A stretch of 50,276 bases of DNA, taken from assembly GCA_017621815.1 (NCBI GenBank), contig JAGASK010000021.1, positions 1 to 50,276 on the forward strand. Reading direction: 5' to 3'. Below are positions 1-50,276 of the stretch, piece by piece. Position 1 is the stretch's first letter, and each line of letters begins with the position of its first letter. Below the pieces are notes generated by a model. That model was given only the letters and a program-made list of their open reading frames with translations, did no database searches and was not told the origin of the DNA. The position numbers and the translations under genes were made by a program. This stretch comes from Lachnospiraceae bacterium (lineage in GTDB: Bacteria > Bacillota > Clostridia > Lachnospirales > Lachnospiraceae).

Positions 1-52
1 CTCCTTTGATTTAATGTCGCAATTAACATCATAAAGAAAAACTGTATGGTTG

Positions 53-85
53 GGAAGCAGGGATTTTTATCTCTGCTTCCTTTTT
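53..85 (+). terminator. Rho-independent terminator of an upstream gene
   Basis: A GC-containing stem (53-63 with 70-80, one G-U pair, 6-base loop) is followed directly by a T-run at 81-85. It would end a plus-strand transcript entering from outside the window. Confidence 0.75.
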
Positions 86-171
86 GGTTTACATAACTGC
101 ACGTAATCTTTCTGATTGCCAATAAAAACTATACACTAACCCGTTTCAAAGCTGACCCACCACGCATAAAC

Positions 172-200
172 TTGACGATGCCTTAAATCAATGATAAGAT
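172..200 (+). promoter_or_regulatory. Promoter of the radical SAM gene
   Basis: TTGACG at 172-177 is separated by 17 bases from TAAGAT at 195-200, which carries a TGn extended -10 (TGA at 192-194). An AAGGAG ribosome site at 232-237 lies 6 bases before the ATG at 244. The spacing and order fit a sigma-A promoter reading only the gene at 244. Confidence 0.7.
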
Positions 201-243
201 TAATAAGTTAAATCAGTGCAAAACAGATTAGAAGGAGATAATT

Positions 244-1227
244 ATGTCGGTCAGATTTCATAATTTCGGCGGCTCACTTGGCTGGAACCTTCAAAAGAGA
301 TTTCCCAAGCTTTCCTCTGAAAGTTATTTAAAATTACAGTTTTTAACCAGGAACAAACTGCAGGAGCAGTATATCAATTATTTTATGAAGGATGGAGAAG
401 TTCCGCAGCCTCTGGTTGTTAATTTGGAAACCATAAACAGATGCAACAGCACCTGCTCTTTCTGTACAGCAAACAGAAATGCAGAAAAGCGCCCCTACAA
501 ACGTATGGAAGATGCTTTGTTTTACAGCATCATTGACCAGCTTCATGACTGGGGATATAAAGGACATTTAACTCTTTACGGCAATAACGAACCTTTCTTG
601 GATACCAGAATCGTGGAATTTCACAAATATTGCAGAGAAAAGCTTCCTGACAGCTTTATCTTTCTGTCAAGCAACGGTCTTCTGCTTACAGTAGAAAAGG
701 TAAAAGAAATTATTCCCTATGTTAATCAGCTGATTATCAACAACTACTGCAGAGATATGAAGCTCCATGACAATGTACAGGAAATTTATGATTATGCCAA
801 AGCCCATCCCGAAGAATTTAAGGATGTGGATTTACTGATTCAGATGCGTTATATGGATGCCGTACTGACTAACCGTGCAGGAAGCGCCCCCAACAAGCAG
901 AATACCCAGAAAATCATTAAAGAAACCTGCCTGATGCCTTATACGGATATGTTCATCTTCCCTGACGGCAGAATGGGAATCTGCTGCTGCGATAATTTTG
1001 AGGTAACTACTCTTGCCGATTTAAACGTAACTCCCATAAAGGAAGCATGGAACAGCGAGGAATACAAGAAGCTCCGCCAGGCCATCAGGACAAGCCGCGG
1101 CGACTACAATTTCTGTAAGTACTGTGATTTCATTGATGCCGGGCTTCGTATGGATGTGGTTGATGATACTTTAAAGCACCGGGATGCAAACCATGGCGCA
1201 AGGCAGTCACTTTTCAGAAAAAAATAA
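244..1227 (+). CDS. Radical SAM/SPASM domain protein
   Basis: This 327-residue protein has the radical SAM cluster motif CX3CX2C at Cys67, Cys71 and Cys74, inside CNSTCSFC. A second cysteine set lies near the C-terminus: Cys229, Cys247-249 in GICCCD, and Cys291/Cys294 in FCKYC. That layout is typical of SPASM domains, which bind extra Fe-S clusters in peptide-, protein- or sugar-modifying enzymes. Known family members cleave S-adenosylmethionine to start radical chemistry; the substrate here cannot be read from sequence. It is the only plus-strand gene in the left 23 kb, has its own promoter and AAGGAG site, and ends at a strong terminator. No small precursor peptide is visible beside it, so a peptide-maturation role is not supported. 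A role in surface-polymer modification is only suggested by position. Confidence 0.85.
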   Translation: MSVRFHNFGGSLGWNLQKRFPKLSSESYLKLQFLTRNKLQEQYINYFMKDGEVPQPLVVNLETINRCNSTCSFCTANRNAEKRPYKRMEDALFYSIIDQLHDWGYKGHLTLYGNNEPFLDTRIVEFHKYCREKLPDSFIFLSSNGLLLTVEKVKEIIPYVNQLIINNYCRDMKLHDNVQEIYDYAKAHPEEFKDVDLLIQMRYMDAVLTNRAGSAPNKQNTQKIIKETCLMPYTDMFIFPDGRMGICCCDNFEVTTLADLNVTPIKEAWNSEEYKKLRQAIRTSRGDYNFCKYCDFIDAGLRMDVVDDTLKHRDANHGARQSLFRKK

Positions 1228-1242
1228 CTAATAAAAATTTTT

Positions 1243-1274
1243 GAGGGATTGTTCCTGGGAACAATCCCTCTTTT
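1243..1274. terminator. Bidirectional terminator between convergent genes
   Basis: A 13-bp perfect inverted repeat (1243-1255 with 1258-1270) is followed by TTTT at 1271-1274 on the plus strand and by T-rich sequence on the minus strand (complement of 1236-1242). It lies between the convergent stops at 1227 and 1324 and can serve both. Confidence 0.85.
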
Positions 1275-1323
1275 AAATTTATGATAGCAAAGAACCGTAA
1301 AATACGCCTTCCGTTTTACCTTT

Positions 1324-2901
1324 CTAATCCACCTCTCCGGCTTCTGTTGTTTTTGCTTCTTCGTGATATTCCTTCTCGGTATTTACATTCCAGATATTGG
1401 ACTTGTCCTTTTCTCCGCTTAAAATGTTTTTAACGGTTTCAAAGGAAGTTACCATGGAATGGTCAATGTTATTGTAACGGTGCTGTCCGTTACGTCCCAC
1501 GCAATACAGGTTATCTATGGAACTTAAGTAATCTACAAGAGTATCAATTTCATCATAGGTATCAAAATAAGCGGGATATGCTTTCTTCACCTTTTCCATA
1601 TGGGTGTCAATTACAACATCAGGGCTGTCAATTAAGCCAAGCTTAATCATTTCCTCTACGCCGATTTTGGAAAACTCTTCTTCCGTCATATTCCAGTATT
1701 CGTCGCCTTCATTTACGAAATACTCAAGACCAATCCATACCGTATTCTTTAAATCCTTAATCATATAAGGAGACCAGTTGTTGTAAATCTGAAAACGTCC
1801 CAGCTTCACGGTTCTGTCCTGCACATATACCCAGCAGTCGGGAACAATGTTGCTGACTGTCTTAATGTTGGTTTTGTTCTGCAGATTAATTTTAGGAACA
1901 AGAACCCCTAAAGTCATATAATCACGATAAGGAAGTCCTGCTGCAATTCTGGCAGGGTCAGCGGGAACATCATTCATTCCGGCTACCAGATCCTTCACAG
2001 GCATGGATGAGATAATATAATCTCCTTCCACGGTATATTCCTGACCGTCCTTAACGTAGGTCAGGGAAGTAATAATATTATTCCCGTTCTTATGGAGCTT
2101 CGTTACCTTTGCGTTTTTAATGATTGTACCGCCATGCTTTACCACTTCATCCGCTGTTACATCCCATAATTGTCCGGGACCTAATTTAGGATACTTGAAC
2201 TCTTCAATCAGAGAAGTCTCTACCTTACGATTCTTTTTCTTAAAAAGCTTTCCGAAAATATCTTTAAGAATAGCCGTAATGGACATTCCTTTAACACGTT
2301 GTGCTCCCCATGAAGCATCAATTTCACTGGGATGGCGTCCCCAAAGATTTTCCGTATAATATTCAAAAAACATAGAGTACAGTTTGCGTCCGAAACGATT
2401 AATATAGAAATTTTCAAGATTATCTTCCGGCTTCTTATGAATGAGGGCAGCAAGATAACTGAAGCCTACCTTCATAGTAGTAACAAATCCCATATTTTTA
2501 ATGGTTTCCCACTTTAAAGAAACAGGATAATCATAAAACTTGGAATCAAAATAAATACGGGAGACACGATGTCTGGTTAACATAACACGGTCTTCCTTTT
2601 CCGGATCAGGACCGCCTTTATGAACAGGCATAGGACGATTTAAAATAATATCATCATAGGTAGGCGCCCCCTGCATGGGAAGCATCTTGTCCCACCATTC
2701 ATTAACTTCAGGAATCTTGGAAAAGAAACGGTGTCCTCCCATATCCATGCGGTTTCCCTTATAATTTACGGTCTTGGAAATACCTCCGAAACAATCGCTC
2801 TCTTCAAATACGATTACTTCAATATCATTTGATTTGGTTAACAGCTCATAAGCAGCTGTAAGGCCCGCAGGACCTGCCCCAATAACCAGTGCCTTCTTCA
2901 T
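1324..2901 (-). CDS. FAD-dependent oxidoreductase, UDP-galactopyranose mutase-like
   Basis: The 525-residue protein opens with a dinucleotide-binding fold ([16 protein letters not shown], residues 6-21) and continues with the MGGHRFFS segment common to amine-oxidase and protoporphyrinogen-oxidase-like flavoproteins. Near the C-terminus, [16 protein letters not shown] resembles the FAD-contacting end of UDP-galactopyranose mutases, although the protein is about 150 residues longer than a usual Glf. It has no signal peptide and should be cytoplasmic. It has its own promoter, which overlaps the stop of the preceding DUF4956 gene, and is the last minus-strand gene before the terminator at 1243. 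In polysaccharide loci such proteins are usually proposed to act on sugar nucleotides or lipid-linked sugars. The substrate is unknown. Confidence 0.75.
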
Positions 2902-2949
2902 ACTATACCCTTACCTTTCGATTTTTATCTTCGATTATTGACAAGCCTC

Positions 2950-2978
2950 ATTATAGCACACTTCAAAAGGTGTGTCTA
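2950..2978 (-). promoter_or_regulatory. Promoter of the 1324-2901 gene
   Basis: Reading the minus strand, TAGACA (2978-2973) and a perfect TATAAT (2955-2950) are 17 bases apart. The TAG stop codon of the DUF4956 gene (2978-2976) lies inside the -35 box. A CACAC/GTGTG inverted repeat fills the spacer. Confidence 0.75.
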
Positions 2979-3647
2979 CTTAACTTCTCCATCATGGGCA
3001 AGCAGGGAAACTTCTATTATTTCCGGCATTCCGGAAATCCTGTCCACAAGCTCCCTGTCTTTTTTAGTTTTCACTTCCAAAATCATATCCATACCGTTTT
3101 TTGAGATATTCTTTGATTTTATTTTATAAGAGCTGCCTGCTTCCTTAACAGCAGAAAGAATATCATCCTCAGCTGCTTTGGACGAAGCATTCACAATCAG
3201 CAGATACGGACTGATTCTCACAGGAAGCATGTCCAGCATTAAAATGCCGGCGGTTACTAAAACCGCAAGTATTACCGCTATTTTATAAAGCCCTGCCCCG
3301 CAGATAATCCCGGTACCGATAGACCAGAACAAAAACAGCAAATCCATTGGCTCTTTAATCGCCGTACGGAATCTTACAATGGAAAGAGCACCTACCATAC
3401 CAAGGGATATTACAATACTGGACTGCATGGCAAGGATAATTCCTGCAGTGACTACTGAAATAATTGCCATGGAAACATTGAAGCTTTTATAATAAAATGT
3501 GCTTTTCGTCACCATCCTGTATACCATAAAAATATAGGCCGCAATCACAAAAGTTATGATAAGCGTTGTCATGATTTTCGTTGTCGATAAATCCGAATAA
3601 GAAAAACCTTCCATTACTGATTTTTTAATTACGTCACTGAAGCTCAT
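2976..3647 (-). CDS. DUF4956 membrane protein (module 1)
   Basis: This 223-residue protein has about four hydrophobic segments in the first 140 residues and a soluble C-terminal part of about 80 residues. The central block SLGMVGALSIVRFRTAIKEP, followed by a membrane-like segment, matches the DUF4956 signature. The soluble tail (residues 145-223) has an alternating beta/alpha look like a small ferredoxin-like fold. The family has no proven biochemical activity that I know of, but is often found next to VTC-domain and CotH genes, as here. An AGAGG site lies 7 bases before the ATG. The gap to the VTC gene upstream is 42 bases. The core is nearly identical to the second copy at 8637-9311, so the two are paralogues. 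A channel or membrane partner for the VTC enzyme is inference. Confidence 0.85.
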   Translation of the reverse strand: MSFSDVIKKSVMEGFSYSDLSTTKIMTTLIITFVIAAYIFMVYRMVTKSTFYYKSFNVSMAIISVVTAGIILAMQSSIVISLGMVGALSIVRFRTAIKEPMDLLFLFWSIGTGIICGAGLYKIAVILAVLVTAGILMLDMLPVRISPYLLIVNASSKAAEDDILSAVKEAGSSYKIKSKNISKNGMDMILEVKTKKDRELVDRISGMPEIIEVSLLAHDGEVK

Positions 3648-3689
3648 TTTTTATCCTCTCATCCCTGCTGTTGTTTTTATGTTTTTCAT

Positions 3690-4370
3690 TTATTGATTCC
3701 TGTAATTTCTTGCATAATAATATTTTGAAAAGGAAGTCCTGTGAAGGATTCCGAGATTAAGCACTTCCGAAATATACTCAGGAAGCAGTTCATCATACTT
3801 CACCTCCAACACATGCTGCCCCTTTGGTAAGAGTGGGACTCCGGAAATCTCTTTGTCCAGAAAAGCTTCTGTCCTCTCACTGCCGCTTATATTTCTGTCA
3901 AAGGTAATTCTCACATTTCCCTTTCTTTCCACATAAGCCGTCCGTTCATATTCCACAATACAAACCGGATGCATGCCCTTCATCCTGCTTTCCGCATACA
4001 ATTCTTTTTCCAAATCAGAGTTTTCTGCATGTAACCGGGGCAGTTTCCCTGCCATATAAATAATACAGTCCTTTTTGGAAATTTCCATATCCAGCTTTTT
4101 GGTCATACCCCGGAGCTTTATCTTCTTTTCCAGTTTAATAACCTCATCATTTCCGTTATAAATTCTGATTCGGAATTTTCTTCTGTTATCTTCCCCGTTT
4201 GCATTTTCACGCAGGCAGGAATCATATAAATCATCAAAGTACAGGCTTCTTACAGTATATACGCCTTCCTTCTGATGAAAATCTGCCTGCATCAACGGCT
4301 TAATACGATACCTGATGATTTCCAGTTCTGCATCTGATACCGGAAATTTAAGTTCATGTCTGTATTCCAT
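3690..4370 (-). CDS. VTC-domain polyphosphate polymerase-like protein (module 1)
   Basis: The 226-residue soluble protein matches the VTC (CYTH-related tunnel) fold. Visible signatures are YRHELKF at the N-terminus, RSLYFDDLYDSC, the basic FRIRIYNG strand, KLEKK, VEYERTAYV, RITFDRNI, LEVKYDELLP and the terminal FSKYYYAR. These alternating charged strands line the catalytic tunnel in yeast Vtc4, which makes polyphosphate from ATP, and all appear present. There is no membrane segment, unlike fungal VTC proteins, so a separate membrane partner is needed if product is exported. It starts 6 bases after the CotH stop with GGGGTGA as ribosome site, so translation of the two is probably coupled. True product (polyphosphate or another phosphate polymer) is not proven. 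Confidence 0.85.
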   Translation of the reverse strand: MEYRHELKFPVSDAELEIIRYRIKPLMQADFHQKEGVYTVRSLYFDDLYDSCLRENANGEDNRRKFRIRIYNGNDEVIKLEKKIKLRGMTKKLDMEISKKDCIIYMAGKLPRLHAENSDLEKELYAESRMKGMHPVCIVEYERTAYVERKGNVRITFDRNISGSERTEAFLDKEISGVPLLPKGQHVLEVKYDELLPEYISEVLNLGILHRTSFSKYYYARNYRNQ

Positions 4371-4376
4371 TTCAAG

Positions 4377-5918
4377 TCACCCCATTTGTCCGATATAGCT
4401 GTCCAGAAAATCAATCCTTTTATTAATATAATCATAAAGATAGCTGTCCTGCCAATATTCCCCTTTCGGCGGCCATTTTTGCCGGTTTCTCACATAAGCG
4501 CCGGATGCCTGCAGATAAGCATGCTCTGCATCTGCCTTCTCATATAAAGCCTCCTTCGTAATAATGCTTTCCCGAAGCTCAAGCCAGCGTTCTTTAAGCA
4601 TTCCGCCGATTTCTTCCGGATTACGTAAATACAGTTCATAGATATCCGCCGTAAAGCCTCCCGTGCTGTCAATATTTTTTTCCTGATACCTGTTAAAATT
4701 ACAGTTATAATCATCTATCCAGGAATTGCCCCAGGTCATATTCAGATCCCAGGGTATTTTTATAAACCGGTAACTGCCGTTACCCTGATAATCCGCCCAA
4801 AAATAAACATTTTTCATGGTGTTATCCATACCGCAGATTAACAGATTGAAAAGATTGTAATCGATTGCATTTTCCATATTAAGGATTGCCTTACCCGCTT
4901 CATAATCATAAGACGCTTCTTCCAGAAACATGGATGCCCAGCTTTTAAGCGGCTCCCAGTCTTCCATGGTAAAAGTCTCAGGATATTTCAGTTCAAAAAC
5001 AGGCTCCATTTCTTCCGTCAATTCACTGTAAAAATCGTCTTCACCAGGATTTACCTGGTCCCGGCATTTATATAAAATATCCTTATTATTCAGTGAGAGC
5101 GCCTTTTTATCAACCCGCTCCATAAGTCCGTAAATCCCAAGATACTCATTATCCAGAAACAGCTCCGCATATTCCATGCTGATGCCTTCGTCATTTTCAA
5201 CCTGGTTGGATGCGGCAATTTCCTGCCACACTTCATATGAAAGCTTATTATGTATCAGCCCCTCATCATCATAAAGGGCATTCAGTATCCAGTCATCATC
5301 CTTCCTCATACCAAGGAGGGACAGCTTCTCATCCGTCAGGGTTAGCTTATAGCTCGATTTCTCATAGGTGAGACTTGTGGCTCCCCGCAAGTGAAAAGAG
5401 CATTCCCCGCTCTGATACCGGGCACTGCCGCGATACTGGTCATAAACCTCAATAAGACCATATCTTTCCTTATCTGTCTGTGATTCGGTAGTTATGTTAA
5501 TAACAGGCATTCCCGTAAAACAGACATTGTACATCCAGCACTGATTGTCCTTCACCCAAAACAAACGAAACACCTGGTTCTGACTGATTGCTTCCTCTTT
5601 ATCTTTAAAAGCCTCATCCTCCAGAAAATACAGCCTGCCGTCTTTGGCCTGAAGCTTACCGTCAAAGCTTTCTTCCGCAAGCGACTGAGGAATCAGCAGC
5701 ATATTCTGTTCACTGTCATAGGGAATTTTCCCGCCGTTCAAAGTGATTTCCTGCTCCGGAAAAGCATCCTCTTTTCCTTTACACAATTCCTCTATTTTTT
5801 CCATGGGAAGGACTTCCACACCCATAATATCTTTGAAAAGCCGCTCCGCCAGGCTGTCAAAATTTAAATACAACACCAGAAAAATAACAGATGCTGCCAC
5901 AAACCATAATTTTTTCAT
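4377..5918 (-). CDS. CotH kinase-like secreted protein (module 1)
   Basis: This 513-residue protein has one N-terminal membrane segment (residues 3-20) and an extracellular CotH domain. FHLRGATS near residue 176 and KSSYKLTL about ten residues on correspond to the nucleotide-contacting strand and lysine region of CotH atypical kinases. YLGIYGLMERVDKKAL and the PWDLNMTWG segment near residue 388 match the later active-site blocks, although the second acidic position of the usual WDxD is Asn. Spore CotH phosphorylates coat proteins; non-spore homologues beside VTC genes have unknown targets. The gene is 69 bases from its upstream neighbour and 6 from VTC. It differs considerably from the second CotH (10024-11925), so the duplication is not recent. 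Confidence 0.82.
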   Translation of the reverse strand: MKKLWFVAASVIFLVLYLNFDSLAERLFKDIMGVEVLPMEKIEELCKGKEDAFPEQEITLNGGKIPYDSEQNMLLIPQSLAEESFDGKLQAKDGRLYFLEDEAFKDKEEAISQNQVFRLFWVKDNQCWMYNVCFTGMPVINITTESQTDKERYGLIEVYDQYRGSARYQSGECSFHLRGATSLTYEKSSYKLTLTDEKLSLLGMRKDDDWILNALYDDEGLIHNKLSYEVWQEIAASNQVENDEGISMEYAELFLDNEYLGIYGLMERVDKKALSLNNKDILYKCRDQVNPGEDDFYSELTEEMEPVFELKYPETFTMEDWEPLKSWASMFLEEASYDYEAGKAILNMENAIDYNLFNLLICGMDNTMKNVYFWADYQGNGSYRFIKIPWDLNMTWGNSWIDDYNCNFNRYQEKNIDSTGGFTADIYELYLRNPEEIGGMLKERWLELRESIITKEALYEKADAEHAYLQASGAYVRNRQKWPPKGEYWQDSYLYDYINKRIDFLDSYIGQMG

Positions 5919-5987
5919 GCCAACCTCATTATAAAATACCTGATTGCCACCAAGAACAACACTTATTATAACGTTGCCTTCCTCTGA

Positions 5988-8306
5988 TTATCCTGACATT
6001 TTTATAAAGAATTTCTTAATAAAGCAGAAAAAAAATATAACCATCAATGTCATCAGGGAAATAATTTCCGCTGTCCGCCAGTACCACGGTTCTTCAAAAT
6101 ATACATGGATGCTTCCTTTAAATCCTGCCGGAACCATAACACGCATCCTGCTGTTAATCCCCTGGGTAATAATCAAATTACCTTTCTGTGTCTGCGCCTT
6201 ATAACCTTTATAGGGAATCAGCGGCAACTCAATATAAGCTTCCTTTTTCGTTTTATCAGTTACATCAACCTTCAACTTCAGTTTTCCCTTTTCCCGAAGG
6301 GCTATTTTTATATCCTCAGCATCAGAAACCCTTATCTCAGGGTCTGTTTTATCTTCTGAAAATCCTTCCGGCAGGTATTGTCCGTTATATACTGCTCCCT
6401 GACTCAAATCCCGAAAATCAGTTTCATGTTCAAATGGTATCATCGAGTCATTGTACTCAAAAATATAATTCATACCCTGCCACAAAAATAAAATACAGAC
6501 AGTTCCGCCCGCTACCAATAATTTCTTATTATCCAAATATTTTCTGCCAAACCTCAAAAGCAGTACAAACAGCAGGGGAATCAACAATGCTGCCACCGCC
6601 TGAAAACGCCATGCAAATTCAAATTTCATAAGAATATTAAAGATTGCATTTGCATAAACCTCCAGCCATCTGTACGGAAATAAATTAGTGGAAATCCAAA
6701 GCGCCAATGTTATTAAAGACAGAATTTTTATTATTATTACCCTGTTCTTTTTTTCTTTCAGGAACAAAAGAGCTGCTGCTGCGCCTGCCAAAACCACTAA
6801 AGAAGCCGGTCCCACTGTCATTGGCATATCATGAAGCATTCCTGTTAAATCCGCCCTTACATCTCCCACTGCATTATAAACATTGGTAAAAAGCTGTGAC
6901 ACATATGCTGAATATTGATAAACAGGCCTGTATTCGCCCTGTATTTTCAACTGCATACTTATGTACTCATCTAAAAAGGGTAGAATAAAAAACAAGTTAA
7001 GCAAAACAGTAACTCCTGCTGCTTTCACCAAAGCTGCCAATACCTCTTTAGTAAAAGTCTTTCTGAAAGAAATCAGGACAAAAACAAAAATAAATCCCAT
7101 TGCCATCATAGTTCCCAACACATGAGTCTCCAATATCCCGGATATTCCTATTACTAAATAAATCCAATCATATTTCCTTTTTTCTTCCCCATAATATATT
7201 TTCCACAGCCCCAATACGATAAACGGCAAAAAAGCCATTGCTGAAAATGCTCCCAGCGCCGCCCTTGTATAAACAGCCACAAGCCTGTGAAGTGAAAATG
7301 AATAAAGGATACAGCCGGAAATCCCCATAATTCTTCCTTTCCCTATGGACTTAAAGCAGGCATATGACCCCATTACCGTCAATAAATTTATGAGCAGCAC
7401 ATACACCTTATATGCCGCTGTCATAGAAAATCCCGCCGCATACATCAGCGCAGGCAGATAAAGTAAAATATCCCCGTAAAAAATCCCCGTTGCATAGCCG
7501 TAACCGTTCACCCATTCAGGCTGCACTTTTACAGGAAGTACCCCTTCCTGAAGCCCCGCTGCAATAGAATAAATTCTATAATAATGAAACCTCATATCAT
7601 ATCCTTTAGGCAGATAATCCATTGTCATCGGCAGTTCCAGCAAAAAAACCAGCAAACACAGTCCGGCAGCTGTGAGCAATGTTTCCTTTTTTACAGAAAC
7701 CAGCTTTTTCCTGTAAAACATTCCCAGACAGACCGCATCTGTAAACAGAAAAGCCAAAAGCAGCTTAATTGTTCTGACAACTCCCGTCCTTCCTTCCAAT
7801 GGTGTAATAACAATGCGGCTGACCGATGCTGACATCTGACACTCTTCATCCATAACTGCTTTTACTTTTACACAGGTATTATCCTTTTTGACATAAATCC
7901 GCCAGCTGACATGGTCCGAACTGTCAGTAAGCATAACCGCTTCAGAGTAAATCCATGCAGGTTCCTGATCTGCTACAGCCTGTGCATGAATGCCTGAAGT
8001 GCTTCCCGCAGGTATTTCAGAATTATAAAATACATCAATCTGATAAATTCCCTGTTTAAGTTTTGTATCCGGTGAAACAATTCTTTTATTTATCTTTTCA
8101 TCTGTTCCGTCCAAGGCTCCATTTCCTTCATCAATCTTAAGCCCTTCTCCGTTTTCTCCTGCTGTAATCAAATCCTCTGAACTATATTCTGCCCCCGGCA
8201 TAATCCGATTTACATTCCCGATAAAAAATAAGAGCAAAACCGCAAGCTCCCCCAAAATAATAAAATAAAATATTTTTCTCACCAATATGCATCCTCTCTT
8301 AACCAT
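5988..8306 (-). CDS. Large membrane protein, PTPS-related/GT-C-like
   Basis: The protein of about 772 residues has a first membrane segment (VRKIFYFIILGELAVLLLFF), an extracytoplasmic beta-rich region of about 150 residues, many membrane segments, then a C-terminal extracytoplasmic domain and a last membrane helix. GYDMRFHYYR near residue 240, followed by a VLPVKVQPEW segment and GIFYGDILLYLP, fits the 6-pyruvoyl-tetrahydropterin-synthase-related membrane family, distant relatives of YfhO and GT-C glycosyltransferases. Several starts are possible: TTG 8360, ATG 8339 (AAAGG, 6 bases), ATG 8306 (AAGGA, 10 bases, chosen) and TTG 8285 (AGAGGA, 6-7 bases). It heads the unit that includes the first CotH-VTC-DUF4956 module, so it may transfer a sugar to the same polymer. 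That is inference. Confidence 0.7.
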   Translation of the reverse strand: MVKRGCILVRKIFYFIILGELAVLLLFFIGNVNRIMPGAEYSSEDLITAGENGEGLKIDEGNGALDGTDEKINKRIVSPDTKLKQGIYQIDVFYNSEIPAGSTSGIHAQAVADQEPAWIYSEAVMLTDSSDHVSWRIYVKKDNTCVKVKAVMDEECQMSASVSRIVITPLEGRTGVVRTIKLLLAFLFTDAVCLGMFYRKKLVSVKKETLLTAAGLCLLVFLLELPMTMDYLPKGYDMRFHYYRIYSIAAGLQEGVLPVKVQPEWVNGYGYATGIFYGDILLYLPALMYAAGFSMTAAYKVYVLLINLLTVMGSYACFKSIGKGRIMGISGCILYSFSLHRLVAVYTRAALGAFSAMAFLPFIVLGLWKIYYGEEKRKYDWIYLVIGISGILETHVLGTMMAMGFIFVFVLISFRKTFTKEVLAALVKAAGVTVLLNLFFILPFLDEYISMQLKIQGEYRPVYQYSAYVSQLFTNVYNAVGDVRADLTGMLHDMPMTVGPASLVVLAGAAAALLFLKEKKNRVIIIKILSLITLALWISTNLFPYRWLEVYANAIFNILMKFEFAWRFQAVAALLIPLLFVLLLRFGRKYLDNKKLLVAGGTVCILFLWQGMNYIFEYNDSMIPFEHETDFRDLSQGAVYNGQYLPEGFSEDKTDPEIRVSDAEDIKIALREKGKLKLKVDVTDKTKKEAYIELPLIPYKGYKAQTQKGNLIITQGINSRMRVMVPAGFKGSIHVYFEEPWYWRTAEIISLMTLMVIFFFCFIKKFFIKMSG

Positions 8307-8636
8307 ATTGCAGATTTCCTTCCCAATACAGTCGTTCATGTATAACCTTTCGCTGTCCAATGCATCTCATTATTTCATAATTAAACAGAAATTTCACCGT
8401 TTATGTTATTTATGTAAAAACCTCACAATATTTACAGCTGAAACAGCATTTTTTTGAAAGCTTTCTATTGTCATGAATTATAACGTTCCGGGCTTTCAGC
8501 AATCCTGACAAATTTATAAAACTTTTCTAAATAAAATTGAAAATAAGCATAAAAAAAATACATCTTCATCAATTCCTGATAACTCATCAGTCAATGAAGA
8601 TGTATTTTCATTTTTTACTTTTATAAAGCCTGCATT
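8307..8636. other. Non-coding spacer between the two module units
   Basis: About 330 bases without a convincing gene. It contains the terminator at 8549-8610 and an AT-rich stretch that should hold the promoter of the 5988-8306 unit. A TATAAT at 8482-8477 on the minus strand is the best -10, but I see no good -35 at 16-18 bases; TTGTCA lies 23 bases upstream. Confidence 0.5.
8549..8610. terminator. Bidirectional terminator with nested hairpin
   Basis: A 12-bp perfect outer stem (8558-8569 with 8594-8605) encloses a smaller CTGAT/ATCAG hairpin. An A-run at 8551-8558 (T-run for the minus strand) and T-rich sequence after 8603 flank it. It ends the nine-gene unit that finishes with the second DUF4956 gene. 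Confidence 0.85.
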
Positions 8637-9311
8637 CTAAAAAGTCACTTCCCCGTCATGGGAAACCAGAGATGCGCTTTCCACGAACTCCAGTTTTTCA
8701 ATTTCCTGCATCATTTCATACTCCTTTGATGCCCTGACTTCCAACACAAGATTGCATCTGCCGGCTGTCATATTTCTTGACTTCACTTTGTAATATTTGC
8801 AGAACTCCGAAACCTTACTGACCAAATCCGGCTCCCCCTGGGAGTTTTTAAGATTGGCAACAAGAATCATTGGCGCCCGTCCCACCGGCAGTCTGTCAAG
8901 AACAATCACCAGTACCGTCAGAACCACAGACAGCACCAGCGCCACCTCCGTCATATGGGCGCCGCAGCAGATTCCCACCGCAATGGACCAGAACAAAAAG
9001 CACAAATCCATAGGCTCCTTAATCGCCGTCCGGAAACGCACGATGGAAAGAGCGCCCACCATACCAAGGGAAATCACAATGCTGGACTGCACTGCCAGAA
9101 TAATCCCCGCCGTAATTACAGCAATAACCGCCAGGGAAATATTAAAATTCTTGGAATAAAAAGTCTTCTTTGTAACCAGTCTGTAAACCATAAAAATATA
9201 AAATGCAATAAGCGCCGTAAGCAAAAGCACTGCTGCTATATGCGGCACGCTGATGCTTTCACTGGTATAGGAAGCAAGAAAATCCTTTTTGAATATATCT
9301 GAAAAGCTCAT
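8637..9311 (-). CDS. DUF4956 membrane protein (module 2)
   Basis: The 224-residue paralogue of the 2976-3647 protein has the same topology and the same SLGMVGALSIVRFRTAIKEP core, with only small changes just after it (LCFLFWSIAVGICCGA against LLFLFWSIGTGIICGA). The soluble tail has diverged more, and this is where partner specificity could lie. A GGGGAGG ribosome site precedes the ATG, and the VTC stop is 16 bases upstream. It is the last gene before the strong terminator at 8549-8610. Function is unknown beyond the recurrent pairing with VTC. Confidence 0.85.
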   Translation of the reverse strand: MSFSDIFKKDFLASYTSESISVPHIAAVLLLTALIAFYIFMVYRLVTKKTFYSKNFNISLAVIAVITAGIILAVQSSIVISLGMVGALSIVRFRTAIKEPMDLCFLFWSIAVGICCGAHMTEVALVLSVVLTVLVIVLDRLPVGRAPMILVANLKNSQGEPDLVSKVSEFCKYYKVKSRNMTAGRCNLVLEVRASKEYEMMQEIEKLEFVESASLVSHDGEVTF

Positions 9312-9327
9312 AACAATCCTCCCCTGT

Positions 9328-10023
9328 TTAAAATGTAAATCTTCTGCATAGATAATACTTTGAAAAGGTACTGGCTGTCAAACCCTCAAGCTGCAGCAGA
9401 CTGTGTATTTCATCCGGCAGAAAGCTGTCAAACTTAACCTCCATCAAAGCCTGTCCTTTGGGCATCACGCCTCGCCCCTGTATTTTCTCATCTAAAAATG
9501 AAGAAACCTCACTGACAGACGTAATATTGCTGTCAAAAGTCACTCTCACATTGGCATCCTGAAGACGGTATACATAAGGGACCCTGTCATAGTCCACAAT
9601 AACCGCAGGGCGCATCAGTCTTACCGCCATCAGATATGCAAGCTTATGCAGTACCTGCTGCTCCGGCCGGATATCCGGCGGGATAATCCCTTCCATAAGC
9701 TGTCTGCACTGCGATAAAGTGATGGGGCAGGAACGTTTGCCGGTTTTTCCCCGGATTTTCTGTTTTAATTCCAGATTAATCCTTTCCGGATTGTGGTTGT
9801 AAATACGAATCCTGTACTTTTCTCTGTTATCCACGCCGTTTTCATTATCCATATAACAGCTGTTTTCATAATCATCAAAATACAGACTTCTGATATTATA
9901 AAAACCGGCATCACCTGCGTGAATATCCTTTGACATAATCCCGCTTATTCTGGCATCCTCAATCAATATCTGCCCGTGGGTTAAGGGATATTTATACTCA
10001 TGCCTGTAATTTATCTGCTCCAA
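9328..10023 (-). CDS. VTC-domain polyphosphate polymerase-like protein (module 2)
   Basis: A 231-residue soluble VTC-domain protein with NYRHEYKYP, RSLYFDDYENSC, KYRIRIYNHN, NLELKQKIRGK, VDYDRVPYV, VRVTFDSNI, LMEVKFDSFLP and FSKYYLCR in the expected order. All the tunnel-lining basic and acidic strands are recognisable. Translation starts at TTG directly after the TAA of the CotH gene, with AGGAG 8 bases before it, so the two are translationally coupled. Similarity to the first VTC protein is clear in these blocks but modest between them. Expected role: ATP-dependent synthesis of a phosphate polymer at the inner membrane face, by analogy with Vtc4. Confidence 0.85.
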   Translation of the reverse strand: MEQINYRHEYKYPLTHGQILIEDARISGIMSKDIHAGDAGFYNIRSLYFDDYENSCYMDNENGVDNREKYRIRIYNHNPERINLELKQKIRGKTGKRSCPITLSQCRQLMEGIIPPDIRPEQQVLHKLAYLMAVRLMRPAVIVDYDRVPYVYRLQDANVRVTFDSNITSVSEVSSFLDEKIQGRGVMPKGQALMEVKFDSFLPDEIHSLLQLEGLTASTFSKYYLCRRFTF

Positions 10024-11925
10024 TTACTCTTCTCCTGTCTGTTCCCGTGTGCCTTCAGGAACACTATCTTCCCATATTCCCTTAAGAACACAATCCTCCC
10101 ATATGATGCTTCCGTCTGCTATGGACTGTCCGCTGTCCTTTTCAAAGTAGCCTTTAAATTTATATTCTTCCGTTTCATACTGAGGAAGCCCTTCAATGGC
10201 AGTTCCTTTTTCCACCCAGTAGTAAATTGTCTGATTATAATCCTGATTTAAGAAAGGGGCATCATTTCTTACTTCCACAACACAGTATTCCCTTTTTTCT
10301 ATCCAGAGCCTGTTAAGAAATTCCAGCTTCCGGGAAAGAAATTCTTTTACGAAATTCACGTGGCAGTCAAGAGTATCAAATCTTCTGTAATCGCCTTCAT
10401 CAGCCACCTGCAAATCGTCGGGAAGCACGAACATCCATCCAAGCCGCTGCTGGTGCCAGCGCAAAGCATCAAGCCGGGCGCTTCTCCTTATTTCTTCTAC
10501 ATATCTGTCAATTCCCGTATTTAAAATATCTTCCAGATTTTCCCGAAATACCCTGCTGTACTTTTCTGCCACCGCTTCCTGGAATTCAGGATTCCGGTAC
10601 ATAGCGGAAAGCCACCTGTTCTGATTGGCATTTCCCTCCGGCCTTGTCTGCCCGATTGATGTGGTAAGGGCAGCGGGATTTGTATACATAGGCGTATTTA
10701 CATTTCCCATAGAACCGTCAAAATCCCAGACCGGCCCTGCATATAAAAAAGGGGCATCCTTACTTAAGGTATAACTGAACTGGCTGGCAATTCCGGTATC
10801 ATGGTCTCCCGATATTTCCTGTATCAGCCAGTCCTCCGCCCAGGAATCAAAATCTATCAGCTGCGAAAGGGATTTCCCGCTCAGCTTACTGATGCCGTCT
10901 TCCGCATACAAAGCGCTTTCAATATCATTCAGAAAAAACTGAACCTTTTCCCTCTCCTCATCAGATATCGTTTCAATAGATTCCACCTCAAATATCTGAC
11001 CTCTGTCCGAGGTTACATAAACTTCTCCTTCTTCCATGCGGAAGTCCAGTTCCATTTCCAGAAGCCAGCCATCCCCAAGAGAAATCTCAAGCCTGTTCTC
11101 CGCCACCTCCACAGCTTCCGTCAGCAGATACATTCCCTGATAAACCCCGTTCACGTAAACTTCTGTAAATTCTCCGTCAGGCTCATAACCGTCAATGCTT
11201 TCATTAGCCAAATCCATTACAATCTTATTTCTGATATAGGAGCCGTCCGTGGCATTTGCCAGCAGATTCCACTTTATGGCAGGAGCCATTCCACAAAGGC
11301 CTATCTGACGGTTAAAAGAAAAGGTAAGAGGCTTTTTATCAAGGGTGGCTGTAAGATTTCCTCTGACCTTAAGCTTTTCCAGTTTTTCCTGACAGACAAT
11401 GTTTCCTGCTTCATCCAGCATAATCATATCGCCTGTTTCAATATATTTCTTATTGCTGAATTCCTCCAGACTGAATAATTCTTCTTCCGCTTCCACCTCA
11501 AACATAATAGCAGGAAGATTTTCAGAGGTTAATATCTGAAGAGTTTTGTCCATATAGGAAGTGCCGAACAGCCCTTCCAGCTGTATCCGGTGAACCGCTT
11601 CTTCACTGACTTCCGCAAAAACATCTCCGTCCTTATAATCTGCATCATCGATTTTAAGCCGGGCCTTTCTGTCACTGTAATGAAGAGTAAATTCCTTTTC
11701 CCTGCCTTCAAAACAGGAGGGCAGAAAAAGATAGTACCGCTCCTGGCTCTCATCTTCCCAGCACTTAAGCTTTATCTTTTCCCCGTTCACACTGCATTCC
11801 AGGGAAAAACCGTTCATAATCTCTTTTTCATGGTCTGTCCTCATATAAGAGACAATAAGTGCAAGCGCCAATATCACACAGGCGCTTGCAGCCACAAAAA
11901 TACGCATTTTATTTCCGGCGCTCAT
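10024..11925 (-). CDS. CotH kinase-like secreted protein with C-terminal repeat domain (module 2)
   Basis: A 633-residue protein with an N-terminal membrane anchor (residues 7-25), a beta-rich region to about 165 and the CotH domain at about 170-530. KVRGNLT near 187, DKKPLTFSF, MYLLTEAVEV and PVWDFDGSMGN near 400 are the active-site blocks; here the WDxD pair is intact, unlike in module 1. Residues about 555-615 (VEKGTAIEGLPQYETEEYKF, then KGYF) look like a Listeria-Bacteroides/InlB-type beta-grasp repeat, a common Gram-positive surface module. The acidic C-terminus has no sortase signal. It starts 3 bases after the preceding stop. The intact acidic pair suggests this copy is the catalytically stronger one. 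Confidence 0.82.
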   Translation of the reverse strand: MSAGNKMRIFVAASACVILALALIVSYMRTDHEKEIMNGFSLECSVNGEKIKLKCWEDESQERYYLFLPSCFEGREKEFTLHYSDRKARLKIDDADYKDGDVFAEVSEEAVHRIQLEGLFGTSYMDKTLQILTSENLPAIMFEVEAEEELFSLEEFSNKKYIETGDMIMLDEAGNIVCQEKLEKLKVRGNLTATLDKKPLTFSFNRQIGLCGMAPAIKWNLLANATDGSYIRNKIVMDLANESIDGYEPDGEFTEVYVNGVYQGMYLLTEAVEVAENRLEISLGDGWLLEMELDFRMEEGEVYVTSDRGQIFEVESIETISDEEREKVQFFLNDIESALYAEDGISKLSGKSLSQLIDFDSWAEDWLIQEISGDHDTGIASQFSYTLSKDAPFLYAGPVWDFDGSMGNVNTPMYTNPAALTTSIGQTRPEGNANQNRWLSAMYRNPEFQEAVAEKYSRVFRENLEDILNTGIDRYVEEIRRSARLDALRWHQQRLGWMFVLPDDLQVADEGDYRRFDTLDCHVNFVKEFLSRKLEFLNRLWIEKREYCVVEVRNDAPFLNQDYNQTIYYWVEKGTAIEGLPQYETEEYKFKGYFEKDSGQSIADGSIIWEDCVLKGIWEDSVPEGTREQTGEE

Positions 11926-11928
11926 AAA

Positions 11929-13494
11929 CTAATCTTCCTTTACAGCCACGCTGTCAATTCCATAATATCTGCAAAGTCCCTTGTTCTCCCAGTCTTCAGG
12001 ATCGGATTTGATATCTGAAAAATACAGAAGTACCGGATGCTCTGTAAGGGGCTTCACCACCACATCCTTTTCTCCGCTGTGATAAAGCTCCATTCTTTCC
12101 CTTAATTCATTCCCATAAGTCTTTGCACTGCCGTTTACAATGTCGGTAAGGGCAGAAGATGCTGTAAAATAATGGTTTTCGGGAATCACAGTAATTACCG
12201 CTGCCGCTGCAAAAAATACAAGGCAGCCTGCAAGGCACCAGATTTCATTGGCAGAAAAGCTGTTTTCCTTTTCTTCCGTTTTTTTCTCACCCGCACCTTT
12301 TAAAAGCTTTCCGCTTTCTATTTTCTTCCTCGCCCAGCCTGTGACATAACCCACGCATAAAGTAAGCACCAGGATATACATAGTAAAGGTAAGAGCCTGC
12401 AGCCTTGCAGCTTCCATGCTGCCTACTGCAAACAACGGAGGAGTCATCATGGCTGAAACCACACAATAACCAAAAAGCACTGCCACAAGGGGATATTGAA
12501 ACTTAAATTCCGTCTTCTTTGCCATGTGATAAAATAAAGGCACAAGGGCTATGATAAGAAGCAGCACAGGCCAGCCCGACCATTCGCCCATGCAATAATC
12601 AAGACAATAATAAAAGGAAATCAACACCGCTTTTACGGGATTCATTCCGTTTGTTCCCTCCGCCCTTACCCAGTTTCCGGGTGCCGCCACATTTAAAATA
12701 AATCCGAGAAAATAAAATCCCATGGGTATGGCAAGCGCTTTATAATCCTTCCATTTTTTCTGATATGCCAGAAATCCAACAGCCACAAGCAGAATTACCG
12801 CAACATTCAGCGCCGTCATCTGGTTTCCTCCGCCTGTAAGAAATCCCAGGACGCAGGCTGCGGTTAAATCGAAAATCCTCTTTTTTCCTTTATCATATAC
12901 GGCAGAAATCAAAAGCCCATAGAAAAACAGGCTCATTCCATGCACAAACATATAATTTGCAGCGCCGCTGTACCAGTAAAAGGCTTCCACCCGTCCCACC
13001 ATGCACTGAACCGTCACAAACAGCATCAGCATAATGACACAGTGGCTTACATATTTATCCGCCTTAAAAACCTTAACAAAAACGGTACGCAGCAGGTAGA
13101 TGGTAGAAAGGCTCAGCATCAGCAGCATAATCCAGGGAGTCAGCACATAAACACGCTCCCCGAAGGTGCTGGGAGGCATTGCCATAAGAAAATTGGAGGT
13201 AAAATATCCCATCCAGTTCACCCAGTCATCCACAGCCCTTACAATTCCTGCCCATATTACGGAAAATACGGAATGACTGCTTACCCATGCCTGTCTGCAG
13301 TTGCTTCCGATGGAATAATCATCCGCACTGGGATAATTGTACCAGCCAATCCAGAGAAGGGGTATGAGACCAAGCACATAGATAACCGTCAAAAATACGG
13401 CAAGAGCTTTGGGCGTAATCAGTTTTTTTAGTCCTTCTCCCCATTTTTCCGTTACGGTAAATATATTCTGCTTATCTTTACTAATCTTTTTCAT
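11929..13494 (-). CDS. DUF6056 family multi-pass membrane protein
   Basis: The 521-residue protein has about ten membrane segments and an acidic SADDYSIG motif near residue 55 in the first extracytoplasmic loop, the hallmark of the DUF6056 group. An acidic pair at this position is also typical of GT-C glycosyltransferases that use lipid-phosphate sugars. A short C-terminal extracytoplasmic domain (about residues 435-521) follows the last helix. It lies 3 bases before CotH and 10 bases after the aminotransferase, within a tightly packed operon. A lipid-linked sugar transferase is likely but unproven. Confidence 0.7.
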   Translation of the reverse strand: MKKISKDKQNIFTVTEKWGEGLKKLITPKALAVFLTVIYVLGLIPLLWIGWYNYPSADDYSIGSNCRQAWVSSHSVFSVIWAGIVRAVDDWVNWMGYFTSNFLMAMPPSTFGERVYVLTPWIMLLMLSLSTIYLLRTVFVKVFKADKYVSHCVIMLMLFVTVQCMVGRVEAFYWYSGAANYMFVHGMSLFFYGLLISAVYDKGKKRIFDLTAACVLGFLTGGGNQMTALNVAVILLVAVGFLAYQKKWKDYKALAIPMGFYFLGFILNVAAPGNWVRAEGTNGMNPVKAVLISFYYCLDYCMGEWSGWPVLLLIIALVPLFYHMAKKTEFKFQYPLVAVLFGYCVVSAMMTPPLFAVGSMEAARLQALTFTMYILVLTLCVGYVTGWARKKIESGKLLKGAGEKKTEEKENSFSANEIWCLAGCLVFFAAAAVITVIPENHYFTASSALTDIVNGSAKTYGNELRERMELYHSGEKDVVVKPLTEHPVLLYFSDIKSDPEDWENKGLCRYYGIDSVAVKED

Positions 13495-13504
13495 TCAGCT
13501 TCCC

Positions 13505-14605
13505 TTATTTCCCTGTATATGCATTACATGCATCAATAACCATTTTTACTTCCTCATCCGTCATTTCCGGAAACAGCGGAAGCGTTACGCAGTGACTTGC
13601 CAGATATTCGGCATTAGGACAGTCTCCCTTTTGATATCCCAGGTGCTCATAGGCTTTCTGTAAATGACAGGGTACCGGATAATGCTTGTTGCATTCCATA
13701 CCCTTTTCATTCATATAAGCAATCAAATCGTCAGGGTTTTCCACCGTTACTACAAACAAATGGAATACCGGATCCGTATTTTCGGGATGCGCCTGCATGG
13801 TGAGCAAAGGATTTTGAATTTCCTTAATGTAGCGTCTTCCGATTTCTCTTCTCCTCCTTGTCCATTCAGGCAAATATTGCAGGCTGACGCTCAAAACCGC
13901 TCCCTGAATCCCTTCCAGGCGGTAATTATAACCTGTTACATCATGATAATAACGCACCTTGCAGCCCTGATTTTTAAAGGTGGTAATGGCGTCGAAATAT
14001 TCCTTTTTCTTACAGGTGACGCTGCCGCCCTCCCCAAAGGCATAAAGATTCTTTCCGGGATAAAAAGAAAAACATCCCATCTCTCCAAGACTTCCTGCCG
14101 GCTTTCCTTCATAGCCTGCGCCGTGAGCCTGGGCACAGTCCTCTACTACATACAGATGATATTTATCCGCAATAGCTTTTACCCTGTTAAATTCAAAAGG
14201 CTGTCCGTACAGATGAACGCCGATAATGGCCTTTGTCTTATCCGTAATCTTTTCTTCTATCCTGTCTGGGTCGATTTCCCAGGTATCGGCAGTACAGTCA
14301 ACAAACACAGGGGTTGCTCCCGTATAGGTTACTCCCCATGCGGTTGCAATATAAGTATTGGCAGGAACAATAACTTCATCTCCCTCTCCGATTCCCAGCG
14401 CCATCATGGCACAATGCAGGGCTGAAGTTCCGTTGTTTACTCCTGCTGCATAGGGCACGCCCACAAACTTCGCAAATTCCCCGTCAAACTTATCTGCGAA
14501 TTTTCCGCCTGAAAAAGCAGTTTCCTCACAGACAGCCTCAATCGCCTTCAGATATTCTTCTTTATGCTTCTGATAATCCCTTGTTAAATCTATTCTCTTT
14601 AACAT
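13505..14605 (-). CDS. DegT/DnrJ/EryC1/StrS sugar aminotransferase
   Basis: A 366-residue PLP enzyme of usual family length. NNGTSALHCAMMAL (about residues 58-71) binds cofactor phosphate, EDCAQAHGA carries the aspartate that contacts the pyridine ring, and FYPGKNLYAFGEGG contains the Schiff-base lysine. Family members transfer an amino group from glutamate to a keto-sugar nucleotide. The intact lysine separates it from RfbH at 26354-27703, which has His there. Which keto sugar (3- or 4-keto) cannot be read with confidence; no dedicated 4,6-dehydratase is adjacent. GAGGAG precedes the ATG. An amino-deoxy sugar in the polymer is the likely outcome. Confidence 0.88.
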   Translation of the reverse strand: MLKRIDLTRDYQKHKEEYLKAIEAVCEETAFSGGKFADKFDGEFAKFVGVPYAAGVNNGTSALHCAMMALGIGEGDEVIVPANTYIATAWGVTYTGATPVFVDCTADTWEIDPDRIEEKITDKTKAIIGVHLYGQPFEFNRVKAIADKYHLYVVEDCAQAHGAGYEGKPAGSLGEMGCFSFYPGKNLYAFGEGGSVTCKKKEYFDAITTFKNQGCKVRYYHDVTGYNYRLEGIQGAVLSVSLQYLPEWTRRRREIGRRYIKEIQNPLLTMQAHPENTDPVFHLFVVTVENPDDLIAYMNEKGMECNKHYPVPCHLQKAYEHLGYQKGDCPNAEYLASHCVTLPLFPEMTDEEVKMVIDACNAYTGK

Positions 14606-14627
14606 AACAGCTCCTCTTTTCCTGTAT

Positions 14628-15374
14628 TTACTTCTTCCCTTTGCTTTCTGCTTTAAAAGTTTTACGCAGCCTGTGAATCTGCACCAGATAATTTTTAATG
14701 GTCTTCCACACTTTTACGGTAGTATTATAATCCTCCTGCCACTCTACAGGCATATCATAAATTACCATGCCGTCTCTCTCCGCCCGAAGCAGAAATTCAA
14801 TAGTATAAAACCAGCCGTTGTCCCTGCTGCTTTCCTTTACCAGCTGCTCCGCCGCTTCTTTCCTTAAGAATGTGAAGCCGCACACCGCATCCGTGGCTTT
14901 CATATGAAAAATGGTCTTCAAAAGAATAACAAGTCCCATGGAAGTAATTTTACGATACCACTTTCTGCCCTTGGTATCGGATTCCTTGCTGAATCTGCTT
15001 CCGTTTACATACTGAAGCTCCGGCCGCTTTTGAAACAACTGAATTGTCTTTCCGAGGTATTTGATATCCGTGGATAAATCAATATCCATATAACCCACAA
15101 TATCACTTTCATTCAGCTCAATTCCTTTGCGGAAAGCCACTCCTACGCCCCGTTCTCCCACTCTTACATAAGAAACTTCGGGATATTTTTCCGCAAGCTC
15201 CCGTCCGATTTCAGGAGTTTCATCATCCGAACCGTTGTCCAGTATCGTCAGACTGTAGGGAATTGTTACATTCTCCTTCAAATATTCCATGGAACGTTCA
15301 ATTCCATTCCGGAGCCTTAATCTTTCATTTAAAACAGGAAATAAAATATTGATGCTTAACTCTTTGCCGCTCAC
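14628..15374 (-). CDS. Family 2 glycosyltransferase, DPM1-like
   Basis: The 248-residue protein has a single GT-A domain: NILFPVLNERLRLRNGIERS, LTILDNGSDDETPEI and the YMDIDLSTD metal-binding segment. There is no membrane helix. Such short enzymes usually load a sugar onto polyprenyl phosphate at the inner membrane face. Translation begins at GTG, overlapping the TGA of the previous gene by 4 bases, with GGTGG just upstream. The pairing with the next glycosyltransferase suggests two lipid-linked donors for the GT-C proteins of the operon. Confidence 0.85.
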   Translation of the reverse strand: MSGKELSINILFPVLNERLRLRNGIERSMEYLKENVTIPYSLTILDNGSDDETPEIGRELAEKYPEVSYVRVGERGVGVAFRKGIELNESDIVGYMDIDLSTDIKYLGKTIQLFQKRPELQYVNGSRFSKESDTKGRKWYRKITSMGLVILLKTIFHMKATDAVCGFTFLRKEAAEQLVKESSRDNGWFYTIEFLLRAERDGMVIYDMPVEWQEDYNTTVKVWKTIKNYLVQIHRLRKTFKAESKGKK

Positions 15375-16324
15375 CTTTTTACCACCTTCTCTATATCAGA
15401 TATTAGATACCTCTGCTGCCTGAATATAAGATTCAGCATCACCGATAAATATTTCAAAATAATTGTAAGAAGGGCAAACACTCCGAAAAAGCCGAGAGCC
15501 AGAAAGCCCATAGTGGAAAGCCAGCCCTCCACCGGTTTATCGGCATTAAAGAAATCCGTAATAATATAAATCCCCATTCCTACGCTCAGCACCAGAAATA
15601 CCCCGCAGATAATGGCAGAAAGGCGCTCCAGGGCATTGGTAAAATAAATGAAGGAATCCAGTGCAAGTGCCGTCCTTTCGGAAGTAACCGTTTTATTGCT
15701 TACCCTTGCCTTTTTATCCCTGCTTTCATAGGCAATAGTTGCCGTCTTTAATCCGCAGTTCATATACACCGCTTTACGGTAGGGAATATACTGCCCCATG
15801 GATTTAATTCTGTTAATAGCCCGTCTTGATACAATCCGGAAGGTTTCCGGCCCGATTTTCCCCTTAGCCCGGCTGGTCATATTGTAAAGGGAATAGAAAA
15901 TTTTGGAAGTAAAGCGCATTTCCCCTTTGCTTCTTGCAGCTACAATGTCATTGCCCTCCAGCATTTTTTCGTATACTTTAAGGAGCAGCTCCGGGTCATA
16001 GTCCACAAACACATCGTCAAACTCATACACAAAATCACCGATAGCAATGTCGCGCCCTGCATTCATAGCGCTTTCCAGTCCCTGGAAAAAGCTCATATGA
16101 ATCACATTCACCATAGCCTTTGTCTGATTTTCTTCCAGATATTTTTTCAGCACATCCAAAGTACCATCGCTGCAGCCGTCATCCACACAGACAATTTCAA
16201 ATTCCTGAAAATTGTCTTCGCAGACGGGAATGACTGCCTTCAAAAAATATTTAATATAATCTTCCACATTATGAAGATATACCACAAGAGAAATAAATTT
16301 TTTTTCTTTTTTACTGGTTTGCAT
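15371..16324 (-). CDS. Family 2 glycosyltransferase with C-terminal membrane helices, GtrB-like
   Basis: The 317-residue protein has an N-terminal GT-A domain with IVCVDDGCSDGTLDV and YEFDDVFVDYDPE (a variant of the usual DxDLQ metal site). Two C-terminal membrane segments follow, at about residues 237-258 and 275-300. This layout fits polyisoprenyl-phosphate hexose synthases (GtrB/DPM type). The usual LQ after the acidic pair is replaced and two aspartates occur early (FDD), so donor preference may be unusual. AGGAAACAACG precedes the ATG. It overlaps the next glycosyltransferase by 4 bases. Confidence 0.83.
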   Translation of the reverse strand: MQTSKKEKKFISLVVYLHNVEDYIKYFLKAVIPVCEDNFQEFEIVCVDDGCSDGTLDVLKKYLEENQTKAMVNVIHMSFFQGLESAMNAGRDIAIGDFVYEFDDVFVDYDPELLLKVYEKMLEGNDIVAARSKGEMRFTSKIFYSLYNMTSRAKGKIGPETFRIVSRRAINRIKSMGQYIPYRKAVYMNCGLKTATIAYESRDKKARVSNKTVTSERTALALDSFIYFTNALERLSAIICGVFLVLSVGMGIYIITDFFNADKPVEGWLSTMGFLALGFFGVFALLTIILKYLSVMLNLIFRQQRYLISDIEKVVKR

Positions 16325-16359
16325 CGTTGTTTCCTTTCGTAAGGGATATAAGCATTTGA

Positions 16360-17541
16360 CTACAGCGCCAGGTAAGTATCCAGGTCGTAAACGGTATTTA
16401 TTTTGCCTGACAGCACACTGATAAAAGTGGGCTCCTCGCTTAAAACCCGGATGGCGGTAGGCCTGGAATCATCCACCTCAGAAGACTTCAAAATCGGTTT
16501 CATGGAATACAGGGATTCCTTATAAGTATAGGCGAACTCCTCTTTCATATATTTGTCCGCCAGATGAGACATGTAAGACCATGCCGTGTCCGGTTTATGA
16601 GGGCAGATATTGCAGTTACCAAGGCTTCCCGGCCTGCAGCAGAATTCATTTTCTTTTCCGTTCTCCTGAGTCTCATCATCCTTTTTCCCCGAAAGCCCTT
16701 TCTGACAATAAAAGGTGGGCTGGGTTTCATAGGATGTCACATGGGGCGTAAAAGTAACCGAAGTCAGTGAATGGAGACCTGTTTTTCCAAAAGGCATAAT
16801 GGAAAAGAAAGGTCCGTCCATTACTGTAATGCCTGTTCCCCGCAGTGCATCGGAAGGCTCACAGAGAATAATTTCACATAATTCGTATTTAATGTTAAAA
16901 AACTCCTTTTGAATTCCTTCCACCTTATCAATTATCTGATTGACGGAAGCATAAGTGGCATTCAATACAAATGGTGCTTCAAAAAAACTGCCATCCTCCA
17001 TCCACACCTCAAAGGTCTTACTCTTCTTAACAATTTTGTCAATTCTGGCTCCGTAAAGGAAGGTCACATTTTTCCTGTCCTTCAGCTCCTGCTCATAGAA
17101 ATTCTGCAGAATTTTGGCGTCATAAGTATATTCTTCTGTCATGAATGCGCCGTCGCACATCCCCGGCTTAAAATATCCGGAAACCGCCACTTCATCGCAG
17201 CGGATTCCCGCCGCCCTGCAAAAATCCATAAACTGCCGGGCATTGGTCCAGGAAAACTTGTCCGAAGTGGCATACACCTGGTCAAATTTATCATGAATAC
17301 AAAATCCGAAATCCTCAACAAAACGCCTGAAATATCCGGCAGATTTTACTGCCGTTGTAAGGCTTCTGGGATAATGATAGCCCATATGGACTCTTGCCTG
17401 ATTAATATAAGTCGCCCTTGCAAAAGGCGCTTCATCATATTCAAGTACCAGCACCTTATCTCCCCTGCCGCTGGTGAACCTGGCAGCATACAGCCCGTAA
17501 AGCCCGGCGCCGATAATAATTTTATCATACATTCTATCCAT
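16360..17541 (-). CDS. FAD-dependent oxidoreductase (DAO-like) with cysteine-rich insert
   Basis: A 393-residue flavoprotein with an N-terminal dinucleotide-binding fold (KIIIGAGLYGLYAARFTSG) and a DAO-type core (ATYINQARVHMGYHYPRS, VLNATYASVNQI). A hydrophilic insert carries five cysteines, Cys279, Cys301, Cys302, Cys310 and Cys313 (the last in CNICPHKP), which could bind zinc or an Fe-S cluster. I do not recognise this insert in classical DAO enzymes. GGAG lies 6 bases before the first ATG, which fixes the start. The gene follows a GT-C protein and precedes two glycosyltransferases, so a sugar or lipid-linked sugar substrate is plausible. Specific reaction unknown. Confidence 0.75.
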   Translation of the reverse strand: MDRMYDKIIIGAGLYGLYAARFTSGRGDKVLVLEYDEAPFARATYINQARVHMGYHYPRSLTTAVKSAGYFRRFVEDFGFCIHDKFDQVYATSDKFSWTNARQFMDFCRAAGIRCDEVAVSGYFKPGMCDGAFMTEEYTYDAKILQNFYEQELKDRKNVTFLYGARIDKIVKKSKTFEVWMEDGSFFEAPFVLNATYASVNQIIDKVEGIQKEFFNIKYELCEIILCEPSDALRGTGITVMDGPFFSIMPFGKTGLHSLTSVTFTPHVTSYETQPTFYCQKGLSGKKDDETQENGKENEFCCRPGSLGNCNICPHKPDTAWSYMSHLADKYMKEEFAYTYKESLYSMKPILKSSEVDDSRPTAIRVLSEEPTFISVLSGKINTVYDLDTYLAL

Positions 17542-17580
17542 ATTAGTCTCCGTTAGATTTATATTTCATGGGGCGGGAGC

Positions 17581-17618
17581 GCGGTGACGAAGGAATATTT
17601 CTTCCTTCAGGGCGCCGC
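17581..17618. other. GC-rich intercistronic hairpin
   Basis: Between the GT-C stop (17621) and the flavoprotein start (17541), GAAGGAA (17589-17595) pairs with TTCCTTC (17602-17608), and GCGGTG/CGCCGC arms extend it around a small internal loop. No T-run follows on either strand, so it is not a standard terminator. An mRNA-processing or stability element is possible. Confidence 0.5.
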
Positions 17619-17620
17619 TG

Positions 17621-19117
17621 TTACTTATGAACTGAATCCAGTTCCACCCTGCACAATTTATAGTTTTCCCCTCTTGCCGTCTCTTCCTGCGTCTGATAAC
17701 AGATTTCCCAGCTTTCTTTGACTTCATCCGGAATATCCTTAATACAGTTATCAGGGCATATTAAAATATAGAAGCATTTCTTATCCGGGAACTCCCGGCG
17801 GATTTTCTGCAGCAATTCCTCATAGGAAACTGTACTGCTCTGCTCATTGCTGTAATCCGCATAAGAGGTGGGTTTCAGATTTCCGGCATAATAAAAGACA
17901 TAACTTCTTCCAAGATAAGCCGCTACCGTTGAGGCTTCTGCCACATCAGTGGAAAGAATCAATTCCTTTCCCGGTATATTTTCTTCTATATAAGCAGCTG
18001 CATTTTCTCCGTCTGAATACAGACCCTTAAGAGCATTTTCAAGGCTTGAGCTTTCCTCCGGCGAATTCCACCTCATAAACATGGTGACTGAAAGAAGAAT
18101 CAGCAGTCCTTCCGAAAGAATCCGCCCGCAAAGCGCCAGCCCGCCTTCTTTTCTGCTTCCCACCCAGAAAAACCAGATGAGTACAAAACATATGGCAATA
18201 TAATGCCAGATGTGAAGCTGATATATCATAATGCTGAAAATAACTTCAAACAAAAATGCCCCTGCCATCACTATCATGGGCCAGAAATTTTTAATGGACA
18301 GAGAAATCAAAATTCCTGCTGCCATAAAAAGTAAAATTAAAAGCAAATCAAAAAACTGTCCCTGCCCTGTCATCCGGGTCAGAATGCTGTAAGAAAAATT
18401 TCTGATTTCATGCATCATATCAGTAAATGAAAGAATCTGCGGATGATATTCCGGGCTGTCAGATACCTGATAAAACTGTAAAATCCACAAAAGCAGGCTT
18501 GCAAGCGGAATCCAAAGCCCCTTCACCGCCTGCAGAATTACGCTTCCGCTCTTTTCTTTGATACTCTTCACAATACTTTCCGCAAGCCACATCAGGGAAA
18601 TAAGTCCTGCCGCCGCAAGCACAATAGTATCCGACTGCACCAGCAGCCCCAGCAAAATCCCGTAAATCACAGGTCTGTCATTTCTTTTCGGATGGAAAAC
18701 AGCCAAAAGTATCATTAAAAGCGCTATCAGACAGTAATTTCTTGCCACCACCGGATAATAATAGGAGAATACAGGACTGATAAGACACACAGCTTTTGTA
18801 ATACAACAAAAAGGCGCCCGGTAAACAAAGATACCTGCCGACACCGACATAATCAAAAAACTTATTACACTTAAGGTCTTAAAAGGCAGCCCCAGCTTGG
18901 CAAAGGGCATCACAATGAAATACCACAGACAGGGATGCCCCTGATATTTTATCTCCCGAAGCAGCTGCAATGGAGAAAGCTCTCTTGCAAGAAGCCAGAC
19001 ATTGGCCTCATCCCGCCACAGTTCATGTCCCGCCAGTAAAATTCCGTTAAAAAAAAGCCAAAGCGCAAACACTGCTGTCAAGACTATGATTTCCTTCTTT
19101 TTTACTGTATCCTTCAT
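17621..19117 (-). CDS. GT39-like GT-C membrane glycosyltransferase
   Basis: The 498-residue protein has about ten membrane segments and an early extracytoplasmic HELWRDEANVW loop (about residues 28-38), the catalytic acidic loop of ArnT/PMT-type GT-C enzymes. It is followed by the conserved GHPCLWY segment. The C-terminal 130 residues form an extracytoplasmic domain. Such proteins move a sugar from polyprenyl phosphate to a polymer or protein outside the membrane. It is the first gene of a nine-gene unit with its own promoter at 19158-19186. Confidence 0.78.
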   Translation of the reverse strand: MKDTVKKKEIIVLTAVFALWLFFNGILLAGHELWRDEANVWLLARELSPLQLLREIKYQGHPCLWYFIVMPFAKLGLPFKTLSVISFLIMSVSAGIFVYRAPFCCITKAVCLISPVFSYYYPVVARNYCLIALLMILLAVFHPKRNDRPVIYGILLGLLVQSDTIVLAAAGLISLMWLAESIVKSIKEKSGSVILQAVKGLWIPLASLLLWILQFYQVSDSPEYHPQILSFTDMMHEIRNFSYSILTRMTGQGQFFDLLLILLFMAAGILISLSIKNFWPMIVMAGAFLFEVIFSIMIYQLHIWHYIAICFVLIWFFWVGSRKEGGLALCGRILSEGLLILLSVTMFMRWNSPEESSSLENALKGLYSDGENAAAYIEENIPGKELILSTDVAEASTVAAYLGRSYVFYYAGNLKPTSYADYSNEQSSTVSYEELLQKIRREFPDKKCFYILICPDNCIKDIPDEVKESWEICYQTQEETARGENYKLCRVELDSVHK

Positions 19118-19157
19118 CGAAATCCGCCTGTTATTTTTTACAACTCAATCCTAATAA

Positions 19158-19186
19158 ATGGTATCACGATATGAGGTATTGGTCAA
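19158..19186 (-). promoter_or_regulatory. Promoter of the nine-gene glycan unit
   Basis: On the minus strand TTGACC (19186-19181) is 17 bases from TACCAT (19163-19158), which has a TGA extended -10 directly before it. It lies just after the terminator of the GDSL gene and about 40 bases before the ATG at 19117. Confidence 0.7.
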
Positions 19187-19199
19187 GAAAGGATAAAGT

Positions 19200-19244
19200 A
19201 AAAACACAGACCGGACTCTGCAAATGAGAAGCATTCCGGTCTGT
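19200..19244 (-). terminator. Terminator of the GDSL lipoprotein gene
   Basis: A 10-bp perfect stem (19235-19244 with 19206-19215, 19-base loop) is followed on the minus strand by a T-run at 19204-19200. Confidence 0.85.
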
Positions 19245-19249
19245 TATAA

Positions 19250-20287
19250 TCAGTTATTTTTTGTTTCTTCAATTCTCAATATCATTTTTGCAAGAGCATC
19301 CGCATAAAGCTGTCTGCCTGCAGCAGTCAGATGCACACCATCCTCCAGATATTCTTCAGCTGTATATCCGTCAATACCCAGGTCAAGATAGGCATCAAGG
19401 AATTCTGCCTGCTGCTCCTTGGCAACGTACTGACAGGTTCCTTTATAATCAAACAATGTACCATATCCTGTATTTAAAGTATTGCCGTCGCCGATAAATC
19501 TGTCTCCGTTATAAAACTGGGCATAATTGGGTGCACATAAAATAATGGTAGCGTCCGGTGCCAGTTCTCTTAAATTGGAAACCGCATATCGAAGTGCACC
19601 TGCATAAGTCTTCTGATCAAAATCATTGTCTGGATTGCTCAATGGCACAGCCCGGAAAAAATCATTCATTCCATATTCAACTACGAAATAGTCTGTATTG
19701 GAAAAATCCACATCAGGACTATCTAATATTTCCTTGGTCCGCGTACCTGCAAAAATATCTGTGGGAATTTTACCCATCATTGCTTTTACCACACCTACAA
19801 GACTTCTGGAAGTCCAGTTTTCATCCTCCATTTGCTCATCTGCTTCTGCACTGGCACTGGTTCCGCCGATGGCAAGATTATATACATCTGCTTCACACTG
19901 CACTGATGTTAAATAAGGCACTCCTGTACCATCCCTGTTATTGTCAAAAATACTGTCACCTAAGAACACTATCTGTAATTCGCTGCCGGTAGGTACAATC
20001 TGGTCTTCCTCCGTAATCACCTGCTCCTGTTCCGGCTCAGTCAGTTCCACATCAGCACTGATAATTTCCGGCGATGCTGTTACTTCCGGTTCTGCCGTTC
20101 CTTCCGGTGACGGTGTCTGCGTACTTTCCGGCTGCTGCTTTTCAAGCACCTCTCCTGTTTCTGTTATAATAATATTATCCGCCAATGCATTATCATTGTT
20201 TTCTTTCGTTTCTGCTTTTACATCACACCCTAAAAGATTAAATGCAATAACAGACATTATCATCAGCGCATAGATATGTTTTTTCAT
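19250..20287 (-). CDS. SGNH/GDSL hydrolase lipoprotein
   Basis: The 345-residue protein starts with a lipoprotein signal whose lipobox is LLGC (Cys21), followed by a Pro/Thr/Glu-rich linker to about residue 105. The hydrolase domain shows block I FLGDSIFDN near 109 (catalytic Ser), NLAIGGTS, block III YGMND near 207 and block V DGVH near 317 (Asp-His). All catalytic blocks are present. Surface SGNH hydrolases in polysaccharide loci are often O-acetyl esterases or acetyltransferase partners acting on glycans; the substrate here is unknown. It forms a single-gene unit with its own 5' region and terminator. Confidence 0.85.
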   Translation of the reverse strand: MKKHIYALMIMSVIAFNLLGCDVKAETKENNDNALADNIIITETGEVLEKQQPESTQTPSPEGTAEPEVTASPEIISADVELTEPEQEQVITEEDQIVPTGSELQIVFLGDSIFDNNRDGTGVPYLTSVQCEADVYNLAIGGTSASAEADEQMEDENWTSRSLVGVVKAMMGKIPTDIFAGTRTKEILDSPDVDFSNTDYFVVEYGMNDFFRAVPLSNPDNDFDQKTYAGALRYAVSNLRELAPDATIILCAPNYAQFYNGDRFIGDGNTLNTGYGTLFDYKGTCQYVAKEQQAEFLDAYLDLGIDGYTAEEYLEDGVHLTAAGRQLYADALAKMILRIEETKNN

Positions 20288-20312
20288 AGCCTTCGCTCCT
20301 CTCTGTCTTTCT

Positions 20313-20355
20313 AAGCATGGCTTTCCATATGCTTCCTTTTACTTTTCAAGCATAT
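20313..20355. repeat. Inverted-repeat cluster upstream of the GDSL gene
   Basis: ATATGCTT (20327-20334) is exactly inverted by AAGCATAT (20348-20355), and a third arm, AAGCAT, lies at 20313-20318. The middle arm can therefore pair with either neighbour, as in an operator pair or a two-state leader hairpin before the GDSL start. Confidence 0.45.
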
Positions 20356-20370
20356 CACATTTTTTTTAAG

Positions 20371-20408
20371 AAAAAAGCCCCGGAAGCCCTTTTTAAGGAT
20401 TCTTCCGG
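20371..20408 (-). terminator. Terminator of the 20488-23047 unit
   Basis: The stem CCGGAAG/CTTCCGG (20402-20408 with 20380-20386) with a 15-base loop is followed by a six-T run on the minus strand (complement of 20371-20376). Confidence 0.85.
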
Positions 20409-20487
20409 TAACTTTAATAAAATCTTAATATTTCTATTTTGTTCCTTCTTTTACAATTTTATTCCCATGAAACTATTTTAGAACATA

Positions 20488-22026
20488 CTATTGCCCCAAA
20501 TTGGAAAAATTATAATCCGCACTGTAAATATAATATTTGCCTATTTTAATCAGATATTGAAATGCATCTTCATATTCTTCCTGCAGTTTCTTAAACTCTT
20601 CCATTTCCGCCTCTGTAATCACATAAGCTGTAGTTTCCTCATAAGGGACACCCGGTACATACCAGTCTGTACTGGTCATCCATTTACAGATATCCATTTT
20701 TGACACAGAATTAACAGGTGCAACACGGACTGCTCCCCCTGACAAAACAGTCATGGTATTGGCATTTTCAAAAGTAGCATAAGCTTTTGTATACCCTTGC
20801 TCCTCCAAATATTCTGCCGCTTCCTCTATATCAGATACAGGAGGCTCCTGGGAGCTTATGGCAGGAAAATAAACCTCTGAAAAATTAATCACGGCAAGAA
20901 CACAAATAACGCCAACAGATGCCATTCTGGCTTTAAAACCGGACTTCATGTGCCAAAGCATAACCCCATAAGCAATGGCAAACAACAAAATAAAATAATA
21001 TCTTTCAGAACTTTCTACGGTGGTAAATGCTACAATCAGTGCTGTCACCACCGGTGAACTGCAGACAATCAAATAAATCCATTCTTCCGTCCTGATAATC
21101 TGTTTTTTAACCATACGAATTAATATATTTATCAGAACACAGCATGACGCAAGCAGCAAAAGTAAAAGGCATATCTTCCCCGGAAGATGCGTTTCTTCAA
21201 AGCCGATGGCTCTTCCCATATCAGGAACTACCACAGTAAAAAGTTTATTAAATCCCTTTCTTATATTTCTGGAAAAACTTTGTCCCACGGAAATGGGAAA
21301 ACAGGTGCCGATAAAACTGACTGTCAGAAGCAAAATCACCCAGCCGCTAAGCAGCAAATCTGTTTTTTTCTTTTTTTGTCTGATGTAGAAGAGATAAAGA
21401 TTTCTTATAATTTCCATGCCGAACAAAGGACCATAGATAACAAGAATTCCTCTGGTTCCCTGCACTCCCAGAATAAATGCCAGCAATATACAGCAAACTG
21501 CCCTTATCCGCTTAACCCTTTCTGTTTTCATATACTCCCCATAAACAGCCAGGGTAAAAAATAAGGCTACGATATGAACAGCATAATAACTGGTAAACAA
21601 ATAAGACAGCTCCAACGCAATAAAGCCCGTAGGAATCATCAACGCTGTGAATTCCATTATCAGCCGGTATTTTCTTTCAATTCCGATGCTCTTAAGGAAA
21701 TAGAAAATGCTGAGCAGAATCATGACCGTCATAACACAGCAGGCAAGTCCCATGGACAAAGTCATATTATGGCATAACCCGTAAAAGAGCGCCGAAACGT
21801 TAGGTGTACAAATAATTCTTACCTCATTTGCCACATACCAGGTATCCGGAATCACCTGACCGCTTTCCCAAATAAGGCTGCCCAAAATCGTATCCGAAGC
21901 AATATCGGCATTCATTCTATAATTAAAATGAAAAAGATTGATAATAAAAATTGCAATAACAAAGCATACTAATCCAATCAGCAGCAGCACTTCAAAAATT
22001 AATTCCATCCGGTCTGATTTTTTCAT
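20488..22026 (-). CDS. Multi-pass membrane protein, possibly GT-C-like
   Basis: The 512-residue protein has about eleven membrane segments and a C-terminal extracytoplasmic domain of about 110 residues. The first loop contains MNADIASDTILG, with acidic residues where GT-C enzymes have catalytic ones, and a downstream IPDTWYVANEVRI segment. I do not recognise a named family. It lies 25 bases after the UDP-sugar epimerase, and the two share a promoter and a terminator. A glycosyltransferase using a sugar made by that epimerase is possible, but this rests on context. Confidence 0.6.
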   Translation of the reverse strand: MKKSDRMELIFEVLLLIGLVCFVIAIFIINLFHFNYRMNADIASDTILGSLIWESGQVIPDTWYVANEVRIICTPNVSALFYGLCHNMTLSMGLACCVMTVMILLSIFYFLKSIGIERKYRLIMEFTALMIPTGFIALELSYLFTSYYAVHIVALFFTLAVYGEYMKTERVKRIRAVCCILLAFILGVQGTRGILVIYGPLFGMEIIRNLYLFYIRQKKKKTDLLLSGWVILLLTVSFIGTCFPISVGQSFSRNIRKGFNKLFTVVVPDMGRAIGFEETHLPGKICLLLLLLASCCVLINILIRMVKKQIIRTEEWIYLIVCSSPVVTALIVAFTTVESSERYYFILLFAIAYGVMLWHMKSGFKARMASVGVICVLAVINFSEVYFPAISSQEPPVSDIEEAAEYLEEQGYTKAYATFENANTMTVLSGGAVRVAPVNSVSKMDICKWMTSTDWYVPGVPYEETTAYVITEAEMEEFKKLQEEYEDAFQYLIKIGKYYIYSADYNFSNLGQ

Positions 22027-22051
22027 CTGTCCGTCCCTTCCGAGCTTTCCT

Positions 22052-23047
22052 TTACTTCTGATAATAATTCAAAAACCACTCCGCAAATTTTGAAAGACCT
22101 TCTTCTATTGTTGTAGAAGGCTTGAATCCATAGTCGTTCATCAATTCACTTACATCTGCATAGGTTTCATAAACATCACCGGGCTGCATAGGGAGATATT
22201 CTTTTTTTGCTTCTTTTCCAAGACATTTTTCAAGTACTGAAATATAGTCCATCAACTTTTCCGGCTTATTGTTGCCGATATTATAAATCTTATAAGCCAC
22301 ACCGCTTTCGCCAAAAGCAGGAGGATTACAAAGAATGTTTTCAACTCCTGTTATAATATCATCAATATAAGTAAAATCCCTGAGCATATCTCCATTGTTG
22401 TAAATCTGAATAGGTTCATCCGCCATAATCTTTTTTGCAAATTTAAAATACGCCATATCGGGTCTTCCCATAGGACCGTAAACCGTAAAGAAACGGAGTC
22501 CCGTCAACGGAATTTTATAAAGCTTACTATAGGAATAAGCCATCAACTCATTGGATTTTTTCGTTGCCGCATATAAGCTTACCGGTTTATCCACCTTATC
22601 TTCAGCAGAAAAAGGAACCTTTGTATTTCCTCCATAAACAGAGCTTGAGGAAGCAAAAACAAGATGCTCCACCGGATAATGGCGGCAGGCTTCCAGAATA
22701 TTGAAAAATCCGATAATATTGGATTGAATATAAGCATCCGGATTATCAATACTGTAACGCACTCCTGCCTGGGCTGCCAGGTTTACTGCAATCTGAGGTG
22801 CATATTCCCGGAACACTTGAAAAACTGTTTCTTTATCCGCAATATCGCCTTTTATAAAATGATATCGGGGATATTCCTTCAATATCGCAAGACGTGTCTC
22901 TTTAAGGGACACTTCATAATAATCGTTCATATTATCAATGCCGATTACTTTTGCTCCTTTTTCAAGAAGCGCCTTGGACAGATAAAAACCGATAAAACCG
23001 GCTCCGCCGGTAATTAAGTATGTTTTGGATGCATCCAGTGCTTTCAT
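22052..23047 (-). CDS. NAD-dependent UDP-sugar 4-epimerase (UDP-glucuronate 4-epimerase-like)
   Basis: A 331-residue extended short-chain dehydrogenase with ITGGAGFIGFYL (NAD site, residues 12-23), FASSSSVYGG (Ser/Thr base) and YAATKKSNE (Tyr-x3-Lys catalytic pair). The IDNMNDYYEVSLKE segment is typical of UDP-glucuronate 4-epimerases, which make UDP-galacturonate, rather than GalE. The domain is complete and of normal length. AGAGG precedes the ATG by 7 bases. It is read from the divergent promoter at 23102-23130. Assignment to UDP-GlcA rather than another UDP-hexose is moderately sure. Confidence 0.82.
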   Translation of the reverse strand: MKALDASKTYLITGGAGFIGFYLSKALLEKGAKVIGIDNMNDYYEVSLKETRLAILKEYPRYHFIKGDIADKETVFQVFREYAPQIAVNLAAQAGVRYSIDNPDAYIQSNIIGFFNILEACRHYPVEHLVFASSSSVYGGNTKVPFSAEDKVDKPVSLYAATKKSNELMAYSYSKLYKIPLTGLRFFTVYGPMGRPDMAYFKFAKKIMADEPIQIYNNGDMLRDFTYIDDIITGVENILCNPPAFGESGVAYKIYNIGNNKPEKLMDYISVLEKCLGKEAKKEYLPMQPGDVYETYADVSELMNDYGFKPSTTIEEGLSKFAEWFLNYYQK

Positions 23048-23101
23048 ATTGTTACCTCTTCCAAATTAATTTTTATTTATATATTTCTTCCAATAAATCA
23101 C

Positions 23102-23130
23102 AGTATATACTTAACCTGTGAATTCGTCAA
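23102..23130 (-). promoter_or_regulatory. Promoter of the epimerase unit
   Basis: On the minus strand TTGACG (23130-23125) is 17 bases from TATACT (23107-23102). Confidence 0.8.
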
Positions 23131-23135
23131 ACAAC

Positions 23136-23164
23136 TTGCAAATCACCTTTTTCTCATATATACT
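23136..23164 (+). promoter_or_regulatory. Promoter of the GtrB-like gene
   Basis: TTGCAA (23136-23141) is 17 bases from TATACT (23159-23164). Its -35 is only 5 bases from the -35 of the divergent minus-strand promoter, so the two are back to back. Confidence 0.78.
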
Positions 23165-23203
23165 TGATTCATATGCAGACAAGTTTTCCCAAAAGGAGTT
23201 TAT

Positions 23204-24139
23204 ATGGATACTCAGGAGCAAGAATTACTTTCCGTCATCATTCCTTCTTTTAATGAACAGGATATGATTGACAAAACCTTTTATACAGTAAAAGAAATCC
23301 TTGATAAAGAGCAGATTCCTTTTGAAATCATTTTTGTGGATGACGGCTCCAGGGATTTCACTTATTTTAATATCAGCCAGCTTTCAGCGAATCATCCGGA
23401 AGCAAAGGGGATTTCCTTTTCCCGGAATTTCGGTAAGGAATCCGCTATTTTCGCAGGGCTTGAGGCTGCAAAAGGCGCCTGCTGCGTTATTATGGACTGT
23501 GATTTGCAGCATCCCCCCGAAACGATTGTTTCCATGTACCGTCTTTGGAAGGAAGGCTACGAGGTGGTGGAAGGCGTAAAAGCTTCCCGGGGCAAGGAAA
23601 ATGTACTGCACACCTTATGCGCCAACGGCTTTTACGGCATTATCAGTAAAGTGACAGGCATTGATATGGCCAATGCTTCCGATTTCAAGCTTCTGGACAG
23701 ACGAGCCGTGGATGCCCTTCTTATTATGCCGGAGCGCGCTCCTTTTTTCAGGGCTCTTTCCTCCTGGATTGGTTTCAAAACAACCTCCGTTCCTTTTGAG
23801 GTTCAGGAACGCACTGTAGGCACTTCCAAATGGTCCCTGTGGAGCCTGATTAAATATGCTGTCAGAAACATTACTTCCTTTTCCGGCGCTCCCATGCAGT
23901 TCGTAACCTTAATGGGATGGATTATGCTGCTGTTTTCCGTTATTTTAGGAGTTCAGTCATTGTACCGTTACTTTACCGGCACTGCGCTGGAAGGCTTTAC
24001 AACAGTAATCCTCCTGCAGCTCATTATCGGCAGTGTGCTGATGATAAGCCTCGGCATTATCGGACATTATATTTCAAGAATTTATGATGAGATTAAAGCA
24101 AGACCAAGGTATATCATAAGCAAAAGGTGCGGATATTAA
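23204..24139 (+). CDS. GtrB-like polyprenyl-phosphate glycosyltransferase
   Basis: The 311-residue protein has a GT-A domain with SVIIPSFNEQ, IIFVDDGSRD and the MDCDLQHPPE metal site, then SFSRNFGKESA. Two C-terminal membrane helices lie at about residues 235-257 and 268-291, followed by the YDEIKARPRY tail common to GtrB/DPM proteins. All key residues are present. It should transfer glucose or a related sugar from UDP-sugar to undecaprenyl phosphate, giving the donor for the GT-C proteins nearby. AAGGAG precedes the ATG. It stands alone on the plus strand, divergent from the epimerase unit. Confidence 0.88.
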   Translation: MDTQEQELLSVIIPSFNEQDMIDKTFYTVKEILDKEQIPFEIIFVDDGSRDFTYFNISQLSANHPEAKGISFSRNFGKESAIFAGLEAAKGACCVIMDCDLQHPPETIVSMYRLWKEGYEVVEGVKASRGKENVLHTLCANGFYGIISKVTGIDMANASDFKLLDRRAVDALLIMPERAPFFRALSSWIGFKTTSVPFEVQERTVGTSKWSLWSLIKYAVRNITSFSGAPMQFVTLMGWIMLLFSVILGVQSLYRYFTGTALEGFTTVILLQLIIGSVLMISLGIIGHYISRIYDEIKARPRYIISKRCGY

Positions 24140-24148
24140 CCGCACCTT
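24122..24148 (+). terminator. Hairpin over the stop codon of the GtrB-like gene
   Basis: AAAGGTGCGG (24122-24131) pairs with CCGCACCTTT (24139-24148), so the last codons and the TAA lie within the hairpin. The T-tail is only three bases, so termination may be partial. Confidence 0.55.
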
Positions 24149-24179
24149 TAAACATATTTAATCCCATAATATCAATAAA

Positions 24180-24198
24180 TTGAGTTCCCTTTACTCAA
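24180..24198 (-). terminator. Weak terminator after the RmlD-like gene
   Basis: The TTGAGT/ACTCAA inverted repeat with a 7-base loop is followed on the minus strand by TTTATT. The stem is short and AT-rich. Confidence 0.4.
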
Positions 24199-24202
24199 AA
24201 CG

Positions 24203-25144
24203 TTAAAACTCAATCACCTTCAAATACCTCTCAAGTGCATCCTGCCAGGCAGGCAGGGGCCGAAATCCATTTGCCGCCAGTTTGCTTTTATCAAGCCTTG
24301 AATTAAATGGTCTCTTTGCCTTGGAAATTCCGTATTCTTCCGTAGTTACAGGCGTTACCTTTACCTTATCAGGCGCATATTCACAGTGTCCCTGCAAAAC
24401 TGCCTGTCTGAAAATTTCAACAGTGAAATCATACCAGCTGATATAACCGCCTTCATTGGTTACATGATAATATCCGTACTTGTCCGTTTCTATCATATCC
24501 ACCAGAAGTCTCGCCAAATCATAGGTATAAGTAGGCGTGCCAATCTGATCATTAACCACCCTTATTTCATTATGATTCTTCCCCACATTCAGCATGGTTT
24601 TAATAAAGTTCTTTCCGTTCACGCCGAACACCCAGGCAATGCGGACAATAAAATATTTTTCCAGATTATTGGCTACCGCCAGTTCTCCTTCCAGCTTCGT
24701 CTGCCCGTACACATTCTGGGGCTTATAATCTTTGCAGTCCGGATCCCAGGGCTGTGTACCCTGTCCGTCAAAAACATAGTCCGTGGAAATATAAACCATC
24801 TTGCAGTCCAGCTTCTTGCAGACCAGGGCAATATTTTCCGTACCCTTGGCATTTACAAGACGAACCTTCTCCACCTTATCGTCATCCTCTGCCAAATCCA
24901 CAGCTGTCCATGCAGCGCAGTGAATCACCACATCAGGCTTCTGCTCCATAATAATATGTTCTACAGATGCTTTATCTGTTATATCCATTGCCGCATAGGG
25001 CATTTTTGTTACAGCAGAATCATCCGCAATGCCGCTGTAAACAGGAGCAATATCTGATCCTGTCCCTTCATAACCTCTCTTTGCCAGTTCATTCATGACA
25101 TCATGACCAAGCTGCCCAGCTACACCTGTTACTAAAACTTTCAT
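24203..25144 (-). CDS. rfbD: RmlD-type 4-keto-sugar nucleotide reductase
   Basis: A 313-residue short-chain reductase with VTGVAGQLGHDV (NADPH site), HCAAWTAVD, YISTDYVFDG and YGQTKLEGE (catalytic Tyr-x3-Lys). These match dTDP-4-dehydrorhamnose reductase. No rmlA, rmlB or rmlC is in the window, and the gene follows the CDP-sugar genes, so it may instead reduce the 4-keto group of the CDP-dideoxy sugar, or it may serve a rhamnose pathway encoded elsewhere. GGAGG precedes the ATG. There are 85 bases to the previous stop, the widest gap in this operon, so separate expression is possible. Confidence 0.82.
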   Translation of the reverse strand: MKVLVTGVAGQLGHDVMNELAKRGYEGTGSDIAPVYSGIADDSAVTKMPYAAMDITDKASVEHIIMEQKPDVVIHCAAWTAVDLAEDDDKVEKVRLVNAKGTENIALVCKKLDCKMVYISTDYVFDGQGTQPWDPDCKDYKPQNVYGQTKLEGELAVANNLEKYFIVRIAWVFGVNGKNFIKTMLNVGKNHNEIRVVNDQIGTPTYTYDLARLLVDMIETDKYGYYHVTNEGGYISWYDFTVEIFRQAVLQGHCEYAPDKVKVTPVTTEEYGISKAKRPFNSRLDKSKLAANGFRPLPAWQDALERYLKVIEF

Positions 25145-25229
25145 CCGAATTCATCCTCCATATTTATTCTGTCTATAATTTAAGACCGCTTTTATTCTTT
25201 CTCCATAAGCTCCGCAATTTAAGCCCGTT

Positions 25230-26297
25230 TCATTTCTTCTTCATAAAATCCACAATTTGCCTGTCCATACATTCTGTCATATCAGCATGATTCTTCCAGG
25301 CAGTAAACCACTCCACTGTCTTATCAAGCGCAATATCAATAGTCCACACCGGCTTCCACTCAAAACGGCTCTTCAGCCTGGAACAATCCAGTTTTAAAAA
25401 GTTTGCCTCATGAGGACCTCCGTCATACTGATTTTTCCATGAGATTTCCGAATCAGTACTCTTATTCCACTTTTCACAGAACCTCGTTACAAGCTCCCCT
25501 GTAGTCAGACAGTCTGCTTCATCCGGTCCCACATTATAGCTGCCTGAAAAAGCGGCATCTTCATACTGTTTCCCGGCAATCATCAGATATACCATTACCG
25601 GTTCCAGCACATGCTGATAAGGACGGGTGGAATAAGGATTTCTCACAACAATATCTTCTCCTTTTACGGCTGCCCTTACACAATCAGGCACAATCCTATC
25701 CTTTGCAAAATCTCCGCCTCCTATTACATTTCCCGCTCTCGCTGTGGAAATGCCAGGACCGCCTGAACTGAAAAAAGAATTTTTATAACAACCTGTTACC
25801 AATTCAGAACAGGACTTGGAATTGGAATAAGGGTCAAAACCGTTTAGCTCTTCCTCTTCTCTGTAACCCCATTCCCATTCCCTGTTGAAATAAACCTTGT
25901 CAGTGGTAACATTTAAAAAAGACTTCACGCTGTCCGTCTTTCTGATGCATTCCAGAACATTTACCGTTCCCATGACATTGGTTTCATAAGTATATACGGG
26001 GTCAGCATAGGATTCCCTTACAATGGGCTGGGCTGCCAGATGAAAGACAATTTCCGGCTTTTTCTCCTGAAACACCGCCTGCAGCCGGGATAAATCCCTG
26101 ATATCACCGTTAACAGAATTCATCTCTTTTTCAAGACCGCAGATTTCAAACAGATTTGGACTTGTGGGCGGATTTAACGCATAACCTGTTACTTCTGCGC
26201 CTGCCGTAATGAGAGTCCGGCACAGCCAGCTGCCTTTAAAGCCTGTATGCCCTGTTACCAATACTTTTTTCCCTTTATAAAAATTTAAATCTGTCAT
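25230..26297 (-). CDS. rfbG: CDP-glucose 4,6-dehydratase
   Basis: The protein of about 355 residues begins NFYKGKKVLVTGHTGFKGSW, the characteristic N-terminus of RfbG with its NAD-binding GHTGFKG. HLAAQPIVRESY, NVTTDKVYF and the YSNSKS catalytic Tyr-x3-Lys follow. It converts CDP-glucose to CDP-4-keto-6-deoxyglucose. The start at 26297 was chosen because it gives the family's usual N-terminus; ATG 26312 is too close to GGGAG, and TTG 26321 also exists. It sits directly after rfbH in the CDP-sugar operon. Confidence 0.92.
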   Translation of the reverse strand: MTDLNFYKGKKVLVTGHTGFKGSWLCRTLITAGAEVTGYALNPPTSPNLFEICGLEKEMNSVNGDIRDLSRLQAVFQEKKPEIVFHLAAQPIVRESYADPVYTYETNVMGTVNVLECIRKTDSVKSFLNVTTDKVYFNREWEWGYREEEELNGFDPYSNSKSCSELVTGCYKNSFFSSGGPGISTARAGNVIGGGDFAKDRIVPDCVRAAVKGEDIVVRNPYSTRPYQHVLEPVMVYLMIAGKQYEDAAFSGSYNVGPDEADCLTTGELVTRFCEKWNKSTDSEISWKNQYDGGPHEANFLKLDCSRLKSRFEWKPVWTIDIALDKTVEWFTAWKNHADMTECMDRQIVDFMKKK

Positions 26298-26353
26298 TTT
26301 ATTTCCATCCATTTCTCCCAACCGGCTTCCAGTTCTGCAATTTCTTCCGCTGC

Positions 26354-27703
26354 CTATTGTCTGACAGCAGCCTTAATGGTCTGCGCCATATATTCCAGCA
26401 TTTCCTCCGTCATACCAGGGTATACCCCAATCCAGAAGGTATCTTTCATAATCCTGTCGGTATTTTCAAGGCTCCCTGCCACACGGTAGCCTTTACCGCT
26501 CTTCCTCATCTCATCAAAGCAGGGATGCTTAATTAAATTCCCGGCAAACAGCATTCTGGTCTGAACTCCATGGCTCTCAATATAAGGCACCACCTTATTT
26601 CTGTCCACACCTTCTGCACAGGTAAGCATAAAGCCAAACCAGCTGGGATTGGAATTTTCACATGCCTCCGGCAAAATAAATGTATCCTGCACATCCGAAA
26701 GTGCCTCCTTCAAATAGGCAAAATTCTGTCTTCTTCTTTCCACAAAGGAAGGAAATTTTTTAAGCTGTGCACAGCCTATGGAAGCCTGTAAATCCGTTGC
26801 TTTCAAATTATATCCGAAATGGGAATAAACATATTTATGGTCATATCCTGTGGGAAGCTCACCGTATTGCCCGTCAAACCGGTGTCCGCACAGATTATCA
26901 CGGCCGGATGGACAAACACAGTCCCTGCCCCAGTCACGAAAAGAACGGATGCACTTATGCAAAAGCGGATTGTCCGTATATACAGCTCCCCCTTCCCCCA
27001 TAGTCATATGATGAGGAGGATAAAAGCTGGAGGTTCCGATATCCCCCACGGTTCCTGTAAGATAAGTTTTTCCGTCCAGAATATATTCACTGCCAAGGGC
27101 ATCACAATTATCCTCTATCAGCCAGAGATTATGTCTGTCACAGAACTCCTTTACAGCTTTTAAATCAAAGGGATTGCCGAGGGTATGGGCAAGCATGACA
27201 GCCTTTGTCTTTTCACTGTAAGCTTCCTCAAGCTTTGTTACATCGATATTATACTGCGGAACGGTTACATCCACAAAAACAGGAACCGCCCCATATTGAA
27301 TCATAGGCGACACAGTGGTGGGAAAGCCTGCTGCCACCGTAATCACTTCATCCCCTCTCCTTATCTGCCGCTCTTTAAGAAGAGGGGAAGTCAGCGCCAT
27401 AAATGCAAGCAGATTCGCCGAAGAGCCTGAATTAACCAGGCTGCAGAAACGGACCTTTAAGTACTCCGCAAACTCTTTTTCAAACTGCTCCGTATATCTT
27501 CCTGATGTGAGCCAGAATTCCAGCGCGCTGTCCACAAGATTTGTCATTTCCTCACTGTCATATACCCGGGAAGCATAAGGAATTCTGTCCCCTTTTTCAT
27601 ATTCTTTTTTATCTGCATGATATTTTTGATAATACTCTTTGACAAGATTTAAAATCTGTTCCTTATCTTTTTGCTGGTTTTCACTGTACATAATCATAAC
27701 CAT
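26354..27703 (-). CDS. rfbH: CDP-4-keto-6-deoxyglucose 3-dehydrase (E1)
   Basis: A 449-residue PMP-dependent, Fe-S-containing member of the DegT fold. The Schiff-base lysine is replaced by His231 in FYPPHHMTMGEGG, the hallmark of E1 dehydrases. Cluster ligands are Cys200 (EDNCDALG), Cys262, Cys264 and Cys272 (CVCPSGRDNLC), giving CX61CX1CX7C; the Yersinia enzyme, as I recall it, has X57, so a 4-residue insertion is present. E1 removes the 3-hydroxyl and needs a reductase (E3), which is not in the window. Three ATGs lie close together (27703, 27697, 27691); the AAGG site fits the second best. Confidence 0.92.
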   Translation of the reverse strand: MVMIMYSENQQKDKEQILNLVKEYYQKYHADKKEYEKGDRIPYASRVYDSEEMTNLVDSALEFWLTSGRYTEQFEKEFAEYLKVRFCSLVNSGSSANLLAFMALTSPLLKERQIRRGDEVITVAAGFPTTVSPMIQYGAVPVFVDVTVPQYNIDVTKLEEAYSEKTKAVMLAHTLGNPFDLKAVKEFCDRHNLWLIEDNCDALGSEYILDGKTYLTGTVGDIGTSSFYPPHHMTMGEGGAVYTDNPLLHKCIRSFRDWGRDCVCPSGRDNLCGHRFDGQYGELPTGYDHKYVYSHFGYNLKATDLQASIGCAQLKKFPSFVERRRQNFAYLKEALSDVQDTFILPEACENSNPSWFGFMLTCAEGVDRNKVVPYIESHGVQTRMLFAGNLIKHPCFDEMRKSGKGYRVAGSLENTDRIMKDTFWIGVYPGMTEEMLEYMAQTIKAAVRQ

Positions 27704-27724
27704 GCCTTTCTTATATCTTTTTAC

Positions 27725-28498
27725 TTACCAATTCTTCCAGGGAGCTTCTCCCCCTCCCCAAAGCATATTCAGATAATCCCTGTCATGAATGTTATCCATA
27801 GGCGACCAGAAGCCGTCATGGCGGTAAGCCATCATCTCTTCTGCTGCCGCCAGTTTTTCAAAAGGTTCTCTTTCCAGCATGGTACTGCCGTTTCCCAGAT
27901 AGTCAAATACCCTTTTATTCAAAACCATATATCCTGCATTCACCCAGGACTGATCCTTTCTTGCTTTCTCTTTAAAGCTTTCCACCTGCCCGCTCTCGTC
28001 AATCTTAATAGCGCCGAAGCGTCCTGCCGGCCTTGTGGTGGTAATTGTGGCAATTCTGCCGTGGGAATGATGAAATTCAAGAAGCTTTTCAATATCAATA
28101 TCCGCCACACCGTCGCCATAGGTCAGCATAAACTCCTCATCTTCCCCTATATATTCCCTGATTCTCAGAATTCTGCCCGCTGTCAGAGTAGAAAATCCGG
28201 TATCAGCCAGAGTAATTTTCCACGGCTCCGTATCGTGATTATGCTCAATGTGCCCTCCGCCTGTAAGGTCAAAGGTGGTATTTGTCTGATACATATGATA
28301 ATGGGTAAAATATTCCTTAATAATATGCCCCTTATATCCGCAGCAGATAATAAAATCATGATACCCAAAGGCAGAATATATTTTCATGATATGCCACAAA
28401 ATCGGTCTGCCGCCTATTTCCACCATGGGTTTGGGTTTTACCGCAGTCTCCTCGCTGAGACGGCTTCCAAGACCGCCTGCCAAAATAACTACCTTCAT
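27725..28498 (-). CDS. rfbF: Glucose-1-phosphate cytidylyltransferase
   Basis: The 257-residue enzyme starts MKVVILAGGLGSRLSEET, the nucleotide-binding loop of RfbF. KPKPMVEIGGRPILWHIMK, the metal-binding LTYGDGVAD and GFWSPMDNIHD are also canonical. It makes CDP-glucose from glucose-1-phosphate and CTP, the first step of the CDP-dideoxyhexose pathway. AAGGA lies 8 bases before this ATG, and the previous gene stops 4 bases upstream, so longer upstream starts were rejected. It is the intact partner of the degenerate paralogue at 28503-29276. Confidence 0.93.
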   Translation of the reverse strand: MKVVILAGGLGSRLSEETAVKPKPMVEIGGRPILWHIMKIYSAFGYHDFIICCGYKGHIIKEYFTHYHMYQTNTTFDLTGGGHIEHNHDTEPWKITLADTGFSTLTAGRILRIREYIGEDEEFMLTYGDGVADIDIEKLLEFHHSHGRIATITTTRPAGRFGAIKIDESGQVESFKEKARKDQSWVNAGYMVLNKRVFDYLGNGSTMLEREPFEKLAAAEEMMAYRHDGFWSPMDNIHDRDYLNMLWGGGEAPWKNW

Positions 28499-28502
28499 AA
28501 CA

Positions 28503-29276
28503 TTATCCTTCCTGCCATGACTTCCATGGAGCGGCTCCTGCATTCCATAAATTCTGCATTTGCTCAAAATCCCTTTTGGTTTCAATAGGACTCCAGAAAC
28601 CTTCATGCTGATAAGTATCTATCTGATTTCTCTCCGCCAGGCGCTCAAGAAGCTGATTTTCCAGACTGTAATTTCCCGTCATGAACTTAAAAGCCCTTTT
28701 TTCCAAAACATAGGTACCTGTATTTGTCCATGCTTCCTTGCTCATGGTTTCTTTTTTTCCAAGGTAATTTCCCTCTCCGTCCAAAGCCAGCAGACTGTGT
28801 CTTCCGCTGGGTCTTGCTACCACCATAGTTGCCAGCTTCTGCCGCTGTTCATGGAAACGTACCACCTCATTGATATCAATATCATCCAGGCAGTCACCGT
28901 AAGTAACAATACAGGAATCACCGTCTATATACTTTTCCGCCTGACTGACCCTTAAACCCGTTGCCGAATAAAGCCCGGTGTCCACCACTGTAACCTTCCA
29001 GTCCTCCGAAATATTCTTGTGTATCTTAATGGTATTGGTAAGCAAATCCACGGTAATATCGGACTGATAGATATAGAAATCCTTAAAATAATCCTTTATC
29101 ATATCTATCTTATATCCGGCGCAGACGATAAACTCATGAAACCCCTGTGATGCATATTTTTTCATTATATGCCATAAAATAGGGTTTTCACCTATTTCTA
29201 CCATGGGCTTCGGCATTTTTTCCCTTTCATCCGTAAGTGTGCTGGGCATTCCTCCTGCCAAAATCACTACCTTCAT
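28503..29276 (-). CDS. Divergent cytidylyltransferase-like protein
   Basis: At 257 residues it has exactly the length of the neighbouring RfbF and aligns end to end with it: KPMVEIGENPILWHIMK, GYKIDMIKDYF, VTYGDCLDDID, GFWSPIETKRD and the PWKSW tail. The nucleotide-binding loop is changed from GLGSRLSEET to GMPSTLTDERE, losing the conserved Arg position, and TYGDG has become TYGDC. It may accept another sugar phosphate or nucleotide, act as a regulatory subunit, or be inactive. GAGGG lies 8 bases before ATG 29276, better than TTG 29300, which overlaps the previous stop. It is 4 bases from rfbF. Confidence 0.8.
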   Translation of the reverse strand: MKVVILAGGMPSTLTDEREKMPKPMVEIGENPILWHIMKKYASQGFHEFIVCAGYKIDMIKDYFKDFYIYQSDITVDLLTNTIKIHKNISEDWKVTVVDTGLYSATGLRVSQAEKYIDGDSCIVTYGDCLDDIDINEVVRFHEQRQKLATMVVARPSGRHSLLALDGEGNYLGKKETMSKEAWTNTGTYVLEKRAFKFMTGNYSLENQLLERLAERNQIDTYQHEGFWSPIETKRDFEQMQNLWNAGAAPWKSWQEG

Positions 29277-29292
29277 TGCCTGATCCCTCTTT

Positions 29293-31314
29293 TCATTCAA
29301 TTATTCTTGGAATAATCATATTGGCATCCATTTCTTCATCGGGAAGGAACGGGGATAAATCCTCAAGGGGCGGCGAAACAAGAGTTCCGTCCGGCAGCCT
29401 TTTTGCTGAGGATTTGGGTTCAAAATTCTGATCGCAGCTTACAAAAAATTCACAGATTACAGGGCCTTCCATGGCAAGAGTCTTATCGATGGCATCTCCC
29501 ATTTCACTGTTATGATAGACTGCCAGATAAGGATATCCATAGGCATCTGCAATTTTACCCATATCCGGAAAGCTCAAATCAGGCCCTTCAAATCCGCTGT
29601 CAACACCCACTCCTACAAGGGGCTCCCCAAAGAAATTTTTCTGACTCTGACGAATGGAATGATATCCGCCGTTATTAATCAGGAAAATTTTAACAGGCAT
29701 CTTATGATGGATGATAGTCTGCAGCTCCTGCAGATTCATTTGAATACTTCCTTCTCCTGTCAGAAGAATAATGTCCTGACTGCAGTCAGCCATACAGGCG
29801 CCGATTGCCGCCGGCAAATCATACCCCATGGAGGCAATGGCGGAATTAGAAATAAACCGCTGTCCCTTTTTAATAATGTAAGCATGGCCGCCTACCACAC
29901 AGGCAGAACCGTTTCCCACTACTGTTATCTGATTTTCCGAGAGCCTGCTGCTTAACTCCTTAACAAGCGCATAAACATTTCCAGGTTCTTCATCACCATG
30001 CTCCATGTGCTCCTTCCGGACAACCGGATATTTTTCCTTCCACATCCGGCAGGTTTCCAGCCAGGTTTTCCCCGGCAGTCCCTCTCCGCCTTTAAATAAC
30101 GGCAAAGTAAGGTGTCCTGCCTGACTCTCCTCCCTAAGCACCCGAATCATTGTTTCCATCAAATCACGGGCATCCGCATGAACAGGCATGTCCGTATGCA
30201 CCGTAGGCTTACGAAGCTCTTCCTTATCCACATCATTTACAATAACATAGGCTTCCCTTGCCCATGTTTTATAATTATATCCTACCTGACGTATACTGAG
30301 TCGGCTTCCCACAGAAAAAACAAGATCACTGTTCTGTATTCCGAAATTTCCCGGACGGTCTCCCATATTTCCTGCACGTCCCACATACAATGGATGCTCA
30401 TCCCATATGGCATCCGAACTGTTCCAGCCTGTAATGACAGGAATGCCAAGCATTTCCACAAGAGTCAGAAAAGCATCATGTCCTTTGGCTATTCTGATAC
30501 CGTTGCCTGCATTAAACACAGGTCTTTTTGCCTGACTGATTTTATCAATAATCCGAAGAACAGTTTCACGGCTGACCTTCCCCGGCAGCACCTGCCTTTT
30601 TTCTCCCTGTCCGGCATAATCCTCAGGAATAACAGGAACTGCAGCGCTTTCTTCTGCCTTGCGGCTCCCTGTCTCTGTTTCCCCTGCTTCTGCCTCCAAG
30701 GCCTTTTGCTTATCGGATTTTTCCCATCCTGTACCGCCTTTTTCATAATCTGCGGCGTCAAAGCCTGCCAGTTCTTCCGTTTCCACATAAGCTCCCTGAA
30801 CATTTAAAGGAATATCCAGCCAGCAGGGACCCGGACGGCCTGACTGTGCCAGATATAACGCTTTTTCAAGACAATATCTGATTCTCTTAGGTTCAATTAC
30901 CATTTCACAATATTTTGTCATGCAGTCCACTGCCTGGCAGATATCAAATTCCTGGTCGCCCAGCGCCCGAATTCCCACTCCGGACCATCTTGCGGTAGTA
31001 TCATACCGCACCTGGCCTGACAAAATCAGCATGGGAATAGAATCCAGCCAGCCTCCCACCACGCCGGTAATGGCATTGGTTCCTCCCGGCCCCGTAGTAA
31101 CGCAGACTGCTGCAATTTTATTATGAATCCGGGCATAGCTTTCTGCTGCAATAGCGCATGCCTGCTCATGATGATTATAAATACAGTGGAGTCCCTGCTG
31201 ATGTCCCAGACCATCATTTAAGTGCATGGCGCCTCCGCCTGTAACAGAAAAAACATGGCTGATGCCGGAATCCACAAGCTTCTGTGCTATATAATTCGAT
31301 ACTTTTATTTTCAT
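29293..31314 (-). CDS. ThDP-dependent acetolactate-synthase-like enzyme, YerE-like
   Basis: The 673-residue protein has the three-domain fold of ThDP decarboxylases and ligases. The Pyr domain has catalytic Glu50 (NHHEQACAIAAESYARI) and VTTGPGGTNAITGV. The PP domain has the ThDP/Mg motif GEGS (near residue 517) through LINNGGYHSIRQSQ. GYHSIRQSQKNFF differs from anabolic acetolactate synthases and resembles sugar-cluster enzymes such as Yersinia YerE, which adds an acetyl unit from pyruvate to CDP-4-keto-3,6-dideoxyglucose. Residues about 190-245 form an acidic low-complexity insert between domains. It is the first gene of the CDP-sugar operon, which supports that role over isoleucine or valine synthesis; no small regulatory subunit is adjacent. 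Confidence 0.8.
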   Translation of the reverse strand: MKIKVSNYIAQKLVDSGISHVFSVTGGGAMHLNDGLGHQQGLHCIYNHHEQACAIAAESYARIHNKIAAVCVTTGPGGTNAITGVVGGWLDSIPMLILSGQVRYDTTARWSGVGIRALGDQEFDICQAVDCMTKYCEMVIEPKRIRYCLEKALYLAQSGRPGPCWLDIPLNVQGAYVETEELAGFDAADYEKGGTGWEKSDKQKALEAEAGETETGSRKAEESAAVPVIPEDYAGQGEKRQVLPGKVSRETVLRIIDKISQAKRPVFNAGNGIRIAKGHDAFLTLVEMLGIPVITGWNSSDAIWDEHPLYVGRAGNMGDRPGNFGIQNSDLVFSVGSRLSIRQVGYNYKTWAREAYVIVNDVDKEELRKPTVHTDMPVHADARDLMETMIRVLREESQAGHLTLPLFKGGEGLPGKTWLETCRMWKEKYPVVRKEHMEHGDEEPGNVYALVKELSSRLSENQITVVGNGSACVVGGHAYIIKKGQRFISNSAIASMGYDLPAAIGACMADCSQDIILLTGEGSIQMNLQELQTIIHHKMPVKIFLINNGGYHSIRQSQKNFFGEPLVGVGVDSGFEGPDLSFPDMGKIADAYGYPYLAVYHNSEMGDAIDKTLAMEGPVICEFFVSCDQNFEPKSSAKRLPDGTLVSPPLEDLSPFLPDEEMDANMIIPRIIE

Positions 31315-31372
31315 TGGTACATCCTCATTGCTTTCCTGATTGTCCTTACTATTTTACCATATCACAGGGGTG

Positions 31373-32878
31373 TTATACAATAAAACAAAACATGGCGAAA
31401 GAAAATACGGCAAAAATCATTATCAAATACTGCAGGGCTGTACTGAAAACAGCTTCTGCTTTTGCCGCCGGTCCCTGCTTTTTCTGCTCCATTATTTCTG
31501 CATCCGACAGGAAAAATCCTATAATAACAGCCTTAAGTACGGTAATAACAGTAAAATATCTGGCATCCATGCTGCAGCCAAAGGGATATTTCCAAAAAGA
31601 ATACATCACAAACAGTATGTCAAACAAAGCAATTCCTATAATAAAGCATCTGTTCTTTTCCAGCCTTCGCTTCACCGCTCCATAAATGCAATAACCTGCC
31701 GCAAATGCTGTAATCAGAAGATTCACAGCAAGCAGAATATAAGGCACCCATACCGGAATGGAAAAGGTAAACTCGCCAAACAACTCCGATTTCAGGAAAT
31801 AAGTGGCTAGATTATAATCTGAATATGGATCATTAAAAGGAGAGGCCAGTATATTTTTGATATCCAGAAGCTTATACCGGTTCCATAAAGAAACGTCCCC
31901 GCACCAGATATCACTTCCCACAACCTGAGGATAAATATAAGTAAAGGACTGGCCAAACAAAACATAGTTTCTGATATAAAACCAGAGACCGAGAGGAAGA
32001 GAAATCACACCGAAAAGCACATATAAGCAAAGAAATCTTCCTCTTTTTTCCTTTTCTGACGCCAGATGATAAATAAAAACCATCACCGTAAAAACTGCGG
32101 GAAGAGCGCAGGACAAATTTGTCTGCAATCCCAGCCCATAAATTACAGCCAGAAATACGGTGTTTTTCAGAGAAGCTTCTTTATGCCAGTATAATGTATA
32201 AAGTATGGCGGCAAGCGCGAAAAAACAACTGAAGGCATCCTCACCGATTCGTCCTGAAATCAGGAAAAATACAGGAAAAGCTGCAACTAATAAAGTCGTA
32301 TATCTTATGCCCTTCTCCTTCATCTTCAAGCATCTGCAAAGCTTCGGTATCATAAATAAAATACCGCAGGAAGCAAAACAAGAGGCAAGCTTTCCCGCAT
32401 TTCCAAGATAAAAAACATCATCTGACTTTAAAAAAGGCTGAACTGCCAGACAAAATACTGCAGAAACAATATAAGAAAACGGCTGATGATACAACTGTAC
32501 ATCATTGCTTTGGGGCAGCTGGTGCAGCTGTACCAGCTGCATCAGATAACTCGCCTTACTGACTCCGTATAAATCCTCAAAACCACTCATATCATGAGCC
32601 CTTACATATGCACTGTTGTAAAGGGTATAACCAATCCTGACAATACAGCCTGCCAGAACAATGTAAAAAAGAATTTCATCATCAGAAAGTATCTGATAAC
32701 GACCTTTTCTCGCAGCAAAAAGAACCAGCCCGAAAACAGACACCAGCATAAGAAGATGAATAGAATAGACATCTATATAATAGTTGTTAATAATCAAATA
32801 TCCGGCAATCAGCAAAAGCGCTGTTGCAATATAAAGCGGCAATTTAAAACCTAAAATGTCTTTTTTCAGTCTTTCCAT
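31373..32878 (-). CDS. GT-C membrane glycosyltransferase
   Basis: The 501-residue protein has about eleven membrane segments. YVRAHDMSGFEDLYG in the first outer loop and QLYHQPFSYI resemble the RxHD and YHPP motifs of GT39-like GT-C enzymes. It lacks a large soluble C-terminus. AGGAGA lies 6 bases before ATG 32878, so the ATG at 32899 (no ribosome site) was rejected. The stop is 58 bases before the ThDP gene, and no terminator is visible between, so it may head the CDP-sugar unit and transfer the finished sugar. No promoter was found directly before it. Confidence 0.75.
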   Translation of the reverse strand: MERLKKDILGFKLPLYIATALLLIAGYLIINNYYIDVYSIHLLMLVSVFGLVLFAARKGRYQILSDDEILFYIVLAGCIVRIGYTLYNSAYVRAHDMSGFEDLYGVSKASYLMQLVQLHQLPQSNDVQLYHQPFSYIVSAVFCLAVQPFLKSDDVFYLGNAGKLASCFASCGILFMIPKLCRCLKMKEKGIRYTTLLVAAFPVFFLISGRIGEDAFSCFFALAAILYTLYWHKEASLKNTVFLAVIYGLGLQTNLSCALPAVFTVMVFIYHLASEKEKRGRFLCLYVLFGVISLPLGLWFYIRNYVLFGQSFTYIYPQVVGSDIWCGDVSLWNRYKLLDIKNILASPFNDPYSDYNLATYFLKSELFGEFTFSIPVWVPYILLAVNLLITAFAAGYCIYGAVKRRLEKNRCFIIGIALFDILFVMYSFWKYPFGCSMDARYFTVITVLKAVIIGFFLSDAEIMEQKKQGPAAKAEAVFSTALQYLIMIFAVFSFAMFCFIV

Positions 32879-32946
32879 ACGAATTCTCCTGCCTGCCATA
32901 TTCTAAGAACGACAGCCTTCACCTTCCGTCTGATTACTTTTCAAAT

Positions 32947-34593
32947 TCATACCAATCTTTCTGAAATTGATTGCTTCAATTTAATTTCACTTGCAAAAAT
33001 CAGCATCTGTGTAATAAGTTCATTTATTTTCAATTTTTGCTCCATATTTTTCCTATTGTAATAAAGATAAAAAAATTTTTCACCTTTGCTTTTTTGAGAT
33101 GTCAATACCGTCGATACCTCTTCAAATTTGCATGGATTCTTCAATTCAGAAAATATCAATTCAATATTTCCAAATTCCTGTTTCCTAAATCCGCTGTTAA
33201 ATTGATTGGTATATATAATTTGAAAATCAAAATCTATATTTTGACTATCCGCAAAAGTTTTTAATATCTGCATCCATTTAACATGACGGCTTTTAACCTC
33301 CAAAGATGCCTTGTTTTTTTCTTTTTCAATTCCTTCTGAAGAATCCATAAGCTTTTGAGTATCTTTAACCTCTTGCTGACATATATCAAGAACCGCAGAA
33401 TTGATTATAAATGGAATCCCCTGAGTTCTCAGGGAATTTCGAAGACTGTCAAATTCCTTTTCAATAACATCGAGTTCTCTTTCATGTCCTAAAAAGATAG
33501 CCTGAAACTCAGCCTCCGTTTTCCAAAGAGGATGCTTTCTTAAATTCCTATCATAATACTCCTTTACGCAGGCACAATTTTCTATTAAGTTTTTCATCAA
33601 ATAATGAACATCCGAATCTCCCATAAGACGCACTTTACCATAATTTTCTACTTCCACACCTTCATCCGAAAGAAGCTTGTCAGATAATACTTCGCTTTTT
33701 AATATTTGATGCATAACTTGATATAATGCATTTTCCCCAAGATATGCATCATACAGCACAATCGGGTGATTTTGTATCCATTTTCTCTCAGCATCATGTG
33801 CATATACAACATTCTCAAGCACACTAACTGCCGCTTTATCATAGCAAATGCGATAATATCCCTGTTTATCCATTATGACACGAATACTTTTCAGCAATCT
33901 TATATAATCGATTTTAATTGTATCAAACCCAGTCATATAAGAATCCCTTAAGAGGTAATCCAGTTTATCAACATCAATAATCTTAGAATTAAGCAATTCT
34001 ATCAAGCTATTCATAAAACTTTTTTGTGTATCCATATGATTCACATATTTATACCCAATAATGCAGCGGGCAAAAAAAGAGCTCATTTCATCTGGAATAC
34101 TATCTTTGAATTTCTGCAATGAAACCATAACACTCATAAGTTCATGCGGAGCTGCCTTGTAAGAATTATTCTTTATTTCCTTCTCTAATTCCGAATCATT
34201 TGTCAATTCTAATATCCTTTTATGGAGTTTATCCCTTTCACCTTTTTCCAGGTAGAATTTTTCTCCCGTATGGGAAAATGGGGCATGCCCCACATCATGA
34301 AGCAGGCATGCCAACTCAAATACTTTAATATACTGTTGGACATTTGAAAAAACAGGTGATGATTTATCCCCTAAAGAATCAAGAAAAGCATTAGCTGCTA
34401 TCCTTCCCAAATGATACACACCCAAAGAATGTACGAAGCGATTATGTACTGCTGATGAATAAAGAGGTGCATAGCTTGTTTGTATTACATCGCGCAGGCG
34501 TTGAAAAAATGCTGTATCTACCACCTGCACGATCAGTTCCTCATCAATTTCTATATATCCATAAACCGGATCCTTAAACCTTTTGTCCCCCAC
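32947..34593 (-). CDS. HD-domain phosphohydrolase (COG1078/dNTPase-like)
   Basis: The 548-residue protein has an N-terminal HD domain with HNRFVHSLGVYHLG, CLLHDVGHAPFSHTGE and later KLDYLLRDSYMTG. These are metal-binding blocks shared with dGTPases and SAMHD1-type enzymes. It is longer than the usual 430-450 residues; the extra 100 or so C-terminal residues are charged and AT-rich at DNA level. It starts at GTG 4 bases after the small upstream gene, with AGGAG 9 bases before, so the two are co-translated. Nucleotide hydrolysis is likely; the substrate is unknown. It does not fit the surrounding polysaccharide theme. Confidence 0.83.
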   Translation of the reverse strand: MGDKRFKDPVYGYIEIDEELIVQVVDTAFFQRLRDVIQTSYAPLYSSAVHNRFVHSLGVYHLGRIAANAFLDSLGDKSSPVFSNVQQYIKVFELACLLHDVGHAPFSHTGEKFYLEKGERDKLHKRILELTNDSELEKEIKNNSYKAAPHELMSVMVSLQKFKDSIPDEMSSFFARCIIGYKYVNHMDTQKSFMNSLIELLNSKIIDVDKLDYLLRDSYMTGFDTIKIDYIRLLKSIRVIMDKQGYYRICYDKAAVSVLENVVYAHDAERKWIQNHPIVLYDAYLGENALYQVMHQILKSEVLSDKLLSDEGVEVENYGKVRLMGDSDVHYLMKNLIENCACVKEYYDRNLRKHPLWKTEAEFQAIFLGHERELDVIEKEFDSLRNSLRTQGIPFIINSAVLDICQQEVKDTQKLMDSSEGIEKEKNKASLEVKSRHVKWMQILKTFADSQNIDFDFQIIYTNQFNSGFRKQEFGNIELIFSELKNPCKFEEVSTVLTSQKSKGEKFFYLYYNRKNMEQKLKINELITQMLIFASEIKLKQSISERLV

Positions 34594-34597
34594 TTAA

Positions 34598-34960
34598 TTA
34601 TACTCCTAATGCTTTTTTAGTTATTTCAGCCTGAAACGCACTTATTACTTTTGTAGACAATGATGCACAAAAACGTACCCATAATTGAAAGGGCTCGATC
34701 CCATCCCGTAATTTAATTCCCGGAGCACCATTTAATTCATATGGTTCAAACATATCAGTATAATCCTCCAACATCGCCATCTGGCTCTCTCTGGATACTA
34801 CCAACACTGCTTTTGTTTCTCCATCGCTGCTCAATACATCAATTACTCTTGCTCCATACTCATCCAGTTCACGGAAAAGAACTTCTCTCTTTCCCTTTTT
34901 ATCAACCAATTCAATTAAAGCATTCGCTACTAAATCTTCTATTTCGATGTAAATATACAT
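34598..34960 (-). CDS. Small protein of unknown function paired with the HD gene
   Basis: The 120-residue soluble protein, acidic in its first half, reads as three parts: an N-terminal strand-rich part (MYIYIEIEDLVANALIELVD), a middle with VLVVSRESQMAMLEDY, and a helical C-terminus rich in Ser/Ala. No known domain was recognised. GAGGG lies 6 bases before ATG 34960; the GTG at 34966 overlaps that site and was rejected. It is read from a strong promoter with repeated palindromes. A regulator, inhibitor or sensor for the HD enzyme is possible, and so is a repressor of its own operon; neither is shown. Confidence 0.7.
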   Translation of the reverse strand: MYIYIEIEDLVANALIELVDKKGKREVLFRELDEYGARVIDVLSSDGETKAVLVVSRESQMAMLEDYTDMFEPYELNGAPGIKLRDGIEPFQLWVRFCASLSTKVISAFQAEITKKALGV

Positions 34961-34999
34961 TTGCACCCTCGCATTCTTTCTTGTTTTACTATAATATGA

Positions 35000-35043
35000 G
35001 TAAAATTTTACCTGTATCCTAAAATGAATAAGAAAATTTTACC
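35000..35043. repeat. Duplicated palindromic operator-like sites
   Basis: GTAAAATTTTAC (35000-35011) is a perfect 12-bp palindrome. The 11-base core AAAATTTTACC recurs at 35002-35012 and 35033-35043, exactly 31 bases apart (about three helical turns). The upstream copy covers the -10 box at 35036-35041, as expected for a repressor binding two sites. Confidence 0.6.
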
Positions 35044-35064
35044 AACAAATACTGACTATGTCAA
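35036..35064 (-). promoter_or_regulatory. Promoter of the small protein-HD operon
   Basis: A consensus TTGACA (35064-35059) is 17 bases from TAAAAT (35041-35036) on the minus strand. It would give a leader of about 70 bases before ATG 34960. Confidence 0.82.
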
Positions 35065-35098
35065 ACAAATATTTATACAATTTGCACTATTTTTCATT

Positions 35099-37726
35099 CT
35101 ATTCTCTTACGAGATATATCTGATCATTGGGAATTCTTGCCGTGGCACGGTACGGCCTTGCCGCCGATTCAAATAAAATATACATTCCCTTTGCCGTCAT
35201 CTGTATCTGTTCCGCCCCTTCCGGCAACACATGGGTTTCAAGGGGCTCCTCATACTTTCCCGTCTGCTCATCATATACAAAACACAGCAGTGCCGCATCA
35301 TCTGTCTGATAACCCTGGCTTAAATACATATATTTTATTCCGGCCTGCACATCCTCTTTAAAGGTAATTCCCTGAATTCTCTGGGGAATAGATGCTGCCG
35401 ACACCAAAACAGGATTTTGTGCATCGGAAATATCATACCTGTTCAGCACACCCTCCGCGCCGTCCACATAAGAACCCACATACAGGGAGCCGCTGTCATA
35501 AGTCAAAAATGAAGCTACCTTACTGCCGTTATGATTAACAAGTCCTGCATCAAAGCTTACTTGAATTTCCCCCTGATAACCCCCGTTCAATATATCAGAC
35601 CAGGAAAGTGCATATACCATGCCGGATGCGCCTGTTACCCATAATAAGTCATGCGTTTCATCATAGGAAATGCCGCCTGTATGAGCTTTAAAGCCTAAGT
35701 CAACTATTCTCTTCAGCTTTCCGGCAGTATCCATCAGATACAGGATGCTGTTATATTCTCCTGACTTACTGTAAGCGGAAACCGCCAGTGTGTTTCCCGC
35801 TTTCGTAAATCCCTGTACAATCATATCCGAACACATTTCCGGGAGAGAATCCCCATAAAGTCCCGGAAGTGTGACAGACGACTCAAAATTCTCAGCCAGA
35901 TAACGATACTGCGGATTAATAATTACCTTGGCAAGCCCCGGATAATTGGTAACGATACCGTCGGCTCCCATAGCCTGAACCTGTGTCATCTCAGCAGGTG
36001 TACTTACAGTCCACACAAATGCCTTTTTCCCTGCCTGATGAAGTGACCTTACCGTTTCAGCGGTGACAGACTCTATATATAAACCATAATAGTCTGCAGG
36101 ATATTCTTCCGCCAAAGTTGTTCTTCCTGAATAAGTGTTATAGAGAATCTGCACAGAAGTATCCATCTCTTTTAAATGCGATAAATAATCATATTGAAAA
36201 GATGCAAAAATACACTTATCTGTCATCCCGCACTGCTTAGTCACATCCAGCACAGCCTCTTCAAATCCTTCCACCGCTCCTATGTCCTTCAGTTCAAGAT
36301 ATATCCTGCTGTCATTTTGACCTGCCAGTTCCAAAACCTGACGAAGAGCAGGGATTTTCTCTCCTGCAAAAGAGGGGGCAAACCAGCCTCCTGCGTCCAA
36401 CTGCTGTAATTCTTCATAAGTATAATCTGCTATTTTACCGTCTATCCCTGTAATGCGCTTTAAGCTGTCATCATGAAATACCACGATTTCACCGTCTTTT
36501 GTTATCTGCACATCCAGTTCAATATAGTCCACGCCGATGTCAAAGGCTCCCGCAAAAGAAGCTAAGGTATTTTCCGGAAATTCAGACGAATAACCTCTGT
36601 GGGCAATTATCTGCGGCAGAACAATTTCCTTCTCTGCTGTTTCCTGTAAGCCTGCCGTTTCATCCTGCATCTCCGATTGATTTACAACCGCTTCCGGCTC
36701 ATTCGTTTCATTTTGTATTTCCTGCTGTCCGGGTGCGTCTTCCATTTCCTCAGCCGCATTTTCCTGTGCCGTTCCCTCATTCTTTATATGTGTCGCCAAA
36801 ACAGAAAACAGAAGAATTCCCACAATACAGGCAGCTGCCAGACAAATTCCCTTTTTATATCTTTCCTTCCTGCTGAAAAAGAAAGGATATACTGCCATAA
36901 TAAAAACTGCCAGTGAAAATGAAGTGAAAAATCCGGCATATTTTGCTTCCAAAACAAGATTCAAAGCATCCTTCAGCACATACAAAATAAATAGGATTCC
37001 TGTACCTCCCACGGAAAACCGAATCACCTTCTGCTGCCAGGTTCCCTTATTGTCAAAATTAATAAACCTTCTCTCCAGCACCCAGCCGATAAAAAATCCC
37101 ATACCTGCACCCGCATTAGTAAGACATCCTGCCTTCAGCATGGGAAGGAAGCACAAAAGGCATCCCGCTGCCATAACAATAATATCCCTGTTCCTGCCGT
37201 TTTCTGCAAAATCCAGTGCTTTTTCCACAGCAAAAATAAGCACAATTCCCATTACAAACGCCAAGAGTACATCCTGAGGCGTATGAACACCCAGTAAATT
37301 TCGCGAAAAAGCAACCATTGCCCCAACACACCAGCAAATAACAGATATCATACGCTCCTTGTTTTTCCACAAATAAGCGCCCAATGTACCCCAAACAGCC
37401 ATTACTCTGGAGGTATGCCCGCTGGGAAGGGAATAACCTCCTGCACCGGCAAGAGCCCCCTGAACAGGCACAATTCTTTCGTCCCTGACCCAGGGTCTTT
37501 CTATTTTACACTTCCATTTAATGAACTGGTTCCATGTACATGCCAAAGACACGTTAAGGCCCATTCTCTGTCCCGCCTTTTTATCGACACACCAGTAAAC
37601 AAATGCTAAAAGTAAAAAAGTAATTGTCTGCTCACCCAGCACTGTTATTTTCAGCAAAAAGGAATCCATTACCCCGCCGCATATTTCTCTTATCTTTTGT
37701 AAAAACAATAAATATTGTATATCCAA
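35099..37726 (-). CDS. PAP2 phosphatase-GDPD-propeller fusion membrane protein
   Basis: An 875-residue three-part protein. Residues 1-165 are a PAP2 lipid phosphatase with all motifs: KWKCKIERP (KX6RP), SLPSGHTSR, and SRNLLGVHTPQD. Membrane helices continue to about 310, followed by an acidic linker. Residues about 370-610 are a glycerophosphodiester phosphodiesterase with AHRGYSSEFPENT, YIELDVQ and FHDD catalytic blocks. Residues 620-875 form a strand-rich, propeller-like domain. Topology puts GDPD and propeller outside the cell. Translation starts at TTG right after the YfhO stop. Both enzymes could act on glycerophosphate polymers or prenyl pyrophosphates; the true substrate is unknown. 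Confidence 0.85.
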   Translation of the reverse strand: MDIQYLLFLQKIREICGGVMDSFLLKITVLGEQTITFLLLAFVYWCVDKKAGQRMGLNVSLACTWNQFIKWKCKIERPWVRDERIVPVQGALAGAGGYSLPSGHTSRVMAVWGTLGAYLWKNKERMISVICWCVGAMVAFSRNLLGVHTPQDVLLAFVMGIVLIFAVEKALDFAENGRNRDIIVMAAGCLLCFLPMLKAGCLTNAGAGMGFFIGWVLERRFINFDNKGTWQQKVIRFSVGGTGILFILYVLKDALNLVLEAKYAGFFTSFSLAVFIMAVYPFFFSRKERYKKGICLAAACIVGILLFSVLATHIKNEGTAQENAAEEMEDAPGQQEIQNETNEPEAVVNQSEMQDETAGLQETAEKEIVLPQIIAHRGYSSEFPENTLASFAGAFDIGVDYIELDVQITKDGEIVVFHDDSLKRITGIDGKIADYTYEELQQLDAGGWFAPSFAGEKIPALRQVLELAGQNDSRIYLELKDIGAVEGFEEAVLDVTKQCGMTDKCIFASFQYDYLSHLKEMDTSVQILYNTYSGRTTLAEEYPADYYGLYIESVTAETVRSLHQAGKKAFVWTVSTPAEMTQVQAMGADGIVTNYPGLAKVIINPQYRYLAENFESSVTLPGLYGDSLPEMCSDMIVQGFTKAGNTLAVSAYSKSGEYNSILYLMDTAGKLKRIVDLGFKAHTGGISYDETHDLLWVTGASGMVYALSWSDILNGGYQGEIQVSFDAGLVNHNGSKVASFLTYDSGSLYVGSYVDGAEGVLNRYDISDAQNPVLVSAASIPQRIQGITFKEDVQAGIKYMYLSQGYQTDDAALLCFVYDEQTGKYEEPLETHVLPEGAEQIQMTAKGMYILFESAARPYRATARIPNDQIYLVRE

Positions 37727-40459
37727 TTACAATTTTCTCCCTTTCTTATTAATCCGTTCCGCTGCCCTGTCATAAAATGCCAGGGTAATGCAGCCCAATA
37801 TTCCAATTATCATCAGCATCCATCCCTGTCCAGAATATGGCGTATGGTATTCAAACTCCACTGTATGTTCTCCCGGTAAAATATAAACACCTATCCCAAA
37901 ATCATTTGTCTTCAGTATTTCTGCCGCTTTTCCGTCTACAACAGCCTTCCAGCCGCCACTATAAGGAATCGATATATATAACAGCCCTCCCCTGTCAGAA
38001 TCCACCTGCAGATACATGCTGTCCCCTTCAAAAGCATACTCTACCGGAATTTCCTTACGTTCTGCAATCCACTCTTCCATACAGTCCAATGGCTGATTAA
38101 TAATTTCCAAGTCATCATACGTATAAATTCCGGGATTACTAAAGGAAACTGTATATTCTTCCCCATGATAACCTGAATAGCCTAAATTGCAAAGGAAATT
38201 ATGAATGCCTGCATAAAGTGTATCATGACTGTTTTTTACTTCAAACTTCTTGCTCACTATTCCATCTGATATTGAAATATAAGCATTATTTCCGCCTTCA
38301 TAATATAAATTATTGAATGCAAAATATCTTTCCGCATCCTGTACCCTATCTGTCCGTATCGTAATATATGCTTCAGGAACCTTTACCTCCAAATAATTCT
38401 CCCCCATCTCCAAGCCTTCCGATTTTACTATAGTATATGCAGAAACAGTATCACTGAAATGTATAAAGTCAGAAGAACTCTTTGACAAACTGCTGTCATC
38501 CACTGCCGCCGCCTGAAGTGCTGCCTGTTGCTTTTCAACAGGCGTAAAATTTTTGTATTCCTGTTCTTCAATGATGGTATCATACATAAAAGCCATGGGT
38601 AAAGCCATCTCAGTTTCGTATAAGGCATACCCGTCTTTTTCCTTTACCGGATTACTATAACTATACGGAAGATATAATTCATCCCCTGATTTAATAATCA
38701 TATATTTCACACCCAATGCCGTCTCCAGCATCACACGGGAGTCTAAATCCACATATCTGTTTTCATAAGGAATCGGAATCCACATATCATGAATAAAGTC
38801 ACTGATATTTTCATTAATCACACTACAATAAAACGGAACACTGTTGACATCATAAAGCATTGCAGAATTCGCTCTCACACCCGAAAAATACAAATTAGAA
38901 GTATCAATCCGGAAATTTTCATATTCACCGGTTTCCAGCACACTTAAAGGTCCGCTTGTTATATCCTGCCAGGCCGATCCTATATTTCCATGTCTGTTAA
39001 TATCATTTCCCGAAAGCGGTGAATAAAAGCCGAACATACTAAGGAAAATATTAACTGCCGTCACCACCAGACAAGCTTTAGACATTCCCCTTTTTAACCG
39101 TCCGCACAACAAAACAGCTAAGGCCAAAACTATCCCGGAAACAAATAACACTGCTGCCGCTGCCAACAGTTTTTCTTTATTACCTTCCGATCTGAAGTAG
39201 AAAGTAGGTACCTCAAATAAAATGGTAATCCCTGCCATTATCCATTTTACTTTGCCCGGAAGGCCTGTTATATCAGGGAACATTTCTACTACTATCAGAG
39301 AAATGATAAAACAATATGCCCATATCCAACGATTTGTTGCATACCCAAATCCATTAAGTACATGTCCAAAAAAAGGAAACAAAAGAAAAATTGTTCCTGC
39401 TATAAGGGCTATTTTAAAAATAGCCCTTTCCTTCCATTTTGTTCTGAAAAATAACATTATAACTGCCAGCAATGCAACCGCACCATATCCCAAAGCAGCA
39501 TAATGATCCGCACTGGCATTCATAAAAGCAATGGGTAATTTTATATAATAAATCAACTCATATAGTTTGGGAACAGTTCCGGTGTTTCCAATCCGGCTGC
39601 TTCCAAGTACAACAAGCGCAGTAGGAATAAAAACAGGTGCCGCCAGCATAACCGCAATGCAATAATATACCAAAAACCGTCCTAATTCCTTAATCAAATG
39701 CAAAATTTTTACTTTTTTACCATGTATCTGTATATATCTGATAACTCCATATATACTCATAAGAATTGTAATCATATAAAAAAAGTAAAAATTACACACC
39801 GCCCCCACTGCACTTGATATTATAAACAGCAGAGGCTTTCGCTCCTTCAGTATTTTATCAATACCAACCAGAATAACCGGAAAATAAATCAGCGGATTCA
39901 AAAAATGCGGATGCAGCACTGAAATTACAATTGTGTAAAAAGAGAAAACATAAATAACAGCTCCAGGCAAAATCCGGTCACTCTCATAAGAATGATATAA
40001 ACAATAAAAATAAAACGAAAGTCCTGCCAAATATAATCTGAGAATTACAAGTGCATTATACAATACCTCCGTATAACGCATCGGCACAAAAACTGCCAGC
40101 AGATTTAACGGATCCCCTAAAACGAAAAAATTCAATGTGGTAATAATATCCCCGCCCAGACCAATACTCAAATCATATTCCGGAATACAAAATGATTGTT
40201 CTATAAAAAAATTTTTAAATATGTTCCTTAACCATTCACCATAATATGCAAGTAAATTATAAACCTGAACAAGACCATCCCCTGATAAACTATCTCCCGT
40301 ATATACAAAAGATTTACCGTAAAATATCTGAAGCGAATATACCAGCAGACATAAAATGATAAATGTAACAGAATATTTCATCAGCCATGAATGAGTACTG
40401 TCTTTTCTCACCGCTGTTATTTTTTTGCTATGAATTTCTTTTTCTGCTTTATTAAACAT
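37727..40459 (-). CDS. YfhO-family membrane glycosyltransferase-like protein
   Basis: The 910-residue protein has an N-terminal helix, more than ten further membrane segments, an extracytoplasmic domain of about 350 residues and a last membrane helix. The GDSLSGDGLVQVYNLLAYYG loop and IGLGGDIITTLNFFVLGDPL segment match bacterial YfhO proteins, which add sugars to lipoteichoic acid or related polymers from lipid-linked donors. The length is typical. The ribosome site (AAGGA) is rather far (13 bases) from the ATG. It lies between the M6 protease and the PAP2-GDPD fusion in the same operon; the GDPD neighbour agrees with a glycerophosphate-type polymer substrate. Confidence 0.85.
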   Translation of the reverse strand: MFNKAEKEIHSKKITAVRKDSTHSWLMKYSVTFIILCLLVYSLQIFYGKSFVYTGDSLSGDGLVQVYNLLAYYGEWLRNIFKNFFIEQSFCIPEYDLSIGLGGDIITTLNFFVLGDPLNLLAVFVPMRYTEVLYNALVILRLYLAGLSFYFYCLYHSYESDRILPGAVIYVFSFYTIVISVLHPHFLNPLIYFPVILVGIDKILKERKPLLFIISSAVGAVCNFYFFYMITILMSIYGVIRYIQIHGKKVKILHLIKELGRFLVYYCIAVMLAAPVFIPTALVVLGSSRIGNTGTVPKLYELIYYIKLPIAFMNASADHYAALGYGAVALLAVIMLFFRTKWKERAIFKIALIAGTIFLLFPFFGHVLNGFGYATNRWIWAYCFIISLIVVEMFPDITGLPGKVKWIMAGITILFEVPTFYFRSEGNKEKLLAAAAVLFVSGIVLALAVLLCGRLKRGMSKACLVVTAVNIFLSMFGFYSPLSGNDINRHGNIGSAWQDITSGPLSVLETGEYENFRIDTSNLYFSGVRANSAMLYDVNSVPFYCSVINENISDFIHDMWIPIPYENRYVDLDSRVMLETALGVKYMIIKSGDELYLPYSYSNPVKEKDGYALYETEMALPMAFMYDTIIEEQEYKNFTPVEKQQAALQAAAVDDSSLSKSSSDFIHFSDTVSAYTIVKSEGLEMGENYLEVKVPEAYITIRTDRVQDAERYFAFNNLYYEGGNNAYISISDGIVSKKFEVKNSHDTLYAGIHNFLCNLGYSGYHGEEYTVSFSNPGIYTYDDLEIINQPLDCMEEWIAERKEIPVEYAFEGDSMYLQVDSDRGGLLYISIPYSGGWKAVVDGKAAEILKTNDFGIGVYILPGEHTVEFEYHTPYSGQGWMLMIIGILGCITLAFYDRAAERINKKGRKL

Positions 40460-40494
40460 AATCTTACACTATTCCTTTAATATACCCCTGATTA

Positions 40495-43400
40495 TCAAAA
40501 CTTCTTAATAAATTTTGCCAGCATTACGGCACATTCTGCCCTGGTGGCCTGTCCTTTAGGATTCATATAATATACGCCGTCCTTTGTACTTCCGCTGATA
40601 ATTCCCGCGCCAACTGCCCAGCGCATATTATCTGCTGCCCATCGGCTCACATCTGATGCATCTGCAAATTTACCAAAATCCGCACTGTCACTAATGTCAT
40701 ACCCCTGTACCTTTGCAAACTCCATGAGCATTCTTGCCACCTGTTCACGGGTAATATTATCGTTTATTCCATAACGGCCATTGCCAAGGCCTGCCACAAT
40801 TTTATTTTCATATGCCCAGATAATGGCATTGCTGTACCACTTACCCGCAGGCACATCTGAAAATACATTTTTGTAGGTAACTTCCGGTGAACCCGCCAAC
40901 CGGTAAATAACAGACGCAAACATAGCTCTGGTCAGCGGTACATCAGGCTGAAATTCATCAGTTCTCACCCCTGTCATAATGCCGTTTTCGTAAACAAATT
41001 TGATATTTTCATATTTCCAGTTACCTAGATTAACTGCAACGTCAATAAAGGGCCATCCGAGCGGTAATTCAGGACTTTTTGCCGGAACAGGAGTCTTCAC
41101 TGCAGCTGTCGGTCCCGGCTTGCCGGTAGGTGTAGGATTAAGCACCGGCGTAGGCACTGCTGAAGGCGTCGACATACTTGAAGACGTTGGCATAACTGAA
41201 GGTATCGGCGTAACTGAAGGCATAGGTATCGGCGAGGGTGTCGGTACATATTCCGAAGCATCATCCGTACTGTTTGCCTGATGGACCTTGATATACACTT
41301 TATTAGTATCATTACTTAAGTAAGTTACATAAACATTCCCATTACTGCAATACGCCTCTATACCGGATATAATGCCATTTGTTACCCTGCTTCCTAAAGG
41401 CTGCCACTGATTATTTACCAGTCCCATTGCATAAGCCTGATAGCTGCTTCCTCCCAAATAAACAATGTATGGAGCATTCCCGTTAAAACAAACAGCCATA
41501 TCCGCAATACTCTCCTCAGCATAGCAGTTGCTGCCAAGCTGCTCCCAGGTTCCCGGATTTTCCGCCAGATCATATACATACATATAACACTCATTATAGC
41601 CAAAGCTTGTACCGTTTTTCAGCATATAAATTTTATTTCTGTATATCTTTATCATTCCGTTATTGGCAGAAAAATCCACATTACCGACATCATACCATGT
41701 ATCTGCACTCTCATCATATTCTTTTACATATATTTTATTATTATTGAAAGCCTCACGATACATGACTGCAATATGCCCATTTTCCGCCGAAATTGAAGGA
41801 TTTGCCGTATATTGGCTGCTGGCAGCTATTTGCTTTCCGAGTTCTTTTGCCCCGGAATCTCCATATCTGCAGGCTGATACTTTGCTTCCATCCGTATTTA
41901 CCCAGGCCATATAAACGCCGTCCGTTCCTACTGACATGTCAACTTCATTGACCTGGGAAGCAGAAGCATATACTTCTGTCCATCCGGCACCGTTCCACTT
42001 AGCTAATTTTGCATAGCTGTCCGAATCAATATATGCAGTATAAAAAGTATCCTTATACTTTCCCAGACGGTGTTCCCTTCCCGAAGGCGCACTGCCCACT
42101 CTGGTCCATGTCTGCCCGCTGTATTGATACAAGTAAGCGCTGCTGCCCGGAGTGTTTCCCTTTTGCTGTATAAAATACATTGTACCGTCTTCATCCAGAT
42201 ATGAAGCGCTGGAAACGGAAGTATCATTATCGGGCTGCTCCGTGGAAATTAATTTCCAGTATTCTGTTTCATCAATATCGGTAAAACTTATATCAAACGT
42301 AATCGTATCACCGTCTGCACTTCCTACATTACTGATGACAATGCCGCTGTTTGTTCCATCCGCATAAGTCATGGCTCCGTCTGCCAGGGATTTGCTCAAA
42401 TCACTGCTTCCGTACGAAGTCCTGCCTGATTCAGCCGATAGGAATGACTTATCTCTTTCTCCGTTGCCCGCCTCATACCCATTATCGTTGTATTCATCTC
42501 CCGGCCGGAATACATAAATCATATCCGGAGGTCCCTGAAAATTACCGCTGTACCTGGTATTTACACGATAAATAATCAGCCCCGAACCCGGAATTTTACT
42601 ATCCAGCTCATTTGCATATTCGCTTCCTGTATACAGACTCCCCTGTTTTCTGTATTCCAGCACAAAAAATTCTGTATCGGAATAATCTGTTTTCAATATT
42701 ACTGCCTGGTTATCCTTGGTATCTTCTGTCGTTGCCGATGCTGCATACAATGAATAGCCTGACACAGATTCTGTAATTGTCGGAATTGAAAACCAACCTG
42801 ATATTGCAGAGCGCAGGTATGCCAGCGGATACTGTACTGCCAGACTGGAAGATGCCATAATATCCCACATGCCTACCGGATTTCCTGAATCAAATGTGCC
42901 TGAACTCCTGTACAAATCCGGATAATCTAAAGAATGAAGGAATTCATGAATAATCGTTCCCGACCTGTCCAATCCTAAATAAACTCCGCCCTCCGATAAT
43001 ACGTTGTAATTTCTTATCAGGCACCCATTTACCTTCTCCATTCCGCCATATACGGCCTTATGTCCATTATATTGTGAAGAAGCATTACCTGTTTCATAGG
43101 GCACAACTATGGTAAGATTATCAACACATCCGTCATTGTCATATAAATCCAGATTCTCTTCATCATATGGCTTAAGATATTCCGCTATCTCTGCAATCAT
43201 AAGACCATCATTATTCAGATAGTAATCCGCATTGTTTTTTAATGCCAGCGGTGTAAATGCATTTCCGTCATACTGCGGATAAACATTCACTACCTCCACC
43301 TTACCATAGGAAATTTGATTCATATACTGCTTAAGGGCCCTTTTGCTGACAGTGGAACCATTCCGCCCGTCTCCATCAAACATTTCAAATGTAACCTGGG

Positions 43401-43614
43401 TATTAAGCTTAAAACAGTCATCAGGAAATGCGCCTCCATGAACATGAGTAGTATCTTTAAAATCCACAAAGATAACTACATTGGCAATGGACTTCTTCTC
43501 TCCTGCCGCTTCTGCAGAAATAATATTCCTGCTTCCAAAGGCTGTTATGAGCAGAACAAATATCATGCATATCATTAAATTACATATCTTTTTTCTGTTT
43601 ATTTTACGAATCAT
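40495..43614 (-). CDS. M6-family metalloprotease with three SLH domains
   Basis: This secreted protein of 1039 residues has a signal peptide (about 1-38, cut near AEAA) and an M6 (immune-inhibitor-A-like) zinc protease with HEFLHSLDYPD (His223, Glu224, His227) and GMWDIMASS. A beta-propeller-like repeat region spans about 455-800, then a Pro/Thr/Ser linker. Three SLH domains run from about residue 853 to the end, with TRAM, TREQ and TRAE motifs. SLH domains bind pyruvylated wall polymer, so the protease is held on the surface. ATG 43614 with AGGTG 6 bases upstream was chosen over 43647; it overlaps the previous gene by 11 bases, so translation is coupled. Confidence 0.9.
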   Translation of the reverse strand: MIRKINRKKICNLMICMIFVLLITAFGSRNIISAEAAGEKKSIANVVIFVDFKDTTHVHGGAFPDDCFKLNTQVTFEMFDGDGRNGSTVSKRALKQYMNQISYGKVEVVNVYPQYDGNAFTPLALKNNADYYLNNDGLMIAEIAEYLKPYDEENLDLYDNDGCVDNLTIVVPYETGNASSQYNGHKAVYGGMEKVNGCLIRNYNVLSEGGVYLGLDRSGTIIHEFLHSLDYPDLYRSSGTFDSGNPVGMWDIMASSSLAVQYPLAYLRSAISGWFSIPTITESVSGYSLYAASATTEDTKDNQAVILKTDYSDTEFFVLEYRKQGSLYTGSEYANELDSKIPGSGLIIYRVNTRYSGNFQGPPDMIYVFRPGDEYNDNGYEAGNGERDKSFLSAESGRTSYGSSDLSKSLADGAMTYADGTNSGIVISNVGSADGDTITFDISFTDIDETEYWKLISTEQPDNDTSVSSASYLDEDGTMYFIQQKGNTPGSSAYLYQYSGQTWTRVGSAPSGREHRLGKYKDTFYTAYIDSDSYAKLAKWNGAGWTEVYASASQVNEVDMSVGTDGVYMAWVNTDGSKVSACRYGDSGAKELGKQIAASSQYTANPSISAENGHIAVMYREAFNNNKIYVKEYDESADTWYDVGNVDFSANNGMIKIYRNKIYMLKNGTSFGYNECYMYVYDLAENPGTWEQLGSNCYAEESIADMAVCFNGNAPYIVYLGGSSYQAYAMGLVNNQWQPLGSRVTNGIISGIEAYCSNGNVYVTYLSNDTNKVYIKVHQANSTDDASEYVPTPSPIPMPSVTPIPSVMPTSSSMSTPSAVPTPVLNPTPTGKPGPTAAVKTPVPAKSPELPLGWPFIDVAVNLGNWKYENIKFVYENGIMTGVRTDEFQPDVPLTRAMFASVIYRLAGSPEVTYKNVFSDVPAGKWYSNAIIWAYENKIVAGLGNGRYGINDNITREQVARMLMEFAKVQGYDISDSADFGKFADASDVSRWAADNMRWAVGAGIISGSTKDGVYYMNPKGQATRAECAVMLAKFIKKF

Positions 43615-45349
43615 GCATTTCACCTGTTGTCCTTTGCTTTTTATCATAATATAAAATAAAAGTATTTGTCTCTATTTGCCTGTCATATATTTCTTCCAAT
43701 ATGTTCCGATGCTTTGTCCACCTGACGGCTATCAAAAATTCTCCCGGTTCCGTTTTCTCTTCCAAAAGTGCATCTTCGTTTAAAATGTTAATTGACCGGC
43801 TGCCCAGCCACATTTGAACCGCATCGATATATCTCGAAGCATCTTCCTTCAGGTATGCTATTTTGTCCTCTTCCTGAGCCTTTTCCTGGATGGTTTCTGC
43901 CACTACTCTGTCAATAAAATGGGTTTCGTTGTACCGGTATGTATATTGATGACTTGCATACAGTCCCAATGCGGTCTCCAAAATCAGCACAACACCCATT
44001 AACCATGCCCTGTTCGTTTTTTTACTGCCAATCCATATAAAAAAAGAAACCAGAAAAATCGTAGCAATACCAAACAGCCATACAGCAATAAAATAGTATC
44101 GGGGATGAAAAGCATCCTCATTGATAAGATAACTGATTCCAACTGCCATATAGCCTCTGATTCCTGTCCGCTGCTCTTTCTCCACCAGCCAAAGCAATCC
44201 AAACGCCAACACTCCCGATACCGCTCCCCATATCACCGATAACCTGAAAGGATGCCTGCTTTCTGCCAACATGCAAATCCCAATAACTATCAATACCGGT
44301 ACCAGAAATTCATCATACCTGCCATAAATCAAACTGTCTATGCTACTTTCTTTTGCTACATAAACAGAACATATAAGCACCTCCGATATTACAGAAAGCA
44401 TTAAAAACAGGGCTGCTTCAAAATCCTTTATCCTTCTGATACACCATATGACTGCCCAATAAAAAAATCCAAAGCTGGCAAGCCCTAAATAAAATATCTT
44501 TCCTGCAATTCCCATTACAAAATGAAAAAGTCCCTGCAGATTCAGAATTCCTTTCAGCTTCCTCCACAGTCCGCCATAATTGTTAGTGGACAATGTCCCT
44601 TCTCCTGCCTGTGAAAAAACTTCCGCAATCGTATATCTTTTCAGCAAAGAAGCCAGTATCAATGCCGCCATAAGTGTAAAGAAGAAAACAACTGCCACCT
44701 TGAAAATCTTCCGGGCTTCCTCTTTACTTTCCACCTTACCTCTTCTAATGACCCAAAAAGCCACGGCAATCATGCAGGCTATTACCACTCCCAAGGTTCG
44801 CATATGCACACAATATAAGTAAACAACTGCTATTGCCAGAACCACTGCCGTTGGAACAGAAGGCCTTTTCACTAATGCCAGAAACAACCGGAACGAAAGC
44901 ATAAACAAAAACATCAGCAAAGCTTCCGTCATTGTCATCTGCATATAAAAAATCCAGGATGGGTAAAGCACTGCAATTCCGGCAATAAAAACCTGCTGTA
45001 CCTCATCTCTTTCGGGAAACAGATTTTTTATAATCCCCTGAGCTAAAGGAAGTGCTGCACACATCAATACCATATTCAGTCCCACCGCAATCCTGTATGC
45101 GGCAACACTGTCAGGAGCAAGCTTTAAAACAGGGAACAAAAAAAGACTATATCCAAAAGAATAATAAGAACCCAGAGAAACAATATCTTTCCAGTCATAT
45201 CCTGCCATTTTAGCCGCGCTTGCCCAATAGCCAAATTCATCCGGAAATAAAGTAAAAGAATATATCTTTTGAATACCATATCCAAAAATACTGACTATAA
45301 TAAGCAAAATATATACACTGTAAATTTTCTTCTGCCTGCTCAGTTCCAT
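43604..45349 (-). CDS. GT-C membrane glycosyltransferase
   Basis: The 581-residue protein has about twelve membrane segments and an early LFPDEFGYWASA loop, the acidic catalytic loop of GT39-like enzymes, followed by GSYYSFGYSLFLFP. A C-terminal extracytoplasmic domain of about 110 residues ends the protein. It is the first gene of a four-gene operon, with a consensus promoter at 45382-45411. The ribosome site is weak (GGATAAGCATT). It probably transfers a prenyl-linked sugar; the acceptor is unknown. Confidence 0.77.
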   Translation of the reverse strand: MELSRQKKIYSVYILLIIVSIFGYGIQKIYSFTLFPDEFGYWASAAKMAGYDWKDIVSLGSYYSFGYSLFLFPVLKLAPDSVAAYRIAVGLNMVLMCAALPLAQGIIKNLFPERDEVQQVFIAGIAVLYPSWIFYMQMTMTEALLMFLFMLSFRLFLALVKRPSVPTAVVLAIAVVYLYCVHMRTLGVVIACMIAVAFWVIRRGKVESKEEARKIFKVAVVFFFTLMAALILASLLKRYTIAEVFSQAGEGTLSTNNYGGLWRKLKGILNLQGLFHFVMGIAGKIFYLGLASFGFFYWAVIWCIRRIKDFEAALFLMLSVISEVLICSVYVAKESSIDSLIYGRYDEFLVPVLIVIGICMLAESRHPFRLSVIWGAVSGVLAFGLLWLVEKEQRTGIRGYMAVGISYLINEDAFHPRYYFIAVWLFGIATIFLVSFFIWIGSKKTNRAWLMGVVLILETALGLYASHQYTYRYNETHFIDRVVAETIQEKAQEEDKIAYLKEDASRYIDAVQMWLGSRSINILNEDALLEEKTEPGEFLIAVRWTKHRNILEEIYDRQIETNTFILYYDKKQRTTGEMHDS

Positions 45350-45381
45350 AATGCTTATCCAATCCTGACTATCTTAGTTTG

Positions 45382-45411
45382 ATTATATCTTTCCCATAAA
45401 CTTTCTGTCAA
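45382..45411 (-). promoter_or_regulatory. Promoter of the 35099-45349 operon
   Basis: On the minus strand TTGACA (45411-45406) and TATAAT (45387-45382), both perfect consensus boxes, are 18 bases apart, about 32 bases before the ATG. Confidence 0.85.
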
Positions 45412-45438
45412 CATAAGCACCTTACCAATCTTTAAAGC

Positions 45439-45467
45439 TTGACTTTATTTTTATATCATGATGAAAT
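45439..45467 (+). promoter_or_regulatory. Candidate promoter of the UDP-GlcNAc 2-epimerase gene
   Basis: TTGACT (45439-45444) and TGAAAT (45462-45467) are 17 bases apart, 40 bases before the ATG at 45508. The -10 is weak. A TTG at 45439 is in frame with the gene but lies in this -35 box, so it is not the start. Confidence 0.5.
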
Positions 45468-45507
45468 AAATAGGAATCAAGAATTTGCAATCAGGAAGGC
45501 ATACAAA

Positions 45508-46608
45508 ATGAAAAAAATCATGTTGGTATTCGGCACCAGACCGGAAGCAATAAAAATGTGTCCCCTCGTTAATGAATTAAAAAGCAGAACAGTGTTTCAA
45601 ACCGTGGTCTGCGTCACAGGACAGCACAGACAGATGCTCGACCAGGTATTAGATGCATTCCATGTCACACCGGATTATGATTTATCTATCATGAAAGCGA
45701 ATCAGACTCTGTTCGATATCACCTCAGGCATATTAAATTCAATCAAAAATGTTTTGGAAAAAGAAAAGCCTGATGTTGTTTTAGTTCATGGCGATACCAG
45801 CACTACCTTTGTTACTGCCCTGTCCTGCTTTTATCTTCAGATTCCTGTAGGGCATGTAGAAGCCGGCCTTAGAACCTATGATATTTCAAGCCCTTACCCG
45901 GAAGAATTTAACAGGCAGGCAGTAAGCATTATCAGCAAATACAATTTTGCTCCAACCGAAACCGCAAAGCAAAATCTGCTAAAAGAAGGGAAAAATCCTG
46001 ACACTATTTTTGTTACCGGCAATACTGCCATTGATGCACTGAAAACAACCGTGCGCAGTGATTATACTCATCCTGCTTTGGAATGGGCAAAAGACAGTCG
46101 CTTAATCATGATTACCGCACACCGGAGAGAAAATCTGGGTGCACCCATGGAGCATATGTTCTGCGCTATACGCCGCGTCATGGATGAGCACCCAGACGTA
46201 AAAGCCATTTATCCTATTCATATGAATCCCGTCGTGCGTGATACTGCGGATAAAATATTTAAAGCTAATGAGCGGATACGTATTATTGAACCGCTGGATG
46301 TTCTGGACTTCCATAACTTTTTGAATCAAAGTTATCTTATTCTGACTGATTCCGGTGGAATTCAAGAAGAAGCGCCTTCTTTAGGAAAACCTGTGCTTGT
46401 TATGAGAGATACTACCGAACGACCGGAAGGCATTGCTGCCGGAACCCTGAAACTGGTCGGTACATCGGAAGAAACCATTTACCGCTGTTTTAACAATCTG
46501 CTGGAAAATACATTTGAATATGAAAAAATGAGTAAAGCCAGCAACCCCTACGGAGACGGGTTTGCATGTAAAAGAATTGCTGATATTTTAGAGGATTCTA
46601 TTGCATAG
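45508..46608 (+). CDS. wecB: UDP-N-acetylglucosamine 2-epimerase (non-hydrolysing)
   Basis: The 366-residue enzyme starts MKKIMLVFGTRPEAIKMCPL and contains VHGDTSTTFV, GHVEAGLRT, PEEFNRQ, TAHRRENLG and TDSGGIQEEAPSLGKPVLVM, the full signature of WecB/MnaA. It interconverts UDP-GlcNAc and UDP-ManNAc in the cytoplasm. ManNAc is a regular part of the pyruvylated wall polymers that bind SLH domains, and SLH genes lie on both sides here. AGGAAGG lies 8 bases before the ATG. It is alone on the plus strand and ends at a convergent hairpin. Confidence 0.95.
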   Translation: MKKIMLVFGTRPEAIKMCPLVNELKSRTVFQTVVCVTGQHRQMLDQVLDAFHVTPDYDLSIMKANQTLFDITSGILNSIKNVLEKEKPDVVLVHGDTSTTFVTALSCFYLQIPVGHVEAGLRTYDISSPYPEEFNRQAVSIISKYNFAPTETAKQNLLKEGKNPDTIFVTGNTAIDALKTTVRSDYTHPALEWAKDSRLIMITAHRRENLGAPMEHMFCAIRRVMDEHPDVKAIYPIHMNPVVRDTADKIFKANERIRIIEPLDVLDFHNFLNQSYLILTDSGGIQEEAPSLGKPVLVMRDTTERPEGIAAGTLKLVGTSEETIYRCFNNLLENTFEYEKMSKASNPYGDGFACKRIADILEDSIA

Positions 46609-46621
46609 AACTATAATATAA

Positions 46622-46656
46622 GAAGAAGGTGTCCTTGACAAATGCACACCTTCTTC
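46622..46656. terminator. Convergent hairpin terminator
   Basis: An 11-bp perfect stem (46622-46632 with 46646-46656, 13-base loop) lies between the convergent stops of wecB and an SLH gene. T-tails are poor on both strands, so efficiency is uncertain. Confidence 0.6.
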
Positions 46657-46677
46657 CGTCTTGATACAATATTATTT

Positions 46678-48978
46678 TTAATACTTCTGCATAAATCTTG
46701 TCAGCATTGTAGCACACTCCGCTCTGGTAGCCTGCCCCTTAGGATTCATATAATATTTCCCTTCACTGGTACTTCCGATGATAATTCCGCTTCCTACTGC
46801 CCAACGCATATTGTCCGTTGCCCAACGGCTTACCTGAAAAGCATCTGCAAATTTTCCGAAATCAGCACGCTCAGTTGTGCTGTAACCCTGAACGTTTGCG
46901 TATTCCATCAGCATTCTTGCCATTTGCTCACGGGTAATATTTTCATTAATACCGAAACGCCCTCCTCCAAGACCTGCCACAACACCTTTCTCATATGCCC
47001 AAATAATCGCATCACTGTACCATTTACCTGCAGGCACGTCTGAAAAAATATTTTTATAAGTCACTTGGGGTGAGCCCGCCATACGGTAAATTACTGTTGC
47101 AAACATGGCTCTGGTAAGAGGTGCATCCGGTTGAAATTCTGTGACCTTTACTCCGGTCATAATTCCATTCTCATAAACATATTTAATATTATCATATTTC
47201 CAATTTCCGGCTTTTACCGCTACGTCAATAAAAGGCCAATTTTTTGTCGGTTTGGCTGTCGGTACGGCAGTTGGCTTAACCGTGGGTGCTGTGGTCGGTC
47301 TGACTGTGGGTATTGCACTTGGCTTAACTGTTGGAGTCGGCATACTGCTGTTATCTGTTACCGTAACAGTACATGCTGCCGTTTTACCGGCTGCTGTTGC
47401 TGTGATGATTGCTGTTCCCGCCAATTTTGCCGTGACCTTTCCTTCGTTTACTTCCGCCACGGAAGCATTCGATGTTGTCCATACAACACTTTTATCAGAA
47501 GTCGTATTGACCGGGTTATAATTTACTGAAAGCTGATAACTTTCCCCTTGTTTCATCTGTTTACTTCCGGTATTGAGGGAAATACTTTCAAGAGGATAAA
47601 ATGCATATTCCAAATGGTATATATTTTGATTTCCCGCTGCGTCGTAAGCATATATATGAGTAAAATACTTTCCTGACTCATAATTATGGTCGGCAATATT
47701 TACAAAATAATTCCAACGCTCAAGACCATTTTCAAGAGAGCAAAATCCTCTTGTGTTTTCTTCCCAATTCTGCGGTAAATCATCCTGCCCGTTTTTCTCT
47801 GTCCATGCAGGAAACACAACTTTGGTTACTCTAACATTATCCGTCACATAGCAAAGCACCCAAAATCCTTTTTCTGTCGGCAAAACAGAGACACTTCCAA
47901 ACTGCGGCGCTTCATTGTCTCCGGTAGTGGTAAAGGATTGCGATGACGTCCAATATTTCACACCATTTATGATTGCATAAATATAAACGCTGTAAGCCGT
48001 TCCTTTATTCAGCGGCATATAGTCCGTACTGATATCGTACCATATTTTCTGCCCTTTACCGGATGGAAATTCCTGCTTTCCCAAAATCCATGGTCCGGTA
48101 TCCTTAACACGGATATAAAAACCGCACTCCGACATGGCATACCAATCGTTCAGCTGCGTCTCTATACGCGCTCCGTTGTCCGTTATGTTAGTAATTGACA
48201 AATCTGACATTTTTATATTGGGGTCAATAACTCCTGTATTGGTATTTGTGGAAGCATTAACATTATATATAAAAACAGTCTTACCGATTGCATTACATGC
48301 ATTAGCAAAATTTTCATAGGTTACATAATATAAACTAATCCATGGCTTATTATCACTTAAATAATTCGTATAGTAGAATCCGGTTTCTGTGCATGACAAA
48401 AATGTTACCGAGTGAGTATAGTCAATTCTAAGATGCTCACCTGCCTGGGCATTCTTTTTAAGGAAATTTTTTATTCCGGCTGCTGTAACCTTTCCTGCAC
48501 TTTCCCCCTCCTTTAGTGAAGTCCCCTTAATACCTACTCCATATACATACTTAGATGCATAATTACTGTATGCCATACATCCCTTAGCACCTTGAATAGA
48601 AACTGTAGTCGTCCCGTCATTTACAGAATATGTATCATTACCGGAATTAAGATACGGAAAATTACTGCCGCCCATAGATTTAGGTCTATATTTGGAATAA
48701 TATAAAATATGATTAACTCTATTTTTCTGATCACTTGACAGGCTCTGTGTTCCCATCGCTGTTAACATCTCCTGAAACCTTGCAGATGATGTAGATGTAA
48801 CTTCAATTATTGATGGATTAAAACCTCCAAGAATTTCATCATCAATATCAATCAGGTTTTCTTCTTCTATTAAATCTGCATTAGTCTCTGCCAAAAAGGA
48901 GTCACTTTCAGCATAAACCATCATAGAAGAACAGAATATGCTGATTGCCATTGATATACATAATATTTTCTTGTTCAT
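46678..48978 (-). CDS. SLH surface protein with papain-like, Ig-like and Big2 domains
   Basis: The 766-residue secreted protein has a signal peptide (about 1-23). Residues 90-240 look like a papain/CHAP-type fold: Cys134 in GAKGCMAYSN and His189 in DYTHSVTFLSCTETG, followed by a tyrosine/tryptophan-rich strand. Next come a fibronectin-III-like region (about 254-350), a GBS-Bsp-like/Ig domain (355-455), a Big2 domain (463-540), a Pro/Thr/Val/Lys repeat linker and three SLH domains (about 582-766) with TRAM, TREQ and TRAE. A strong GGGAGGAG ribosome site precedes the ATG. A cell-surface cysteine peptidase or amidase is possible, but activity is unproven. Confidence 0.82.
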   Translation of the reverse strand: MNKKILCISMAISIFCSSMMVYAESDSFLAETNADLIEEENLIDIDDEILGGFNPSIIEVTSTSSARFQEMLTAMGTQSLSSDQKNRVNHILYYSKYRPKSMGGSNFPYLNSGNDTYSVNDGTTTVSIQGAKGCMAYSNYASKYVYGVGIKGTSLKEGESAGKVTAAGIKNFLKKNAQAGEHLRIDYTHSVTFLSCTETGFYYTNYLSDNKPWISLYYVTYENFANACNAIGKTVFIYNVNASTNTNTGVIDPNIKMSDLSITNITDNGARIETQLNDWYAMSECGFYIRVKDTGPWILGKQEFPSGKGQKIWYDISTDYMPLNKGTAYSVYIYAIINGVKYWTSSQSFTTTGDNEAPQFGSVSVLPTEKGFWVLCYVTDNVRVTKVVFPAWTEKNGQDDLPQNWEENTRGFCSLENGLERWNYFVNIADHNYESGKYFTHIYAYDAAGNQNIYHLEYAFYPLESISLNTGSKQMKQGESYQLSVNYNPVNTTSDKSVVWTTSNASVAEVNEGKVTAKLAGTAIITATAAGKTAACTVTVTDNSSMPTPTVKPSAIPTVRPTTAPTVKPTAVPTAKPTKNWPFIDVAVKAGNWKYDNIKYVYENGIMTGVKVTEFQPDAPLTRAMFATVIYRMAGSPQVTYKNIFSDVPAGKWYSDAIIWAYEKGVVAGLGGGRFGINENITREQMARMLMEYANVQGYSTTERADFGKFADAFQVSRWATDNMRWAVGSGIIIGSTSEGKYYMNPKGQATRAECATMLTRFMQKY

Positions 48979-49023
48979 ATTCTCCTCCCTCTAACATTGT
49001 TTTCTTTAAAAGGTTGCCAAAAG

Positions 49024-49057
49024 AAAAAGCAGTTGAAATCATCTCAACTGCCTTTTT
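49024..49057 (-). terminator. Terminator of the 49066-50100 SLH gene
   Basis: GCAGTTGA (minus strand, 49051-49044) pairs with TCAACTGC (49036-49029), followed by a T-run at 49028-49024. T-rich sequence on the other side makes it potentially bidirectional. Confidence 0.82.
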
Positions 49058-49065
49058 CCTATATC

Positions 49066-50100
49066 TTATTTACCAACATTCTCTATAAATCTCATCAGCA
49101 TAGAAGCACATTCTGCTCTAGTTGCCTGTACTCTGGGTACTAAATACAACTTGCCGCCTATCCACTTACCTGATAAAAATCCTGCTTCTATAGCCCACTT
49201 TACATCTTCTGCAGCCCATTTACTTACATAAGTACCATCATTAAACTTAGCCAAACTTGATTTATCACTTGTATCATAACCACGCCAGTCTGCATATCTC
49301 TGAAGAATAGCTGCCGCCTGCTCTCTGGTAATTATATCATTCGGTCCATACTTTCCATTACCATAGCCGGCAATAATTCCCTTCTGGCTTGCCCAGGTAA
49401 TACCTTCGCTGTACCATTGTCCGGACGGAACATCAGAGAAAATTTTCTTGTAAGTTACTTTAGGTGAACCTGCCATTCTATAAACGATTGTTGCAAACAT
49501 TGCACGTGTAATCGGTGCGTCGGGGTCAAATAAATTTTCTCCCGTACCATACATAAGCTTATTATCAGAACAATATTTAATCGCATTGTATTCCCAACTT
49601 GTCATGACAGGAAATACATCAAGATACTTCCAGTCATCTATTGTTGACCATGTTGTCAGTAACTTATGCGTATTGGCATCATATTTATAATACAAAACTG
49701 CCTGATAATTTCTATTAGCATAAAGAGACATTGAAGAGCCATTCTTAATTGCCCGATTTTGAAATTGATAATTTCCTTCAATATACACATTAGACCAATA
49801 AACAGTACTGCCCGTTCTATTGCGCAAATAAAAATATTTCCAGGGATTTAGAATAGCATAACCGCTTACGCTTTCTCCTGTTAAATAAAAATAATTAGGT
49901 GTGGTAGCCGAAATTCCAACAATTTCATCGTCTAAATTTGTATCAATTCCATCTTCATCCGGAACAATCGTAGCGATTATCTCTCTCTGTGCATTAACAT
50001 CTTCATTGTTTCCAGCCGGCAACTCAGCAGCGCAGACCGGCAACACGCTCTGCATCAGAAGCATGATTGCAAGTAACGAAATAATAATTCTTTTCTTCAT
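49066..50100 (-). CDS. Small SLH surface protein
   Basis: The 344-residue secreted protein has a signal peptide (about 1-25, AEL after VCA), an acidic stretch, then a small strand-rich domain (about 65-155, rich in Tyr, Trp, Asn) of no recognised family. Three SLH domains follow (about 157-344) with TRAM, TREQ and TRAE motifs. It is much shorter than the other two complete SLH proteins and lacks a Pro/Thr linker. GGGAGG precedes the ATG by 7 bases. It has its own promoter and terminator, so it is expressed alone. A structural surface or adhesin role is possible. Confidence 0.85.
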   Translation of the reverse strand: MKKRIIISLLAIMLLMQSVLPVCAAELPAGNNEDVNAQREIIATIVPDEDGIDTNLDDEIVGISATTPNYFYLTGESVSGYAILNPWKYFYLRNRTGSTVYWSNVYIEGNYQFQNRAIKNGSSMSLYANRNYQAVLYYKYDANTHKLLTTWSTIDDWKYLDVFPVMTSWEYNAIKYCSDNKLMYGTGENLFDPDAPITRAMFATIVYRMAGSPKVTYKKIFSDVPSGQWYSEGITWASQKGIIAGYGNGKYGPNDIITREQAAAILQRYADWRGYDTSDKSSLAKFNDGTYVSKWAAEDVKWAIEAGFLSGKWIGGKLYLVPRVQATRAECASMLMRFIENVGK

Positions 50101-50133
50101 TATTTTTCCTCCCTCAAATTATAAACTATTATA

Positions 50134-50162
50134 ACTATACACTAAACATAATTTGATTACAA
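50134..50162 (-). promoter_or_regulatory. Promoter of the small SLH gene
   Basis: On the minus strand TTGTAA (50162-50157) is 17 bases from TATAGT (50139-50134), in AT-rich DNA about 35 bases before the ATG. Confidence 0.6.
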
Positions 50163-50214
50163 GAAAATCATGGTAAAAATTTTTATAAAATTTAGTATCC
50201 CTATCATTTACACT

Positions 50215-50276
50215 TTACGGATTTTTTAAAAAACGGCTAATCATAGATGCACATTCTGCCCTGGTGGCCTGTCCTC
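50215..50276 (-). CDS. C-terminus of a further SLH protein (partial)
   Basis: The last 62 bases, read on the minus strand, encode GQATRAECASMISRFLKNP followed by TAA at 50217-50215. This matches the C-terminal TRAE end of the three complete SLH proteins here. The rest lies beyond the window. It shows that the SLH gene cluster continues to the right. Confidence 0.85.
   Translation of the reverse strand, partial: GQATRAECASMISRFLKNP

Follow-up and report, generated by a model that had tools for sequence, protein, structure and literature searches.

Genes for a CotH kinase-like protein, a polyphosphate polymerase, and a DUF4956 protein (or its equivalent) have been reported beside Pel genes, where the accessible text of PMC7112168 and PMC12345266 leaves them as unexplained accessory genes. 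These sets, written cotH-PPP-DUF4956(-DUF4832), occur in streptococci, clostridia, and bifidobacteria and contain, contiguously, the same three kinds of gene as the locus described here, which lies in a 50,276-nucleotide stretch of DNA from a gut Lachnospiraceae bacterium (the window). PMC12345266 states that its own analyses revealed no such synteny beyond the Pel locus. The same sections hold the sole published experiment that we found: in artificial sputum, Streptococcus intermedius strains deleted for the DUF4956 or CotH gene aggregated less than half as much, and the VTC deletion strain (SIR_1593; section 20) still aggregated, with no loss reported. Pel was produced in all single deletions, its level shifting in opposite directions upon removal of DUF4956 and of CotH. 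These phenotypes misfit a strict three-step pathway.

In the yeast VTC complex (Vtc4/Vtc3/Vtc1), the polymer is made at the cytoplasmic face, next to a membrane part that carries basic residues (accessible part of PMC9911596). The VTC enzymes of the window have the same polymerase fold and active-site residues but lack the SPX domain and membrane helices. Their membrane partner is the MgtC-like DUF4956 protein, a kinase-like or β-helix protein is added, and the polymer would end up at the cell surface. The C. perfringens locus NELoc-2, as laid out in the part of PMC2879425 available to us, carries VTC twice, each copy followed by a membrane-predicted "tubulin/FtsZ" protein of 222–226 residues, together with CotH and a glycosyltransferase; from size, order, and membrane prediction, we infer that these "tubulin" proteins are DUF4956. 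Beyond the Pel papers and PMC2879425, we found no account of VTC–DUF4956 as a unit or exporter in open-licence PMC, a collection that mostly excludes subscription papers, and the accessible portions of PMC8250860 and PMC6848847 say nothing on mechanism. An earlier note on this DNA had stated that it knew of no described system that works as proposed below; this holds for the mechanism within the literature searched, but the trio itself is in print (PMC7112168, PMC12345266). New relative to the published trio are the co-occurrence of the pair, its CotH or Cthe_2159 company, its independence of Pel, the Vtc4 fold, and the kinship with MgtC.

Two modules in one locus

The window carries the CotH–VTC–DUF4956 module twice in identical order and strand, at 2976–5918 (copy A) and 8637–11925 (copy B), as the earlier note had recognized, and the Pfam matches exceed the cut-offs in both. 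All six genes lie on the minus strand and are transcribed in the order CotH, VTC, DUF4956. Copy A comprises a CotH kinase-like gene (4377–5918; PF08757, 129.3 bits, cut-off 23.8), a soluble, triphosphate-tunnel, polyphosphate-polymerase-like VTC gene (3690–4370; PF09359, 137.6 bits, cut-off 23), and a gene for an MgtC-like DUF4956 membrane protein (2976–3647; PF16316, 35.5 bits, cut-off 30.6), with ORF coordinates leaving gaps of 6 and 42 nt. The corresponding genes of copy B are CotH (10024–11925; PF08757, 115.0 bits, cut-off 23.8), VTC (9328–10023; TTG start according to the ORF list; 129.4 bits, cut-off 23), and DUF4956 (8637–9311; PF16316, 46.8 bits, cut-off 30.6), separated by 0 and 16 nt. 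Between the modules lies a gene (5988–8360, minus strand; cluster c49, with mates in loci L017 and L061) whose product reads from its sequence as a membrane protein; a Pfam scan of 5988–8306 returned no family. The gene immediately upstream of copy B encodes a DUF6056 protein (11929–13494, minus strand; PF19528, 84.1 bits). A DUF6056 gene is also found near CotH–VTC–DUF4956 on the Pseudobutyrivibrio plasmid pNP95. Glycosyltransferases and sugar-nucleotide enzymes are encoded in the loci around the modules. Loci of relatives add genes that we read from their sequences as MBOAT-like and SGNH-like.

Profile searches of the contigs located a third module in the same genome (contig C45), in the order VTC–DUF4956–CotH, and a further CotH on contig C44, where neither VTC nor DUF4956 was matched. 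Relatives within the genus hold up to six VTC matches per genome.

Identity between copies A and B falls from 52% for DUF4956 (223 aligned residues) through 45% for VTC (224) to 26% for CotH (421). The gradient noted earlier, with DUF4956 conserved and CotH diverged, is therefore real, but the near-identical DUF4956 core is a property of the family (28 alignment columns are invariant across 46 sequences) and so gives no sign of recent duplication. In a midpoint-rooted VTC tree of 88 rows, in which several long branches are unsure, the two copies fall in separate supported clades. Copy A joins loci L008, L015, and L030 (support 100/99), outside an 81-row branch (96/86) where copy B is joined by Oscillospiraceae, Treponema, and others; those three loci carry a B-type VTC as well. 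Counting from 54 of the 106 VTC match rows, an A-type VTC (at least 57% identity) occurs in 17 of the 37 genomes of the genus. In nine of these 17, among them the genome of the window, a further VTC match lies no more than 15 kb away in the same orientation; in one (G326) this further match is only partial. Two genomes (G302 and G307) have three VTC matches in one locus. Copies A and B are thus old, separate lineages that reside together in several relatives; they may serve two targets, as the earlier note had suggested. A recent tandem duplication of the module is ruled out by the tree clades and this co-residence.

Genomic company of DUF4956 and VTC

The earlier note had named rare adjacency of DUF4956 and VTC elsewhere as the outcome that would count against its reading, and this outcome did not appear. 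Of 299 genomes surveyed across the phylum, 46 carry DUF4956 and 46 carry VTC, and the two sets are identical; for 53 of the 55 DUF4956 genes, a VTC gene lies no more than 1 kb away in the same orientation. Among 79 loci collected with one DUF4956 protein (mostly Lachnospiraceae), the window, and the third module (L007), 85 of 91 DUF4956 ORFs adjoin VTC. The pairing exceeds chance. A Hymenobacter plasmid carries DUF4956 with no VTC match within ~6 kb; plasmid matches H5, H6, and H7 were left out. No natural VTC–DUF4956 fusion was seen in the 299 genomes, the longest frames being 312 residues for VTC and 271 for DUF4956. By presence alone, control searches matched all three families in Corynebacterium glutamicum and Methanosarcina acetivorans.

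CotH and/or Cthe_2159 is present in 46 of 46 genomes with the pair versus 10 of the 253 others (four with CotH, six with Cthe_2159), and nine of the 46 have Cthe_2159 and no CotH. A CotH gene lies within 1.8 kb of 67 of the 91 DUF4956 ORFs, a lower bound since the three-sequence CotH profile missed the genes of cluster c48 (L012, L013, L064), whose sequences we read as CotH-like. For eight of the 55 DUF4956 genes, neither partner falls inside the limits that we applied. One of these (G062) sits at a contig end and another (G101) has CotH 2.8 kb away. No CotH lies within 2.5 kb of 22 pairs, of which we took 20 (G101:C80 and G062 were omitted); the ten neighboring proteins scanned there were chosen once some of the neighbor sequences had been read, so that their ten of ten is no random sample, and the unpicked test of Cthe_2159 company is the 299-genome search. 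Across the modules with CotH (60 of 85), co-variation was higher for VTC–DUF4956 (r = 0.74) than for CotH against the pair members (0.61 and 0.57). The alignments drew on 46 of 91 DUF4956 ORFs (A1), 45 of 88 VTC (A2), 25 of 83 CotH (A3), and, for MgtC (A4), 21 of 30 loci, with L127 left out and the other eight omitted mainly as near copies; A5 excludes L076, which contains unknown bases.

In contrast to the synteny reported in PMC12345266, the pair or trio is common away from the Pel locus in the genomes sampled from this phylum. PelG was found in just two of the 46 pair genomes, beside the pair only in G105, and was not matched in the window's own genome (a draft, 91.55% complete), so that the modules of the window do not adjoin pelDEADAFG.

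A proposed polyphosphate synthesis-and-export unit

We favor, tentatively and at somewhat less than an even chance, a reading in which each module serves to make polyphosphate and export it, with CotH or Cthe_2159 using or holding the polymer outside. It builds on the pair as a unit, its CotH or Cthe_2159 company, the fold and active site of VTC, the MgtC kinship, and the hydrophobic segment of CotH. The soluble VTC enzyme would polymerize phosphate from ATP on the cytoplasmic side. DUF4956, with invariant arginines near one end of its third long helix, would take the chain and pass it out, much as the yeast polymerase domain is coupled to a basic membrane channel. Outside, the membrane-anchored CotH, or elsewhere the β-helix protein Cthe_2159, may use, attach, or bind the polymer, such that the cell surface or its polysaccharide would be modified. 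Because DUF4956 occurs near all-or-none with a Vtc4-like enzyme, this is a concrete proposal for a domain of unknown function. If it is correct, bacteria and archaea would have their own version of the eukaryotic machine in which the synthesis of polyphosphate is tied to its passage through a membrane. The proposal would also join three questions: the phosphate donor of external CotH, the role of the Pel accessory genes, and the presence of three VTC genes despite PPK1 and PPK2.

The AF2 model of copy A DUF4956 (pLDDT 78.7, only ~60–68 near the RFR helix) shows five long helices, along with a helix at the N terminus and an ACT-like domain at the C terminus, compared with four membrane segments predicted for a homologue in the accessible text of PMC12345266. 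Two invariant arginines (RxR) fall in a predicted membrane helix, near one end of the third long helix. Comparison of family profiles aligned DUF4956 with MgtC (hhalign 96.5%, E 7.1e-10, 136 columns), the match taking in the C-terminal domain as well as a portion of the membrane core. Copy A reached 14.1 bits against the Pfam MgtC cut-off of 31.4, and all 46 alignment members match Pfam MgtC at E values up to 10 (best 3.7e-4). DUF4956 is thus a distant relative, within the MgtC superfamily rather than the family proper, and its invariant RxR is not in the MgtC/SapB consensus at the aligned place. Foldseek placed the C-terminal domain of M. tuberculosis MgtC (2lqj) at rank 33, and the DUF4956 domain also resembles many unrelated ferredoxin-like folds. 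The PDB matches listed for the whole-chain model covered the C-terminal domain (in VIA-align, and in Foldseek as far as the descriptions tell); none among them matched the membrane part.

This kinship and the ACT-like domain lend some weight to an alternative, which we consider unlikely, that VTC and DUF4956 act inside the cell as a regulatory module. DUF4956 would sense a metabolite or phosphate state and control CotH or the polysaccharide, and VTC would make or remove the signal. The opposite Pel shifts in S. intermedius, and the VTC deletion without reported aggregation loss, fit this model. Against it, the polymerase-like VTC active site is kept in all 110 rows, and Pfam revealed no output domain of a regulatory kind in the six window proteins.

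Returning to the synthesis-and-export reading, Pfam VTC spans residues 4–219 of 226 (copy A) and 7–226 of 231 (copy B) and is the sole domain found; the scan detected no SPX domain and no VTC membrane domain, either in the enzyme or beside it, the adjacent membrane gene being DUF4956. The VTC family profile matches Vtc4, and structure comparison places the triphosphate-tunnel fold closest to the yeast Vtc4 polymerase rather than to hydrolases. We chose 14 active-site positions by conservation and by what we take to be the Vtc4 residues: 11 are kept in every one of the 110 rows, two (K83 and K216) in 109, and D193 in 91. The enzyme class claimed in the earlier note is thereby supported; that its product is a phosphate polymer, we infer. 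A lack of PPK does not account for VTC, as PPK1 and PPK2 are present in the genome beside three VTC genes.

Somewhat less likely again is that the product of VTC is a different one, either a short chain of phosphates or a phosphorylated precursor, which is transferred to a lipid or a glycan, and that CotH completes surface phosphorylation. The fold is common to hydrolases and cyclases, and the loci encode the glycan enzymes described above, along with the MBOAT-like and SGNH-like genes of relatives. In our mapping, an invariant glutamate (E6) occupies a place that is Glu in hydrolases and is absent from Vtc4 (accessible part of PMC4641920), so other VTC chemistry is possible. That mapping also makes two of the four positions of the hydrolase acidic patch basic and invariant (R4 and K191; the fourth is unsure), and the polymerase is the nearest fold, with hydrolases farther, both of which argue against another product.

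It is improbable that anionic polyphosphate and a CotH phosphoprotein each strengthen the matrix in parallel, the genes traveling as a surface cassette: the genomes pairing Cthe_2159 with no CotH, the binding of cellulose and acidic sugars by Cthe_2159 proteins (accessible part of PMC6712302), and the looser tracking of CotH would suit this, but a partner in every pair genome goes beyond what a loose cassette would lead one to expect.

A long shot within the synthesis-and-export reading is that exported polyphosphate serves as phosphate donor for an external CotH kinase, with phosphate or the whole chain moved to surface proteins or polysaccharide. VTC would charge the chain with cytoplasmic ATP, and DUF4956 would thread it out to where ATP is scarce. 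Where spore-coat CotH obtains its ATP is described as unanswered in the available text of PMC7821199; if polyphosphate were the donor, it would be a general means to power phosphorylation beyond the membrane.

A profile built from 25 CotH sequences matches the B. cereus CotH structure 5jd9 (E 4.4e-26). B. subtilis CotH needs D228 and D251 (accessible part of PMC7821199), equivalent in our alignment to D365/D391 in copy A and D376/D401 in copy B. By Pfam and these equivalents, both window proteins belong to the CotH kinase family, their kinase activity being putative. They resemble the Bacillus spore-coat kinase in profile and in both essential aspartates, and differ in having an N-terminal hydrophobic segment (by hydropathy), an extra N-terminal region, and a surface-glycan locus. 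The earlier note had also read one CotH as having lost an acidic residue of WDxD. Copy A does read WDLN where copy B has WDFD (from residue 400), but Asn also occurs at the second acidic position elsewhere in the alignment (12 of the 85 rows with a letter there) and both essential aspartates are kept, which rules out decay of one CotH. The D228 equivalent is missing in 13 of 85 rows (9 Gly, 3 Ala, 1 Glu). Five residues past it, copy B has S381, where B. cereus CotH has Asn and 66 of 85 rows have Ser.

Conservation of the VTC–DUF4956 pair

A Pfam profile scan of the window bore out two sets of CotH kinase-like, VTC (polyphosphate polymerase-like) and DUF4956 membrane-protein genes (copy A, 2976–5918; copy B, 8637–11925), each in this order, as an earlier note had read from sequence; both sets are on the minus strand. 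All six module proteins exceeded the Pfam cut-offs, none matched an NCBIfam model at a threshold of 1e-3, and the ORF coordinates place the genes inside each module nearly contiguously. The source genome, a 3.5 Mb draft with a completeness of 91.55%, contains the window as contig C7, and its relatives point to the family Lachnospiraceae. It holds a third module on contig C45, ordered VTC, DUF4956, CotH and followed by a metallo-beta-lactamase-fold gene. Profile searches of this genome returned three DUF4956 and three VTC matches, every one within the three modules, and CotH matches in four genes. The two window copies belong to old lineages of the VTC tree, and A- and B-type copies share one locus in several relatives; this age and co-occurrence are compatible with separate tasks.

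The adjacency of DUF4956 and VTC on which the same note relied held in other genomes. In a phylum sample of 299 genomes, each family occurs in 46, the identical 46, and 53 of 55 DUF4956 genes lie on the same strand as a VTC gene and within 1 kb of it. VTC comes first in 47 of these pairs and DUF4956 in six. The exceptions are in G062, whose two genes lie near contig ends, and in G136, with CotH placed between the two; these genomes also account for two of the three VTC genes without DUF4956 within 1 kb, the third being a second, shorter VTC of G270. Among 14 control genomes, both families match in one and the same set of three. VTC was also just upstream in 85 of 91 DUF4956 ORFs from the window, the C45 module and 79 loci retrieved by a search with a single DUF4956 protein, and a Nonomuraea record has the order VTC–DUF4956–CotH. 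No VTC was found in the stretch read around DUF4956 on a Hymenobacter plasmid (L139). A 359-aa protein with no Pfam match (L139, 4739–5818), which may be a different partner, lies just upstream of that DUF4956 gene; downstream of the latter come genes for TolC and a type-9-sorted protein.

Partners of the pair

CotH was found in 41 genomes of the 299-genome sample, and the 46 pair genomes account for 37 of them (Fisher P 3e-34). Because nine pair genomes lack CotH, the neighbours of CotH-less pairs were read, covering 20 of the 22 pairs without CotH within 2.5 kb. All ten neighbours scanned, chosen for looking alike, matched Cthe_2159 (PF14262), a family of beta-helix proteins described as binding cellulose and acidic sugars (PMC6712302). 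In an unpicked test, 33 of the 299 genomes had Cthe_2159, and 27 of these 33 also had the pair. The 46 pair genomes comprise 19 with CotH only, nine with Cthe_2159 only, 18 with both and none with neither; either family occurs in 10 of 253 non-pair genomes. The control genomes agree with this company: the three with the pair carry CotH (C. glutamicum and M. acetivorans) or Cthe_2159 (B. ihuae), and CotH occurs in only one of the 11 without it, B. subtilis.

Other neighbours were also observed. Five loci (L053, L056, L072, L073 and L082) encode, upstream of VTC, a 216–247 aa protein without a kinase domain; its profile matches seven CotH proteins in their N-terminal region (E 1e-5 to 1e-3), and it may be a docking part. 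A protein at L104 joins leucine-rich repeats to a lamin-tail domain, with similar sequences in L099 and L105. At L045, L046, L047 and L081, CotH genes flank the pair on either side, and the upstream CotH of L045 has no Asp at the D228 position of the CotH alignment. Beside the pair at L087, L089, L090, L093, L095, L100 and L102 are genes for proteins of about 220–255 aa and of 390–525 aa with two hydrophobic segments, which look like two-component systems; one L102 sequence resembles a histidine kinase.

The CotH proteins of copies A and B carry an N-terminal hydrophobic segment; among CotH proteins at least 400 aa long, 75 of 79 have one. B. cereus CotH is matched by the family profile, and the equivalents of D228 and D251, needed in B. 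subtilis CotH, were located via alignment and their 23-residue spacing in the solved B. cereus structure (5jd9). Both are kept in both copies, each of which deviates at one other position.

A proposed mechanism

In the predicted DUF4956 model, an N-terminal helix is followed by five long helices and then by an ACT-like domain (pLDDT 78.7, less near the conserved helix). Pfam MgtC weakly matches all 46 sequences of our DUF4956 alignment (best E 3.7e-4; copy A under the cut-off), and the DUF4956 profile aligned to a profile built from 21 MgtC proteins of relatives (probability 96.5). Of ten sub-cut-off MgtC matches in genus genomes, nine have a VTC match no more than 1 kb away and are therefore DUF4956-type genes. 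An RxR motif is present in 112 of 112 DUF4956 rows and K98 in 100 of 112; given an ACT-like domain inside and a positive-inside reading, we infer that these residues face the cytoplasm. In yeast VTC, according to PMC9911596, a channel next to the polymerase is lined with basic residues needed for vacuolar polyphosphate.

The most likely reading, which we hold tentatively, is that VTC would make polyphosphate and MgtC-like DUF4956 would provide membrane passage coupled to it, serving an outer kinase (CotH) or beta-helix protein (Cthe_2159). The module would then work in the manner of the yeast VTC complex, without belonging to that complex, as it lacks both SPX and the VTC membrane domain. Across 60 modules, distances correlate at r 0.74 between VTC and DUF4956 and at 0.61 and 0.57 between these and CotH, with shared descent inflating all three; the tighter VTC–DUF4956 tracking is as expected if these two form the machine and CotH an adaptable outer part. 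The strongest fact against this most likely reading is the VTC mutant of S. intermedius, for which the available sections of PMC12345266 report no aggregation loss. In the same sections, every accessory-gene deletion mutant keeps aggregation and Pel production, and more than half of aggregation in artificial sputum is lost both in the DUF4956-type mutant, with Pel raised, and in the CotH mutant, with Pel lowered. That CotH, outside the cell, takes exported polyphosphate as phosphate donor seems improbable.

Glycan settings

CotH, polyphosphate polymerase, DUF4956 and DUF4832 are listed as accessory genes beside pel genes in PMC7112168, and PMC12345266 states that its analyses did not detect this synteny beyond the Pel locus. 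The Pel marker PelG occurs in 11 of the 299 genomes; two of these, G105 and G136, belong to the 46 with the pair. Its distance in G105 is 0.5 kb to CotH and 3.5 kb to VTC, and G136 has it on a separate contig. Searches of the window's draft genome and the three pair-bearing control genomes gave no PelG match. The trio stands in other glycan settings on two plasmid records. On Pseudobutyrivibrio pNP95, DUF6056 and GT2 are close by, as also near window copy B; on a Planococcus plasmid, a 689-aa protein, a HEAT protein and a glycosyltransferase follow, an order resembling that listed for C. perfringens NELoc-2 in PMC2879425.

The window also carries a CDP-sugar gene set (24203–31314), encoding a CDP-glucose 4,6-dehydratase (TIGR02622), RfbH (NF011936), an RmlD-type reductase, an acetolactate-synthase-like enzyme and two glucose-1-phosphate cytidylyltransferases. 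The last are a neighbouring gene pair (27725–29300; 368 and 274 bits, cut-off 300), of which the second (28503–29300) has diverged and falls under the cut-off. The likely product is a CDP-sugar of the 3,6-dideoxy or branched-chain type. A gene at 35099–37726 fuses a PAP2-type domain to a glycerophosphodiesterase domain; Pfam matches nothing in its C-terminal part. Possible surface substrates are three proteins that fall into a single sequence cluster (40495–43647, 46678–48978 and 49066–50100; 1050, 766 and 344 aa); both of those scanned, two of the three, contain S-layer homology domains.
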